From assembly GCA_015060225.1 (NCBI GenBank), contig SUYX01000016.1, positions 1 to 48,985 on the forward strand: 48,985 bases of DNA. Reading direction: 5' to 3'. The notes beneath the pieces are model-generated. The model searched no databases. It was not told the DNA's origin and saw only the letters and a list, made by a program, of their open reading frames with translations. Both the position numbers and the translations under genes were made by a program. Position 1 is the first letter of the stretch. The number at the start of each line of letters is the position of its first letter. Source of the stretch: Bacteroidales bacterium. GTDB lineage: Bacteria > Bacteroidota > Bacteroidia > Bacteroidales > UBA932. Of this stretch, positions 1-48,985 are shown in pieces.

Positions 1-1249
1 GAATTCTCCAAGGCTCCGAACCGTTGCCAATGAAGCCCTCTGTAAGAAGGATTACAGGCATCATGTGCTCCAATGCATATTTTGCTGCATAGTATGCAGA
101 CTCAAAGCAATGTGATGGAGTACGTGCAGCCATTACCATAATTGGACACTCACCGTTTCTGCCGTAAAGTGCCTGCATAAGGTCTGTCTGCTCAGTTTTT
201 GTAGGGATACCTGTAGAAGGACCACTCCTCTGTACATCAACAATTACAAGAGGCAACTCTGTAATCATTGCCAGACCCAATGCCTCTGATTTCAATGAAA
301 GGCCAGGACCTGAAGTTGTTGTTACTGCAAGGTTACCTGCATATGCTGCACCAATAGATGTACAGATACCGGCAATCTCATCCTCGCACTGAACGGTTTT
401 GGCGCCAAATGCTTTGTGGATAGCCAACTCCTCAAGGATTACTGTAGCAGGGGTAATAGGGTAAGAACCGCAGAAGATTGGAAGACCCGATTTCTCAGAT
501 GCTGCCAAAAGGCCCCATGCTGTAGCCTGGTTACCGTTGATGTTCCTGTAAATGCCAGGCTCCTGGTTTGCAGGCTCAATTCTATAGGTATTAGGAATTG
601 CGTGGATATTGTGTGCATAGTTATAACCGTCATTGAGCACTTTCTTGTTAGGGGCAATGAGGTTAGGTTTCTTTGCAAATTTCTTCTCAAGATACTCTTC
701 AGTAAAATGGAGCGGACGGTTGAACATGAAGTAGCACATACCCAATGTGAACATATTCTTGCTACGTACTATTGATTTGTTGTCCAGACCGCTGTCTTTC
801 AATGACTCTTTTGTAAGAGTTGTAATAGGAGCCCAAATGATATGGTAATCTTTAAGGTTCATCTCCTCAATAGGATCATTTGTCTTGAATCCGGCTTTCT
901 CCATGCCTTTTTCATCAAATGCATCTTCATCAAGGATAATACTTGCTCCAGGTTTTGCCCATTTGGCATTTGCTTTTAGCGCTGCAGGGTTCATTGCCAC
1001 CAATACATCGCAAAAATCGCCTGGTGTTTTTACCTCTGTTTGTCCAATGTGTACCTGGAATCCCGATACACCCGCTACAGTACCTTGAGGTGCTCTAATC
1101 TCAGCCGGATAATCTGGAAATGTAGAGATCTCATTTCCATACAACGCAGAGGCATCTGCAAACAAAGTACCGGTTAGCTGCATTCCATCTCCCGAGTCTC
1201 CGGTAAAACGGATTACGACCTCCTTTGTGTCAATAATTTTGTGTTCCAT
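1..1249 (-). CDS. korA: 2-oxoacid (2-oxoglutarate):ferredoxin oxidoreductase, alpha subunit, 3' part cut by the window edge
   Basis: The product converts a 2-oxoacid plus CoA to acyl-CoA, passing electrons to ferredoxin; with its TPP-binding beta subunit it is probably the 2-oxoglutarate enzyme of an anaerobic TCA branch. About 416 codons are visible. The start reads MEHKIIDTKEVVIRFTGDSG, the glycine-rich beginning of the gamma-type domain, and is followed by DYPAEIRAPQGTVAGVSGF, typical of the gamma part of gamma-alpha fusion subunits. From about residue 230 the alpha domain follows, with GSYPITPATVILEELA and TTTSGPGLSLKSEALGLA. The C-terminus and the expected beta-subunit gene lie off the left edge. 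The fusion is normal in Bacteroidetes. The class is certain; the choice of 2-oxoglutarate over another 2-oxoacid is inferred from family likeness. Confidence 0.88.
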   Translation of the reverse strand, partial: MEHKIIDTKEVVIRFTGDSGDGMQLTGTLFADASALYGNEISTFPDYPAEIRAPQGTVAGVSGFQVHIGQTEVKTPGDFCDVLVAMNPAALKANAKWAKPGASIILDEDAFDEKGMEKAGFKTNDPIEEMNLKDYHIIWAPITTLTKESLKDSGLDNKSIVRSKNMFTLGMCYFMFNRPLHFTEEYLEKKFAKKPNLIAPNKKVLNDGYNYAHNIHAIPNTYRIEPANQEPGIYRNINGNQATAWGLLAASEKSGLPIFCGSYPITPATVILEELAIHKAFGAKTVQCEDEIAGICTSIGAAYAGNLAVTTTSGPGLSLKSEALGLAMITELPLVIVDVQRSGPSTGIPTKTEQTDLMQALYGRNGECPIMVMAARTPSHCFESAYYAAKYALEHMMPVILLTEGFIGNGSEPWRI

Positions 1250-1317
1250 AAAGAATAATTCTCCTCTGTTACGTAAAATACGTAGTTATTTTTGTTAGTG
1301 TATTTTAAAAGATTACA

Positions 1318-1325
1318 CAAATGTA
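1318..1325 (-). promoter_or_regulatory. Candidate -7 promoter element for korA
   Basis: On the minus strand this reads TACATTTG, an exact match to the Bacteroidetes TAnnTTTG element, about 69 nt upstream of the korA start. No clean TTTG lies at the usual 19-21 nt spacing upstream, so only half of the promoter is supported. Confidence 0.4.
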
Positions 1326-1399
1326 ATGATAATTCTTTACGATTTCCACATTTTTAACAAAATATTTTGGAGCATACTCCAAATGTTCTTCCCGACAAT

Positions 1400-1435
1400 A
1401 AAAAAAAAAGGGGAACCGTCCAGCTCCCCTTTTTA
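1400..1435 (-). terminator. Rho-independent terminator of the nadK-bamA-ompH operon
   Basis: Read on the minus strand, AAAAAGGGGAGCTGG is followed by a short loop and TTCCCC with a run of ten T. The AGGGGA/TCCCC stem lies about 21 nt after the stop of the second ompH gene, so it ends the transcript running from nadK. Confidence 0.85.
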
Positions 1436-1456
1436 TAGATTATCCCTTATCCGCAA

Positions 1457-2017
1457 TTACTCTGCTGCAGCATCCTGGCTTCCGAACTGGGTAGGTTTTG
1501 TCTTTGAAGCAGGTATGCCCAACTCCTTCTTTGCATCGGGAAGAAGATCTACACTTGATGCACCTTTAAAAAGGATGCCGCCTGCTGACAAATCAAATAC
1601 ATAAGTAAAACCTCCGTCGGTTGCGAGCTTCTCTACAGCCTTGCTTGCCTTCTCATAAACAGGTGCGAACAAAGACTGCTGGAGCTGTGCCATCTCCTGC
1701 TGCGCATTCTGGTTGAACATCTGCAATCTCTGCTCCATCTCCTGAAGTTCTTTAGTCTTGGCCTCAAGAATGGCAGCTGTCCATGTAGCATTCTTCTGCT
1801 GATATGTCTGATACTTTGTCTGGAACTCCTGCTGCATTCCCTGCATTGTCTCCTCAAGTTCCTTAGCATAGTTCTCCAGCTTTGTAACTGCAGAATCCCT
1901 CTCAGGCATAAGAGCTACAAGTTCCTGCATATTTATATGGCCCAACTTTGTCTGGGCAAAAGACTGTGTTGCAAACAGCACCATTGCTAGTGCCAAAAGT
2001 TTAGTGATTTTTTTCAT
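1457..2017 (-). CDS. OmpH/Skp-family periplasmic chaperone (distal copy)
   Basis: This is a 186-residue secreted protein of the Skp/OmpH family, which holds unfolded outer-membrane proteins in the periplasm for delivery to the BAM machine. It begins with a signal peptide (MKKITKLLALAMVLFATQSFAQ) followed by the KLGHINMQEL strand typical of the family. Residues about 40-110 form a long Gln/Glu/Lys-rich coiled coil (the Skp tentacle), and the C-terminal part (GGFTYVFDLSAGGILFKG) returns to the beta body. The last 25 residues (after DLLPDAKKELG) are a polar extension ending in DAAAE. It is the last gene of the bamA operon, 25 nt after the proximal ompH copy, and a terminator follows. Assignment to the family is secure; its precise clients are unknown. 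Confidence 0.92.
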   Translation of the reverse strand: MKKITKLLALAMVLFATQSFAQTKLGHINMQELVALMPERDSAVTKLENYAKELEETMQGMQQEFQTKYQTYQQKNATWTAAILEAKTKELQEMEQRLQMFNQNAQQEMAQLQQSLFAPVYEKASKAVEKLATDGGFTYVFDLSAGGILFKGASSVDLLPDAKKELGIPASKTKPTQFGSQDAAAE

Positions 2018-2042
2018 ATCGTTAATTTGTTGTTATTATTTC

Positions 2043-2552
2043 TCAATATCCCAAGTACTTGATAATCTTGTTGCTCAGATCGTATGACTCATCCTTGTAT
2101 GCAACACCCTGCATGGAGGCAACATCAAATACAACCATATAACCTCCACTTTGGGCAAGAACCTTCACTGCTGCCTCTACCCTCTCCTTTATAGGATTGA
2201 GCAGCTGCTCCGATTTCTGCTGCATATAGCCATCCTGCCCGAAATATTTCTGCTGCAGTTCCTTAACCGCCTGCTCTTTACGAATAATCTCATCCTCCTT
2301 TGACTGCCTTGCAAGTGGTGACAAATTGCTTTTCTGCGACTGATAAGTATTGAAAAGGGTCTCTATCTTGGCATATTCCCTCTCAATCTCCCCCTGATAT
2401 TGTCTGCTCAGGCTCTCAAGCTGGCTCTGCGCACTCCTGTAAGCAGGAATTGCCGCCAAAATCTTCTCTGTATCAATATAACCCACTTTCTGGGCATTCA
2501 TCTGCAATGCTGCAAAGAACACTGCAAATACAATTGCAAAAATCCTTTTCAT
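2043..2552 (-). CDS. OmpH/Skp-family periplasmic chaperone (proximal copy)
   Basis: This 169-residue exported protein has the signal peptide MKRIFAIVFAVFFAALQMNAQ, then KVGYIDTEKILAAIPAY, a classic OmpH opening. Residues about 35-115 are a charged coiled coil, and the C-terminal GGYMVVFDVASMQGVAYKDE completes the beta core. I chose the ATG at 2552 rather than one 33 bases upstream because the signal peptide starts here and a GGAGG sequence sits 7 nt before it; the upstream codon would also overlap the end of bamA. It lies between bamA and a second ompH gene on the same strand, matching the usual Bacteroidetes order bamA-ompH-ompH. Confidence 0.93.
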   Translation of the reverse strand: MKRIFAIVFAVFFAALQMNAQKVGYIDTEKILAAIPAYRSAQSQLESLSRQYQGEIEREYAKIETLFNTYQSQKSNLSPLARQSKEDEIIRKEQAVKELQQKYFGQDGYMQQKSEQLLNPIKERVEAAVKVLAQSGGYMVVFDVASMQGVAYKDESYDLSNKIIKYLGY

Positions 2553-2568
2553 GATATATCCTCCGTAA

Positions 2569-5082
2569 TTAGAACTGCTGGCCAATCACAAAATGGAACT
2601 GGCTGCCGCCCTTCTTGTTATTGTCATTAGGAACAGGATCAAATCCATAACCCCAGTCGATACCCAGCATACCTACGATTGGAAGCAACACCCTAAGACC
2701 GACACCTGCAGACCTCTTTACCTGGAAAGGATTGAAATCCTTTATATCTTTCCAGCAATTACCTGCCTCAAGGAACAGCATTGCATAGATGGTTGACTGC
2801 GGCTGGAGAATTACAGGATGCCTCAACTCTACGGTAAATTTGTCGTAAACCCTACCGGCATAGGCATTCCCCTCAATTGGAGTAAGGGAGTAGTTAGGAT
2901 ATCCCCTCAAGCCGATAATGTCAGAGCCATAGGTATTGTAACCGCTCATACCGTCACCGCCCAACTGGAATCCTTCAAATGGAGAATAGCCCAAATCCTT
3001 GTTGTAGTATCCCAGATAACCGAAATCAGCAGAAGTACGCAGCACAAGATCACCTATAATCTTGGTATACAAGGTACTCTTGAATGTCCATTTATGGTAC
3101 TCTATCCATTTGTACTTCTCCTGGTCAGACATATTTTTGTAATCTGTATCCTTTGACCTGAACAATGAATATGGCGGGGTTAACTGCACACTGAACAGCA
3201 TGTCAGAACCGCTTCTCGGATAAACCGGCTGGTCTGTAGAGTTTCTGTTAAGAGTCACCTTGTAACTGAAGTTGTTTGACTTACCGTTTGCAAACAGGAA
3301 GTTATAGTCCCAATCCTTGAGTTTGTACTGTTGCCAGCTCACCTCATTATACAATACAAAATAATCATCCGGCCACTTCAGGCGTGTACCTATTGAAGCT
3401 GCAATTCCATACACCTCCATATACTCGTCATTATTCAGATAATAGTAGTATGAATTAGTCTGACGTGTATAATACAAAGATGTGCTCAATGATGTGGGTT
3501 TCTTTCCTGTCAGCCATGGCTCAATAAAGCTTGCAGACAATGCGGTATAGTAAGTACCGTTGGTCTGGAACCTTATTGACAGTGTCTGGCCGTCACCAAG
3601 AGGGACAGGCCTCCATGCACCTTTCTCAAATGCCCTTCTCAGCGAGAAGTTGTTGAAACTCACACCAAGTGTTCCAACAAAGGTATTTCCACCCCATCCG
3701 CCGCTGAGCTCAAGCTGGCTGTTGGGCTTCTCCTGCACGTTATATGCAATGTCAACTGTATTGTTGTTGATATTGGGGATTATGCTGTAACCTTCGCTCG
3801 ACTGGAACCTCTCGGGATCAAAGTGTCCTATTGAACCCAACTCCCTCATTGACCTCTCAAAATCAGACTGGCTGTATAGATAACCGGGGCGGGTATAAAC
3901 GGCCCTTCTGGCCACCTTCTCACTTGTAATGGTATTACCGTTTATAACCACATTATTGAAAGTGGCAGGCTTGCCCTCCATTATCCTCATCTCAACATCT
4001 ATTGAATCTCCATCAATATTCAGCTCAACTGGTGTAACATTGAAGAACAGGTATCCGTTGTCGGTGTACATTTTCCTAACATCTCTGTGCTGCTGTTTGG
4101 GATCTCCCTGCAACCTCTTCTCCATAGTTACAAGGTCATAGATGTCTCCCTTCTTTATCATAAGCACACTATTCAGCTGATCAGCTGTATATACAGAGTT
4201 TCCTGTCCATGTGATATCCCTGAAATAGTACCTCTTTCCCTGTTTGAGGTTGATATCAAGGACAACTTTACCTTCGGGAGTATAGCTTATTGAATCTGAT
4301 ATGACCTGTGCATCACGATAACCTGCCTCATTGAACACCTCAAGCAATGCCTCCTTGTCGTTGGCATACTCTTTCTCAATGAATTTCTTTGACTTGAAGA
4401 AGTTTGCAATCCTGCTGTCCCTTGTCTTCTTCATAGCTTTCACAAGCTTCTTCTCCTTTATATTTTCCTCAAGTCCATTGAAATTTATCTTCTCAATCTT
4501 AACCTTGTCCCCCCTGTTTACATGGAATGTAGCCTTTACAGCATTCTTTACGGTAGAATCAGGCTCATGAGTAAGATAGGCATCCACAAGATGGAAACCT
4601 TTCTCCTTGTAATAGTTCTTTATGATATCAATGGATGACTTCTCCACATAATCAGAAAGTTCTCCACCCCTTCTGAGTTTCAGGCGCTCGTTCAGATCAG
4701 ACTCCTCAGACCTTCTTACCCCCTTGAACAGCCATCTCGAAACCCTCGGGCGCTCCTGTACTCTCAAAATGAGGATACAGCTGTCACCTTTGGGAGAGAT
4801 TGAATCAATGTAAAATCCCACATCAGAGAATTTTCTCTGCAGCCACAACCGGTTTACAACTCCCGACAACTGCTGTCCGGGGATTTCAAGTTTATCACCT
4901 TCCTGCAGACCTGTAAGACCTATAAGCCTGTCTGCACTGAGATAATTTGTCCCCTCCACCTTTATCTTTTTTATGGTGTAGGTCTTTGGTGATTCATAGT
5001 CCACAACTGCACTATTCTGGGCAGATACGGCATACGGCACCATTAGTGCCAATGTGATAAATATTTTTAAAATGAGTCTCAT
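2569..5082 (-). CDS. bamA: Outer-membrane protein assembly factor BamA (Omp85)
   Basis: BamA is the central beta-barrel of the BAM complex, which inserts beta-barrel proteins into the outer membrane. The 837-residue protein has a signal peptide (MRLILKIFITLALMVPYAVSAQ), a string of POTRA domains from about residue 30 to 430 (for example IKKIKVEGTNYLSADRLIG and FNNVVINGNTITSEKVARRA), and a 16-strand barrel of the D15/surface-antigen family with the conserved RGYP signature (IIGLRGYPNYSL) near residue 720. It ends in phenylalanine (HFVIGQQF), the usual final barrel residue. It sits between uppS (11 nt upstream) and two ompH chaperone genes, a grouping that makes functional sense for envelope assembly. 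Confidence 0.97.
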   Translation of the reverse strand: MRLILKIFITLALMVPYAVSAQNSAVVDYESPKTYTIKKIKVEGTNYLSADRLIGLTGLQEGDKLEIPGQQLSGVVNRLWLQRKFSDVGFYIDSISPKGDSCILILRVQERPRVSRWLFKGVRRSEESDLNERLKLRRGGELSDYVEKSSIDIIKNYYKEKGFHLVDAYLTHEPDSTVKNAVKATFHVNRGDKVKIEKINFNGLEENIKEKKLVKAMKKTRDSRIANFFKSKKFIEKEYANDKEALLEVFNEAGYRDAQVISDSISYTPEGKVVLDINLKQGKRYYFRDITWTGNSVYTADQLNSVLMIKKGDIYDLVTMEKRLQGDPKQQHRDVRKMYTDNGYLFFNVTPVELNIDGDSIDVEMRIMEGKPATFNNVVINGNTITSEKVARRAVYTRPGYLYSQSDFERSMRELGSIGHFDPERFQSSEGYSIIPNINNNTVDIAYNVQEKPNSQLELSGGWGGNTFVGTLGVSFNNFSLRRAFEKGAWRPVPLGDGQTLSIRFQTNGTYYTALSASFIEPWLTGKKPTSLSTSLYYTRQTNSYYYYLNNDEYMEVYGIAASIGTRLKWPDDYFVLYNEVSWQQYKLKDWDYNFLFANGKSNNFSYKVTLNRNSTDQPVYPRSGSDMLFSVQLTPPYSLFRSKDTDYKNMSDQEKYKWIEYHKWTFKSTLYTKIIGDLVLRTSADFGYLGYYNKDLGYSPFEGFQLGGDGMSGYNTYGSDIIGLRGYPNYSLTPIEGNAYAGRVYDKFTVELRHPVILQPQSTIYAMLFLEAGNCWKDIKDFNPFQVKRSAGVGLRVLLPIVGMLGIDWGYGFDPVPNDNNKKGGSQFHFVIGQQF

Positions 5083-5093
5083 CTTGCTGTAAA

Positions 5094-5804
5094 TTAAACT
5101 TTTCCGAATCGTCTTTCCCTCTTGCTATAAGCATCAAGTGCCTTTTGGAACTCCGTTTTGCGAAAATCGGGCCAAAGCACTTGGGTAAAATAATATTCGG
5201 TATATGCAGTTTGCCACAACATATAGTTGCTTATCCTCTGCTCGCCGCTTGTCCGGATAAGCAAATCCGGATCAGGAATATCTGCTGTTGAAAGGGCGGC
5301 ATCAAGTTCCTGCGCCGAAACCACAGGATTCTCACCCATACTCAGCTTCTTTTGAACAACCTTGTTGGCTGCCTGTACGATATCCCATTTCCCACTGTAG
5401 CTCAAAAATATAATCAGCTGCAGATTGCTGTTTCCGCGTGTAAGGTCCATACATTCCTCAATCTCTCCCCTCAGTTTGTCGGACAGCCTGCTGAAGTCTC
5501 CTATGACCCTGAATCTTATCCCATTCTTCTGGAATAGCGGTGTCTCATTGACTATGGCCCTGAGCATAAGTTGCATGAGCCCCTCTATCTCCTCAACCGG
5601 CCTGTCCCAGTTCTCCTCAGAAAAAGCAAAGACACTCAGATATTTTATCCCTTTCTCAACGGCAAACTCTGTACAGGCCCTCACACTTTCAACTCCCTCC
5701 TTATGCCCGTAAAGCCTCTCCTGGCCACGCAGCCTGGCCCACCTGCCGTTACCATCCATAATCACTGTAACATGCTCTGGTACTGATGTCTTAACTTCTG
5801 TCAT
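5094..5804 (-). CDS. uppS: Isoprenyl transferase (undecaprenyl diphosphate synthase)
   Basis: The enzyme adds isopentenyl units in cis to farnesyl diphosphate, making the C55 lipid carrier of peptidoglycan and polysaccharide synthesis. The diagnostic HVTVIMDGNGRWA motif with the catalytic Asp is near the N-terminus, and the C-terminal region has the conserved DLLIRTSGEQRISNYMLWQ. The start at 5804 gives MTEVKTSVPEHVTV, about 236 residues, the normal size. A start 27 bases upstream (MRPICINVS) is possible but would fall inside a candidate -7 promoter element, so I rejected it. It is followed after 11 nt by bamA and lies after nadK. Confidence 0.95.
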   Translation of the reverse strand: MTEVKTSVPEHVTVIMDGNGRWARLRGQERLYGHKEGVESVRACTEFAVEKGIKYLSVFAFSEENWDRPVEEIEGLMQLMLRAIVNETPLFQKNGIRFRVIGDFSRLSDKLRGEIEECMDLTRGNSNLQLIIFLSYSGKWDIVQAANKVVQKKLSMGENPVVSAQELDAALSTADIPDPDLLIRTSGEQRISNYMLWQTAYTEYYFTQVLWPDFRKTEFQKALDAYSKRERRFGKV

Positions 5805-5828
5805 AGATACATTTATACAAATAGGGCG

Positions 5829-5836
5829 CAAATATA
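5829..5836 (-). promoter_or_regulatory. Candidate -7 promoter element before uppS
   Basis: Minus strand TATATTTG, an exact TAnnTTTG match just after the nadK stop codon. It could drive uppS-bamA-ompH-ompH independently of nadK. No clear TTTG at -33 was seen. Confidence 0.4.
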
Positions 5837-5842
5837 AGAAAA

Positions 5843-6724
5843 TTATTGCATATTTCTCTTATCCTCACCCCATAATAGTTTTTGATTCAACGCCGCTATA
5901 AAATTATTGTTTATGGAGATACTCTTTATTGGGAACATTCCTTTTGATATCACCAGTTTCTCCCCCGCACCCAGTTCAAGGGACCTGTTGTCTACAGTAA
6001 GCAAGGCCTTCGGATATCTGCCGTGGAAAGAGATCTCCACAACGGAACTGTCGGGAACAACAAGGGGTCTTACATTAAGGTTATGTGGGGAGATAGGGGC
6101 TATTATGAGTACGCTGGAATCGGGGGTTACAATAGGTCCGCCTATACTCAATGAATAGGCAGTTGATCCTGTTGCCGTTGCCACAAGTATTCCGTCTGCC
6201 CAATATTTAGGCAGGGGCTGGCCGTCTATTGCAATCTCTATCTCCAACATTGCCGGGTTCAGCCTCTGTATAGTTATCTCATTCATTGCATAAGGGTAAA
6301 GATCTGCCGGAAGCCCACCTTTCTCCAGATGCAGCAGCGTCCTCTCCTCTATTGCATAATCACCTTTTATGAGTTTCTCAATCCAAGGATTGTTTTCCTG
6401 AACACATGCTGTTGTAAGGAATCCCAGTCTTCCGAAATTTATGCCTGCAATAGGTATCTGCCTCTCCCTTACCATTGTAAGGGACTCAAGGAAGGTACCG
6501 TCACCTCCAAGGGAGAGAAAAATGTCCACATCCTGGGGGAGGTCTTCATAGTCAGTAAAGAGCCCGCCTGCAGGCAGTTCCTGCGAGAACTCCTTTATAA
6601 GATTATAGAACGAAATGTGGTAACAGAACTCAAAATGCCTGTACTCCTTGAGATTGTTGACAAACAGGATTAGCCTTCCAATATTTGTCTTGTCTATCCT
6701 TTTACCAAAAAGCGCCGCTTTCAT
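5843..6724 (-). CDS. nadK: NAD kinase
   Basis: The product phosphorylates NAD to NADP. The 293-residue protein shows the family signature LSLGGDGTFLESL near residue 75, a conserved NEITIQR segment, and TATGSTAYSLSIGGPIV, the second NAD-binding region. I chose the start at 6724 (MKAALFGKRIDKTN) because the N-terminal strand of NAD kinases begins this way; an ATG 18 bases upstream is also in frame. It is the first gene of the run towards uppS and bamA and is divergent from pdxJ, with about 110 bases between the two starts. Confidence 0.95.
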   Translation of the reverse strand: MKAALFGKRIDKTNIGRLILFVNNLKEYRHFEFCYHISFYNLIKEFSQELPAGGLFTDYEDLPQDVDIFLSLGGDGTFLESLTMVRERQIPIAGINFGRLGFLTTACVQENNPWIEKLIKGDYAIEERTLLHLEKGGLPADLYPYAMNEITIQRLNPAMLEIEIAIDGQPLPKYWADGILVATATGSTAYSLSIGGPIVTPDSSVLIIAPISPHNLNVRPLVVPDSSVVEISFHGRYPKALLTVDNRSLELGAGEKLVISKGMFPIKSISINNNFIAALNQKLLWGEDKRNMQ

Positions 6725-6764
6725 ATTCAAAATTTTATGCAAGATAAATAATTTTGGTCTAAAG

Positions 6765-6799
6765 ATTGTTCTAACATAACGAAATTGTATATAAATTTG
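6765..6799 (+). promoter_or_regulatory. Promoter of pdxJ
   Basis: TAAATTTG at 6792-6799 matches the -7 element, with ATTG at 6765-6768 as a weak -33 element and a 23-nt spacer. The pdxJ start is 33 nt downstream. The region also separates the divergent nadK gene. Confidence 0.5.
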
Positions 6800-6832
6800 T
6801 AACTATAACCTATTTAAACTGCAAAACAGAAA

Positions 6833-7546
6833 ATGACAATTTTAAGCGTAAACATAAATAAGGTTGCAACCATAAGGAACTCCAGAGGGGGTAATCTTCC
6901 CGATGTACTAAAAGCTGCTGTAAAATGTGAAGAATTTGGAGCACAAGGCATTACCGTACATCCAAGGCCCGATGAGAGACATATAAGATACCAGGATGCA
7001 AGGGATATAAAGCCACTGATCAAAACAGAGTTCAATATAGAGGGAAATCCCATTGAATCCTTTACAAAACTTGTGCTTGAGGTTAATCCGGCACAAGTTA
7101 CACTTGTACCTGATGCGCCCGATGCCATAACCTCAAATGCCGGTTGGGATACAATAAACAACAAGAAGTTCCTTACCGAGATAACAAAAGTGTTCCATGC
7201 AAACGGAATCAGGGTATCCATTTTCATAGATCCTGTGGAGGAAATGATAAAGAATGCCGTAGATACAGGTTGTGACAGGGTGGAACTTTATACAGAGGCT
7301 TATGCAGCCAACTACCTTAAAAATAGGGAAATGGCCATTGAACCTTATGTAAGGGCCGCTGAAACCGCCGTAAAATGCGGACTTGGGCTCAATGCAGGAC
7401 ACGACCTCAACCTTGATAACCTCAAATACTTCAATGAGAACATTCCGGGACTTATGGAGGTTTCCATAGGACATGCCCTTATAAGTGATGCCCTCTACAT
7501 GGGACTTGAGGCTACAATAAAGGCATATAGAGAACAGTTGAAGTAG
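6833..7546 (+). CDS. pdxJ: Pyridoxine 5'-phosphate synthase
   Basis: PdxJ condenses 3-amino-2-oxopropyl phosphate with deoxyxylulose 5-phosphate to make pyridoxine 5'-phosphate, the last ring-forming step of the DXP-dependent vitamin B6 route. The 237-residue TIM barrel has the family motifs: [17 protein letters not shown] at the N-terminus, [13 protein letters not shown] (active-site His and phosphate contacts), [25 protein letters not shown] and GLNAGHDLN. Length matches the family. It stands alone on the plus strand with its own promoter. Confidence 0.97.
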
Positions 7547-7573
7547 CACTATCCACTTTTTTTATTATCTTTG
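7538..7573 (+). promoter_or_regulatory. Promoter of the OmpH-like lipoprotein gene
   Basis: TATCTTTG at 7566-7573 matches the -7 element; TTG at 7538-7540, inside the end of pdxJ, could be the -33 element with a slightly long 25-nt spacer. The next start codon is 35 nt downstream. Confidence 0.5.
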
Positions 7574-7608
7574 CCGTTTCTGAAATTATAAATAACAATT
7601 ATCATAAA

Positions 7609-8193
7609 ATGAAACAACTTAAACTAATTCTTTCTGTTGCCATTGCAGCTATCATCTGCTCTTGCAATGCAACAGGCAACACAGGCGCAGCCCAGACTGA
7701 GAATGCTGCACAAGGTGCAACTGCAGCTCCACAGGGGAGCATCGTTTATGTTCAGTTGGACTCTCTTGTAAACCAATATGACATGTACAACGACCTCAAA
7801 TCTGAATGGGAGAGCAAAGCACAGGCAGTTCAGGATGACCTTACAAAGAAGGGCAGGTCTTTTGAGAGTGCTGTGAAAGATTTCCAGACCAAGATTGACA
7901 AAGGGCTTCTTACCAGATCGCAGGCTGAGGAGCAGCAGCAGAGGCTGGTTGAGAGGGAAAAGAATCTTCAGACATTGAGCCAGCAGAAACAGATGGAGCT
8001 TGCTGAAGAGGAGGCTGTAATGATGAGAAGGGTTATGGATGCAATCCAGACCTACATTACCAAGTACAACAAGGATAAAGGTTACGCACTTATCCTTTCT
8101 GTCCCTGTACTTGCCGGTGAGCCTTCATTGAACATCACCCAGGATATCCTTGTAGGATTGAATGAGGAGTACATCAAATCAAAAAACAAATAA
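7609..8193 (+). CDS. OmpH/Skp-like lipoprotein
   Basis: This 194-residue protein has a lipoprotein signal peptide (MKQLKLILSVAIAAIICSC, lipid-attached Cys about residue 19), an Ala/Gln/Thr-rich linker, then an OmpH-like body: SIVYVQLDSLVNQYDM followed by a coiled coil rich in Lys, Glu and Gln from about residue 60 to 145 and the closing strand GYALILSVPVLAGEPSLNITQ. Skp-type proteins are normally soluble in the periplasm, so the lipid anchor is a variation that would hold this chaperone to a membrane. It is separate from the two ompH genes next to bamA. The family is clear; its role is inferred from the fold only. Confidence 0.85.
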   Translation: MKQLKLILSVAIAAIICSCNATGNTGAAQTENAAQGATAAPQGSIVYVQLDSLVNQYDMYNDLKSEWESKAQAVQDDLTKKGRSFESAVKDFQTKIDKGLLTRSQAEEQQQRLVEREKNLQTLSQQKQMELAEEEAVMMRRVMDAIQTYITKYNKDKGYALILSVPVLAGEPSLNITQDILVGLNEEYIKSKNK

Positions 8194-8217
8194 TAGCCTT
8201 GGATCTTTAAGAGATTG

Positions 8218-8263
8218 TGCCGTACCGGTTGAGTCTGAGGCTCTGCTGATACGGCATATTTTC
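8218..8263 (+). terminator. Hairpin, probable terminator after the OmpH-like lipoprotein gene
   Basis: TGCCGTA at 8218-8224 pairs exactly with TACGGCA at 8250-8256, and is followed by TATTTTC. The loop is long (25 nt) and has a small inner GAG/CTC pairing. It lies between the OmpH-like gene and purC, so it could also be a leader structure of purC; a weak terminator is the simpler reading. Confidence 0.45.
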
Positions 8264-8296
8264 AATTATAAAATGCAACAATAAATTTTTTAGGAT

Positions 8297-9247
8297 ATGG
8301 ACTCTATTACAAGAACACAATTTGATTTTCCCAAACAGACAGCCGTATACAACGGAAAAGTAAGGGATGTATATACTATCGGGGACAAATATATGGTAAT
8401 GGTTGCCACAGACAGAATCTCTGCATTTGATGTTGTGCTTCCAAAGGGAATTCCGTTCAAAGGACAGGTTCTCAACCAGATTGCATCAAAATTCCTGGAC
8501 AGCACTTCAGACATTGTAAAGAACTGGAAAATTGCTTCACCTGACCCTATGGTAACTGTGGGCTACAAGTGTGAGTCTCTCCCTGTTGAGATGATTGTAA
8601 GAGGTTACCTTACAGGAAGTTCATGGAGAGCATATAAAGCAGGAGCGAGAGAAATTTGCGGAGTAAAGATTCCTGATGGTATGAGGGAGCATCAGAAATT
8701 TGAGACCCCAATCATCACCCCTACCACCAAAGCGGAAATAGGGGGTCATGACCAGGATATATCAAGAGAGGAGATAATTGCCCAGGGCCTTGTAAGTGAG
8801 GAAATCTACACCAAACTGGAGAAAATTACCCTTGCATTGTACCAGAGAGGCTGCGAAATTGCAAAAGAGAGGGGACTTATCCTTGTAGATACCAAATATG
8901 AGTTTGGATTGAAAGATGGTGAGATTTACCTGATTGACGAGATACATACTCCTGACAGCAGCCGCTACTTCTACCTTGAAGGATACCAGGAGAGATTTGA
9001 CAAAGGTGAACAGCAGAAGCAGCTTTCAAAGGAGTTTGTACGCGAGTGGCTGATGGAGAATAACTTCAGCGGACAGAAAGGTCAGGTTGTTCCTGAGATG
9101 ACTGATGAGATAGTTTCAAGCATCTCTGAAAGATATATTGAACTTTACGAAAACATTACAGGCTCAAAATTTGAGAAGGCTCCATATGGTGATGACACCT
9201 ATGAGAGAATAGACGCCAATGTAAGGAATATGTTGGCACGTCTGTAA
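8297..9247 (+). CDS. purC: Phosphoribosylaminoimidazole-succinocarboxamide (SAICAR) synthase
   Basis: PurC joins aspartate to CAIR in de novo purine synthesis, using ATP. The 316-residue protein is of the longer SAICAR-synthase type. Motifs include [26 protein letters not shown] near the N-terminus, [17 protein letters not shown], the phosphate/ATP region [12 protein letters not shown], and [20 protein letters not shown] followed by HTPDSSRYF, all strongly conserved. It is followed after 15 nt by the LysM protein gene, but no functional link is known. A hairpin lies just upstream. Confidence 0.97.
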
Positions 9248-9262
9248 TAATTCTATCTGATT

Positions 9263-10942
9263 ATGCGTACATTATTTTTCATTATCAGCCTTATGGCTGC
9301 TGCAACAGTGTGGGGCCAGACTTCACCCCAGATTACCGTTTCCAGTGAGAAGGTTAAGGTAAACGGAGCCGTGATGTTTGTACACAAGGTTAAAGGAGGG
9401 GAGACACTTTATTCCCTTTCCAAGGCATATCATGTTACAATTGATGATATTGTACGCAACAATGAAAGCCTTAAGGCAGGCCTGAAGGAAGGGAGTACCA
9501 TATATATCCCTTCCCCAGCCCCTGCCACAAGCCAATCCAAGGTTTCAGAAAGTACTCACCCGGAAAATACAGTTACTGCCGCAGATGAGGAGTTTGCTGA
9601 ATTTGAATTGAGCGGGGAAAACATAAGAAAGTATTCCAAAAAGAGACATAAGGTAAAGAAATCAGAGAAGCTCAGTGACATTGCACAGCAATACGGTGTA
9701 AGCGAAGAGTCTATAGTTGTATTCAACAACCTACAGAGCAGACAACTCAGAAAGAAGCAGATAATTTACATCCCTAACGGTGATTTCATCGCCCTCATGG
9801 AGAAAGCTGCAAAAGAATCTGAGGATGCCGCTGCAGAAGAGGATAAGCCTCAGGTTATCCAGCAGGAGGTTGACATCAATTTTGAAGATAACAATGCCGC
9901 TGCTCTTCCCGATATGGGAAAAGAGATGGAATTTACATACATACTTCCTCTCGGGCTGAAAGACAATATCGGCCCCGACCCAAATTTCATGGATTTCTAT
10001 GCCGGTACCCTCCTTGCCGCAGACACTCTGAAACATATGGGTTATGATGTTACCATCAACCTCATAGACCAGACAATGTTCAGTTCCTTTGAAGGTATGA
10101 CATCTGGCGGAGTTCTCCAGGACAAAAAACTCATTATAGGTCCTGTGATGTACCAAGATATGGCAAAGATGCTTCCTTATGCACACAGCGATGCCATTGT
10201 GGTATCCCCAATGGATATGAATGGTGAGCGGTTTGTTTCCTCCAACAGGAACTATATACAGGTTCCGCCGGCCCAGAGTGCACAAATTGGAAATCTTGTA
10301 GATCTGATTGTCTCAAAATCAAATCTTGAGAACAGCATAATGGTCATATATGAGAAAAACGGTGCAGATACAGCTCTGGTAAAATCGGTTCTTGAGCAAC
10401 TTGATGCAAAAGGTGCCCTTTACAATAAATTCTCATATGGAATACTTGAAGGAAGAGAGGTGATGGACAACATAATGTACGCACTTGAACCGGGTCTTGA
10501 CAATCTTGTTCTTGTCCCTTCCAACAGCGAGGCATTTGTAAGTGATGTGGTAAGGAATCTCAATCTGCTGCATACAAATCCTGCTACCGAGAAAAAGAGG
10601 TCCGTAACTTTGTTCGGCACCTCCAAATGGAGAAATTTTGAGACAATTGAAGCGGATTATTTCCACAGGATGAATCTTCATCTCTCTCTCCCATACTATG
10701 TGGATTATAGCAATCCTGTTGTAAAAAGGTTTATCATGAAATACAGGGCCCTGTACAACAGCGAACCTACACCGTTCGCTTTCCAGGGATATGACATTAC
10801 TCTTATGTTCCTACAGAACGGGAGTCTTGCAACCCAATCCAAATACCAATTCATTAGGGAGAAAAAAAATACCGGTATCCAGAATACCGGTACCACTAAT
10901 GTAGTCTATAATAAAGATTACACAATTTCTGTGATTGAGTAA
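9263..10942 (+). CDS. LysM protein with a type 1 periplasmic-binding-like domain
   Basis: The 559-residue exported protein has a signal peptide (MRTLFFIISLMAAATVWGQ). Two LysM repeats bind peptidoglycan: the first at about residues 41-84 (HKVKGGETLYSLSKAYHV), the second at about 129-172 (HKVKKSEKLSDIAQQYGV). After an acidic linker, residues about 222-520 resemble the leucine-binding-protein / type 1 periplasmic-binding fold (FTYILPLGLKDN, FYAGTLLAADTLKHMGYDV, IIGPVMYQDM, VVSPMDMNG). Such a receptor module fixed to the cell wall suggests a wall-linked binding or scaffold protein rather than an ABC transporter partner, since no transporter genes are adjacent. The domain reading is firm; the function is unknown. 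Confidence 0.8.
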   Translation: MRTLFFIISLMAAATVWGQTSPQITVSSEKVKVNGAVMFVHKVKGGETLYSLSKAYHVTIDDIVRNNESLKAGLKEGSTIYIPSPAPATSQSKVSESTHPENTVTAADEEFAEFELSGENIRKYSKKRHKVKKSEKLSDIAQQYGVSEESIVVFNNLQSRQLRKKQIIYIPNGDFIALMEKAAKESEDAAAEEDKPQVIQQEVDINFEDNNAAALPDMGKEMEFTYILPLGLKDNIGPDPNFMDFYAGTLLAADTLKHMGYDVTINLIDQTMFSSFEGMTSGGVLQDKKLIIGPVMYQDMAKMLPYAHSDAIVVSPMDMNGERFVSSNRNYIQVPPAQSAQIGNLVDLIVSKSNLENSIMVIYEKNGADTALVKSVLEQLDAKGALYNKFSYGILEGREVMDNIMYALEPGLDNLVLVPSNSEAFVSDVVRNLNLLHTNPATEKKRSVTLFGTSKWRNFETIEADYFHRMNLHLSLPYYVDYSNPVVKRFIMKYRALYNSEPTPFAFQGYDITLMFLQNGSLATQSKYQFIREKKNTGIQNTGTTNVVYNKDYTISVIE

Positions 10943-10963
10943 TATCAGCCAAGATATTTTTTT
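10941..10963 (+). terminator. Short terminator after the LysM gene
   Basis: AATATC (10941-10946), loop AGCCAA, GATATT (10953-10958) and five T follow. The stem is short and AT-rich. It overlaps the last codons of the convergent aminopeptidase gene, only 2 nt separating the two coding regions. Confidence 0.5.
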
Positions 10964-12732
10964 AACATCCACTGCGCCTCTTCTTCTGAAAGTAGGGGCG
11001 CAAGTGTTTTATACACATTGGCATTATATTCCTTTATCCATGCGCTCTCCTCGCCGTCCAGCAACTCCCAATCTACACAAGAGAGATCTACAGGCACATT
11101 TGTCAATGTCTTGAAGTTGTAGAAATCATTCATGTCGTTGAACTTCCATTCCTGCACCAATATGACGTTTTCTGTCCTTATTCCATACTCTCCCTCCATA
11201 TATACCGCAGGTTCATTGGAAATAACCATTCCAGGCTCAAGAGTTACAGGATTCTCCTCCATTCTTATGCTCTGGGGGCCCTCATGAACACAAAGATAGT
11301 GTCCTATACCGTGTCCCGTTCCGTGGAAATACATTGCAGCATCGTTGAACAGTGGTCCCCGGGCCAGAATATCGAGTTGCGACCCTCTGGTATTTTTAGG
11401 GAAGCATGCCATTGAAAGGCGTATCATCCCCTTGAGTACCAAAGTATAATGCCTCCTTTGAGCTGGAGTGAGTTCTCCCACAGGAATTGTTCTGGTTGTA
11501 TCTGTTGTACCAAAAAGATAGTGGGCGCCAGTATCCATAAGGAGAAAATTGTTCTTCCCGACAATCTGTGAGTTATCTTTGGATGCACTATAGTGCGGTA
11601 GGGCACCGGCTGGGCCAAATGCAACAATCGGTTCAAAACTCTCTCCCCTGTAGAACTCATTTTCACCTCTTAACTGAGCAAATTTCATCCCAATCTCCCA
11701 CTCCGAAAGTTCAGCTCCGGCAGCCAAAGAATCGTCAATATACTTGAGAACCTTACACCATGCCACCCCATCTGCAAGAAATGCCTTACAGAAGCCCTCT
11801 TTTTCCCAATTGTTTTTAATTGATTTATAATAATTTACAATTCCTCCATTTACTGGGTCGCCAAAAAATCTTACACCAGGGGTATCCAATGCCATGTAAT
11901 CCCTTACAGTAATCCTGCTTTTGGATACAACCCTTACTGTACTTGCCGGGAACTCTGCAAGAACAGATGAAAATGAACTGTAAGGGTGCAGTTCTATCTT
12001 GTCATCCAGCAGATGTCCCTTTACATCGTCGGGAATGGAATCCAGATTGGCAAAAAGGTGGATTGCACTGTTTGTGATTATTGCATATGACTGAGGTAAC
12101 GGATTGTACTCTATATCTGTCCCTCTAATATTGCAGAGCCATGCCACTTCATCACACATGGTAACAATATATGCAAACCTCTCTCCTCCAAGCCCCAAAG
12201 CTCTGGTTATACGTTCATGCTTTGATCTTGAGCTCTCTCCGGTATATTTTTTATCAAGCCAAATGATTGGATTGAATTGCAATTGGGGTCTCCCCTGCCA
12301 CAGTTCATCAAACGGATCATCGATGAGCACCACCCTGCATGGTGCCAATTCCCGGCTTAGAGATTCATACTCACTATATGAGAACAGGGCATGGTCTATT
12401 GCCACAACCTCCCCTTCCGGATACTGGGAAAGTATCCACTCAGCTATTGAAGGGGTCCCCGCCATCTTCATCTTCATGAGCCTTATCCCGGAGCCATTAA
12501 GTTGCGCTGCAGCCTGTACAAAATATCTGGAGTCCGTCCACAATGCTGCTCCCTTCAGGGTTACCACAAGAGTTCCTGCGGAACCGTCAAATCCGCTCAA
12601 CCATTCCCTCACCTTATAATGGGCTTGTGTATACTCCCCAAAATGGGGATCATTTGTCGGGATTATGATTGCAGATGCCCCAATCTGCTGCAATTTCTCC
12701 CTCACTGCCTGTAAATTGCCAATCCTTTGCAT
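10945..12732 (-). CDS. Xaa-Pro aminopeptidase P (M24B metallopeptidase)
   Basis: The enzyme removes N-terminal residues that precede proline. It has the three-domain, roughly 600-residue form of aminopeptidase P (595 residues). Two N-terminal creatinase-like domains (from MQRIGNLQAVREKLQ, with TDSRYFVQAA near residue 65) precede a pita-bread catalytic domain. The metal ligands are visible in order: Asp in FLLMDTGAHY, Asp in GTTDTTRTI, His in GTGHGIGHYLCVHEGP, Glu in ISNEPAVYMEGEYGIRTEN and a last Glu in that segment. No signal peptide is seen, so it acts in the cytoplasm. It has its own candidate promoter next to the terminator of nagB. Confidence 0.95.
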   Translation of the reverse strand: MQRIGNLQAVREKLQQIGASAIIIPTNDPHFGEYTQAHYKVREWLSGFDGSAGTLVVTLKGAALWTDSRYFVQAAAQLNGSGIRLMKMKMAGTPSIAEWILSQYPEGEVVAIDHALFSYSEYESLSRELAPCRVVLIDDPFDELWQGRPQLQFNPIIWLDKKYTGESSRSKHERITRALGLGGERFAYIVTMCDEVAWLCNIRGTDIEYNPLPQSYAIITNSAIHLFANLDSIPDDVKGHLLDDKIELHPYSSFSSVLAEFPASTVRVVSKSRITVRDYMALDTPGVRFFGDPVNGGIVNYYKSIKNNWEKEGFCKAFLADGVAWCKVLKYIDDSLAAGAELSEWEIGMKFAQLRGENEFYRGESFEPIVAFGPAGALPHYSASKDNSQIVGKNNFLLMDTGAHYLFGTTDTTRTIPVGELTPAQRRHYTLVLKGMIRLSMACFPKNTRGSQLDILARGPLFNDAAMYFHGTGHGIGHYLCVHEGPQSIRMEENPVTLEPGMVISNEPAVYMEGEYGIRTENVILVQEWKFNDMNDFYNFKTLTNVPVDLSCVDWELLDGEESAWIKEYNANVYKTLAPLLSEEEAQWMLKKYLG

Positions 12733-12753
12733 ATTGATATTGTAATGTTTCTA

Positions 12754-12761
12754 CAAATATA
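12754..12761 (-). promoter_or_regulatory. Candidate -7 promoter element of the aminopeptidase P gene
   Basis: Minus strand TATATTTG, an exact TAnnTTTG match, 21 nt before the start codon and immediately downstream of the nagB terminator. No convincing TTTG at -33. Confidence 0.45.
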
Positions 12762-12766
12762 ATAAA

Positions 12767-12829
12767 AGCGGAGAAAGAAATCACTATCACGGGCAATTAC
12801 AACTTCCGACAGTGATTTCTTTCTCCGCT
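12767..12829 (-). terminator. Long-stem terminator of the trxB-nagB operon
   Basis: A perfect 19-bp inverted repeat (12767-12785 and 12811-12829, AGCGGAGAAAGAAATCACT and its complement) with a 25-nt loop lies after the nagB stop. On the minus strand it is followed by TTTTATTAT. The stem is unusually long for a terminator. Confidence 0.75.
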
Positions 12830-12854
12830 ATTTAGAGTTGCCAAAAAGCAACAA

Positions 12855-13664
12855 TTACATCATTGAATCGGCATTAAGGTTATCCTTCTCAATATCCTTG
12901 AAGTATTTTACTGTTCCAACCTTAAGCTCATCAGTTGCAGCATCATCACAAACAATGATTCCCTTTGGATGCATCTGAAGTACGCTGATAGTCCACATGT
13001 GGTTTACACACCCCTCAACGGCATGGTACAAAGCTCTTGCTTTTGCATGGCCATTAGCAAGGATAAGAACCTCTTTTGCATCCATGATTGTACCTACACC
13101 TACTGTAAGGGCAGTCTTAGGAACAAGATTGATGTCATTGTCAAAGAATCTTGAATTTGCAATGATTGTATCAGTTGTAAGGGTCTTGATTCTTGTTCTT
13201 GAAGTGAGAGAAGAGCCTGGCTCATTGAAAGCAATGTGTCCGTCAGGACCGATACCACCCATGAAAAGGTCAATACCGCCATATGATTTAATCTTCTCCT
13301 CATATCTTACACACTCTGCCTCAGGATCTTCTGCATTACCGTTAAGGATATTCACATTCTCCTTCTGGATATCAATGTGTTTGAAGAAATTGTTCCACAT
13401 GAACGAATGATAGCTCTCAGGATGATCCTCAGGAAGGCCAATGTACTCATCCATATTGAAGGTAACAACATTCTTGAATGACACTTTACCCTCATTATAG
13501 AATTTGATCAGCTCCCTGTATGTACCAAGAGGAGTTGAACCGGTAGGGAGACCCAATACGAAAGGACGCTCTGCAGTTGGGGCAAAAGTGTTGATTTTCT
13601 TAACAATGTAAGCCGCAGCCCAGTGCGAAATCTGTGAGTAGGACTCTTGAATAATTAATCTCAT
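12855..13664 (-). CDS. nagB: Glucosamine-6-phosphate deaminase
   Basis: NagB converts glucosamine 6-phosphate to fructose 6-phosphate and ammonia, feeding amino sugars into glycolysis. The 269-residue protein matches the family's usual length (about 266). Motifs include [18 protein letters not shown] (phosphate site), [22 protein letters not shown] with the catalytic Asp, [19 protein letters not shown] with the catalytic His, and [18 protein letters not shown]. The start [17 protein letters not shown] aligns with the family N-terminus. It is the last gene of the trxB-to-nagB run, 22 nt after recN, and is closed by a strong terminator. Confidence 0.97.
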
Positions 13665-13686
13665 AATCTGTTTAATTTATTTAATT

Positions 13687-15306
13687 TCATTTTGTTTCAT
13701 TCAACAGCACCCTTGCATTCTCAAGGGCAGCCTCTGTAAGTGATGATCCGCTCAGCATTCTTGCCACCTCCATAACCCTCTCCTGCGGTTCAAGCACCTT
13801 TATATGCACTGCAGCATTCTCCTGTTCATTGAACTCCTTCTGCACGAGCAGGTGTGTCCCCTTCTTGGAGGCAATCTGCGGAAGATGGGTAATTGCAAAA
13901 ATCTGCATCCTTTCACCCATTTTCCCAATCATCTCACCCATCTTGTCTGCAATGCTTCCGGAAACACCGGTATCTATCTCGTCAAAAATCATTGTAGGCA
14001 TTCCTGTATACTCAGCCATCAATGATTTCAGGCACAACATTATTCTCGACAACTCTCCTCCCGATGCAGCCTTCTGCAGAGGATTCATCTTCTTGTCCCC
14101 GTTTGCACTGAAGAGGAATGTCACATTATCCTTTCCTGTTGGAGCATACTTGTCACTCTCCTCAATCTTCACCTCAAAAATTGCATGCTGCATCTGCAAT
14201 CCCCTTATCCTCTCCTGCAAAACTGCACCAAGCTCCTTAACCTTGGATTCTCTATCCAAATGAAGCTGACATGCAAGCGATTCCCTCTTCTCTTTAAGGG
14301 TTGCCACCTGTCTCTCCAACTCAATGACCTGTTGGGAATCCTCATCTGCCCCATTCAACTCCCGCTGCAATCTCTCCTTGAGTTCCAACAGCTCCCCAAC
14401 GGAAGAAACTGAATGCTTCCTCATAAGGGAATAGAGTTCAGACAATCTCTCTTCAACCTGCTCAAGGAGTTGTGGCGAAACAACTATCTTATCCTCCATG
14501 GATTCAAGCTCCTCCTGTATATCCTTGCACTCAAGCCTGCAGCTCTCCAGCCTTTGGGTAAGCTCTTCCAATCCGGCGACAAAGTTAGAACACTTTTGCA
14601 ATAAATGCACAGCATCCTTAAAATTTTGTAATAATGGCACTCCCATCGGCTGCAAATGTGCCAAAGCTCCGGAGATTGAAGCCTTGATATCCTCAGAGTT
14701 TGCAAGCTGTTTCTGCTGTATCTCCAATTCCTCAAGCTCTCCTTCCTTGAGTTTGGCCTCCTGCAATTTCCCCAACTGGAATGCCTTGTATTCCATCTCC
14801 CCCTCTTTTCTGGCAATCTCCCCCTTAAGAGAAGCAAGTGATGCTTCAGCATCATTCAAATCTGTATATACCCGGGAATACTCCTTAAGGAGCTCTCCTG
14901 TACCCGCAAAATAATCCAACACCTTCATCTGATAATTACCGTCGGTAAGCAGCAGATGCTGGTGTTGTGCATGAATGTCCACTATTTTGGACGATATCCC
15001 CGTAAGTGCGGCCAAGGTTGCGGGTTCATCATTTATGAAGTTCCTTGTACGTCCGGAAGGAGTTATGACCCTCCTTAGAATCAGTTCTTCCCCTCCGTAC
15101 TCAAATTCCCCTTCAACCACACAGTTCTTTGTACTCTCCTTCAAAACCGAGGTATCTGTCTTGCTTCCCAAAAGGAGCGACAAAGCCCCCAACATTACAG
15201 ATTTTCCGGCTCCGGTTTCACCTGTAATTATTACCAGTCCTTGCGGAAACTCTATATCGAGGTTCTCAATGAGTGCGTAGTTCTGTATGACAAGTCTTTT
15301 AAGCAT
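13687..15306 (-). CDS. recN: DNA repair protein RecN
   Basis: RecN is an SMC-like ATPase that helps repair double-strand breaks. The 539-residue protein has the Walker A motif ITGETGAGKSVML at residues about 28-40, a long central coiled coil (about 150-370, rich in Glu, Leu and Lys), the ABC signature region ASGGELSRIMLCLK, and Walker B MIFDEIDTGVSG. The N-terminal MLKRLVIQNYALIENL is typical. Its start codon shares one base with the stop of coaBC, so the two are probably translated together. Confidence 0.96.
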   Translation of the reverse strand: MLKRLVIQNYALIENLDIEFPQGLVIITGETGAGKSVMLGALSLLLGSKTDTSVLKESTKNCVVEGEFEYGGEELILRRVITPSGRTRNFINDEPATLAALTGISSKIVDIHAQHQHLLLTDGNYQMKVLDYFAGTGELLKEYSRVYTDLNDAEASLASLKGEIARKEGEMEYKAFQLGKLQEAKLKEGELEELEIQQKQLANSEDIKASISGALAHLQPMGVPLLQNFKDAVHLLQKCSNFVAGLEELTQRLESCRLECKDIQEELESMEDKIVVSPQLLEQVEERLSELYSLMRKHSVSSVGELLELKERLQRELNGADEDSQQVIELERQVATLKEKRESLACQLHLDRESKVKELGAVLQERIRGLQMQHAIFEVKIEESDKYAPTGKDNVTFLFSANGDKKMNPLQKAASGGELSRIMLCLKSLMAEYTGMPTMIFDEIDTGVSGSIADKMGEMIGKMGERMQIFAITHLPQIASKKGTHLLVQKEFNEQENAAVHIKVLEPQERVMEVARMLSGSSLTEAALENARVLLNETK

Positions 15307-16502
15307 TACATAAGGCCCTCTATATTGTCCATGATATCGGACGCAACATCATTCTTGCTCTTGAGGGGGCACTCTACCGGCCCCTTGTCCTTAAAGAAGA
15401 GTGTTACCTTGTTGGTATCATGTCCAAATCCCGCTCCTGCATCCCTCATGGAATTGAGGACAATCATATCAAGTTTCTTTCTCTCAAGCTTTCCTGCCGC
15501 ATTGGTCCTCTCATCATTGGTCTCCAGGGCAAAACCTACTGCCACTGTCCCTTTATCCCTGTTTTCCCCAACCCAGGCTGCAATATCATTTGTAGGAGTA
15601 AGTTCCAGGTTATAGTTGCTCTTTTCCCTCTTTATCTTCTCATCAGTAACATGTGCCACAGTGAAATCTGCCACAGCAGCACACAATATAACTATATCTG
15701 CACCAGGAACATGCTCTTTGGTTGCCTCAAACATCTCCTTTGCTGTAATCACATCCACCACCTCAATGCCGGGCAATGTTGCCTTCACATTCACCGGGCC
15801 GCTCACCACTGTAACTTTTGCTCCCCTCAAGGCAGCCTCCCTTGCCAGTGCATAGGCCATTTTTCCCGACGAATGGTTTGTAATATATCTCACCGGGTCA
15901 ATTGGTTCCCTTGTAGGACCGGCTGTAATCACAACCTTTTTTCCTTCCAGTGAACCCCCTTTTGCAAAAATACCCTCTACACAGGCAACTATCTCCTCCG
16001 GCTCAGCCATCCTCCCCTTCCCTTCGAGACCGCTGGCCAATTCTCCGCTTTCGGGTTCAATTATCTCCACACCCCACCCTTTCAGAGTCTCCAGGTTCCT
16101 TTGGGTTGACGGATGTCTGTACATATCCAAATCCATGGCGGGCGCCACTGCCACCTTGCATTTTGCAGAGAGATACGATGTAAGAAGCAGGTTGTCAGCC
16201 ACACCTGAAACCATCTTGCCCATAGTATTTGCAGAACATGGGGCTATAAGGTACAAATCAGCCCACATTCCCAATGACACATGGGAATTCCAGTCACCGT
16301 TCTCGGGATTATAGAAATCTACAAGTATGGGATTCTTTGAGAGGGTGGCCATAGTCAAAGGGGTGATGAATTGTTTGGCCATCTCGGTCATGACAACCTT
16401 CACCTGGGCACCTTGTTTTACAAGCAGCCTCACAAGCATTGCAGACTTGTACGCTGCGATGCTCCCTGTAACTCCCAACAGGATATGTTTTCCCTTAAGC
16501 AT
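15306..16502 (-). CDS. coaBC: Bifunctional phosphopantothenoylcysteine decarboxylase / phosphopantothenate-cysteine ligase
   Basis: This protein carries out two steps of coenzyme A synthesis: joining cysteine to 4'-phosphopantothenate (CoaB) and decarboxylating the product with FMN (CoaC). The N-terminal flavoprotein half shows GVTGSIAAYKSAMLVRLL, the catalytic His74 in NSHVSLG, and the PAMDLDM segment. The CoaB half starts near residue 185 (KKVVITAGPTREPIDPVRYI, then NHSSGKMAYALA). Two key positions of the decarboxylase differ from E. coli: PAMD where PAMN is usual, and Ser157 (ELASGLEGKGRM) where an active-site Cys (ACG) is expected. Both may be Bacteroidetes habits. It lies between the omega-like gene and recN. 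Confidence 0.95.
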   Translation of the reverse strand: MLKGKHILLGVTGSIAAYKSAMLVRLLVKQGAQVKVVMTEMAKQFITPLTMATLSKNPILVDFYNPENGDWNSHVSLGMWADLYLIAPCSANTMGKMVSGVADNLLLTSYLSAKCKVAVAPAMDLDMYRHPSTQRNLETLKGWGVEIIEPESGELASGLEGKGRMAEPEEIVACVEGIFAKGGSLEGKKVVITAGPTREPIDPVRYITNHSSGKMAYALAREAALRGAKVTVVSGPVNVKATLPGIEVVDVITAKEMFEATKEHVPGADIVILCAAVADFTVAHVTDEKIKREKSNYNLELTPTNDIAAWVGENRDKGTVAVGFALETNDERTNAAGKLERKKLDMIVLNSMRDAGAGFGHDTNKVTLFFKDKGPVECPLKSKNDVASDIMDNIEGLM

Positions 16503-16513
16503 GCTGTAAGGTA

Positions 16514-16831
16514 TTAAGCCTCCACTTTGCGTGAGTAAATCTCACCGCTCTGGAACTCTTTTATTGCCACCAAAGTAGGTTTTGGCAATTTCTCATAATG
16601 GCGTGAGATCTCTATCTGCTCCCTGTTCTCAAATGTCTCCTCCAAAGTATCTGCAAAGTTTGAGAACTCCTCCAATTTTGCACTCAATTCCTGCTTAACC
16701 TCGGCTGCTATCTGATTCGCCCTCTTGGCAATGATCATTGTAGACTCATAAATGTTTCCTGTAGGCTCAGCAAGCTCACTCAAATTTCTGGTAACGGTGT
16801 TACCGTAAACCTTGTACTCTTTTTTCTCCAT
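16514..16831 (-). CDS. RNA polymerase omega-subunit-like protein (Rpb6 family)
   Basis: This 105-residue cytoplasmic protein resembles the Bacteroidetes form of RNA polymerase omega. Its N-terminal half (VTRNLSELAEPTGNIYESTMIIAKRANQIAAEVKQEL, with the conserved AKRANQIA helix) corresponds to the Rpb6/omega core that helps fold the beta-prime subunit. The second half is an acidic helical stretch and an Arg/Lys-ended tail (SGEIYSRKVEA). It lies 5 nt after bamD and 11 nt before coaBC; omega-like genes sit next to coaBC in many Bacteroidetes, which supports the call. Confidence 0.82.
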   Translation of the reverse strand: MEKKEYKVYGNTVTRNLSELAEPTGNIYESTMIIAKRANQIAAEVKQELSAKLEEFSNFADTLEETFENREQIEISRHYEKLPKPTLVAIKEFQSGEIYSRKVEA

Positions 16832-16836
16832 TGTAT

Positions 16837-17658
16837 TTATTTTTCTTCTTTATTTTCTGATACTGGCCTGATTGCATAGTGCTCCACCTTTGCAAAAAGG
16901 TCATCAATCTCATTCCTGAATTTTGACTCCGGATATTCGCTTATGAAATTATAGTAGTCGTCTATAAAATCGAGATATCTCTCCTTCTGCTTTTCCTCAA
17001 TACTGTTGTATGCATACTTGTACGAAGAGAGGGCTGTATAATAAAGGACACTCTCCCTGTACTGGTTGTCTGCATTATCCTTGAGGACATTCTTCAAGGC
17101 ATATCTGGCAGCCTTGTAGTCCTCCATTGTATAGTAAATTTTTGCAGATTCAAAGCTTTTTCTCTCAAGTCTCTCCATAAGATCAGCCATCATATCCTTG
17201 CATACAGGATAATACTCGCTCTGCGGATTCTCGTACATGAACTCGCTTATTACAGCCATGGCTTTCCTGGTTGGTGTCTGGTCAAGCTCATATCTGTAGG
17301 TATCATCATACAGACACTTTATCCTCAGGTATTGGGCCTCAGTATGGAATACACTTCTCGGATACACCTCTATGAATTTTGCAAGAATGGTCTCGGCTGT
17401 TGAATAGTCACCATACCTGAAATTGCTCAATCCATGATAAAATGCTACAGTATCCTCCTGCGGCAATCCCTGTACGAGGAGGTTGATATGGTCAAACATA
17501 TCTGCCGCCTTCTTGTACTTCCCTTTATTGAAATAATCGTGGGCTGCCTTGTATTTAACATCAACATCTGTGCTCCTGAGAACTTTCTCATATGTAGATA
17601 CACATGATATCTGCAACAGAGCAGCCATAGCCAATAGTATAATGTTTATATTGCGCAT
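16837..17658 (-). CDS. bamD: Outer-membrane assembly lipoprotein BamD
   Basis: BamD is the essential lipoprotein partner of BamA. The 273-residue protein has a lipoprotein signal (MRNINIILLAMAALLQISC, lipid-attached Cys about 19) and TPR-like helical repeats, including YFNKGKYKKAADMFDHIN, FRYGDYSTAETILAKFIEVYP and a C-terminal YNFISEYPESKFRNEID, the standard BamD ending. Two adjacent ATGs occur at 17661 and 17658. AAAGGAG lies just upstream; I chose 17658 because its 5-nt spacing is better. Upstream in-frame codons overlap trxB and lack a signal peptide. Confidence 0.93.
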   Translation of the reverse strand: MRNINIILLAMAALLQISCVSTYEKVLRSTDVDVKYKAAHDYFNKGKYKKAADMFDHINLLVQGLPQEDTVAFYHGLSNFRYGDYSTAETILAKFIEVYPRSVFHTEAQYLRIKCLYDDTYRYELDQTPTRKAMAVISEFMYENPQSEYYPVCKDMMADLMERLERKSFESAKIYYTMEDYKAARYALKNVLKDNADNQYRESVLYYTALSSYKYAYNSIEEKQKERYLDFIDDYYNFISEYPESKFRNEIDDLFAKVEHYAIRPVSENKEEK

Positions 17659-17669
17659 CATCACTCCTT

Positions 17670-18602
17670 TTAGTTCTCCTGCAAAAATTTCTCTGCATCC
17701 ATTGCCGCTCTGCATCCGCTGCCTGCTGCAGCAATTGCCTGCCTGTATGTCGGATCCTGAACATCACCTGCTGCAAATACTCCGGGGACATTTGTCTTCT
17801 GGCTCTTGCCCTCGGTTATGATGTAGCCTTCAGGATTTGTCTGTACAAACTCCTTGAACACCTCAGAATTTGGATGATGTCCAATCGCAAGGAAGAATCC
17901 GTGTATTTTTATTTCCCTCTCCTCTCCTGTCCTGTTGTTTACAAGTGCCGCACCTGTTACACCAAACTCATCTCCAAGAATCTCCTTGGTGTTTGTATTC
18001 CAAAGCACCTCAATATTTGGTGTATTGAGAACCCTCTCCTGCATAGCTTTGGATGCTCTCAACACATCTCTCCTTACAATCATGTAAACCTTGTTGCACA
18101 ACCCTGCAAGATAAGTTGCCTCCTCACAGGCTGTATCTCCACCTCCAACTACAGCCACATCCTTCTTCCTGTAGAAGAAACCGTCACATGTGGCACATGC
18201 AGAGACACCCTGCCCCCTGAATTTCTCCTCTGAAGGGAGTCCAAGATATTTTGCAGTTGCACCTGTTGCAATAATTACCGTATCAGCCTCAATGCTCTTG
18301 TCCCCGTCAATCTCCAGCACAAACGGTCTGCCTGAAAAATCAACTTTTGTAACTGCGCCATAACGCACCTGTGTTCCAAACCTCTCTGCCTGTTTCTTCA
18401 GATCCTCCATCATATCCGATCCTGTAACACCCTGCGGATACCCTGGGAAGTTGTCTATCTCAGTAGTTGTTGTAAGCTGTCCGCCAGGCTGTATACCCTC
18501 ATACACTACAGGGTTGAGGTTAGCTCTGGATGCATAAATGGCAGCCGTATATCCCGCAGGACCGCTACCTATAATCAAACATTTTACTCTTTCCATTTCC
18601 AA
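17670..18602 (-). CDS. trxB: Thioredoxin-disulfide reductase
   Basis: TrxB reduces thioredoxin with NADPH through FAD. The 310-residue protein has the FAD-binding GSGPAGYTAAIYASRANL at about residues 11-28, the redox-active pair in ACATCDGFFYR near residue 137 (Cys-Ala-Thr-Cys), the NADPH-binding GGGDTACEEATYLAGL, and the C-terminal FAD motif GVFAAGDVQDPTYRQAIAAA. Length and motif order are normal. It starts the trxB-bamD-omega-coaBC-recN-nagB run; no promoter with both elements was seen in the 22 nt before it. Confidence 0.97.
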   Translation of the reverse strand: MEMERVKCLIIGSGPAGYTAAIYASRANLNPVVYEGIQPGGQLTTTTEIDNFPGYPQGVTGSDMMEDLKKQAERFGTQVRYGAVTKVDFSGRPFVLEIDGDKSIEADTVIIATGATAKYLGLPSEEKFRGQGVSACATCDGFFYRKKDVAVVGGGDTACEEATYLAGLCNKVYMIVRRDVLRASKAMQERVLNTPNIEVLWNTNTKEILGDEFGVTGAALVNNRTGEEREIKIHGFFLAIGHHPNSEVFKEFVQTNPEGYIITEGKSQKTNVPGVFAAGDVQDPTYRQAIAAAGSGCRAAMDAEKFLQEN

Positions 18603-18624
18603 TAAAACATAATATCTTGCAAAG

Positions 18625-19578
18625 TTAGTTATTTTTTTTGAATAGCTTATCTTTTATATAATATTCCGCCCTCAATTCCCACACAAGGAAGAACGATCCG
18701 AGCCATCGGGACAAAAGAAGCACATACCATGTAGCACCCATTGCAGAAACAAGGAAAAGATCCTCAAAGTTGCTGTGGGAAATGGCAATATGGGAGTTAA
18801 GAAGGTCAACATCCCTTTTGGACACTTTTCCGCTTTCCACCTCCTCAATCATCACTGCAGCACCATAAGCCAGACCCAGTGTGTTTGCAACAATCCAAAG
18901 GAAAGAGGTCTTTGCGGGCAAACCGAAAAATGCCAACGGATATTTGAGGAATTTTGAAATCCACCTTATCACCCCATATTCCGCCAATATTTTCTGTACT
19001 ATTGCCAGTGAATAGATAAGCAATGTCATCTTAACAACAACCGAAGCGGTTGAGACCAGCCACTCCTTAAAAAGCACCATGAACTCCGGTTTCTGTCCAT
19101 ATCCTCCCGACAACTGTTCCATTATCCCTCCCGGGAGGATCTTATTCAAGAAAAATGCCAAAGTGAATGCTGAGACGGTACGTATAATTACAATCCTCAC
19201 TGCAGAAGTGCCTGTCTTTTTCTGGACAGCTGTCTCTGTTATCATATTGTGGGCACAAAGCACCATGGTACTCAAAATTGTCAGTGTCCTCGCATCAAAA
19301 TCAAATGCCGCAGCAACCGAAATTGCTGCATACACATTCACAAAGTATCCGGTAACAAACGGGAAGGCAGCCTCTCCAGGAAGACCTATACTGTTGAACA
19401 GCGGTGTAAGAAGATTTGATATCCACGGGAGAATATTGACATATTTGAGAAACATTATTGCAAATGACACACTTACAGTAAGTTTTACGAGCCATATACA
19501 GGTTTTTGTAGTGCTGGGCAATACAGATTTCACACATCTGGCCACCCTCTCTTTTCCGCTTTCTTTTACATGGTTCAT
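18625..19578 (-). CDS. Nucleoside-recognition (Gate) domain membrane protein
   Basis: This 317-residue integral membrane protein has about eight hydrophobic segments and two copies of a Gate-like region: SNLLTPLFNSIGLPGEAAFPFVTGYF in the first half and FLKYPLAFFGLPAKTSFLWIVANTLGL in the second. It resembles the SpmA/SpmB and YjiH type of proteins, whose substrate is not established. The first 20 residues are charged and cytoplasmic. A candidate -7 element lies 17 nt before the start. It is followed by trxB after 22 nt, so it may be cotranscribed with that operon. The family is a fair reading; the transported substrate, if any, is unknown. Confidence 0.75.
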   Translation of the reverse strand: MNHVKESGKERVARCVKSVLPSTTKTCIWLVKLTVSVSFAIMFLKYVNILPWISNLLTPLFNSIGLPGEAAFPFVTGYFVNVYAAISVAAAFDFDARTLTILSTMVLCAHNMITETAVQKKTGTSAVRIVIIRTVSAFTLAFFLNKILPGGIMEQLSGGYGQKPEFMVLFKEWLVSTASVVVKMTLLIYSLAIVQKILAEYGVIRWISKFLKYPLAFFGLPAKTSFLWIVANTLGLAYGAAVMIEEVESGKVSKRDVDLLNSHIAISHSNFEDLFLVSAMGATWYVLLLSRWLGSFFLVWELRAEYYIKDKLFKKNN

Positions 19579-19594
19579 AACAAATAATTTTTCG

Positions 19595-19602
19595 CAAATT
19601 TA
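19595..19602 (-). promoter_or_regulatory. Candidate -7 element for the nucleoside-recognition gene
   Basis: Minus strand TAAATTTG, exact TAnnTTTG match, 17 nt before the start codon. No clear TTTG at -33. Confidence 0.45.
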
Positions 19603-19610
19603 CATCATAA

Positions 19611-19642
19611 TTTGAATTGTGGAACACATTTTGATATCTTTG
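19611..19642 (+). promoter_or_regulatory. Promoter of the NigD-like lipoprotein gene
   Basis: TTTG at 19611-19614 and TATCTTTG at 19635-19642 with a 20-nt spacer form a complete Bacteroidetes promoter. The start codon is 50 nt downstream. Confidence 0.75.
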
Positions 19643-19691
19643 CATCTTTCAGATGACATTATAAAGTATAATTAACACTAATAATCAAAAA

Positions 19692-20402
19692 ATGAAGAAA
19701 TTAGCTAAATTTTTACTATTGGTTGTCCTTGCCCTTCCGCTCCTTGCATCGTGTAACAAAGAGGATGAGCCAACAAAATCTGTACTGGCAACAATACTCC
19801 CTTACTGGAACGAAGTGGGATTTGCAATACAGCTGGACAATGGTGAAAGCATGTATCCTGCAAAAGTGCATGTAAACTACAAGGCAAAGGAGGAGGCCCA
19901 GAGGGCAATCATATTCTTTTCTGAAAACAGCAAACCTGTTGCACCGTTCACCTACAGCGTGAACATCCACGGCATTACAGAGCTTGAGACAAAAGAGATT
20001 GAACTTGCTTCCTCATCGGATGACCAATTGGGTGAAGATGGCATTGAGATTGTTGAGGCATACATTGGCGGCGGCTATCTCAACATTGAGTTCAAGGTGA
20101 ACATAGACCCTTATTCAAAGGACCAGAATCATGTTGTAAGCCTTGTGGACAACCAGATAAACGGCGAGCCAAAATACACAAGCCACTATCCTCTTGAGCT
20201 GAGATTCAAGAGAGACCACAGCGTTCAGGACAATAGAGGTGTTGCCGTTTCAAACATTGCATGCTTCTACATTGGCAACTACAATCTTGACCGTCTGGAG
20301 TGCGAAGGCTATGAACTAAAATTCCTGGGGCTTGAGGATGAGTCAAACAAAGACCCTGAAGGGGTTCCTATGAAGAGTGTGAAAATAACCCCTCAAAAGT
20401 AG
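19692..20402 (+). CDS. NigD-like lipoprotein
   Basis: The 236-residue protein has a lipoprotein signal (MKKLAKFLLLVVLALPLLASC, Cys about 21) and an arrangement like the NigD family of Bacteroidetes: an N-terminal small barrel with QLDNGESMYPAKV, then a C-terminal beta domain beginning at EIVEAYIGGGYLNIEFKVN and continuing with HVVSLVDNQ and PLELRFKRDHSVQDNRG. NigD proteins take their name from a bacteriocin operon but most have no known role. This copy stands alone with its own promoter and terminator. The family call rests on pattern memory, without a search. Confidence 0.7.
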   Translation: MKKLAKFLLLVVLALPLLASCNKEDEPTKSVLATILPYWNEVGFAIQLDNGESMYPAKVHVNYKAKEEAQRAIIFFSENSKPVAPFTYSVNIHGITELETKEIELASSSDDQLGEDGIEIVEAYIGGGYLNIEFKVNIDPYSKDQNHVVSLVDNQINGEPKYTSHYPLELRFKRDHSVQDNRGVAVSNIACFYIGNYNLDRLECEGYELKFLGLEDESNKDPEGVPMKSVKITPQK

Positions 20403-20432
20403 ACCGGATAAAATTTACAAATACAAGAAATG

Positions 20433-20461
20433 AAAAAAGGGAGAGTCGCTCTCCCTTTTTT
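20433..20461. terminator. Bidirectional terminator between the NigD-like gene and gadC
   Basis: Six A, GGGAGAG (20439-20445), loop TCG, CTCTCCC (20449-20455), six T. It is symmetric, so it ends both the plus-strand lipoprotein transcript and the minus-strand gadB-gadC transcript; it overlaps the last base of the gadC stop codon. Confidence 0.9.
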
Positions 20462-21915
20462 CATTTCTCCCAATGGAACGGAGCAAAGGTTGCACTCTTG
20501 TCAACCCAGCTCTCTTTCCTGTTGGCATATATTATCAACGGTGCACCTACCACCACAACACATCCCAACGCCAATACAGAATACCATACAGTGTTGCTTC
20601 CGGTTGCAATCTGTGCAGGAGGGATAAAGCTCAGCACAAATGCAAGCAATGATCCGCAGAATCCCACTCCGCTAATAATCCACATCATGAGATTCCCCTT
20701 TTTGCCAATCCTGTAAGGACGGGGCTCATCCTTCATATTGTACCTCAACCTTATTGCGGCTGCAAACATTATCAGGTACATTATAAGATAGAGCACCACT
20801 GTAAGCTGGCTCAATATCTGATAGAAGCTCTGTACAGAAGGCATAACTACAAACAGGAGTCCAAGAACTGTAACAATTGCCCCCTGCACATAAAGGATAT
20901 TCCTCTGCACACCATTCTCGTTTGCCTTCTGGAAGAACGGAGGAAGATATCCAGCCTTTCCAACTGCAAAAATACCTTTAGAAGGGCCGGAAACCCATGT
21001 AAGGACACTTGCCAGCACACCAAAAGCCAATGCCACTGCAATAACCGGTGAGAGCCAGCTTGCCTTAAGATATGCAAAATATTTATCAAACCCTATAAGG
21101 AGGCTCTGTGTAAGGTTTATATCCTTCTGCGGGATTATCACGCCAAGTGCAAATGTACCCAGCACAAAAATCAGTACAGTAATGGCTGCCCCAATGAATA
21201 TTGCTTTGGGATAGTTCTTTGCCGGATTCTCCATATCGGTAACATGTATACCACTCATCTCCATTCCGGCATAAAAGAGGAATATTCCTGAAGCCAGCAC
21301 CAGATTGTTGATATTAGTGAGGTCGGGGAAGAAATTTCCGTGAAAATCCATCTGGGAAACCCCTCCGGTTGCAAGGTACACAATACCCAATACCACCAGC
21401 AGGGCAGCAGGGATGATTGTCCCCACAAGTCCCCCTATCTTGGCAACTTTTGCAACCCATCCCATCCCTTTAAGGGAGATGAAGGTAGCTGTCCAGTAAA
21501 TGAGGAGCACCACCACCAGGGAATAGATCTTATTGGAAGCCAAAGCCATGTCATGTGTATGGTCCATCCCTATAAATGCTATTGCAACAGCTCCGAAAGT
21601 AAGGACAGTAGGATACCATATAGTACTCTCAATCCACTGGAGCCATATTGCCAGAAATCCCCATTTCTTCCCGAACGCCTCACCTACCCATCTGAACACA
21701 CCACCCTGCTTGTCCTTGAACATGGCAGCCAGCTCCGCTGCCACAAGTGATGTAGGGATGAGGAATACCAGTGCAGCAAACAGATAATAAAATGCGGAAC
21801 TGATTCCATACTCCGCCTCTGCCGGAAGCCCCCTCAAACTCACCACTGCCGTAACATTCATGATTGCCAGGGTAAAGACGCCCAGTTTGGCAACCTGTTT
21901 TACATTGCCGTTCAT
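20461..21915 (-). CDS. gadC: Glutamate:GABA antiporter (APC family)
   Basis: GadC exchanges external glutamate for internal GABA, so that decarboxylation in the cytoplasm consumes protons. The 484-residue protein has about 12 transmembrane segments and the GadC-type N-terminus LGVFTLAIMNVTAVVSLRGLP, followed by EYGISSAFYYLFAALVFLIP and GGVFRWVGEAFGKKWGFLAIW. The C-terminal tail (NRKESWVDKSATFAPFHWEK) is shorter than the pH-sensing C-plug of the 511-residue E. coli protein. It lies 20 nt after gadB on the same strand, the normal pairing. Confidence 0.92.
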   Translation of the reverse strand: MNGNVKQVAKLGVFTLAIMNVTAVVSLRGLPAEAEYGISSAFYYLFAALVFLIPTSLVAAELAAMFKDKQGGVFRWVGEAFGKKWGFLAIWLQWIESTIWYPTVLTFGAVAIAFIGMDHTHDMALASNKIYSLVVVLLIYWTATFISLKGMGWVAKVAKIGGLVGTIIPAALLVVLGIVYLATGGVSQMDFHGNFFPDLTNINNLVLASGIFLFYAGMEMSGIHVTDMENPAKNYPKAIFIGAAITVLIFVLGTFALGVIIPQKDINLTQSLLIGFDKYFAYLKASWLSPVIAVALAFGVLASVLTWVSGPSKGIFAVGKAGYLPPFFQKANENGVQRNILYVQGAIVTVLGLLFVVMPSVQSFYQILSQLTVVLYLIMYLIMFAAAIRLRYNMKDEPRPYRIGKKGNLMMWIISGVGFCGSLLAFVLSFIPPAQIATGSNTVWYSVLALGCVVVVGAPLIIYANRKESWVDKSATFAPFHWEK

Positions 21916-21935
21916 AACTTTACAGATTTAATTGT

Positions 21936-23339
21936 TTAATGGGTAAATACCTTTCCTTTCTGTTTCTCCTCCTTTTCGTACGCAATACGGGAGTTGGTTG
22001 GGTAAGCAAGCTGCTCCAGCTCCGCTACAGCCGAGCGCATATCTGCAAGCATCATGTCTGCCATATCCCTGGTAAACCCCTGCTTGATAACCACCCTCAT
22101 CACCACTATATCCTCCAATGAAGCAGGAAGGGTATATGCGGGAACCATCCAGCCATATTGTTTCAATTTGTCCTGCAGATCGTACAAAGTCCATTTTGCA
22201 CTCTTGTCATACTCCTGGTCCAGATGCCAGATGAACAGAGGATTTACAACCTCCTGCGCATAATTGTGGAACTGCGGGAATTTGGCAATTTCGCCCCAGA
22301 TATATCTGGCTATCTCCAATGAGTTCTTCTGTATCGCCTTGTACCCTTCAAACCCCAATCTTATATAATTGTAATATTGTCCAAGAATCTGGGCACCCGG
22401 ACGGGAGAAGTTCAAACCCACCTGGGAGATCTCCGCACCAAGGTAATTGACTGAGAAATTCATTTCATCGGGAAGATACTTCTTGTCCTTCCAGATCACC
22501 CAACCCAAACCGGGATATACCAATCCGTATTTGTGTCCCGACGTACTTATTGAAAGTACCCATTTGAGACGGAAATCCCATTTCTTTTCCGGATTGAGGA
22601 ATGGAAGGATAAAACCTCCGGAAGCTGCATCCACATGGATAGGGATATTGTAGCCTGTCTTTGCATTGTATTCATCCAATGCCGCATCCAGCGCCTCCAC
22701 ATCATCATTGAGGCCTGTCCATGTTACTCCCTGGATAGGGACAACACAGATGGTATTCTCATCACAATACTGCAATGCCAGCTGGGGATCCAAAGTAATA
22801 TGCTCCCTTGAAATTGGCACCTGCCTCATTTCTACCTGCCACAACTGCGAGAACTTCTCCCACACAACCTGCATTCCGGTACTGATTACAAAATTTGGCT
22901 TGTCATAAGGCTTGCCCTGCTCCATCCTCCTCTTTTTCCATCTGAGCCAGGCTGCAATGCCTCCCAACATGCAGGCCTCGCTTGAGCCTATACCTACAGC
23001 TCCTGTTTTCCATTTCCTTGTCTCGGGTGTATTCCACAAGTTTGCAAGGATATTTATGCATTTGCCGTTGATTACAGCTACCCTCGGATACTCTGTTTCA
23101 TCTATATAGTTGATATTGATGGCCTCATTCATAAGTCTGGTGGCGTAATCATCCATATAGGTTGTAACAAATGTGGCAAGATTAAGCATAGGATTGGTCT
23201 GCGGATAAGTCTCCTCTTTTACAATCTGGTATGCTACCTCCGGATTTGTAGGAAATTTTGGAATAACATCCGAAGGTGCAGCTTCCAAGACTCTGTCCGA
23301 TGCGAATACAGGAGTCTCCAAATACTTTTCTTCTTTCAT
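21936..23339 (-). CDS. gadB: Glutamate decarboxylase
   Basis: GadB removes the alpha-carboxyl of glutamate, using one proton and giving GABA, for acid resistance. The 467-residue length equals the E. coli enzyme within one residue. Visible are VGIGSSEACMLGGIAAWLRW, PIHVDAASGGFILPFL with the PLP-contacting Asp, and the PLP lysine at about 270 in SISTSGHKYGLVYPG. The protein ends in KGKVFTH: in E. coli a His near the C-terminus closes the active site at neutral pH, and a His is also present here, so pH control may be kept. The operon gadB-gadC has no recognisable regulator beside it and no clear promoter in the AT-rich 176 bases upstream. Confidence 0.97.
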   Translation of the reverse strand: MKEEKYLETPVFASDRVLEAAPSDVIPKFPTNPEVAYQIVKEETYPQTNPMLNLATFVTTYMDDYATRLMNEAININYIDETEYPRVAVINGKCINILANLWNTPETRKWKTGAVGIGSSEACMLGGIAAWLRWKKRRMEQGKPYDKPNFVISTGMQVVWEKFSQLWQVEMRQVPISREHITLDPQLALQYCDENTICVVPIQGVTWTGLNDDVEALDAALDEYNAKTGYNIPIHVDAASGGFILPFLNPEKKWDFRLKWVLSISTSGHKYGLVYPGLGWVIWKDKKYLPDEMNFSVNYLGAEISQVGLNFSRPGAQILGQYYNYIRLGFEGYKAIQKNSLEIARYIWGEIAKFPQFHNYAQEVVNPLFIWHLDQEYDKSAKWTLYDLQDKLKQYGWMVPAYTLPASLEDIVVMRVVIKQGFTRDMADMMLADMRSAVAELEQLAYPTNSRIAYEKEEKQKGKVFTH

Positions 23340-23456
23340 AATTTACTGATTATTAAGTTTATTAAAAAACAATACATTTAACAACCTTAAATTCATTTGG
23401 TTGAGAGATGAAAAAAAGTATTTGTTTAAAATTTATTATAATTTTTATAAAATATT

Positions 23457-23488
23457 CTTGCATATAATAATTATTATAATTAACTTTG
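23457..23488 (+). promoter_or_regulatory. Promoter of the PerR-like gene and rubrerythrin
   Basis: CTTG at 23457-23460 (part of TTCTTG) and TAACTTTG at 23481-23488 with a 20-nt spacer. The start codon is 28 nt downstream. Bases 23340-23456, towards gadB, are AT-rich and show no further feature. Confidence 0.6.
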
Positions 23489-23515
23489 CATCATTGAAAC
23501 AAAAAAGGACGTGCT

Positions 23516-23920
23516 ATGTTGATGATAAAAGAATTGATAAAGAGTGTGGGACTGAAAGCCACGCCACAAAGAATTGCAATCTATGAATCCATGAGAAAAC
23601 TCGGACACGCATGTGCAGATATGGTTGTGGAGGACCTGAAAGATAAGTTTCCAACCCTTACAGTTGCTACAATATACAATGTGCTGGAGTCGTTCGTAGA
23701 TGCAGGTCTTCTTGTAAAACGTTTCAGCCTCAACCACAAAATGTATTTTGATGTCAACACATATGAACATGCACATTGCTATGATACTGTACAGAACTGC
23801 TTTATAGATGTTGATGACCCTAAGCTCATAAAACTCATAAATGAATATGTCTCGGCTAAAGAGATTGAGAATTTTGAGGTTGAGGGTGTTGACATCCATA
23901 TTGTAGGAAAACAGAAATAA
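23516..23920 (+). CDS. Fur/PerR-family transcriptional regulator without the structural zinc cysteines
   Basis: This 134-residue protein is a winged-helix repressor of the Fur family. The DNA-binding part is clear (GLKATPQRIAIYESM at 12-26 and LTVATIYNVLESFVDAGLL at 48-66). The residues that form the regulatory metal site in PerR all have counterparts: His31, Asp79, His85, His87 and Asp98/Asp100. The two CxxC pairs that hold structural zinc in Fur and PerR are absent: the segment after the His pair is HAHCYDTVQNCF and the C-terminus ends DIHIVGKQK. AAGGA lies 6 nt before the first ATG. It precedes rubrerythrin by 39 nt, so a peroxide-sensing, PerR-like role is likely. Confidence 0.85.
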   Translation: MLMIKELIKSVGLKATPQRIAIYESMRKLGHACADMVVEDLKDKFPTLTVATIYNVLESFVDAGLLVKRFSLNHKMYFDVNTYEHAHCYDTVQNCFIDVDDPKLIKLINEYVSAKEIENFEVEGVDIHIVGKQK

Positions 23921-23959
23921 ATTAACAGAAACATTAACAATAATAAAAATTTTTGAATT

Positions 23960-24535
23960 ATGGCATCTATCAAAGGTACACAGACCGAGAAAAACCTATT
24001 GACAGCGTTTGCTGGCGAGTCACAAGCAAGAACAAGATACACCTTCTTTGCAAGCGTTGCAAAAAAAGAGGGTTTTGAGCAGATTTCAGCAGTATTTACA
24101 GAGACTGCAGAGCAGGAGAAAGAGCACGCTAAAAGATTCTTCAAATTCTTGGAGGGTGGTGATCTTGAGATTACTGCTACATACCCTGCCGGTAAAATTG
24201 GCACAACTGCAGAGAACCTGCTTGCAGCAGCAATGGGTGAGAACGAGGAGTGGAGCGAAGCTTATCCTCATATGGCAGAGGTTGCCCTTGCAGAGGGATT
24301 CCCTCAGGTTGCAGTAGCATTCAAGGAGATTGCAAAAGTTGAGGCTATGCACGAGGAGAGATACCGCACTCTTCTTGCAAGAGTTGAGGCAGGCAAAGTA
24401 TTTGAAAGAGAAGAGGCAATTGAGTGGCAGTGCAGAAACTGCGGTTATGTTTACACCGGCAAGGCTGCCCCTAAAACATGTCCTGCATGTCTTCATCCAC
24501 AGGCATACTTTGAGCCTAAAAAGTGGAACTATTAA
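23960..24535 (+). CDS. rbr: Rubrerythrin
   Basis: Rubrerythrin is a cytoplasmic non-haem di-iron peroxidase that removes hydrogen peroxide in anaerobes. The 191-residue protein has a four-helix di-iron domain with ligands in TEKNLLTAFAGESQARTRYTFF, AEQEKEHAKRFF, EEWSEAYPHMAEVALAEGF and VEAMHEERYRTLL, then a C-terminal rubredoxin domain with the two Cys pairs WQCRNCGYVYTG and PKTCPACLHPQAYFEP. It follows the PerR-like gene, whose product probably represses it, and is closed by a terminator. Confidence 0.98.
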   Translation: MASIKGTQTEKNLLTAFAGESQARTRYTFFASVAKKEGFEQISAVFTETAEQEKEHAKRFFKFLEGGDLEITATYPAGKIGTTAENLLAAAMGENEEWSEAYPHMAEVALAEGFPQVAVAFKEIAKVEAMHEERYRTLLARVEAGKVFEREEAIEWQCRNCGYVYTGKAAPKTCPACLHPQAYFEPKKWNY

Positions 24536-24558
24536 TAAAAGTGTTATGTATGTAAGTG

Positions 24559-24592
24559 AAAGAGGTGACAGTGATGACTGCCACCTCTTTTT
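24559..24592 (+). terminator. Terminator of the rubrerythrin transcript
   Basis: AAAGAGGTG (24559-24567) pairs with CACCTCTTT (24582-24590), with inner CAG/CTG pairing, and is followed by TT. It also serves as a weak barrier for the convergent acyl-CoA synthetase gene. Confidence 0.8.
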
Positions 24593-24609
24593 ATCCCTTA
24601 ATATAATTT

Positions 24610-26244
24610 CTAATTGTACAGGAACCTCTTGATACTCATTTTAGGGGTCTTTTCAAACGGTGAGTTTACCCTCTCTACATCTGAGAGTTTACTGTAAACC
24701 GGCATTTGTCTGTTTACCTCTGTCATAAGTGTTTTGCGGTATTCATCTGAATTTACCGCCTCCTGGTCCATTTTCTCCGCATCCATATATACAAGTGCCA
24801 CCAGAGAAGCACCTCTGCCAAGGACTATTGATTCAATTACATATGGCTGCATGTTTATTACCGCCTCTATCTCCTCGGGATAGATGTTCTGTCCATTGGG
24901 GGTAAGGATCATGTTCTTGCTCCTACCTTTGATGAACACGTTGCCTTTCTTGTCAAGAAGGCCAAGGTCTCCGGTACGCATCCAGCCGTCGGGAGTAAAT
25001 GCAGCTGATGTTGCCTCTTCATTTTTGTAGTATCCGCTCATGATGTTGGTTCCCCTTGCCTGGATCTCCCCTACAACCTTGTACGGATCCTGGGAATCAA
25101 TCCTTATCTCCACGGTGTCAATTGCCTTTCCGCAAGATTTTGGGGCAAAGTCCCACCAGTCTTCGTATGCCATCAGCGGAGCCGCCTCTGTCATACCATA
25201 ACCTACTGTAAACGGCAGTTTTATTTTCTTGAATATCTTTTCAATATCCGGGTTGAGGGCCGCACCGCCCATAACTATCTCCCTAATATTGCCGCCGAAC
25301 GCTTCAAGGAGTGTCTTGCGTATCTTGTTGAAGATTACCTTGTTCACCCCTGGAATATGGGTTAGCACCTTCATCAGCGGCTTGCCCAGTACAGGCTGGA
25401 GCTTGCTCTTGTATATCTTCTCCATTACAAGTGGTACTGTAATGAGCAGATAGGGCTTTATCTCTGCCAATGCCCCCATAAGCATTGCCGGGGTAGGCAT
25501 TTTGCCAAGGTAATAGATTGAAGAGCCGCCGCACAGCGGATAAATGAGCTCGAACATCATTCCATACATGTGGGCCATAGGGAGCATTGATACTATCTTG
25601 TCCTCCGGATAAGAGGTAAGCCTCTTCTGTCCGAACTCCACATTTGCACTAATGCACTCATATCTGAGCATAACTCCCTTAGGGGCACTTACGGTTCCGG
25701 ATGTATAGTTGATGATTGCAAGGTCTTTACCGTTATCAGTTGGGTATGATACGTTTTCTGCAGTAAATCCCTGTGGATATTTTGCTGCGAATGTCTCCTC
25801 AAGCCTCTCATACGCTGCCTTTACTTCAGGTGTTGCCGCATAGTGGAGAGAAAAGTCTGCAGTTGAGATTACAGCCTTCACCAAAGGCATTTTCTCAATT
25901 GAGAGCTTTGGCCATATTTCATTGTCGGTGAAAAGCACTGCACTCTCCGAGTGGGCTACAAGTGAATTTACATTGTCGGGATGAAAATCTGCAAGGATGG
26001 GAACCATTACTGCTTCATAGGTGTTTCCTGCGAGGAATGACATTCCCCAGCGTGCAGTATTCTTGGCACACAGGGCCATCTTCTCCCCTTTTGCAATACC
26101 TGCTTCCTTAAAGAAAATATGCAGCTTCTCGCACTGGGTTGCAACATCTCCAAATGTAAATGTCTCCCCTTTGTAGTTTCCCAATGCAGGGCGGTTCCAA
26201 TAATTCTTTACAGACTCTTCAAGTCTCGAAAGGTAGTGTTTCAT
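24610..26244 (-). CDS. AMP-forming acyl-CoA synthetase (long-chain fatty acid-CoA ligase type)
   Basis: The enzyme activates a carboxylic acid to an acyl-adenylate and then an acyl-CoA. The 544-residue protein contains the ATP/AMP loop IINYTSGTVSAPKGVML (about 190), the core motif VGYGMTEAAPLMAYE (about 360), the GWMRTGDLGLLDKKGNV hinge with the catalytic Asp, and the C-terminal lysine in FEKTPKMSIKRFLYN. No signal peptide is present. The overall type is that of long-chain fatty acid-CoA ligases; the substrate cannot be read from sequence. It is monocistronic and divergent from the EamA transporter. Confidence 0.9.
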   Translation of the reverse strand: MKHYLSRLEESVKNYWNRPALGNYKGETFTFGDVATQCEKLHIFFKEAGIAKGEKMALCAKNTARWGMSFLAGNTYEAVMVPILADFHPDNVNSLVAHSESAVLFTDNEIWPKLSIEKMPLVKAVISTADFSLHYAATPEVKAAYERLEETFAAKYPQGFTAENVSYPTDNGKDLAIINYTSGTVSAPKGVMLRYECISANVEFGQKRLTSYPEDKIVSMLPMAHMYGMMFELIYPLCGGSSIYYLGKMPTPAMLMGALAEIKPYLLITVPLVMEKIYKSKLQPVLGKPLMKVLTHIPGVNKVIFNKIRKTLLEAFGGNIREIVMGGAALNPDIEKIFKKIKLPFTVGYGMTEAAPLMAYEDWWDFAPKSCGKAIDTVEIRIDSQDPYKVVGEIQARGTNIMSGYYKNEEATSAAFTPDGWMRTGDLGLLDKKGNVFIKGRSKNMILTPNGQNIYPEEIEAVINMQPYVIESIVLGRGASLVALVYMDAEKMDQEAVNSDEYRKTLMTEVNRQMPVYSKLSDVERVNSPFEKTPKMSIKRFLYN

Positions 26245-26267
26245 ATTACTGTTTTTTTATGAGGGGG

Positions 26268-26303
26268 CAAATGTAGATATTTTTCTGATTATTTGTATAT
26301 TTG
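26268..26303. promoter_or_regulatory. Face-to-face promoter elements of the acyl-CoA synthetase and EamA genes
   Basis: TACATTTG on the minus strand (26268-26275) and TATATTTG on the plus strand (26296-26303) lie 20 nt apart, each in the place where the other promoter's -33 element would be. The start codons are 23 and 18 nt away. The two promoters probably compete for polymerase. Confidence 0.55.
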
Positions 26304-26321
26304 GGGCCAAAATTTTTTATT

Positions 26322-27269
26322 ATGAGAAATTTGAGGGGCCTTATAATGGCCATACTCTCTTCAGCCACTTTTGGATTGATACCGCTTTTCTCCATCCCCC
26401 TTATGGAGAATGCAGATAAGAGTCTTGAGATAGATTTGGACAGCGTATGCTTCTACAGATTCCTGTTCTCAGCCCTCCTCATGGGGCTCATTGTATTTAT
26501 AAGTTTTGCAAAAAAGCATAAGGGAGAGGGGATTGGAAAAATCATGCATGAGGCTTATGCCCTTAGCGGCAAACAGTTTGGGCTCCTTATGCTCATATCT
26601 GTATTTTATGCCTCCACAAGCATATTCCTTACCGCTTCATATACCATTGGTGGAATCCCAAGCGGAATAGCCACTACAATGCACTTCCTTTACCCGGTAT
26701 TTGTTACTGCAGTAATGATTCTTTTCATTGGAGAAAAGCTGACAGCAGGCAAAGTGATTTCTGTGATGCTGGCCTTTGGAGGTGTTTTTTTCCTCAGCGG
26801 CGCCTCCATAACCGGTGACTTTACCCTCAATCCTCTTGGACTGCTTTTTGTGCTGGTAACCATTTTTACATACGGTTCATACATCATTGGAGTAAACAAC
26901 ATAAAGGCAATTGCCGGTATGAACGGAATGAAGCTCACTTTCTATGTGCTTGCCTTTTCATGTCTGCTCTTCTGCTGCAACATTCTTGTCAAGGGAGGGG
27001 AATTTGCCCCTCTTGTAACATTCCACCAATGGTGGAATATACTTGCACTGGCCTTTATACCTACCCTTATTTCTGACCTTACCCTTGTATATGCCATACA
27101 GATTATTGGTTCCACAACCACCGCCATATTGGGATGTATGGAACCCCTTACAGCCGTATTGGTAGGCATTGCCGTTTTTGGGGAAAAGCTGAGCTCATCC
27201 CAGATAATTGGTATGGTTCTGGTATTCCTGGCAGTAAATCTTGTCATCCTGTCGCAGAAGAAGAAATAG
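26322..27269 (+). CDS. EamA-family (DMT) transporter
   Basis: The 315-residue membrane protein has ten hydrophobic segments in two halves, the layout of the drug/metabolite transporter superfamily. Typical pieces are LSSATFGLIPLFSIPLM at the N-terminus, TIGGIPSGIATTMHFLYPVFV, and TTTAILGCMEPLTAVLVGIAVFGEKLS in the second half. It likely exports a small metabolite, but the substrate is not known. I chose the ATG at 26322 (MRNLRGLIMAIL) because an upstream in-frame TTG falls within the -7 promoter element. A 10-bp inverted repeat follows the gene. Confidence 0.85.
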   Translation: MRNLRGLIMAILSSATFGLIPLFSIPLMENADKSLEIDLDSVCFYRFLFSALLMGLIVFISFAKKHKGEGIGKIMHEAYALSGKQFGLLMLISVFYASTSIFLTASYTIGGIPSGIATTMHFLYPVFVTAVMILFIGEKLTAGKVISVMLAFGGVFFLSGASITGDFTLNPLGLLFVLVTIFTYGSYIIGVNNIKAIAGMNGMKLTFYVLAFSCLLFCCNILVKGGEFAPLVTFHQWWNILALAFIPTLISDLTLVYAIQIIGSTTTAILGCMEPLTAVLVGIAVFGEKLSSSQIIGMVLVFLAVNLVILSQKKK

Positions 27270-27273
27270 CACT

Positions 27274-27314
27274 CATAGGGTGTTACCCAAAAGATACACC
27301 CTATGGTAAATTTG
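27274..27314 (+). promoter_or_regulatory. Inverted repeat plus -7 element before a small gene
   Basis: CATAGGGTGT (27274-27283) and ACACCCTATG (27296-27305) form a perfect 10-bp inverted repeat with a 12-nt loop. TAAATTTG at 27307-27314 follows at once and matches the -7 element. The repeat covers the place of the -33 element, so it could be an operator. It could also act as a stem ending the EamA transcript, but no T run follows. Confidence 0.45.
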
Positions 27315-27340
27315 CATGTGAATCCGGTTTTGTGCAAGAT

Positions 27341-27580
27341 ATGAGAGGTATTAAAGTTGGCAATATTGCAGTGTTCCGCAAAACATCCGTGTGCATCATA
27401 TGCGACATCATAAACAGTTCCCCCCACTTCACAATTGTTGGAGTGGACAGCAACAACAGAATTTATAGAGGTACTCCCGACAATTGGAAAACTATCCTTG
27501 GCAAAAGGGATAAACTGAGATCTTTTGAAGACAAAATCTTTGACAATATAATAACCCATAGGGATACAGGTCTGAAATAA
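27341..27580 (+). CDS. Small protein of unknown function
   Basis: A 79-residue open frame (MRGIKVGNIAVFRKTSVCII to THRDTGLK) sits in an otherwise empty stretch between the EamA gene and btuC. A promoter-like TAAATTTG lies 27 nt upstream. It contains a CxxC (VCIIC) and no membrane segment or signal peptide; I do not recognise the family. The frame is open further upstream into the EamA gene, so the start is uncertain, and chance openness cannot be excluded at this length. Confidence 0.35.
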   Translation: MRGIKVGNIAVFRKTSVCIICDIINSSPHFTIVGVDSNNRIYRGTPDNWKTILGKRDKLRSFEDKIFDNIITHRDTGLK

Positions 27581-27614
27581 CCTCTGTGTGGCAAATTTTT
27601 GCTACATTTGTAGG

Positions 27615-28637
27615 ATGAAACAAAATCCCAAGGCATATTGTATATTGTTGGCAGCATTCATATTCCTCTTTCTGGGGAACCTTGTATATGGTGCTGTGAA
27701 TATCCCTTTGGGTGATGTAATCTCAATCCTTTGCGGAAGTGAAGGTGAGAAGGCCTCATGGAGCATGATAATACTCAATTCGCGCCTTCCCCAATGCCTT
27801 ACAGCGCTCCTTGCCGGAGCAGGGCTTGCGGTGAGCGGCCTGCTGCTCCAGACCTTGTTCAGAAATCCCCTTGCCGGCCCCTCAATACTGGGTATAAGTG
27901 ACGGTGCAAACCTTGGTGTAGCATGCGTAATGCTCTATTCCGGCGGTCTGCTGGGCGCCCTGAGCGGAGGAGCATACTTCTCCATGATAATGGCAGCCCT
28001 TGCAGGAGCTCTTGCAGTGCTGGCCCTAATCATCTGGTTCTCCAGAAAAGTAAGGAGCAATGTAATGCTCCTCATAATAGGTATAATGATAGGATATCTG
28101 GCTTCATCCCTCATTTCCATACTCAACTACCATGCTGCAGCAGACAAGGTGCACCAATATGTAATGTGGGGAATGGGAGACTTTTCAGGGGTTTCCGTTG
28201 AGAAACTTCCATACTTTGCATCCTTTACCATCTTTGGCCTCATATATTCAATTCTCCTGATAAAGCCACTGAATGCGCTGCTGCTTGGAGAGATGTATGC
28301 CGCCAACCTTGGAGTGAAGATAAAGAGTGCAAGACTCTCCATACTGCTGTGTACAGGTATCCTTACCGCAACCATAACAGCATTCTGCGGACCTGTCTCA
28401 TTTATAGGGCTTGCTGTACCGCACGTGGCCAGGATGCTCCTTGGAACCTCAAACCACAAACATCTGGTTCCTGTAACCATACTTAGCGGCTCATGCATAG
28501 CCATGTTGTGCAACATGCTTACTGTTGTACCGGGTAACAACAGCCTCCTTCCGCTAAATGCTGTTACCCCAATCATAGGCGCTCCAATAATCATATATGT
28601 AATCATAAACAGGAAGAACCTGCAATATTTCAATTAG
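27615..28637 (+). CDS. btuC: Cobalamin ABC transporter permease (FecCD/BtuC family)
   Basis: The 340-residue inner-membrane permease has about ten transmembrane segments and the family signatures RLPQCLTALLAGAGLAVSGLLLQTLFRNPLAGPSILG (read as two adjoining motifs, about residues 56-92) and FCGPVSFIGLAVPHVARML, the loop contacting the ATPase. FecCD permeases carry iron chelates, haem or vitamin B12; B12 is inferred from the riboswitch-led btuB, btuG-like and btuF genes on the other side of btuD. An upstream GTG (27588) is in frame, but hydrophobic sequence begins right after the ATG at 27615, so I prefer the latter. A TACATTTG at 27603-27610 would leave almost no leader. Confidence 0.85.
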   Translation: MKQNPKAYCILLAAFIFLFLGNLVYGAVNIPLGDVISILCGSEGEKASWSMIILNSRLPQCLTALLAGAGLAVSGLLLQTLFRNPLAGPSILGISDGANLGVACVMLYSGGLLGALSGGAYFSMIMAALAGALAVLALIIWFSRKVRSNVMLLIIGIMIGYLASSLISILNYHAAADKVHQYVMWGMGDFSGVSVEKLPYFASFTIFGLIYSILLIKPLNALLLGEMYAANLGVKIKSARLSILLCTGILTATITAFCGPVSFIGLAVPHVARMLLGTSNHKHLVPVTILSGSCIAMLCNMLTVVPGNNSLLPLNAVTPIIGAPIIIYVIINRKNLQYFN

Positions 28638-28641
28638 GGCA

Positions 28642-29664
28642 ATGAGAACAAGGGAGAAGAACATAGCGGTACAGGCCAGAGGGCTCTCAATAGGGTACAA
28701 CCATTCTAAAGGGCGCAAGATTGTGCAGAGCAATGTAAACCTCAACCTTTATAATGGAGAGGTAACCTGTCTGCTGGGATTGAACGGAGCGGGCAAATCC
28801 ACCCTTATCCGCACATTGTGCGGTTTCCAGCCCCCATTGGAAGGGGATGTTCTCTTGAGGGGGAAACCGCTTGGAAAATACTCTGCCGGTGAATTTGCAA
28901 AAGAGGTTGGAGTTGTACTTACAGAAAAGACCAATGCCGGCGGCATTACAGTATACGAACTTGTTGGCCTTGGAAGACACCCATATACCGGTTTCTTTGG
29001 GACATTCAGAGATAAGGACCATAAAATAATTGAGGAGTCCATGGAGGCTGTGGGCATTTCCCACAAACAGCACAATTATGTATCGGAACTCTCAGATGGA
29101 GAGAGGCAGAAGGCCATGATTGCAAAGGTACTTGCCCAGGAGTGTCCCATAATTGTACTGGATGAGCCAACAGCATTTCTGGATGTAACGGCCAGAATAG
29201 ATACAATGGTACTGCTTCGCAAACTTGCAAAGGAGCAGGGAAAAGCCATTGTACTCTCTACCCATGATATAGACTCCGCCATAAGTATGGCAGACAACCT
29301 TTGGCTCCTCTCAAAAGGGAAACATGTAAGGTCCGGTGCCCCGGAGGATCTGATTATGGACGGCACCATTGGCGAGTTCTTCAGCAAGGAGAGCATTGTA
29401 TTCGACCAGTCAACAGGGAAATTGAGTTCTGTGCTGCCAAAGGTACTTCCTGTAGGGATAAGCGGCGATTTCCAAACCTCCTACTGGGTTGGGAATGCCC
29501 TTGTAAGGAACGGATTCACCCCATCGGCCATACAGGAGAACGGATACAACATAATTTGCCATTCACCGGGGAATCTTGAACTCCAGTATCCCGACAAATC
29601 AACAAAAAAGGCCACTTCCGTGGCCCAATTGTGTGAGATCATCACCTTAGATTATCCTGCATAG
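28642..29664 (+). CDS. btuD: Cobalamin ABC transporter ATP-binding protein (BtuD/FecE family) with a C-terminal extension
   Basis: The 340-residue ATPase powers the BtuC permease. It has Walker A GLNGAGKSTLIR near residue 50, the Q-loop region VLTEKTNAGGITVYELVGLGRHPY, signature LSDGERQKAMIAKVLAQ and Walker B IIVLDEPTAFLD, then the H-loop in LSTHDIDSA. Residues about 255-340 (from VLPKVLPVGISG) are beyond the roughly 260-residue family norm and resemble no domain I can name. It starts 4 nt after btuC. Its last 23 bases overlap the end of btuF on the other strand. Confidence 0.88.
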   Translation: MRTREKNIAVQARGLSIGYNHSKGRKIVQSNVNLNLYNGEVTCLLGLNGAGKSTLIRTLCGFQPPLEGDVLLRGKPLGKYSAGEFAKEVGVVLTEKTNAGGITVYELVGLGRHPYTGFFGTFRDKDHKIIEESMEAVGISHKQHNYVSELSDGERQKAMIAKVLAQECPIIVLDEPTAFLDVTARIDTMVLLRKLAKEQGKAIVLSTHDIDSAISMADNLWLLSKGKHVRSGAPEDLIMDGTIGEFFSKESIVFDQSTGKLSSVLPKVLPVGISGDFQTSYWVGNALVRNGFTPSAIQENGYNIICHSPGNLELQYPDKSTKKATSVAQLCEIITLDYPA

Positions 29665-30778
29665 CCTCATAACAAACAAATTCGTAATCCGGCAGAAGCT
29701 CCGGATGGAAAATCTTTACATAATCTGCAAGGATATAATCGGGGTGTATTGCAATATACTCGTAATAAGGTGTAGTTACAGTATTGCAGATATATATGTT
29801 CCTGTTCCTGAATGGGGCAAAGTTTGAGTAAGGTTCATACTCAACCTTAAGGTCTGCATATGACATGGGACGCGGCATGGCATATTTTAAGATCCATACA
29901 TCGGAATCCCCGCCCCTTTCATAGACTGTCTCAAAAGCAATGGGTACACTTCCGGTTTCGGTATTGTCGGAGAAGATATACTCAGCCCCCGCATCGTTGT
30001 ACATCTGGGCAATATAACTTGCACCGCCTACAATGAACCATGAAGAGCCATATTTTCTCTCACTCATCACCCTTGGCCTGTGCTGTACATCTGCAGCAAG
30101 CTCCTTGAGGCGGTTGTAGTTGTTCATGGTTGCTGTAAACAATGAATCGGCAAGCTCCCTTTTTCCCTGCAACATTCCGAATACCTTCAACCACTCTACC
30201 CTTCCAAGGGGATGAGTCTCCATATAATCTGCCGATTCAAAGATTGGAATACCAAGTTTCTCCGCTTGGCCGTAACCGCCATGCTCAAATGGTGATGCAA
30301 CTATTATCTCACCACCAACTTCCATAATCTTCTCCACATTTGGCGACGCTGCCTTTCCGCAATCATGAATCCGCCCCTCCGCCATCATCTGCAACGCCTT
30401 TTCAGATGTAAGGTACTCCGGCTCACAGATACCCACAACTCCATCCAGTGACTCCAGCTCCTCCCAGATTGAAGCATGGATTGTGGTGTACATTATCACA
30501 TTCTGTACAGGGGTGCGGATGAGAGTCCCTTCCGGCAGGTTATCGGGAAGATCATTCCCCCTCTCCACAAGGATATATCTCTGGAGGACTTTTGTGGTAT
30601 CCCAAGGGTCAACAACGGAGATGGTACTGAACCCTTTATAATGGGCAATCTCAAAACCCTCCGCATAGAGGTTCTCCTCCACCTCCCCATTAAGGGGAGC
30701 AATATTCCCCTTGCCTGTTGAGCAGCAGGCAAGGAAGAATATACTTGAATACAAAAATATTGGCAGAATTCTTTTCAC
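29642..30778 (-). CDS. btuF: Cobalamin-binding lipoprotein of the ABC importer (BtuF/FecB family)
   Basis: The 378-residue lipoprotein (signal MKRILPIFLYSSIFFLACC) is a type III solute-binding protein, with two lobes joined by a long helix. Landmarks are RTPVQNVIMYTTIHASIWEELESLDGVVGI (as two adjoining pieces), GEIIVASPFEHGGYGQAEKLGIPI, NDAGAEYIFSDN, and DYVKIFHPELLP near the end. It would hand vitamin B12 to BtuCD. It ends the btuB-btuG-btuF transcript, so it is under riboswitch control, unlike btuC and btuD. Specificity is inferred from the locus. Confidence 0.85.
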   Translation of the reverse strand: MKRILPIFLYSSIFFLACCSTGKGNIAPLNGEVEENLYAEGFEIAHYKGFSTISVVDPWDTTKVLQRYILVERGNDLPDNLPEGTLIRTPVQNVIMYTTIHASIWEELESLDGVVGICEPEYLTSEKALQMMAEGRIHDCGKAASPNVEKIMEVGGEIIVASPFEHGGYGQAEKLGIPIFESADYMETHPLGRVEWLKVFGMLQGKRELADSLFTATMNNYNRLKELAADVQHRPRVMSERKYGSSWFIVGGASYIAQMYNDAGAEYIFSDNTETGSVPIAFETVYERGGDSDVWILKYAMPRPMSYADLKVEYEPYSNFAPFRNRNIYICNTVTTPYYEYIAIHPDYILADYVKIFHPELLPDYEFVCYEAMQDNLR

Positions 30779-30784
30779 TGTTAT

Positions 30785-31864
30785 CTACTTTCTTATGAAA
30801 CAAACTTTATATGGATTTATTGCCCCTGTATCAAATTTGGCAAGTATTTTTCCGGCAGGAGAAAGGATATACATATCTCCATTGCTCACATAATCAGATG
30901 TACCTACAAACACATTGCCGCTTTGGGGATCTGCCTGGATGCAATATCCGTCCGGAAGCTGGTCTGATGGGATGAGTTCACCTTCCAATGCATCATTCTT
31001 TAGGTCATATACATAATATTTGATGCTCTGATTCCAGTTTTCATCGTACACAGAGCTGAGGATATAGGCTTTGCCATTTGTTCCAATTGTCATATTGGTA
31101 GGGACCACTTTCTCTATTGCTGTAATCTCATCGGTATATGGATTTATCTTGTGCAGCGAGGCCGGATTTGCACCGTAATCGCCCCAACATACAAGATACA
31201 TGGCATTGTCTGCGGCTATATGGAAAGTCTGAGGATTATATGCCACTTCCAGCTCCTTCTTTATGGCAAGGGAGTTGGGATCCAGTATCTGTACCTTGTT
31301 TTCAAAATGAGGATAATTGTTGCCGTCGGTAATGGCCACATACAATTTGTTGTAAGCATAAGCTATCCCCTCAGGATATGGGCCTACCTGAGCTTTTGCC
31401 ACAGCAAATGAAGCTGTATCAATAGCCCCTACATAACCCTCCATATAGGTTACATAAACTTTGCCGTTGGCTGCGGTCATCTGCCTTGGAGAGAGATTTG
31501 ACTGCCCTCCATTTACAGCAATTTCCTTTACAATCTTGCCCTTGAGGTCAGTTACAAATACAACTGCCGAGCCGGTAACTGCAATATACATTTTGGAGCC
31601 GTAAACCAGCATATCGTTGCCTGAGTCTCCCAGACGCTTGCCGTTGGCCGACATAAACACATTGGCTGCAACCTCCCCGGTAAGCATATCAAAATATGTC
31701 AGTTCAGAATTGTTTGAATCCATCATTCCGCTGTTTAGGACATAAATGCCCGTAGTAGCAGGTTCTACAACAAACGGCGGCTCGGTATCACTGTCATCAA
31801 AACATGAAACCATACAAGGCAAAACTGCCAGGACAAAAAACAATTTGGATAAAAAATTCTTCAT
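30785..31864 (-). CDS. Surface beta-propeller lipoprotein, BtuG-like
   Basis: This 359-residue lipoprotein (MKNFLSKLFFVLAVLPCMVSC) has repeated four-stranded units typical of a seven-bladed propeller: GIYVLNSGM, MLVYGSKMYIAVTGSA, QMTAANGKVYVTYMEGYVGA, GIAYAYNKLYVAITD, HIAADNAMYLVCWGDY, TIGTNGKAYILSSV and ADPQSGNVFVGTSDY. In Bacteroides thetaiotaomicron, BtuG is a cell-surface propeller lipoprotein that binds vitamin B12 with very high affinity and passes it to BtuB. Here the gene lies between btuB (12 nt) and btuF (6 nt) under a cobalamin riboswitch, the same setting. The fold is clear; the BtuG identity is inferred from fold and locus. Confidence 0.75.
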   Translation of the reverse strand: MKNFLSKLFFVLAVLPCMVSCFDDSDTEPPFVVEPATTGIYVLNSGMMDSNNSELTYFDMLTGEVAANVFMSANGKRLGDSGNDMLVYGSKMYIAVTGSAVVFVTDLKGKIVKEIAVNGGQSNLSPRQMTAANGKVYVTYMEGYVGAIDTASFAVAKAQVGPYPEGIAYAYNKLYVAITDGNNYPHFENKVQILDPNSLAIKKELEVAYNPQTFHIAADNAMYLVCWGDYGANPASLHKINPYTDEITAIEKVVPTNMTIGTNGKAYILSSVYDENWNQSIKYYVYDLKNDALEGELIPSDQLPDGYCIQADPQSGNVFVGTSDYVSNGDMYILSPAGKILAKFDTGAINPYKVCFIRK

Positions 31865-31876
31865 AATATAACCGTA

Positions 31877-33931
31877 TTAATATTCAAACTTAAATGTCAC
31901 CCTGAACGACCTTCCAGGCATGGGATAATATTGTATTACATCATATTGCTCGTCTGTAAGATTCTGGCACTCAAGCTGCAGATGCAATCTAAAGTCCTTT
32001 GCCCCAAGCACCTTCTCTGCAGATACCGAGTGCTCCACATATCCTGTCATCCTGTTCCATGATATATTCTGCGGCAACGCATACCTGTTCCCCACCACAC
32101 TCATTATATATCCCAAATTCACCCATCCGTTCAGCACAGAAACTGACAGGTTGCCCGAATGTCTTGGGGTATATGGTATCTGGTCCCTGTAGTTCTTTGA
32201 AGAGGGGTCTGTTACATCCACTGCGTACTGGTATGAATAATTGCCCTGCATCCTCACTCTGAAATCTGCACTCAACGGCAATGAAATTCCCAAATTCACA
32301 TCCAGTCCCTTGATTTCAACCTCTCCCATATTGAGCATCCTCCACACAAACAGGGTTGGCAGGGCTACAATCTTGTCTTCCACCTTATTATAAAAGGCAT
32401 CAACCTGCAGGGAGATATCATCCAGCAGATTCCCCAGCATCCCTCTCCAGGTGAAGCCCAGGTTTACCTGTCTGGCAATCTCAGGGTTGAGGGAACTGTT
32501 CCCCACCCTGTCGTAATAGAGATCATTGAAAGTAGGGGTTCGGAAAATATCCTGATACGATGCCCTCACTCTCAAATTGTGCTCCTTGAGCAGCTTGTAG
32601 GAAACACTTGCAGAGGGTGAAAGCCTGAACCTGTTGGGGGCTGCTGCTCCTCTCTCCAGATTTTCTGTAATGAATGTGGAAAGGAGGCTTGCGGTTGCAC
32701 TCAACCTGCCGTTGTCATACCTTGCCGCCAGAGCGGTAAGTGAAGTATATCTCTCGGGATAACAGAAATTCTCAAATGAAGCATCCAGGGTATTCCTGAA
32801 AAAGTCCTGGGAGAGCACAATGCCGATATTTTTTGCAGGGGTGTATTTTGCAGATACAGAACCATAAATCTCCCTTTGGGTATAATAATCCGTACGGGCA
32901 CCCCCCTGGTACGATTCATTCTCATCCCTGTACTTGTTCCAGGCATAATTGTATTTCATCTGCCCCTTCAATGCCCATCTTCCCGACAATTTGTTGCTGT
33001 AGTACACCTGTACAAATCCGGCCTCATCCCACAGCCTCTCCCTGGCATCGGAATTATAATAGATTACCGAGCCTGGGAGTCCCCTTTGGGAACTCATCCA
33101 GTTGGCCTTGAACGAGAGTTCTCCCCCTTTACCCAAATTTCCGTATAAATTGGCCTCTGCCCTGATTGTATTTACATCTGAGTTCAATCTCTTCTCCCGG
33201 GTGGATGAACTTCCGTTTTTTAGGGTATAAGGGTAATTCCCCTCAGATGTGAGCCAGTCTCCGTTGATGGCAAATGACCATTTGTCATTGAGTTTCTGCT
33301 GCCAATAGGCCGATGGGTTGTATGTACCAAACGACCCTATTCCTATGGCGGCTCCCATATTGGTATTGGAGGCGTTGAACTCCGGCTTGGCAGTTCTGAT
33401 ACTCAATACACCTGCTGATGCAAACATCCTGGCTGTCTGGAATATATCCTCAACCTGCCCTATTGAGAGGGATATCATCTCTACATTGGAGAGGTTGAAA
33501 CGCCCTATATCCACTTGTCCGCTTTGGGCATTGGAAACAGTAACTCCATCATAGCTTATGGCAGTATGCTGGGTGCCCAGACTCCTTACGGAAACTGTTT
33601 TTACTCCCCCTATTCCCCCATAGTCCTTTATCTGTACTCCCGAGAATGTTTTTACAGCTTCATGCAGCTCCTTTATACCCAATACGGCAAAATCTTTCTG
33701 CTGCATCACCTGCAGCGGAGTGCTCTGGAGATTTGGGGAGGGTTTTGATTTGGCAGTCACAACAGCTGTGGTAAGGGTATCCGCCTGTTCATACTGCACC
33801 TGTAGTTCCTGTTGTCTCTGTACAGAAACAACATTCTGGCTGCCTGCATGCTTGGTGCAAACAAGGAGCATAAATATACACAACAGGCAAATGGCACTAT
33901 GGCGCACTACCAATAAATCTTTAAACTGCAT
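31877..33931 (-). CDS. btuB: TonB-dependent outer-membrane receptor, vitamin B12 transporter BtuB
   Basis: The 684-residue protein imports B12 across the outer membrane with TonB energy. It has a signal peptide (HSAICLLCIFMLLVC region), then a plug domain from about residue 60 (SPNLQSTPLQVMQQKDFAVLGI, then SGVQIKDYGGIGGVKTVSVRSLG and HTAISYDGVTVSNAQSGQVDIG), then a 22-strand barrel ending in the aromatic FRVTFKFEY. It lacks the carboxypeptidase-like domain of SusC receptors. The first gene of the riboswitch-controlled transcript, so expression should fall when B12 is abundant. Confidence 0.93.
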   Translation of the reverse strand: MQFKDLLVVRHSAICLLCIFMLLVCTKHAGSQNVVSVQRQQELQVQYEQADTLTTAVVTAKSKPSPNLQSTPLQVMQQKDFAVLGIKELHEAVKTFSGVQIKDYGGIGGVKTVSVRSLGTQHTAISYDGVTVSNAQSGQVDIGRFNLSNVEMISLSIGQVEDIFQTARMFASAGVLSIRTAKPEFNASNTNMGAAIGIGSFGTYNPSAYWQQKLNDKWSFAINGDWLTSEGNYPYTLKNGSSSTREKRLNSDVNTIRAEANLYGNLGKGGELSFKANWMSSQRGLPGSVIYYNSDARERLWDEAGFVQVYYSNKLSGRWALKGQMKYNYAWNKYRDENESYQGGARTDYYTQREIYGSVSAKYTPAKNIGIVLSQDFFRNTLDASFENFCYPERYTSLTALAARYDNGRLSATASLLSTFITENLERGAAAPNRFRLSPSASVSYKLLKEHNLRVRASYQDIFRTPTFNDLYYDRVGNSSLNPEIARQVNLGFTWRGMLGNLLDDISLQVDAFYNKVEDKIVALPTLFVWRMLNMGEVEIKGLDVNLGISLPLSADFRVRMQGNYSYQYAVDVTDPSSKNYRDQIPYTPRHSGNLSVSVLNGWVNLGYIMSVVGNRYALPQNISWNRMTGYVEHSVSAEKVLGAKDFRLHLQLECQNLTDEQYDVIQYYPMPGRSFRVTFKFEY

Positions 33932-33982
33932 TAAATTAAGGTTCTACGAAAATCTTTACCCGAGATTCTCAAGTTAAAAGAA

Positions 33983-34152
33983 TTGCGGCAGGTCTTCTGA
34001 CTTATTCCTCCAAAGGCGCCTTCCCATCTTCTTTGACAGTGGCCAAGATAACCCTTGGAACTATTGGAAATTACAGCTACGGGTACAGTTCCTGATTCTC
34101 ACAGGATTCCCTATTATCAGTTGCCCCCGGACGGAACAACTACACCTCAATT
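33983..34152 (-). promoter_or_regulatory. Cobalamin riboswitch controlling btuB-btuG-btuF
   Basis: On the minus strand the leader holds the conserved B12-riboswitch elements in order: GAGGTG near the 5' end, GGGAATCCTGTGAGAATCAG, ACTGTACCCGTAGCTGTAA, GCCACTG, TGGGAAGG, and the B12 box AAGTCAGAAGACCTGCCGC at 33985-34003. Binding of adenosylcobalamin would close the fold and reduce expression. About 54 nt separate the box from the btuB start; no strong terminator hairpin is visible there, so control of translation is the likelier mode. The elements are seen directly; the mode is inferred. Confidence 0.95.
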
Positions 34153-34158
34153 CATTGG

Positions 34159-34189
34159 CAAAGTTAGATATTATATTCCTAATTGCAAA
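34159..34189 (-). promoter_or_regulatory. Promoter of the riboswitch-btuB transcript
   Basis: Minus strand TTTG (34186-34189), 19-nt spacer, TAACTTTG (34159-34166): a complete Bacteroidetes promoter, placing the transcript start near 34152, exactly at the 5' end of the riboswitch. Confidence 0.8.
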
Positions 34190-34440
34190 TATTTTTGAGA
34201 TATATGGCACAGAACAGAATAATTGAAGGTACCTGCTCAAAGTCTCCTCTGCTGCGCCATTGCTCTGCAACAGCTTGCAACCGTCGGAATATGCAGGCAC
34301 CTTCATTTATTCTGTTCTGCTCTTTTGCACAATCTGGCCGAATCTCCTTAACTGCATCAATTAGTGCCCATTATGCAGCAGTTACCTCCATAAGTATCAT
34401 TTGTGCATCAATATGAGCCCTTTTTGCAGCCAATTCAGAT
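34179..34440 (-). pseudogene. Possible degraded coding remnant with 17-codon repeats
   Basis: A minus-strand frame reads SELAAKRAHIDAQMILMEVT, then AA-stop-WALIDAVKEIRPDC, then AKEQNRINEGACIFRRLQ, and stays open to a TAG at 34179-34181. Two 51-base units, starting at 34430 and 34379, share a GCTGCA...ATTGATGCA framework, giving a 17-codon period; the second holds a TAA. There is no start codon after the stop. This looks like a decayed helical-repeat gene whose last bases have become the btuB promoter region. Chance cannot be ruled out. Confidence 0.3.
34210..34319. repeat. 27-bp imperfect inverted repeat
   Basis: The arms are 34210-34236 (CAGAACAGAATAATTGAAGG and seven more bases) and 34293-34319, complementary with two mismatches, around a 56-nt centre. 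On transcription it would make a long hairpin. It lies in the otherwise empty 34201-34449 interval between the btuB promoter and mltD. Confidence 0.7.
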
Positions 34441-34449
34441 GTACAGTTA

Positions 34450-36063
34450 CTACAGCTTTCTGATTTTTATCTTACGCCCTGGATATATCTTTGAATTCTT
34501 TGAAAGTCCGTTCAGGCTCAGGATATCATTGAGAGATACACCTTTGAACTTATATGCTATACCCAACAGGGTATCACCGCTCTTTATTGTGTACCACTCG
34601 TATCCTCCGCTCTTGGATGTGCTTGCAGATGATTTTGAGCCGCTTCCCGTCCCCTTGGATACTGCAGGGGCACTTCCACCATAGATATTTATCCGTTGCC
34701 CTATCCTCAACACCGATTTTGAGGTAAGTCCGTTCCATCTCATGAGGTTGCGTACACTTACATGATACTTCATTGCTATATGGCCGAGCGTCTCACCTTT
34801 CTTAACCCTATGCACAATGTTTCCTGTACCTGATTTGGATGCATCCTCCTTAATGTTCTGTTTGGTAATTGCATTGAAGTATATACTGTCTTTATAGGCG
34901 TATATCTCCTTCTCCTTCTCTATGAACGGTATTGTATAGTTGTACGGAAGCTGGAGGACACACTCACCGCCTGTTCCTGGAACTATATTTTGTACATATT
35001 GCGGATTGTAGTTCTTGAGGTCTTCCATAGGGATTCCAATTACTGCCGATATCTGCTCAAAATGGAGGTTCCTGTTCACCTTTACAGTATCTACATGTGC
35101 AGGAAGGTTGAACTGTGCAGGCTGGATATTATGCTCCTTGTAATACTCCAACAAATAAAGGGCTGCAATGAATGATGGCACATATCCCCTTGTCTCCCTT
35201 GGCAGATAAGGGTATATTTTCCAGAAGTCCCTGCTTCCGGCCCTGCGGATAGCCTTGTTCACATTGCCTACACCACAGTTGTATGATGATATTGCAAGGA
35301 ACCAGTCGCCAAAGATAGTATAGGAATCCCTCAAATATTTTGCAGCCGCATGTGTAGATGCCAAAGGATCAAGACGCTCATCTATGTAGGAATTGATCTT
35401 AAGGTTATACTGCAGCGCTGTCCTGTACATGAACTGCCACATACCTCTTGCCCTCACCCTGGAAGTGGCGGTAGGGTTAAGTGCAGATTCAATGATTGCC
35501 ATTGCCTTAAGTTCCTTTGGAAGGCCATAATAATCAAAAACCTCCTCAAACATGGGGAGATAGTAGCTGCTCAATCCAAGAATGTGGCTTGCCTTTGAAG
35601 GCATCTTTTCTGTATAGTAGATGATATGGTTCTTTACAATGCTGTTATATGTGAGGGGAATAAATGAATTGATCCTGTTCAGCCTCTCAATATATACATC
35701 GTCGGGAATATTGGATGTAAGTACAACACTGTCCAGATCCCTCTCGTTGTCACTGAGTGTAAGCCTTTTCTGTATGTACCACATTGAGAGGAGACTGTCG
35801 GGATTACAGCCTGGATCCACATTGGCAAAATGCTCGCTGTCTTCAAAGTTGAATCCCTCCGGACCACTCATTGGTTCATACTGGGTGGTATCGGACATCT
35901 CCAATGCTCCACCCTCTATGATGTTCTTGAGGGAATCTATTGTACGCTGCATCTCCACCCTCTCTTTGAGAAGCTGTTTTTTTGTAAGCTTCTGGGCCGA
36001 TGCAACAGTTGGAAGGGCAAAAACAAATATAAGTAATATCAGCAGTGTTCTATTGTAGGACAT
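34450..36063 (-). CDS. mltD: Membrane-bound lytic murein transglycosylase D-like protein
   Basis: This 537-residue exported enzyme cleaves peptidoglycan glycan strands. After a signal peptide (LLILLIFVFALPTVASAQ) comes an SLT (family 1) domain at about residues 165-290: GLPKELKAMAIIESALNPTATSRVRARGMWQFM (two adjoining motifs, with the catalytic Glu in IESAL) and AISSYNCGVGNVNKAI. Two LysM domains follow, RVKKGETLGHIAMKYHVSV at about 405 and YTIKSGDTLLGIAYKFKGV at about 490, joined by a Ser/Gly linker. It ends the parA-parB-DUF5683-mltD run. Confidence 0.93.
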   Translation of the reverse strand: MSYNRTLLILLIFVFALPTVASAQKLTKKQLLKERVEMQRTIDSLKNIIEGGALEMSDTTQYEPMSGPEGFNFEDSEHFANVDPGCNPDSLLSMWYIQKRLTLSDNERDLDSVVLTSNIPDDVYIERLNRINSFIPLTYNSIVKNHIIYYTEKMPSKASHILGLSSYYLPMFEEVFDYYGLPKELKAMAIIESALNPTATSRVRARGMWQFMYRTALQYNLKINSYIDERLDPLASTHAAAKYLRDSYTIFGDWFLAISSYNCGVGNVNKAIRRAGSRDFWKIYPYLPRETRGYVPSFIAALYLLEYYKEHNIQPAQFNLPAHVDTVKVNRNLHFEQISAVIGIPMEDLKNYNPQYVQNIVPGTGGECVLQLPYNYTIPFIEKEKEIYAYKDSIYFNAITKQNIKEDASKSGTGNIVHRVKKGETLGHIAMKYHVSVRNLMRWNGLTSKSVLRIGQRINIYGGSAPAVSKGTGSGSKSSASTSKSGGYEWYTIKSGDTLLGIAYKFKGVSLNDILSLNGLSKNSKIYPGRKIKIRKL

Positions 36064-36087
36064 TGTTGTTTAAAGTGTATATGGTTC

Positions 36088-37002
36088 TTAAAAATTTAAA
36101 TTCATCTGGAAACCGAACGGCTGTCTCATGCTGTTTGAAGCAAATGTACTCCCCAATGGGGCAACCGGAGTTATCATAGACGGCTCTACATTGAATGTAA
36201 TGTCGTCACTTATGTCAAATGTACTGAAATGGGCAAACACATTGGCATCAATTATATTAAGGGCATACACCAGTATTGTGGCAATTATTGAGTAGTCCCT
36301 CATGCGCCTGTGCTGGTCCCTGTACCATTTTATATTGTCTACGGTAAGGTTGCCCTTGTATTCGCCGTCATTATATGCTATATACATATCCCTGTACCGG
36401 TCATATTGCTGCTGGTTGAATCCCAAGGCATAGAAACATGCTCCCAGGCCTGTATAGAAAATTGGTATCTTCCAGTAGTCCCCATTATAAGCCTGTCCCA
36501 AACCCGGCACAAGGGCCGAGAGCATTGATGCACGGGCAGGCAGCGGCTTCTCCTTGCTTTTGTAGGAGATGACTCCATCAAGGACACTCCCCCAGTAGCA
36601 TGCTACAGCTCCTGCAATAAAGTACTTCTGTGAATCCTTCCCTTTGTTTGCAATGGCACCTCCAACACATCCGCCAATTGCACCATATACCACCGGAAGT
36701 TTCCAGTATTGTCTGTTGTATATCTGCGCTGTACCGGGGAGCACCATTGAACCTATAGCCATCTGGTTCACTTTCATTGAATCCTTATGGGCAAGTGACT
36801 TGAAATACCTTTTTACAGTAAATGCAGGTTTTCTGGATGTTACAACAACCTCATCATCTTCATTATTGGTGTTGTTCTGGTCCATTGTATTGGCGCCCGG
36901 AGGGGCTGTATTTATGAAACCTGTATTGAACTGGGCACTACAAGGCAATGCCGCAAAAAGCGACACCACTACAGCAACCAATATTATAAAAATCCTTTGC
37001 AC
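36088..37002 (-). CDS. DUF5683-type membrane protein
   Basis: This protein of about 304 residues is found beside parAB in many Bacteroidetes and has no known function. It starts with a signal-like segment (QRIFIILVAVVVSLFAALPCSAQ) and has a duplicated hydrophobic motif: MVLPGTAQIYNRQYWKLPVVYGAIGG and LVPGLGQAYNGDYWKIPIFYTGLGA. I chose a GTG start at 37002, 10 nt after the parB stop, because the signal peptide begins there; the frame continues upstream through parB only as an overlapping reading without ATG near the signal. The P-G-x-x-Q-x-Y-N repeat is clear. Confidence 0.8.
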   Translation of the reverse strand: MQRIFIILVAVVVSLFAALPCSAQFNTGFINTAPPGANTMDQNNTNNEDDEVVVTSRKPAFTVKRYFKSLAHKDSMKVNQMAIGSMVLPGTAQIYNRQYWKLPVVYGAIGGCVGGAIANKGKDSQKYFIAGAVACYWGSVLDGVISYKSKEKPLPARASMLSALVPGLGQAYNGDYWKIPIFYTGLGACFYALGFNQQQYDRYRDMYIAYNDGEYKGNLTVDNIKWYRDQHRRMRDYSIIATILVYALNIIDANVFAHFSTFDISDDITFNVEPSMITPVAPLGSTFASNSMRQPFGFQMNLNF

Positions 37003-37012
37003 CTGTTTCTGT

Positions 37013-37924
37013 TTAAATGTTTGAGTTTTCCAATGCCTGGAGGAAATCCTCCACCTCCTTGTCATTGTTGAAGCGGATGGTAATCTCACCTGCACCTTTA
37101 CTGTCCCTTTTTGCAGTAATGTTGTTGTTGAAGTACTTCCCGATAATTTCAATCACCCTGAAATGACCTTCAGGCAACTCAATTACAGGAGCCTCCTCTT
37201 TTCCTTTTTTCTCCTTCTTCTCACCCAGTTTCTGAATCTTCTGCTCAATCTGCCTTACAGAGAGGTCCTGTTCAATTATCTGGTTGGCAAACTTCAACTG
37301 ATCCTTGTCACTCTCCAGCGAAAGGAGAGCCTTTGCATGCCCCATTGAGATCTTCTTTGCCCTAATTGCAAACTGTATCTCGGCAGGGAGTTTCAACAGA
37401 CGGAGGTAGTTTGTAACTGTTGCCCTCTTCTTCCCTACCCTCTCGGCCATTGCCTCCTGTGTGAGGTTACACTCCTCAATAAGCCTCTGGAAGCTGAGAG
37501 CCACCTCTATGGAATCAAGGTCTTCACGCTGGATATTCTCCACAATTGCCATCTCCAGCATACCCTGGTCATCGGTCTTGCGGATATATGCCGGTATTTT
37601 GTCAAGCCCTGCAATCTGGCTTGCCCTATACCTTCTCTCTCCGCTAATTATCTGGTATCTCCCGTTCTCCAACGGCCTTACGGTAATTGGCTGTATCAGC
37701 CCCAACAGCTTGATTGAGGCTGCCAGCTCCTCCAGAGCCTCCTGGTTGAACTCTGTACGTGGCTGGTATGGATTGGGCTCTATCCTGCTTATCTCAATCT
37801 CTGAGGTTGAAACCAAAGGGCGTGCATCCCCTGCAGCCGGCTTGCCTGCCGCCTGCTGAATTGAATTTACATCCGAGATAAGGGCCCCAAGCCCCCTTCC
37901 AAGTCCTGTCTGTATCTTTGCCAT
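37013..37924 (-). CDS. parB: Chromosome-partitioning protein ParB
   Basis: ParB binds parS sites and, as a CTP-using clamp, spreads along DNA to segregate chromosome origins. The 303-residue protein starts with the family tag MAKIQTGLGRGLGALI and has the nuclease-like/CTP-binding motif LLGLIQPITVRPLENGRYQIISGERRYRA (two adjoining segments, about 90-120), ENIQREDLDSIE, a helix-turn-helix TQEAMAERVGKKRATVTNYLRLL (about 165-187), and a C-terminal dimer domain. It is 3 nt after parA, so a chromosomal (not plasmid) parAB is likely given the housekeeping neighbours. Confidence 0.96.
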   Translation of the reverse strand: MAKIQTGLGRGLGALISDVNSIQQAAGKPAAGDARPLVSTSEIEISRIEPNPYQPRTEFNQEALEELAASIKLLGLIQPITVRPLENGRYQIISGERRYRASQIAGLDKIPAYIRKTDDQGMLEMAIVENIQREDLDSIEVALSFQRLIEECNLTQEAMAERVGKKRATVTNYLRLLKLPAEIQFAIRAKKISMGHAKALLSLESDKDQLKFANQIIEQDLSVRQIEQKIQKLGEKKEKKGKEEAPVIELPEGHFRVIEIIGKYFNNNITAKRDSKGAGEITIRFNNDKEVEDFLQALENSNI

Positions 37925-37927
37925 ATG

Positions 37928-38704
37928 CTATTGCTCCTGCTGTTGTTTGGAAATGAACTCCTTTGCCAGATTGAGGTAATCATTTGAACCTCTGGAAAGG
38001 ACATCATACAAAATTACCGGCTTTCCATGGCTCGGTGCTTCACTCAACCTCACATTCCTGTTTATCATTGTCTGGAATACCATACTGCCAAAATGATGCC
38101 TAACTTCCTCCACAATCTGGTTTGCATACCTCAATCTGCCGTCAAACATGGTAAGGAGGAACCCTTCAATTGCCAGCTGCGGATTGAGTCTGTTCTGCAC
38201 AAGTTTTATTGTATTGAGCAGCTTACCCAAACCCTCAAGTGCAAAAAACTCGCACTGTACAGGAATTATAACGGAATCCGCTGCTGTAAGGGAGTTTATT
38301 GTAATGAGCCCCAAAGATGGAGAACAATCTATGATAATATACTCAAACTGCTCCTGGAGCGATTCAATATTGTTTTTGAGCACACTCTCCCTTGCATCCA
38401 TATTGAGCATCTCAATCTCTGCACCTACAAGATTGATGTGTGAAGGGACTATCTTAAGGTTCTTTATCTCTGTCTGGAGAATGATGTCATTTATATTCTT
38501 CTCTCCAATAAGCACCTCGTACAGGGTACTCTTGGAATTGGAATCGGGATCAAAATTCAATCCTGATGTAGTATTTGCCTGCGGGTCGGCATCAATTATG
38601 AGGGTGCTCTTCTCCAGAACAGCCAATGATGCCGCAAGGTTAATTGCTGTGGTTGTCTTCCCCACGCCCCCTTTCTGATTTGCTATAGCTATAACTTTTC
38701 CCAT
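37928..38704 (-). CDS. parA: Chromosome-partitioning ATPase ParA (Soj)
   Basis: ParA is the ATPase partner of ParB. The 258-residue protein starts MGKVIAIANQKGGVGKTTTA, with the deviant Walker A (KGGVGKTT, signature Lys first) at about residues 11-18. Other motifs are LIIDADPQANTTSGL (about 40), YIIIDCSPSLGLITINSLTAAD (about 115) and VIIPVQCEFFALEGLGKL. An ATG 21 bases upstream would lie in a candidate promoter element (TATTTTTG at 38723-38730), so I reject it. Confidence 0.96.
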   Translation of the reverse strand: MGKVIAIANQKGGVGKTTTAINLAASLAVLEKSTLIIDADPQANTTSGLNFDPDSNSKSTLYEVLIGEKNINDIILQTEIKNLKIVPSHINLVGAEIEMLNMDARESVLKNNIESLQEQFEYIIIDCSPSLGLITINSLTAADSVIIPVQCEFFALEGLGKLLNTIKLVQNRLNPQLAIEGFLLTMFDGRLRYANQIVEEVRHHFGSMVFQTMINRNVRLSEAPSHGKPVILYDVLSRGSNDYLNLAKEFISKQQQEQ

Positions 38705-38722
38705 AAATGAAACTCTGACCTG

Positions 38723-38730
38723 CAAAAATA
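38723..38730 (-). promoter_or_regulatory. Candidate -7 element of the parA operon
   Basis: Minus strand TATTTTTG, matching TAnnTTTG, 18 nt before the parA start. No TTTG was found at the proper upstream spacing. Confidence 0.4.
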
Positions 38731-38760
38731 CTAAATCTTTTTTAAGAGTAGAGATTTTAT

Positions 38761-38768
38761 TACATTTG
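38761..38768 (+). promoter_or_regulatory. Candidate -7 element of the lipid kinase gene
   Basis: TACATTTG at 38761-38768, 23 nt before the start codon; a CTTTTTT run around 38737-38743 may serve as a poor -33 element. Confidence 0.45.
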
Positions 38769-38791
38769 CATACTATAAAGTTTTCAACAAT

Positions 38792-39739
38792 ATGGGAATA
38801 ACAGATATCTGGATGGTGATTGTAAACCCCAAGGCCGGAAGCGGCAGGGGATTGAAGGACTGGCCCATCATATCAAACCAGATGTACAACAGCGGAGTGC
38901 ACTTCACCTGCCTGTTCACGGAACACAAATACCACGCAATGGAACTTACGGTAAAGGCCATAAACGACGGCTACCGCAACATTGTGGCCGTGGGCGGTGA
39001 CGGTACAATCCATGAAGTTGTAAACGGCATCTTCATACAGAAAAAGGTTCCCACAACAGAGATTTCCCTTGCCGTTATCCCGACAGGTACCGGCAACGAC
39101 TGGATAAGGATGTTCGGCATCTCCAAAACCTACATGGAGGCAGTGAAATCCCTTGTTGAAAAGCGCACCGTACTGCAGGATGTGGCAAAAGTATCATACT
39201 ACGAAACACGGGTACAGCACACCCGTTATATGGCAAATGTGGCAGGTCTTGGCTACGATGCAGTGGTAAACATGAAATACAATATCCTCAAAGATGAGGG
39301 AAAATACGGCAAAGGGCTCTATGTGAGGAGCGCATTCCACACCTTTGCCAGGTTCAGCCCAATAAAGTTCAACATTAAGGCAGACGGCAAGGAGTTCTAC
39401 AACGGAATGGTATTCTCCGGAGCGGTAGGTATAGGAAAATATAATGGAGGCGGTATGCAGCAGACACCATACGCTGCCATAGATGACGAGCTGATGGACC
39501 TTACCATCATAAAGAAGATGTCAAAACTGAGGATTATACGCAACTTCAGACTCCTGTACAGCGGAAATATATATTCCATTCCAAAAGTAATCCATACCCA
39601 GTGCAAGAAACTTGAGATTGAGACATGGCCCGAGAGCCGTATAGAGATAGACGGAGAGGCTGTAGGTACTTCCCCTTTCACTTTTGAGCTTGTACCCCAT
39701 GCAATAAGGGTTGTGGTTGGAGTAAACTACATCATTTAA
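38792..39739 (+). CDS. Diacylglycerol kinase-family lipid kinase (YegS/DgkB type)
   Basis: The 315-residue protein phosphorylates a lipid, probably diacylglycerol or a sphingoid relative. The N-terminal domain has VIVNPKAGSGRGLKDWP at about residues 10-26, the nucleotide motif NIVAVGGDGTIHEVVNGIF near 70 and VIPTGTGNDWIRMFGIS near 100; the C-terminal domain is the beta sandwich of the family (KLEIETWPESRIEIDGEAVG with the conserved IDGE). It has its own promoter and ends inside the tail of the convergent priA gene by 4 bases. Confidence 0.92.
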   Translation: MGITDIWMVIVNPKAGSGRGLKDWPIISNQMYNSGVHFTCLFTEHKYHAMELTVKAINDGYRNIVAVGGDGTIHEVVNGIFIQKKVPTTEISLAVIPTGTGNDWIRMFGISKTYMEAVKSLVEKRTVLQDVAKVSYYETRVQHTRYMANVAGLGYDAVVNMKYNILKDEGKYGKGLYVRSAFHTFARFSPIKFNIKADGKEFYNGMVFSGAVGIGKYNGGGMQQTPYAAIDDELMDLTIIKKMSKLRIIRNFRLLYSGNIYSIPKVIHTQCKKLEIETWPESRIEIDGEAVGTSPFTFELVPHAIRVVVGVNYII

Positions 39740-41982
39740 AGGGGATCCACATCCAAGATAATGGAATTATAGTTCCTTATCTCCCCAATGCACTCCTGCA
39801 GTGCCCTCTTGTTGTGCGCCAACCTGTTGTCGCGGGCCAGCTTAACATAAAAGCATTTTATGAACTCTCCCCTTATCTTGTCAATTACCGGGGTGAACGG
39901 GCCTGTAAGTTCCTTGTATTCCAAATCCTTTCTTCCCTGCAATTTTTCCTGTATCTGACAACACAACTCCTGCAGTTTTGCAGCATCCCTGTGCTTTACA
40001 ATTATCTTCACCATCCTCACATACGGTGCAAAATGGAACTGCTGCCTCTCGCCCAGCAGTTGCGCGGTGATGGCAGGAAGTGCTGTGGTACCGCAGGTAT
40101 TACGGGAATTGTCGGGATTATGGAAATTGTGGTGATTGCCCTTCAGCAGCGACTGCAGGACAGGGTGTTCCTTCCGGTTTGTCTGGATTATGAGTTTCCC
40201 CTGCTCTCCCCTCCTGCCGGTGCGCCCCATAAGCTGCTCCAGGAGCTGGAGAGCCTTCTCATCCCCCCTGAAATCCTGTACACCCAAAATGGTGTCTGCC
40301 GCCAGCACTGCCACCAGCTTCAGACGCTCAAAATCAAACCCTTTGCTTATCATCTGGGTCCCGACAAGGATATTTATCCTTCCCTCCGCAAAATCCTTTA
40401 TCACCTGCTCCTCTACCTTTTTGCTCTGGGCAATGTCTGCATCATATCGGGCAATTGTGGCATCGGGGAAGATAGCAGCAAGTTCCTCCTCCAGTTTCTC
40501 TGTACCGGCCCCCCTGTAGATGAACGAGGAGGTTCCACAACTGCGGCATACACCGGTGAAACTGCCTGTGAAATCACAATAGTGGCACCGGAGGGTGTTG
40601 TTGTATTTATGGTAACTCAAATGTACGTTGCAGTGGGGGCATTTTGGAATCTCCCCGCACTCCTGACACTCCACAATTGGGGAATAGGAACGGCGGTTGC
40701 GGAAAACCAGCACCTGGTTCCCCTGCTCCATTGTGCGCCTCATCTCATTTATGAGTTTCTGGGAGAAGTTCCCCACCATCTGGCGGGTCTTGCGGGCATA
40801 AATTGTATCAACAATCTCCACCTGCGGAGGGGTGGCCCCGTAATATTTCTCTGTAAGTTCCACCAGAGCAAACCTCCCCAGCAGACAATTGTACTCGCTC
40901 TCAAAAGATGGGGTGGCAGAGCCCAGAAGTATTCCTGCCTTGTGTATCCTGGAGAGCATTATGGCCGTATCCTTTGCCTGGTAGCGCGGTGCCGGCTCTG
41001 TCTGCTTGTAACTGGAATCATGCTCCTCATCTACAATCACCAGCCCCAGATTGCTTAACGGCAGGAATAGCGAAGAGCGGGTTCCTAGGATTACAACGGC
41101 GGAGTTGGGGGTGTGAAAGGTTGCCGTTTGTAGTGCGGCTTCCTGTGTAGCCTCCTTTGTCCCCTTCTGTGTAACCTCCTTTGTCCCCTCCTGCATTGCC
41201 GTGCAATCCCAGCGCTGAAGGTTTTCACCCTGCAGTTCTTCTTGTCGGGAAGTAGCATTGTATTGCAAAATTCTGTGGATGCGGGCTTTTTCGGCTGCAG
41301 TCTGTTTGGAATGGAATGTGAGGAGCCGCTCCCCGAACACCCTCTTCAGACGGCTCTGCAACTGCTTGCTTATTGCAATCTCCGGCACCATATACAGCAC
41401 ACTCTTCCCCCGGCGCAACTGATCCAAGGCGAGGGTAATGTAAATCTCAGTCTTTCCGCTCCCCGTAACACCCCTCAACAATACCGGCTTGTGCAGGTTC
41501 TCTTCAATCTGGCGCAATGCCTGCTGCTGGGGGGCATTTAAGACGACGTCTTTATTTACAATAACCTCATTATTAAGGCTCTTTAAAAACATCTCCACCG
41601 TTTTGCGGGGCTTTACGCTCTCCTGCTTTACTGTAAGAGCAGGGTAGGCAGCCTTGAAAACCTCTCCCACGCTGCACAGGTAATACTGTGCAACCTGTTC
41701 CCAAAGTTCAATCTCGGTAGGGAGTATCTTTGGAAGGGGCTCAACGGAGAGCAATGGCTTGTACTGGATCTCCTTGCCGTCGGGAGTATGGGTGGGAACC
41801 TCCTCTGCAGAGAGGATTTCCTTAACCACACCAGGGTATATCTTATTGGCCAGCTCAACTTTCACACGGGAACCACGCTCCACCTCAAAAATATTGGGCA
41901 CAATGTAAGAAACCTCCCCGCTGAACTTAACAGGAAGAATCACAGAAGCATAGTGCCTGGTATGAGGTATCTGCGGTTCCAT
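39736..41982 (-). CDS. priA: Primosomal protein N' (replication restart helicase PriA)
   Basis: PriA recognises stalled forks and reloads the replisome. The 748-residue protein has a DNA-binding N-terminal domain (YASVILPVKFSGEVSYIVP), Walker A RGVTGSGKTEIY at about 170, the DEEHD box (VIVDEEHDSSYKQ), and the zinc-binding Cys clusters CQECGEIPKCPHC and CHYCDFTGSFTGVCRSCG, followed by VGTQMISKGFDFE and GRTGRRGEQGKL. I chose the ATG at 41982 because an earlier in-frame one lies inside tRNA-Phe. A low-complexity segment encoded at 41144-41191 interrupts the helicase core. Confidence 0.96.
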   Translation of the reverse strand: MEPQIPHTRHYASVILPVKFSGEVSYIVPNIFEVERGSRVKVELANKIYPGVVKEILSAEEVPTHTPDGKEIQYKPLLSVEPLPKILPTEIELWEQVAQYYLCSVGEVFKAAYPALTVKQESVKPRKTVEMFLKSLNNEVIVNKDVVLNAPQQQALRQIEENLHKPVLLRGVTGSGKTEIYITLALDQLRRGKSVLYMVPEIAISKQLQSRLKRVFGERLLTFHSKQTAAEKARIHRILQYNATSRQEELQGENLQRWDCTAMQEGTKEVTQKGTKEATQEAALQTATFHTPNSAVVILGTRSSLFLPLSNLGLVIVDEEHDSSYKQTEPAPRYQAKDTAIMLSRIHKAGILLGSATPSFESEYNCLLGRFALVELTEKYYGATPPQVEIVDTIYARKTRQMVGNFSQKLINEMRRTMEQGNQVLVFRNRRSYSPIVECQECGEIPKCPHCNVHLSYHKYNNTLRCHYCDFTGSFTGVCRSCGTSSFIYRGAGTEKLEEELAAIFPDATIARYDADIAQSKKVEEQVIKDFAEGRINILVGTQMISKGFDFERLKLVAVLAADTILGVQDFRGDEKALQLLEQLMGRTGRRGEQGKLIIQTNRKEHPVLQSLLKGNHHNFHNPDNSRNTCGTTALPAITAQLLGERQQFHFAPYVRMVKIIVKHRDAAKLQELCCQIQEKLQGRKDLEYKELTGPFTPVIDKIRGEFIKCFYVKLARDNRLAHNKRALQECIGEIRNYNSIILDVDPL
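41144..41191. repeat. 24-bp tandem duplication inside priA
   Basis: TGTGTAGCCTCCTTTGTCCC and its neighbour (41144-41167, 41168-41191) form two near-identical 24-bp units, giving two eight-residue repeats in PriA (TKEVTQKG and TKEATQEA on the coding strand). It is an in-frame insertion in a loop between helicase motifs. Confidence 0.8.
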
Positions 41983-42018
41983 ACGTTCCACAAAAATATG
42001 AAAAAAGTTGCAAAATAA

Positions 42019-42049
42019 TTTGGAGAATAGAAAATAATATCTACCTTTG
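42019..42049 (+). promoter_or_regulatory. Promoter of tRNA-Phe
   Basis: TTTG at 42019-42022, 19-nt spacer, TACCTTTG at 42042-42049. The mature tRNA starts 16 nt downstream. Confidence 0.75.
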
Positions 42050-42064
42050 TAATCCCAAAACGAT

Positions 42065-42137
42065 GGTGCCATAGCTCAGTTGGTAGAGCAAAGGACTGAA
42101 AATCCTTGTGTCCCCGGTTCGATTCCTGGTGGCACCA
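42065..42137 (+). tRNA. tRNA-Phe (anticodon GAA)
   Basis: The cloverleaf is complete: acceptor GGTGCCA pairs with TGGCACC, the D arm is GCTCAGTTGGTAGAGC, the anticodon arm AAGGACTGAAAATCCTT shows GAA, and the T arm is CCCGGTTCGATTCCTGG. A discriminator A follows and no CCA is encoded. Such 3' ends are common attachment sites, and accessory DNA begins just downstream. Confidence 0.97.
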
Positions 42138-42140
42138 CAC

Positions 42141-42172
42141 AAAAAAGCCTTGCAGAAATGCAGGGCTTTTTT
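42141..42172 (+). terminator. Terminator of tRNA-Phe
   Basis: AAAAAAGCCTTGCA, loop GAAA, TGCAGGGCTTTTTT: a long stem with one mismatch and six T. Confidence 0.9.
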
Positions 42173-42193
42173 GGTTTGTGGCTCTTCCCCCGG

Positions 42194-42401
42194 CCCCTTC
42201 CGTCCACAAAAAGGGTATCTTTTGTGGAGGAGTTGTTCTTGTAGATGCCTTTTGTCCACAGAAAGGGTGTCTTTTGTGGATGCACTGTTCTCTTTAGCCC
42301 CTTCCGTCCACAAAAAAGGTATCTTTTGTGGATGAGTTGGATTTTCTTGCACCTTTTGTCCACGCCAGAGGTATCCTGTGTGGAGGGAATGCATTCCAAA
42401 A
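42194..42401. repeat. Four 52-bp tandem repeats, each with a hairpin core
   Basis: GTCCAC starts at 42202, 42254, 42306 and 42358, exactly 52 bases apart, marking units 42194-42245, 42246-42297, 42298-42349 and 42350-42401. Units 1-3 hold a palindrome of the form CCACAAAA, about 8 nt, TTTTGTGG; unit 4 is diverged but keeps CCAC...GTGG. Units 1 and 3 share CCCCTTCC, units 2 and 4 share CCTTTTG, so a 104-bp duplication is likely. It fills the interval between tRNA-Phe and the hip remnant. Confidence 0.9.
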
Positions 42402-42427
42402 TGCTTTATTCCTATAGGTTTTGTTAC

Positions 42428-42565
42428 TCAGGGCATGGTAAGACTAACTATCTCGGCATCGGCAGATGTTAGATAATCGGCGTCATACTCAAATGTGTAG
42501 CCGTTCTCATCTTCTGTCAAGATACCGGCTTGTACGCCTCGCAAAAATACAACAGCCTGTTTCAT
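42428..42565 (-). pseudogene. hipA: Truncated hipA N-terminal domain
   Basis: Forty-five codons read MKQAVVFLRGVQAGILTEDE then NGYTFEYDADYLTSADAEIV and SLTMP, then TGA. This is the opening of the HipA N-terminal domain (the part that ends in a SLTMP/SLTLP strand). Reading through the stop gives VTKPI, close to the expected continuation, then the sequence runs into the 52-bp repeats, so the rest of the domain and the kinase gene are gone. Its ATG overlaps the hipB stop (ATGA). HipA is the kinase toxin that phosphorylates a tRNA synthetase in E. coli; this piece cannot act as a kinase. Confidence 0.7.
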
Positions 42566-42780
42566 CGCTCATCGGTTTTAGTTATTGGCACTACGCCCAC
42601 TTCGCTGCCAAAAAGATTCAATATCTGGTTTACCTTATCAAGACGTAAAGTTTGTTTGCCCTGCTCCAATTCACGAACAAGACGCAAGCCCACCCCCGAT
42701 TTTTCGGAAAGTTCCACCTGCGTAAGATTATACTGCTTACGCATCGCCTTTACATATTTTGAAAGTGTTGTCTGCTCCAT
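42562..42780 (-). CDS. hipB: HipB-like antitoxin / XRE-family repressor
   Basis: The 72-residue protein has a helix-turn-helix of the HTH_3 type at about residues 10-60 (VKAMRKQYNLTQVELSEKSG and LRLVRELEQGKQTLRLDKVN) followed by FGSEVGVVPI, the tail typical of HipB proteins of the y4mF group. I chose the ATG at 42780; a GTG two codons earlier is also possible. The gene overlaps the hipA fragment, as in intact hipBA operons. Three palindromic sites upstream are its likely operators. It may now survive as a stand-alone repressor. Confidence 0.85.
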   Translation of the reverse strand: MEQTTLSKYVKAMRKQYNLTQVELSEKSGVGLRLVRELEQGKQTLRLDKVNQILNLFGSEVGVVPITKTDER

Positions 42781-42793
42781 ATACACAATAAAT

Positions 42794-42811
42794 TATACCC
42801 TATCGGGTGCG
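42794..42811. promoter_or_regulatory. HipB-type operator, site 1
   Basis: TATACCC-TATC-GGGTGCG: left half and the GGGT core match the palindrome TATACCC-TATC-GGGTATA. It is 14 nt before the hipB start. Confidence 0.65.
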
Positions 42812-42894
42812 AAATATAGTGCAAACCGAGCGGAGAGCAAAATAAAATTGTTTATTTTCTCTCCCGAGGTGCCGCCTATATTCGCGGTTCACCG

Positions 42895-42902
42895 CAAATA
42901 TA
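42895..42902 (-). promoter_or_regulatory. Candidate -7 element of the hip operon
   Basis: Minus strand TATATTTG, exact TAnnTTTG. Operator site 2 covers the place of its -33 element, as expected for self-repression. Confidence 0.5.
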
Positions 42903-42919
42903 ATGAAAGTTTCTCAAAT

Positions 42920-42937
42920 TACACCTTATCGGGTATA
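42920..42937. promoter_or_regulatory. HipB-type operator, site 2
   Basis: TACACCT-TATC-GGGTATA, a near-perfect copy of the palindrome, overlapping the -33 position of the candidate hip promoter. Confidence 0.7.
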
Positions 42938-42961
42938 ATTTTATTGTTTCAAGATATGCTT

Positions 42962-42979
42962 TACACCCTATCGGGTATA
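42962..42979. promoter_or_regulatory. HipB-type operator, site 3
   Basis: TACACCC-TATC-GGGTATA, 42 bases (about four helical turns) from site 2, so two dimers could bind the same DNA face. The rest of 42980-43078 shows no gene or clear site. Confidence 0.7.
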
Positions 42980-43078
42980 ATCTAAAACTTGCCACGATAA
43001 CAACTTTGTAATACTCGCTCAATATCGCTTTCACGATAAAAAATTGCTTACCAAAGATGAAATTTCGCATATTATCAC

Positions 43079-43086
43079 TAAATTTG
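43079..43086 (+). promoter_or_regulatory. Candidate -7 element of the restriction-modification cluster
   Basis: TAAATTTG, exact TAnnTTTG, 28 nt before the small HTH gene. No TTTG at -33 was found. Confidence 0.45.
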
Positions 43087-43114
43087 CGATATACGCCAAT
43101 AAAATGTGTAAATA

Positions 43115-43306
43115 ATGAAAGATTTAAATAGACTTAAAGTAGTATTGGTTGAACAAAAGAAAACTGGCAAATGGCTTGCCGAGCAGTTAGGCAAAGACCC
43201 CTCAACTGTTTCCAAATGGTGCTCAAACAAGATGCAACCATCGTTGGAGATGCTGTCGCAAATAGCCAAAGTACTTAATGTGGATACCAAGAATTTAATC
43301 AATTAG
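43115..43306 (+). CDS. Small XRE-family helix-turn-helix regulator
   Basis: The 63-residue protein is little more than one helix-turn-helix: TGKWLAEQLGKDPSTVSKWC at about residues 17-36, then MQPSLEMLSQIAKVLNV. Small proteins of this kind often stand before restriction-modification genes and act as controller (C) proteins that delay the nuclease until methylation is done. It lies 40 nt before the fused nuclease-methylase gene on the same strand. The fold is clear; the controller role is inferred from position. Confidence 0.85.
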   Translation: MKDLNRLKVVLVEQKKTGKWLAEQLGKDPSTVSKWCSNKMQPSLEMLSQIAKVLNVDTKNLIN

Positions 43307-43346
43307 ATTCTGTTTATTACTATTCAAAAGTTAATATAAGATAAGG

Positions 43347-45605
43347 ATGGAACTTGAGATAAAAGATAATTTGATTTTCGAACCTCTTAAAAAGAAATAC
43401 GGCATTTTGACTCCAGAAGAACGCGTGCGTCAAGAATATATTTGCAGACTAGTAGACCACTATGGCTATGAGTTATCGCAAATGGAACAGGAAGTTCAGG
43501 TGAGTAATTCTCATCGTGGACAGGGGAAGGCTAGAGCTGATATCGTCATATGGAAGTCAGCTTCTTCAAAAAGCAATGAGGATGCAGCAATAATTGTGGT
43601 TGAGTGCAAAGCTGAGCATATCACCATTCGTGAAGAGGATTATTTCCAGGGCTATAACTATGCTGCTTGGGCAGGTGCAGACTTCTTTGTTACTACCAAC
43701 CTCAAAGAAACGCGAGTTTTCAAGGTTGTAAAGGGCAAGTTACCTAAGCGTTTGGAGGAGATTGTGGATATTCCCAAAGCGGAAGATTTGACTAATGATA
43801 AAAAATTGAAAGAATTATTAAGTCAAACCAAAGCTTTCACGCGTGATGAGTTTAGTAAACTTCTCTTTAAATGTCATAATATAATACGAAACAACGATAA
43901 ACTTTCACCAGAAGCTGCTTTTGATGAGATAAGCAAAGTATTGTTTATGAAAATAAGATATGAGAGAAATCCTAATGGAGACAATATCTTTTCTCTGAAG
44001 CAATTTAAAAGGGAAGAAATACATTACGAAAAAGTTATTAGGCCAGTGAATATCAAACGTAATGGACCTAAAGATGATATTCCGTATATGGATTATTGGT
44101 TTGAGTTAACCAAGGCTGAATTCGATAAAGATAATCTATTTGATACTAACGATACTATTAAAATAAAACAGGCAAGTTTTGAGGCTATTGTGAAAGAGTT
44201 AGAGGTTTATAATCTCTCTCGCACTGCTGATGATGTCAAGGGTATTGCCTTTGAAAAATTCTTGGGCAAGACTTTCCGTGGCGAGTTGGGCCAATTCTTC
44301 ACACCTCGTACCATTGTGGATTTTATGGTTGCCTTGCTTGACCCCGAGGAGGGAGAGGTAATTTGTGATCCATGCTGCGGAAGTGGAGGCTTCTTGATTA
44401 AAGCTTTTGAGTATGTACGTGAAAAGATTGAGAATGATATCCAGAAAGCAAAGGAACAGATTAAAGCACAACTCTTTGACGAAAAATATGATTCTTTGAG
44501 CGATAAGAAAAAAGCCGAGATTGACGAGCATATCGATGAATATTTCACTGTTCTCAATCAAGAACTCGACACGATTCACACTGATAGCCGTTTGCAACAT
44601 CTGTCGAGTGATTGCATCTTTGGCACTGACGCCAACCCACGTATGGCTCGTACCGCCAAAATGAATATGATTATGCACGGTGATGGCCACGGCGGCGTAC
44701 ATCATCACGATGGCTTGTTGAATGTTAATGGCATCTTTGAGAATCGCTTTGATGTGATTTTGACCAATCCTCCTTTCGGCTCTCGTGTTGAAAAGAGTTT
44801 GAGGATTACCGAGGCTGACAAGTTTACAGACGAGGCAAAAATCAAACACTACACCAAGCGTTATGGCGAGGAGTACACCAAGGCTTTGGAACAGGTCAAT
44901 GGCAATATCGGTGAATCTGTCCTCAGCCTCTACGACTCAGGTAAACTTAGTGGTTTGACCGAAGTATTGTTTATCGAGCGTTGCTTGCGATTGCTGAAAC
45001 CGGGTGGTCGCTTAGGTATCGTATTGCCAGAGGGCGTGTTGAATAACACTCAGCTCCAAAGCGTGCGCGAACTTTTCGAGGGTATGGCGAAGATTATTTT
45101 AATTACCTCTATTCCGCAGGATGTCTTTATGGCATCGGGCGCGACGGTTAAGCCAAGCCTTATGTTCTTCAAGAAGTTTACTACGGAGGAGGTCGTACAA
45201 TACGAGCAGGCGAAAGCAGAGGCTTGCGAGCAGGTAACGGATAAATATGCCGAGGAACTTGCTACATTAAACACCTTTATTGCCGACAAGAATAATCCTC
45301 GTTCAGAAATTAAGGTGAAGAAAGCAGAATTAAAGGTGCTTGAAGCGAAGATTGCCGAAGAAATTAAGCCGATAGTTAAACAGCTTTTCGATTATCAAAT
45401 TCCCATCGCACAGGTACAAAAGGCGGGTATTACCACTACCGGTGCCGAGTGCGAGAACGAATTGGAAGAGTTACTCAAAGAGTACGCACCTTATCGTAAG
45501 GAGCATAAACTATGGGAGGCTACTGCAAAACACTATGAATATAAGGTTGAAAACAACCATTTCTACAAGAAGTTGAACGACGGCGAATGGGAGGAGATAT
45601 GCTAA
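43347..45605 (+). CDS. Fused restriction nuclease and N6-adenine DNA methylase (BcgI-like RM subunit)
   Basis: The 752-residue protein joins both activities. Residues 1-130 match the HsdR N-terminal nuclease type: Glu29, Asp65 (ARADIVIW), Glu86 and Lys88 (VVECKAE) of PD-(D/E)XK, and Gln101/Tyr105 (FQGYNYA). Residues about 280-640 form an HsdM-like gamma-class methylase: GELGQFFTPRTIVDFMV (312-328), motif I CDPCCGSGGFL (340-350), motif IV TNPPFG (473-478). A coiled, Glu/Lys-rich part follows. Type I HsdM is shorter and has a separate HsdR; no hsdR is in view. The layout with a separate S gene equals BcgI-type type IIB/IIG systems. The methylase and domain order are seen; cleavage is inferred. 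Confidence 0.88.
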   Translation: MELEIKDNLIFEPLKKKYGILTPEERVRQEYICRLVDHYGYELSQMEQEVQVSNSHRGQGKARADIVIWKSASSKSNEDAAIIVVECKAEHITIREEDYFQGYNYAAWAGADFFVTTNLKETRVFKVVKGKLPKRLEEIVDIPKAEDLTNDKKLKELLSQTKAFTRDEFSKLLFKCHNIIRNNDKLSPEAAFDEISKVLFMKIRYERNPNGDNIFSLKQFKREEIHYEKVIRPVNIKRNGPKDDIPYMDYWFELTKAEFDKDNLFDTNDTIKIKQASFEAIVKELEVYNLSRTADDVKGIAFEKFLGKTFRGELGQFFTPRTIVDFMVALLDPEEGEVICDPCCGSGGFLIKAFEYVREKIENDIQKAKEQIKAQLFDEKYDSLSDKKKAEIDEHIDEYFTVLNQELDTIHTDSRLQHLSSDCIFGTDANPRMARTAKMNMIMHGDGHGGVHHHDGLLNVNGIFENRFDVILTNPPFGSRVEKSLRITEADKFTDEAKIKHYTKRYGEEYTKALEQVNGNIGESVLSLYDSGKLSGLTEVLFIERCLRLLKPGGRLGIVLPEGVLNNTQLQSVRELFEGMAKIILITSIPQDVFMASGATVKPSLMFFKKFTTEEVVQYEQAKAEACEQVTDKYAEELATLNTFIADKNNPRSEIKVKKAELKVLEAKIAEEIKPIVKQLFDYQIPIAQVQKAGITTTGAECENELEELLKEYAPYRKEHKLWEATAKHYEYKVENNHFYKKLNDGEWEEIC

Positions 45606-46957
45606 ATGCTATGAAATATATTTCGACAGTCCCATATAGCGGATTGTTCAATTGGAGTGTGCAATATCTGAATGATTCTAAGATTGCATTCAGCAAGGCA
45701 TACCCAATGATGCGTATCGGAGATTTTCTGAGACGCAATAAAACGGCTGTGGCTATTGAGGATGATAAAACTTACAAGCGAGCAACAATTAAAGTTCGCA
45801 ATGGAGGTATCTTTCTACGAGACGAGGAGATTGGCAGCAAGATTGGCACTAAGAATCAATTCTTGATTTCAAAGGGACAATTTCTATTGTCCAAAATAGA
45901 TGCTCGTAATGGCGCATTTGGAGTTGTACCAGAGAAATTAGATGGAGGTGTTATTACCGGTAACTTTTGGACTTTCGATGTTGATTATAGCATTGTGAAT
46001 CCTCACTATTTGGCACTACTAACAACTACGGATGCTTTTATCCAATTTTGTGAGCAAGCTAGTAATGGTACCACTAATCGCCATTATTTACAAGAACCAC
46101 TTTTCCTCAATATTAAAGTCCCTATTCCATCTTTAGAGGATCAGAATAAGTTGGTGAAAGCATATAATGATATTATGGCTTTCATAAAGATAGAAGAAAT
46201 GGAAGCCATTGACATAGATTTAAAAGTAACGGTTAATGTAAGAAATGCGTTAGGAGTAGCCCCATACCCCGGACATATCGAGAAGAAATTAGTGCATTAT
46301 ATTGATTATTGCGCAATAGATTCTTGGAGTGTCCCTCAGATATTACACGCTGAAAATTCTCCATTTGGGAAAAGTAAATTTGCTTGCAAGAAATTATCGG
46401 ATTTGGCATTTATAAACCCTAAGACAGACTTGTCTATGTTGTCAGATGATGATAACATGTCATTTATTCCTATGGAAGATATATCAGATGTCTATGGAGA
46501 GTGGATAGGAAAAAGAATTGGTTGTAAATCAGACATAAAAGGATACACTAAATTCCAGGATGGTGATATTGTTTGGGCAAGAATAACCCCTTGTATGCAA
46601 AATGGCAAATCTGCTTTATTAACAAATTTGGTCAATGGAAAAGGATATGGATCAACAGAGTTTCATGTTGTTCGTGTGAAGTCAAGTGATGTACTACCTC
46701 AATATATCCATACTTTAATACGTCATTTCGATGTGTTATCTGATGCTAAAAAATATTTTACAGGGTCAGCCGGTCAGCAACGAGTTCCAACATCATACTT
46801 GGAGAATCTACTGATACCAATTCCTCCATTAGGTGTTCAAAAGCAAATATCAGATGAATACACAAATGGCATTGAACAAGCCAAGCAGGGGTATATGAAG
46901 ATATACAATTACAAACAAGAATTGAAGAAGAACTTCGAAGCCCAAATTTTTGAGTAA
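45599..46957 (+). CDS. Restriction-modification specificity (S) subunit
   Basis: This 452-residue HsdS-like protein recognises the DNA target of the methylase-nuclease. It has two half-units: TRD1 (about 25-150) followed by IPSLEDQNKLVKAYNDIMAF, and TRD2 (about 255-395) followed by IPIPPLGVQKQISDEYTNGI; the paired PxPxxxxQ boundaries and helices are characteristic. A bipartite target is expected. The ATG at 45599 overlaps the end of the RM gene by 7 bases and has GGAGG just upstream; the earlier ATG at 45587 and a later one at 45611 are possible. S genes vary fast, so the target cannot be read. Confidence 0.92.
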   Translation: MLNAMKYISTVPYSGLFNWSVQYLNDSKIAFSKAYPMMRIGDFLRRNKTAVAIEDDKTYKRATIKVRNGGIFLRDEEIGSKIGTKNQFLISKGQFLLSKIDARNGAFGVVPEKLDGGVITGNFWTFDVDYSIVNPHYLALLTTTDAFIQFCEQASNGTTNRHYLQEPLFLNIKVPIPSLEDQNKLVKAYNDIMAFIKIEEMEAIDIDLKVTVNVRNALGVAPYPGHIEKKLVHYIDYCAIDSWSVPQILHAENSPFGKSKFACKKLSDLAFINPKTDLSMLSDDDNMSFIPMEDISDVYGEWIGKRIGCKSDIKGYTKFQDGDIVWARITPCMQNGKSALLTNLVNGKGYGSTEFHVVRVKSSDVLPQYIHTLIRHFDVLSDAKKYFTGSAGQQRVPTSYLENLLIPIPPLGVQKQISDEYTNGIEQAKQGYMKIYNYKQELKKNFEAQIFE

Positions 46958-46958
46958 A

Positions 46959-47894
46959 ATGGCAAGAAAAAAGATAGAGACAATTATAAATGAAAAAATA
47001 CATCCTTTTTCATTAAATGAGAAAGGTTGTGCGGATATTGCTTGTCTAGTCTCTCAATACAAATACGATACACTTAGGAAGTGTGTTGATATAGGTGTAG
47101 CAAATTATTTTAGGTATGATGATAATGGGCAACTTACACAGGAGTCAGTAAATACTTTTCTAAATAAATTAGGAGGTATTGCTCATAATAAGTCACTACC
47201 CCCTATTGAACAAGAGATATTACACCTAAAAAATAAAGGTAAATATACCTTTAGATATTGGCGAGATGATATTGCAGATGAGATCTTACACGACTACGCG
47301 AGAGTATTAAGAGCACATTGGACAGAACAAATGGTTGTAGAGGATCTAAAGGGCGAAACTATACAACTAATGAATCGTTCCGGAAATTGGTCCACTTGGA
47401 CATCTTATATGAGGCATTGGATTGAAGACATAAAGAAATGGGGGCAAGAAGATACTGTTTCTGTTCAACAATCAGGCACGATACTTCCCGATGCCCTGTA
47501 CAACTGTTTACAATCCAATATTCAATCATTATGTAAACAGATAAATGCAAGCTATGAGAATAATTTATTTGATTGTACAGCAGTGATTATGCGAAGATTG
47601 CTTGAAAGTTTATTAGTGCTTTGTTACCAAAATACAGGTATTGAAGCTGATATAATGGATAAGAGCGGATGTTATCATATCACTTTGGATAAGATTATAA
47701 AAAATGCAGAGCAAAACAAGACTTTGGCTTTATCTGCTAATACTAGAAAAGAAATGGCAATATTTAAAGACTTAGGCAATTACTCTGCACATAAAATATG
47801 GTATAATTGTACCCAACAAGACATAAAACCTCACATATTAAAATACAGAACTATTATTGAAGAGTTGATGTATAAGTCGGGAGTAAAAAAATAG
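46959..47894 (+). CDS. Uncharacterised protein with a HEPN/DUF4145-like C-terminal part
   Basis: The 311-residue protein starts at the ATG 1 nt after the S-gene stop. Residues 1-180 are unlike anything I recognise, though AARKKIETIINEKIHPF-like charged helices (KKIETIINEKIHPFSLNEKG) open it. From about 195 the sequence is all-helical: NNLFDCTAVIMRRLLESLLV, then IFKDLGNYSAHKIWYN. The lxxLGNxSAH pattern is like DUF4145/HEPN-type helical bundles that occur in defence genes, but the catalytic Rx4-6H motif of HEPN nucleases is not plain. Tight spacing places it in the RM transcript. Confidence 0.6.
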   Translation: MARKKIETIINEKIHPFSLNEKGCADIACLVSQYKYDTLRKCVDIGVANYFRYDDNGQLTQESVNTFLNKLGGIAHNKSLPPIEQEILHLKNKGKYTFRYWRDDIADEILHDYARVLRAHWTEQMVVEDLKGETIQLMNRSGNWSTWTSYMRHWIEDIKKWGQEDTVSVQQSGTILPDALYNCLQSNIQSLCKQINASYENNLFDCTAVIMRRLLESLLVLCYQNTGIEADIMDKSGCYHITLDKIIKNAEQNKTLALSANTRKEMAIFKDLGNYSAHKIWYNCTQQDIKPHILKYRTIIEELMYKSGVKK

Positions 47895-47899
47895 TTATT

Positions 47900-48499
47900 A
47901 TGAATGATATAACATTAGAATCTTTGATTCAAGAGCATAAAAAGAGATTGCCATATCTATGTGATATCGGAGACATGTTGTCATATTATGAATACCCTGA
48001 TATGGAAGCATACCACAGATGGCTTGCTAAAACGATACGATATATTGAAATACAATACCCTAATGATAAATATGTTGTTGAATTTTGTGATGTAAGCAAA
48101 GAGAATATTTATCCAGACCAGCAGCGAAAGTTACTTGCCATATTGGAGGCTTTTGCTGTATTGCCGACAGTAATCCCAGATAATCGTACAAAACAGGCTA
48201 CAGAGAAAAAGGGTACAGAGAAAGATGCCATAAATGTTGTAACGACAATTAACAACTCTAACAGCCAATCTCAAAGTCAAGAGCAATCATTGGCGGTGGA
48301 GTTGTTTATAGAGGCAATCAAAGACGATTTGACAGGTCGCCAAATAAAAGAATTAAAATCCGTTGTAGCCGAAGCAGATAACGATTTGCAAAAGGCCCGT
48401 CCAGGTATCATTGCCAAACTCAAAGAATTCGGCTCAGATGTCGCCTCAAACATTGTTGCGAATCTTTTGACCAATCCTATGATTTGGGGTGGATTGTAA
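47900..48499 (+). CDS. Uncharacterised protein with Ser/Gln linker and hydrophobic C-terminus
   Basis: This 199-residue protein lies 5 nt after the preceding gene and 21 nt before the ATPase gene. Residues 1-95 form a helical N-terminal domain (TLESLIQEHKKRLPYLCDIG). A polar linker with NNSNSQSQSQEQS at about 118-130 follows. The C-terminal 70 residues run DDLTGRQIKELKSVVAEADN, RPGIIAKLKEF and end DVASNIVANLLTNPMIWGGL, an amphipathic to hydrophobic tail that could touch a membrane or a partner. I do not recognise the family. Its position before an ATPase suggests a partner role in defence; this is a guess. Confidence 0.6.
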   Translation: MNDITLESLIQEHKKRLPYLCDIGDMLSYYEYPDMEAYHRWLAKTIRYIEIQYPNDKYVVEFCDVSKENIYPDQQRKLLAILEAFAVLPTVIPDNRTKQATEKKGTEKDAINVVTTINNSNSQSQSQEQSLAVELFIEAIKDDLTGRQIKELKSVVAEADNDLQKARPGIIAKLKEFGSDVASNIVANLLTNPMIWGGL

Positions 48500-48520
48500 A
48501 CTTTATAATTTTCAAAGATT

Positions 48521-48916
48521 ATGAGACTAAAAAGTTTATACATAAGAGACTATAAAATATTACAAGATTTTAGTATTGATTTCACCTCGAATCTATCAGT
48601 TCTTATAGGTGAAAATGGTAGTGGTAAATCAAGTATAATAGAGTGTCTGGCTTATATTTTTGGACACTTACACAAATATTTTGTACTTGATGATAAAACT
48701 GCGGAATTTATTGATGGATACAAAATTAATTATACGATCAATGGATTAGATGTATATATTGAGAGTCATTACAAAGAATCTAAAAGCAATACATTTGATC
48801 CGATTATCAAAGTTAATGGAGATGAAATGTCCACATCTCAACTTAAGAAGAAATATAGAAATGTCCCCTTCCCTATAAATGTCCCCTTCCCTATAAATCG
48901 GACGGATTATAATTAG
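48521..48916 (+). pseudogene. AAA (RecF/OLD-like) ATPase gene broken by an insertion sequence
   Basis: The frame starts MRLKSLYIRDYKILQDFSID and has Walker A LIGENGSGKSSIIE at about 29-42, as in SMC/RecF/OLD-like ATPases of defence systems. After about residue 114 (SQLKKKYR) the reading enters the insertion-sequence end, giving a doubled NVPFPI and a stop at 48914-48916. ATPases of this type need a C-terminal half with signature and Walker B, which is missing, so the visible product should be inactive. The remainder of the gene, if still present, lies beyond the window. Confidence 0.75.
48862..48897. repeat. 18-bp direct repeat at the insertion-sequence end
   Basis: TGTCCCCTTCCCTATAAA occurs twice head to tail with no mismatch. 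It is either a doubled terminal repeat or the result of one IS end abutting another. Confidence 0.9.
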
Positions 48917-48940
48917 ACAAAAATCCTTAGATTTGTGTCT
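48915..48940 (+). promoter_or_regulatory. Promoter-like hairpin before the transposase
   Basis: AGACAAAAATC (48915-48925) and GATTTGTGTCT (48930-48940) form an 11-bp stem with one mismatch. TAGATTTG at 48928-48935 is a TAnnTTTG match, and the transposase ATG follows at once. A hairpin here could block translation of transcripts read in from the host gene. Confidence 0.5.
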
Positions 48941-48985
48941 ATGAAGAAGTCAGTACACAGCGAAAGTGAGATGGTCAAGGCCGTC
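48941..48985 (+). CDS. IS3-family transposase orfA-like protein, N-terminus only
   Basis: Fifteen codons are visible (MKKSVHSESEMVKAV), resembling the first helix of the HTH domain in IS3-family orfA proteins, which typically read K-K-x-x-x-S-E-x-x-x-x-K-A. The rest is beyond the window. The identification is from a short piece only. Confidence 0.55.
   Translation, partial: MKKSVHSESEMVKAV

Follow-up and report, generated by a model that had tools for sequence, protein, structure and literature searches.

Suicide effectors embedded in restriction–modification (RM) operons are already known, and the Campylobacter rlo genes are a precedent. In systems of the BcgI type, nuclease and N6-methylase are carried by one protein that works with a separate S subunit (excerpt of PMC3874165). 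In EcoprrI, a Type IC hsdMSR system, the RM operon contains PrrC, an ABC-ATPase effector described as a second line of defence in the available portions of three papers (PMC3874165, PMC3710099, PMC12707154). For Septu, the accessible parts of the sources report that PtuAB cleaves tRNA-Tyr (PMC13096335), that the PtuAB of retron-Eco7 depletes tRNA-Tyr (PMC11555353) and that the PtuAB of another Septu targets DNA (PMC11555353). An RM link of ATPases such as those considered here is already noted in the name of NCBIfam family TIGR04435 (restriction system-associated AAA family ATPase), which ranks second in NCBIfam for two PtuB-paired ATPases (94.6 and 81.8 bits) and first for a TOPRIM-type ATPase from locus L040 (51.6 bits), all three scores lying under the cut-off of 300. 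Among the matches listed from the open-licence literature, none was about Septu or OLD genes following the S gene of a BcgI-like pair, a weak negative. What is less expected in the locus described below is its cargo slot, the alternation of nucleases in cis and in trans, and ORF4.

The locus lies at the end of the window, by which we mean the whole 48,985-nt stretch of DNA analysed, and comprises the following features:

43115..43306, + strand: small HTH-type regulator gene, 63 aa, 40 nt 5' of M
43347..45605, + strand: M (nuclease-methylase), 752 aa, intact frame
45587..46957, + strand: S (specificity subunit), intact, 19-nt overlap with M
46959..47894, + strand: ORF3, 311 aa, ATG at 46959, intact frame, optional cargo
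47900..48499, + strand: ORF4, 199 aa, intact frame, optional cargo
48521..48861, + strand: PtuA-like ABC ATPase gene, 5' part only, about 113 residues with Walker A and no further motif
48862..48985, + strand: insertion-sequence end, 18-mer doubled at 48862 and 48880, runs off the contig

An earlier, sequence-only reading of this DNA had described a separate S gene overlapping M and gaps of 1, 5 and 21 nt before ORF3, ORF4 and the ATPase start; the coordinates agree, the overlap measuring 19 nt (45587–45605). Its genes are real and correctly placed, while the state it gave for the ATPase, its HEPN label for ORF3 and its hydrophobic tail for ORF4 did not hold.

M combines the Pfam domains HSDR_N_2 (1.6e-25) and N6_Mtase (2.2e-34), with an HsdR-type PD-(D/E)XK nuclease domain at about residues 23–143, methylase motif I at 341–348 and NPPF at 474–477, and matches the PADLOC profile PDLC03018 over its full length (1222 bits). 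The fusion of a nuclease (Asp65, Glu86, Lys88) to an N6 methylase, as first read from the letters, is borne out: the three residues are retained together in 79 of the 81 M proteins aligned, the exceptions being E86G in L076 and the split gene of L091, and the methylase motif residues are retained in 75 to 81 of the 81. S, a Specificity_I match in PADLOC, holds two Methylase_S stretches (1.2e-17), equivalent to two target-recognition stretches. The layout is that of BcgI and BsaXI (multimeric Type IIG, Type IIB), namely nuclease and N6-methylase in one polypeptide beside a separate S with two recognition domains, and by this layout of M and S we class the two as probably a BcgI-like RM pair, a predicted cutter of unmarked DNA. 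RM.BsaXI is among the solved matches of M, in an alignment spanning part of the methylase. Unlike BcgI and BsaXI, M lies nearer to a Type I M protein (89.5 vs 68.7 bits), and its nuclease domain is of the HSDR_N_2 type; when solved structures were searched by sequence with a profile of this N-terminal domain (13 sequences), no RM enzyme was matched at E values as high as 1. In L076, where M lies beside PtuAB, restriction activity is doubtful because M carries E86G.

The comparison of related loci, taken as the best 80 of 217 M hits, mostly from Bacteroidota and not independent of one another, indicates that the slot directly 3' of S holds exchangeable cargo genes. Closely related M–S pairs carry differing cargo: DNA similarity to L091 (91% over 46108–46960) ends 3 nt past the S stop codon and that to L040 (82% over 43367–46962) ends 5 nt past it, and in both the cargo beyond differs. 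Named cargo families in relatives include PtuA/PtuB, TIR, SLFN_AlbA_2, putAbiC, GmrSD, ApeA-HEPN, Piwi, Fic, RhuM, FokI-like, DUF4325 with a weak HATPase and DUF4357 with a weak GIY-YIG (TIR in L091, HATPase in L078 and L097, and Piwi in L107 were assigned via sequence clusters). On the M tree, cargo class changes at least 19 times among 58 labelled loci, the 23 unlabelled of the 81 rows being the window, loci that were cut or unclear, and L055, L080 and L112, which lack the ATPase; since this lies within the range of 300 shuffles (18–27, mean 23.4), cargo tracks M at most weakly. The idea that the three genes after S add a second defence layer gains from the defence and abortive-infection cargo of relatives and from the EcoprrI–PrrC precedent. 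Their treatment as one module fails: the ATPase co-occurs with the RM genes in 52 of 65 judged loci, whereas ORF3 and ORF4 do so in 1 and 5 of the 80 loci, with differing companions.

A tRNA-Phe gene that precedes M and is oriented like it is shared by the window with only L091 and L074 among 63 loci scanned, many of them short upstream; its role as a general integration site was rejected on this count. The neighbourhood common to these three suggests a mobile island. M matches occur in 12 viral contigs and, at 1e-30, in 8 plasmid records; neither ORF3 nor ORF4 was found in viral contigs or in plasmids, and the DNA of 46950–48521 was not found in plasmids.

The ATPase is a recurrent partner of M–S. 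Leaving out 7 of the 80 loci without a called S and 8 with <1200 nt after S, 65 could be judged; an ATPase of this family stands in the M–S operon of 51 (52 with L061 counted) and immediately 3' of S in 44, and was not found in 13, among which L106 stops shortly past the first gene of its cargo. A TOPRIM-like motif is present in 31 of the 52 and a separate PtuB HNH gene in 17, neither is seen in 4 and both in none. A nuclease is thus at hand in cis or in trans for 48 of the 52, and the two appear as mutually exclusive alternatives; the TOPRIM-like assignment is by a loose motif pattern rather than a domain search, and PtuB was called by family search in L042, L063 and L057 and via sequence clusters in the remaining 14. 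Intact M–S–PtuA–PtuB operons include those of L063 (Chryseobacterium antibioticum) and L058 (Spirosoma fluviale). An independent order-wide sample holds an M–S–PtuA–PtuB operon (G214) and an M–S–ATPase operon (G751); in one ATPase genome search no more than 5 candidates were scored in any genome. The recurrence beside RM genes that had been expected of the ATPase is therefore real. Its novelty is not: intact relatives match PADLOC PtuA at up to 194 bits and a solved PtuA at 56 bits, and three of them are followed by a PtuB match, two of these matches passing TIGR02646, so that, by the sequence-only reading's own rule, an ATPase whose relatives match the known Septu system by themselves is not a new component. 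The present arrangement differs from Septu in that the ATPase lies downstream of M–S. It resembles EcoprrI in placing an ABC-ATPase effector gene inside an RM operon; PrrC, however, fuses ATPase and HEPN, whereas the relatives of the window use a TOPRIM-like or a separate HNH nuclease. HEPN was not seen in a Pfam scan of one intact ATPase relative (L042), and the break in the window's ATPase precedes any C-terminal domain.

The same distribution bears on a tentative alternative, to which we give an appreciable minority chance, that two independent defences, a BcgI-like RM system and a Septu or OLD module, sit side by side in a shared operon and mobile island, with no coupling between them. ATPase–PtuB pairs do occur without M or S nearby (L140, L142), the cargo is diverse and tracks the M tree weakly at best, and the tRNA-Phe neighbourhood points to a mobile island. 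Such independence sits less easily with an ATPase directly after S in 44 of the 65 judged loci, or with the ATPase of two loci whose RM genes lie farther off, in one of which (L143) it stands between S-like and M-like matches.

M–S could also be a methylation self-marker of the MADS or BREX kind and not a cutter, with the ATPase-nuclease attacking the unmethylated DNA that M–S recognises. Methylase, ATPase and S each have a recognisable counterpart in MADS (MAD2, MAD3 and MAD5), M resembling MAD2 over most of its length and S resembling MAD5 weakly; the nuclease available to 48 of 52 ATPases and the L076 M without its catalytic Glu would fit as well. The scores, however, fall far under the NCBI cut-offs: 290.9 bits for M against MAD2 (cut-off 720), 26.4 for S against MAD5 (400), and, against MAD3 (420), 20.8 for the ATPase fragment, with two intact relatives at 32.9 and 38.8. 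The nuclease triad is moreover kept in every unsplit aligned M except that of L076, and 13 of the 65 judged loci have M–S without the ATPase. We regard a pure self-marker as unlikely.

In the window itself the ATPase gene is broken after about 113 residues by an insertion sequence, and the residues downstream are encoded by that element: an 18-mer identical to the insertion-sequence end begins at 48862 and again at 48880, and 48880–48985 is repeated close to three further contig ends in this genome, where the flanks differ. The window's last base is the contig end, just past the break. The RecF/OLD-like ATPase of the earlier reading is therefore an ATPase, as the Pfam match to AAA_15 (3.4e-16) confirms, and not a whole gene. 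Its top PADLOC match is PtuA (PDLC00293) and 11 of its 12 closest relatives among the best 80 of 217 loci are PtuB-paired ATPases; as far as the retained residues go, with those after about 113 missing, the fragment resembles the PtuB-paired (Septu) type. Neither the remainder of PtuA nor, with two PtuB queries, PtuB was found in the assembly (86% complete). Because the insertion sequence breaks the effector arm, the genes still able to act here would be M, S, ORF3 and ORF4 at most. One could go further and see a cluster decaying in this genome, its effector arm gone and ORF3 and ORF4 leftovers, as the broken ATPase and the missing PtuA remainder and PtuB would allow; we hold this to be very improbable, with an assembly 86% complete and the frames of M, S, ORF3 and ORF4 intact, and it says nothing on the intact relatives.

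ORF3 has an N-terminal and a C-terminal domain, the latter weakly like DUF4145/DUF5677. The label "HEPN/DUF4145-like" proves weak: ORF3 scores 17.3 bits against DUF4145 and its L094 orthologue 18.9 (Pfam cut-off 23.1), and in the five aligned sequences holding the domain the His of the Rx4-6H motif is kept with no Arg at the required spacing. A catalytic HEPN RNase was rejected on these grounds. A profile search against solved structures returned only matches at E 0.25 or worse, and an AlphaFold model from two sequences (pLDDT 39) was unusable. The single relative with ORF3 beside M–S, among the best 80 of 217 loci, is L094 (64%), and ORF3 may be an alternative accessory.

ORF4, whose model has a pLDDT of 68, consists of a helical N-terminal domain (1–90), a Ser/Gln linker and a helical C-terminal domain (about 127–197). 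The length of 199 residues and the linker had been described correctly; the hydrophobic tail had not, as the most hydrophobic 19-residue stretch is internal (residues 77–95, mean 1.18) and there is no plausible membrane span. Identity of homologues to the window is 39–52% over residues 16–100 vs 70–95% over residues 119–199, so the C-terminal domain is conserved and the N-terminal one changes faster. Full-length homologues occur at 5 of the 80 M loci (best 80 of 217) vs none in 394 further genomes of the class, a rough contrast, the 395 class genomes being taken irrespective of M; so far, then, ORF4 stands up to the rule on which the ATPase failed. In all six operons found it sits just before the main effector. 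On its own, the C-terminal domain reaches further, being present in 20 of 294 other genomes of the order, and it is this spread, of one domain, on which a freely spread ORF4 family was rejected. At 26 loci with partial ORF3 or ORF4 matches, no M, S or ATPase was found within a stretch of ≤3.4 kb, and the N-terminal parts of 14 proteins from these loci gave no alignment with that of ORF4.

Taken together, we interpret M–S as a BcgI-like RM pair that also serves as a chassis for exchangeable, probably abortive effectors under M–S control, a reading to which we assign a probability of about 0.5. M–S would mark self DNA by adenine methylation and probably cut unmarked DNA, and the slot after S would supply, in most judged relatives, an ABC-ATPase and a nuclease that is either part of the same protein (TOPRIM-like) or encoded apart (PtuB HNH), frequently with more exchangeable genes. 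We envision that the effector is governed by the RM complex, or by that complex being inhibited or failing: the ATPase-nuclease would stay latent while M–S works, and once a phage blocks M–S or infection advances it would attack tRNA or DNA and growth would stop, as with PrrC in EcoprrI. An abortive tRNA mode is not assured because the PtuAB of another Septu targets DNA (available part of PMC11555353). ORF4 would possibly be a coupling or sensing adaptor. If M–S does control the cargo, an RM family found across Bacteroidota would be a guarded system in which disabled restriction triggers a second attack, its many cargo types would be natural experiments in which one sensor drives different effectors, and PtuAB pairs and ATPase-TOPRIM proteins would be interchangeable outputs of one control, which is testable.

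A broader and rather speculative extension would have M–S act as a general RM chassis and its state license any effector placed after S, be it ATPase-nuclease, TIR, AbiC or HATPase-type, with ORF4 as a dedicated adaptor whose C-terminal domain docks M–S or a shared partner and whose N-terminal domain is tuned to the effector or the phage trigger. Were this extension true, RM would be a guard of modular build whose suicide outputs can be exchanged, as the cargo of retrons or CBASS can.

As regards control by M–S, co-location is no proof of co-regulation, and defence genes cluster anyway; PtuA-like ATPase with PtuB but neither M nor S (L140, L142), and the 13 of 65 loci without the ATPase, likewise speak against it.

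The region first delimited also takes in the small HTH-type gene at 43115–43306, on which the accompanying text was silent. By eye, its product reads as XRE-like. A blastp search across the best 80 of 217 M loci gave 16 related small proteins, which form a single cluster. A member of that cluster, or of another cluster of small genes, adjoins M on the 5' side in 24 of the 76 loci with a called upstream gene.

At the right end of the window, which is the entire contig C29 of a 2.15-Mb, 64-contig, 86% complete assembly, one strand carries in order a 63-residue HTH-type gene, the nuclease-methylase gene (M), the separate specificity-subunit gene (S), ORF3, ORF4 and the first part of an ATPase gene, with successive gaps of 40, -19, 1, 5 and 21 nt. 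To judge from its relatives, the genome belongs to Bacteroidales. S ends at 46957, and the best start for ORF3 is the ATG at 46959, matching its orthologue in L094 (L-numbers denote loci from other genomes). Upstream of this RM cluster lie the following features.

42065-42138, forward strand: tRNA-Phe (gaa)
42180-42400, after the tRNA: several near-repeats with TGTCCAC / GTGGA-type motifs
42428-42786, reverse strand: a small HTH gene, then a 45-residue frame, presumably a truncated HipA-type kinase start; DNA 42462-42640 recurs at L091 7012-7190 (87% identity)

A tRNA-Phe (gaa) also precedes the RM cluster, in matching orientation, in two more genomes (L091 6866-6939; L074 4554-4627). The L091 sequence left of it finds no match within window 30001-42061, which suggests a mobile island at tRNA-Phe.

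M joins an HsdR-type nuclease to an N6-adenine methylase, and its Asp65, Glu86 and Lys88 are conserved in 79 of 81 aligned proteins (the window's and those of the best 80 of 217 loci), the exceptions being L076 (E86G) and L091 (a split gene). Its nearest solved structure is the Type I M protein 2okc (89.5 bits); RM.BsaXI, a BcgI-like enzyme, scores 68.7 bits over part of the methylase, and a nuclease-domain profile found no RM enzyme among solved structures. In anatomy it is therefore BcgI-like, and BcgI-type cleavage is predicted. Behind the L076 M, whose catalytic Glu is changed to Gly, come a PtuA-type ATPase, a gene of the PtuB cluster and then another ATPase, of 743 residues, that has a TOPRIM-like motif. 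A cluster c7 gene lies between M and S in L075, L097 and L110; the c7 member in L040 is a DUF1016/YhcG nuclease.

A genome-collection scan returned 217 stretches encoding an M relative. Among the best 80, tblastn found S in 69, the ATPase family in 55, ORF4 in five and ORF3 in one. Where S was present with at least 1200 nt beyond it (65 loci), the operon included an ATPase in 51, or 52 counting L061 with its wider gap, and in 44 the ATPase followed S immediately. The remaining 13 are ATPase-free.

Cargo of ATPase-free loci
TIR-type gene: L037, L091 (L091 by cluster only)
DUF4325/HATPase-type gene: L074, L078, L097 (L078 and L097 by cluster only)
FokI-like nuclease: L106
Fic: L056
RhuM: L088
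Methyltransferase-like gene plus DUF1848 gene: L105
No clear cargo: L055, L080, L085, L112

Behind different effectors (L042, L040, L037, L091, L064 and others) sits a DUF4357 protein of 275 residues that weakly matches GIY-YIG (PADLOC PDC-S14 family); 13 proteins make up its cluster. A Piwi-domain (Argonaute-like) gene occupies 15486-17513 of the L099 operon, and L107 has a gene of the same cluster.

The 52 ATPases fall into 31 with a TOPRIM-like motif and no PtuB (the Septu HNH nuclease), 17 followed by PtuB and lacking the motif, none with both and four with neither (Fisher p 2.7e-10, a statistic that ignores kinship among loci). The nuclease of the ATPase thus appears to be supplied either in cis or in trans. 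The scanned intact ATPase relatives and their partner genes match PtuA and PtuB models, and one intact relative matches solved PtuA and the retron Ec83 ATPase. TIGR04435 ('restriction system-associated AAA family ATPase', NCBI) also matches, with a score below cut-off; as an annotation, a connection between such ATPases and RM is thus not new.

In the window itself, the ATPase gene is broken by an insertion sequence. The 18-mer that starts this element is present at both 48862 and 48880, and 48880-48985 is found again near three other contig ends of the same genome with different flanks. The remnant, of about 113 residues including Walker A, is closest to the PtuB-paired form. Of its 12 best relatives in the best 80 of 217 loci, 11 have a PtuB partner; the twelfth, L069, is on a contig that stops 214 nt past the ATPase. 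Searching the 86% complete assembly with an intact relative gave no continuation of the fragment, and two PtuB queries found none; a 29% match in contig C24 was rejected as the remainder, as it sits in a separate open frame of 484 residues. Since the assembly is incomplete, loss of the remainder and of PtuB from this genome is not proven.

Cargo is exchanged behind closely related RM pairs. When three cargo classes, assigned to 58 labelled loci, are placed on an M tree of 81 proteins (window plus best 80 of 217), at least 19 changes are required, against a mean of 23.4 (18-27) in 300 label shuffles, so cargo tracks the M tree at most weakly. Loci whose M has a best-segment identity of 84-92% to the window's carry differing cargo.

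Cargo behind the window's M-S and its close relatives
Window: ORF3, ORF4, PtuA fragment
L037 and L091: TIR, then a GIY-YIG/DUF4357 gene
L039: ORF4, TOPRIM ATPase
L040: Schlafen-type gene, AbiC, ORF4, TOPRIM ATPase, GIY-YIG/DUF4357 gene

At the DNA level L091 is 84% similar over 43038-45655 and, after a gap within S, 91% over 46108-46960, where similarity ends; with L040 it is 82% over 43367-46962, then ends and resumes only within ORF4. In both comparisons the boundary of the exchanged stretch thus falls at the S stop codon. Similarity to L037 ends earlier, within S (46168).

The RM-ATPase association was also checked in independent sets of genomes. PtuA matches at 1e-20 or better occur in five of 294 other genomes of the order: L139 is an M-S-PtuA-PtuB operon, two have RM matches at a greater distance (M-like in L141; S-like on one side and M-like on the other in L143), and L140 and L142 have PtuB, with M and S absent from the stretch examined. 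A close M was found in two of 147 other genomes searched, as M-S-ATPase in L145 and on a contig ending just past S in L144. A close M is hence uncommon in related genomes; its association with the ATPase recurs, but the ATPase module also occurs alone. We envision that M-S would serve as a first line of defence and might control the effector encoded behind it, by analogy with PrrC/EcoprrI and Septu PtuAB. EcoprrI keeps the embedded anticodon nuclease PrrC latent until T4, by disabling restriction, releases it (PMC3874165, PMC3710099, PMC12707154); of two Septu systems, tRNA-Tyr cleavage by PtuAB during infection is reported for one (PMC13096335) and DNA targeting for another (PMC11555353). The main rival, that RM and effector are simply packed side by side, has in our view a lower yet substantial probability. 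Suicide genes embedded in RM operons have been described before and proposed as multi-layer defence (PMC3710099, PMC12707154); new to us are a slot for cargo downstream of a BcgI-like pair, the alternation of the nuclease between cis and trans, and ORF4.

ORF3 has one orthologue adjoining M-S in the best 80 of 217 loci (L094), and its C-domain retains the His of the HEPN motif and lacks the Arg; partial matches in five of 294 order genomes are probably in some cases chance. ORF4 is carried by five operons among the best 80 of 217 loci and by the window's, and in each of these six the main effector comes directly after it: a TOPRIM ATPase (L039, L040, L087), PtuA (L042, window) or a HATPase-type gene (L078). 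Identity to the window's ORF4 is 70-95% over residues 119-199 and 39-52% over residues 16-100. An ORF4 profile had no match at 1e-6 among 394 other genomes of the class; the C-domain alone is present in 20 of 294 other genomes of the order, among the cases recovered mostly in small proteins whose N-part differs from that of ORF4.
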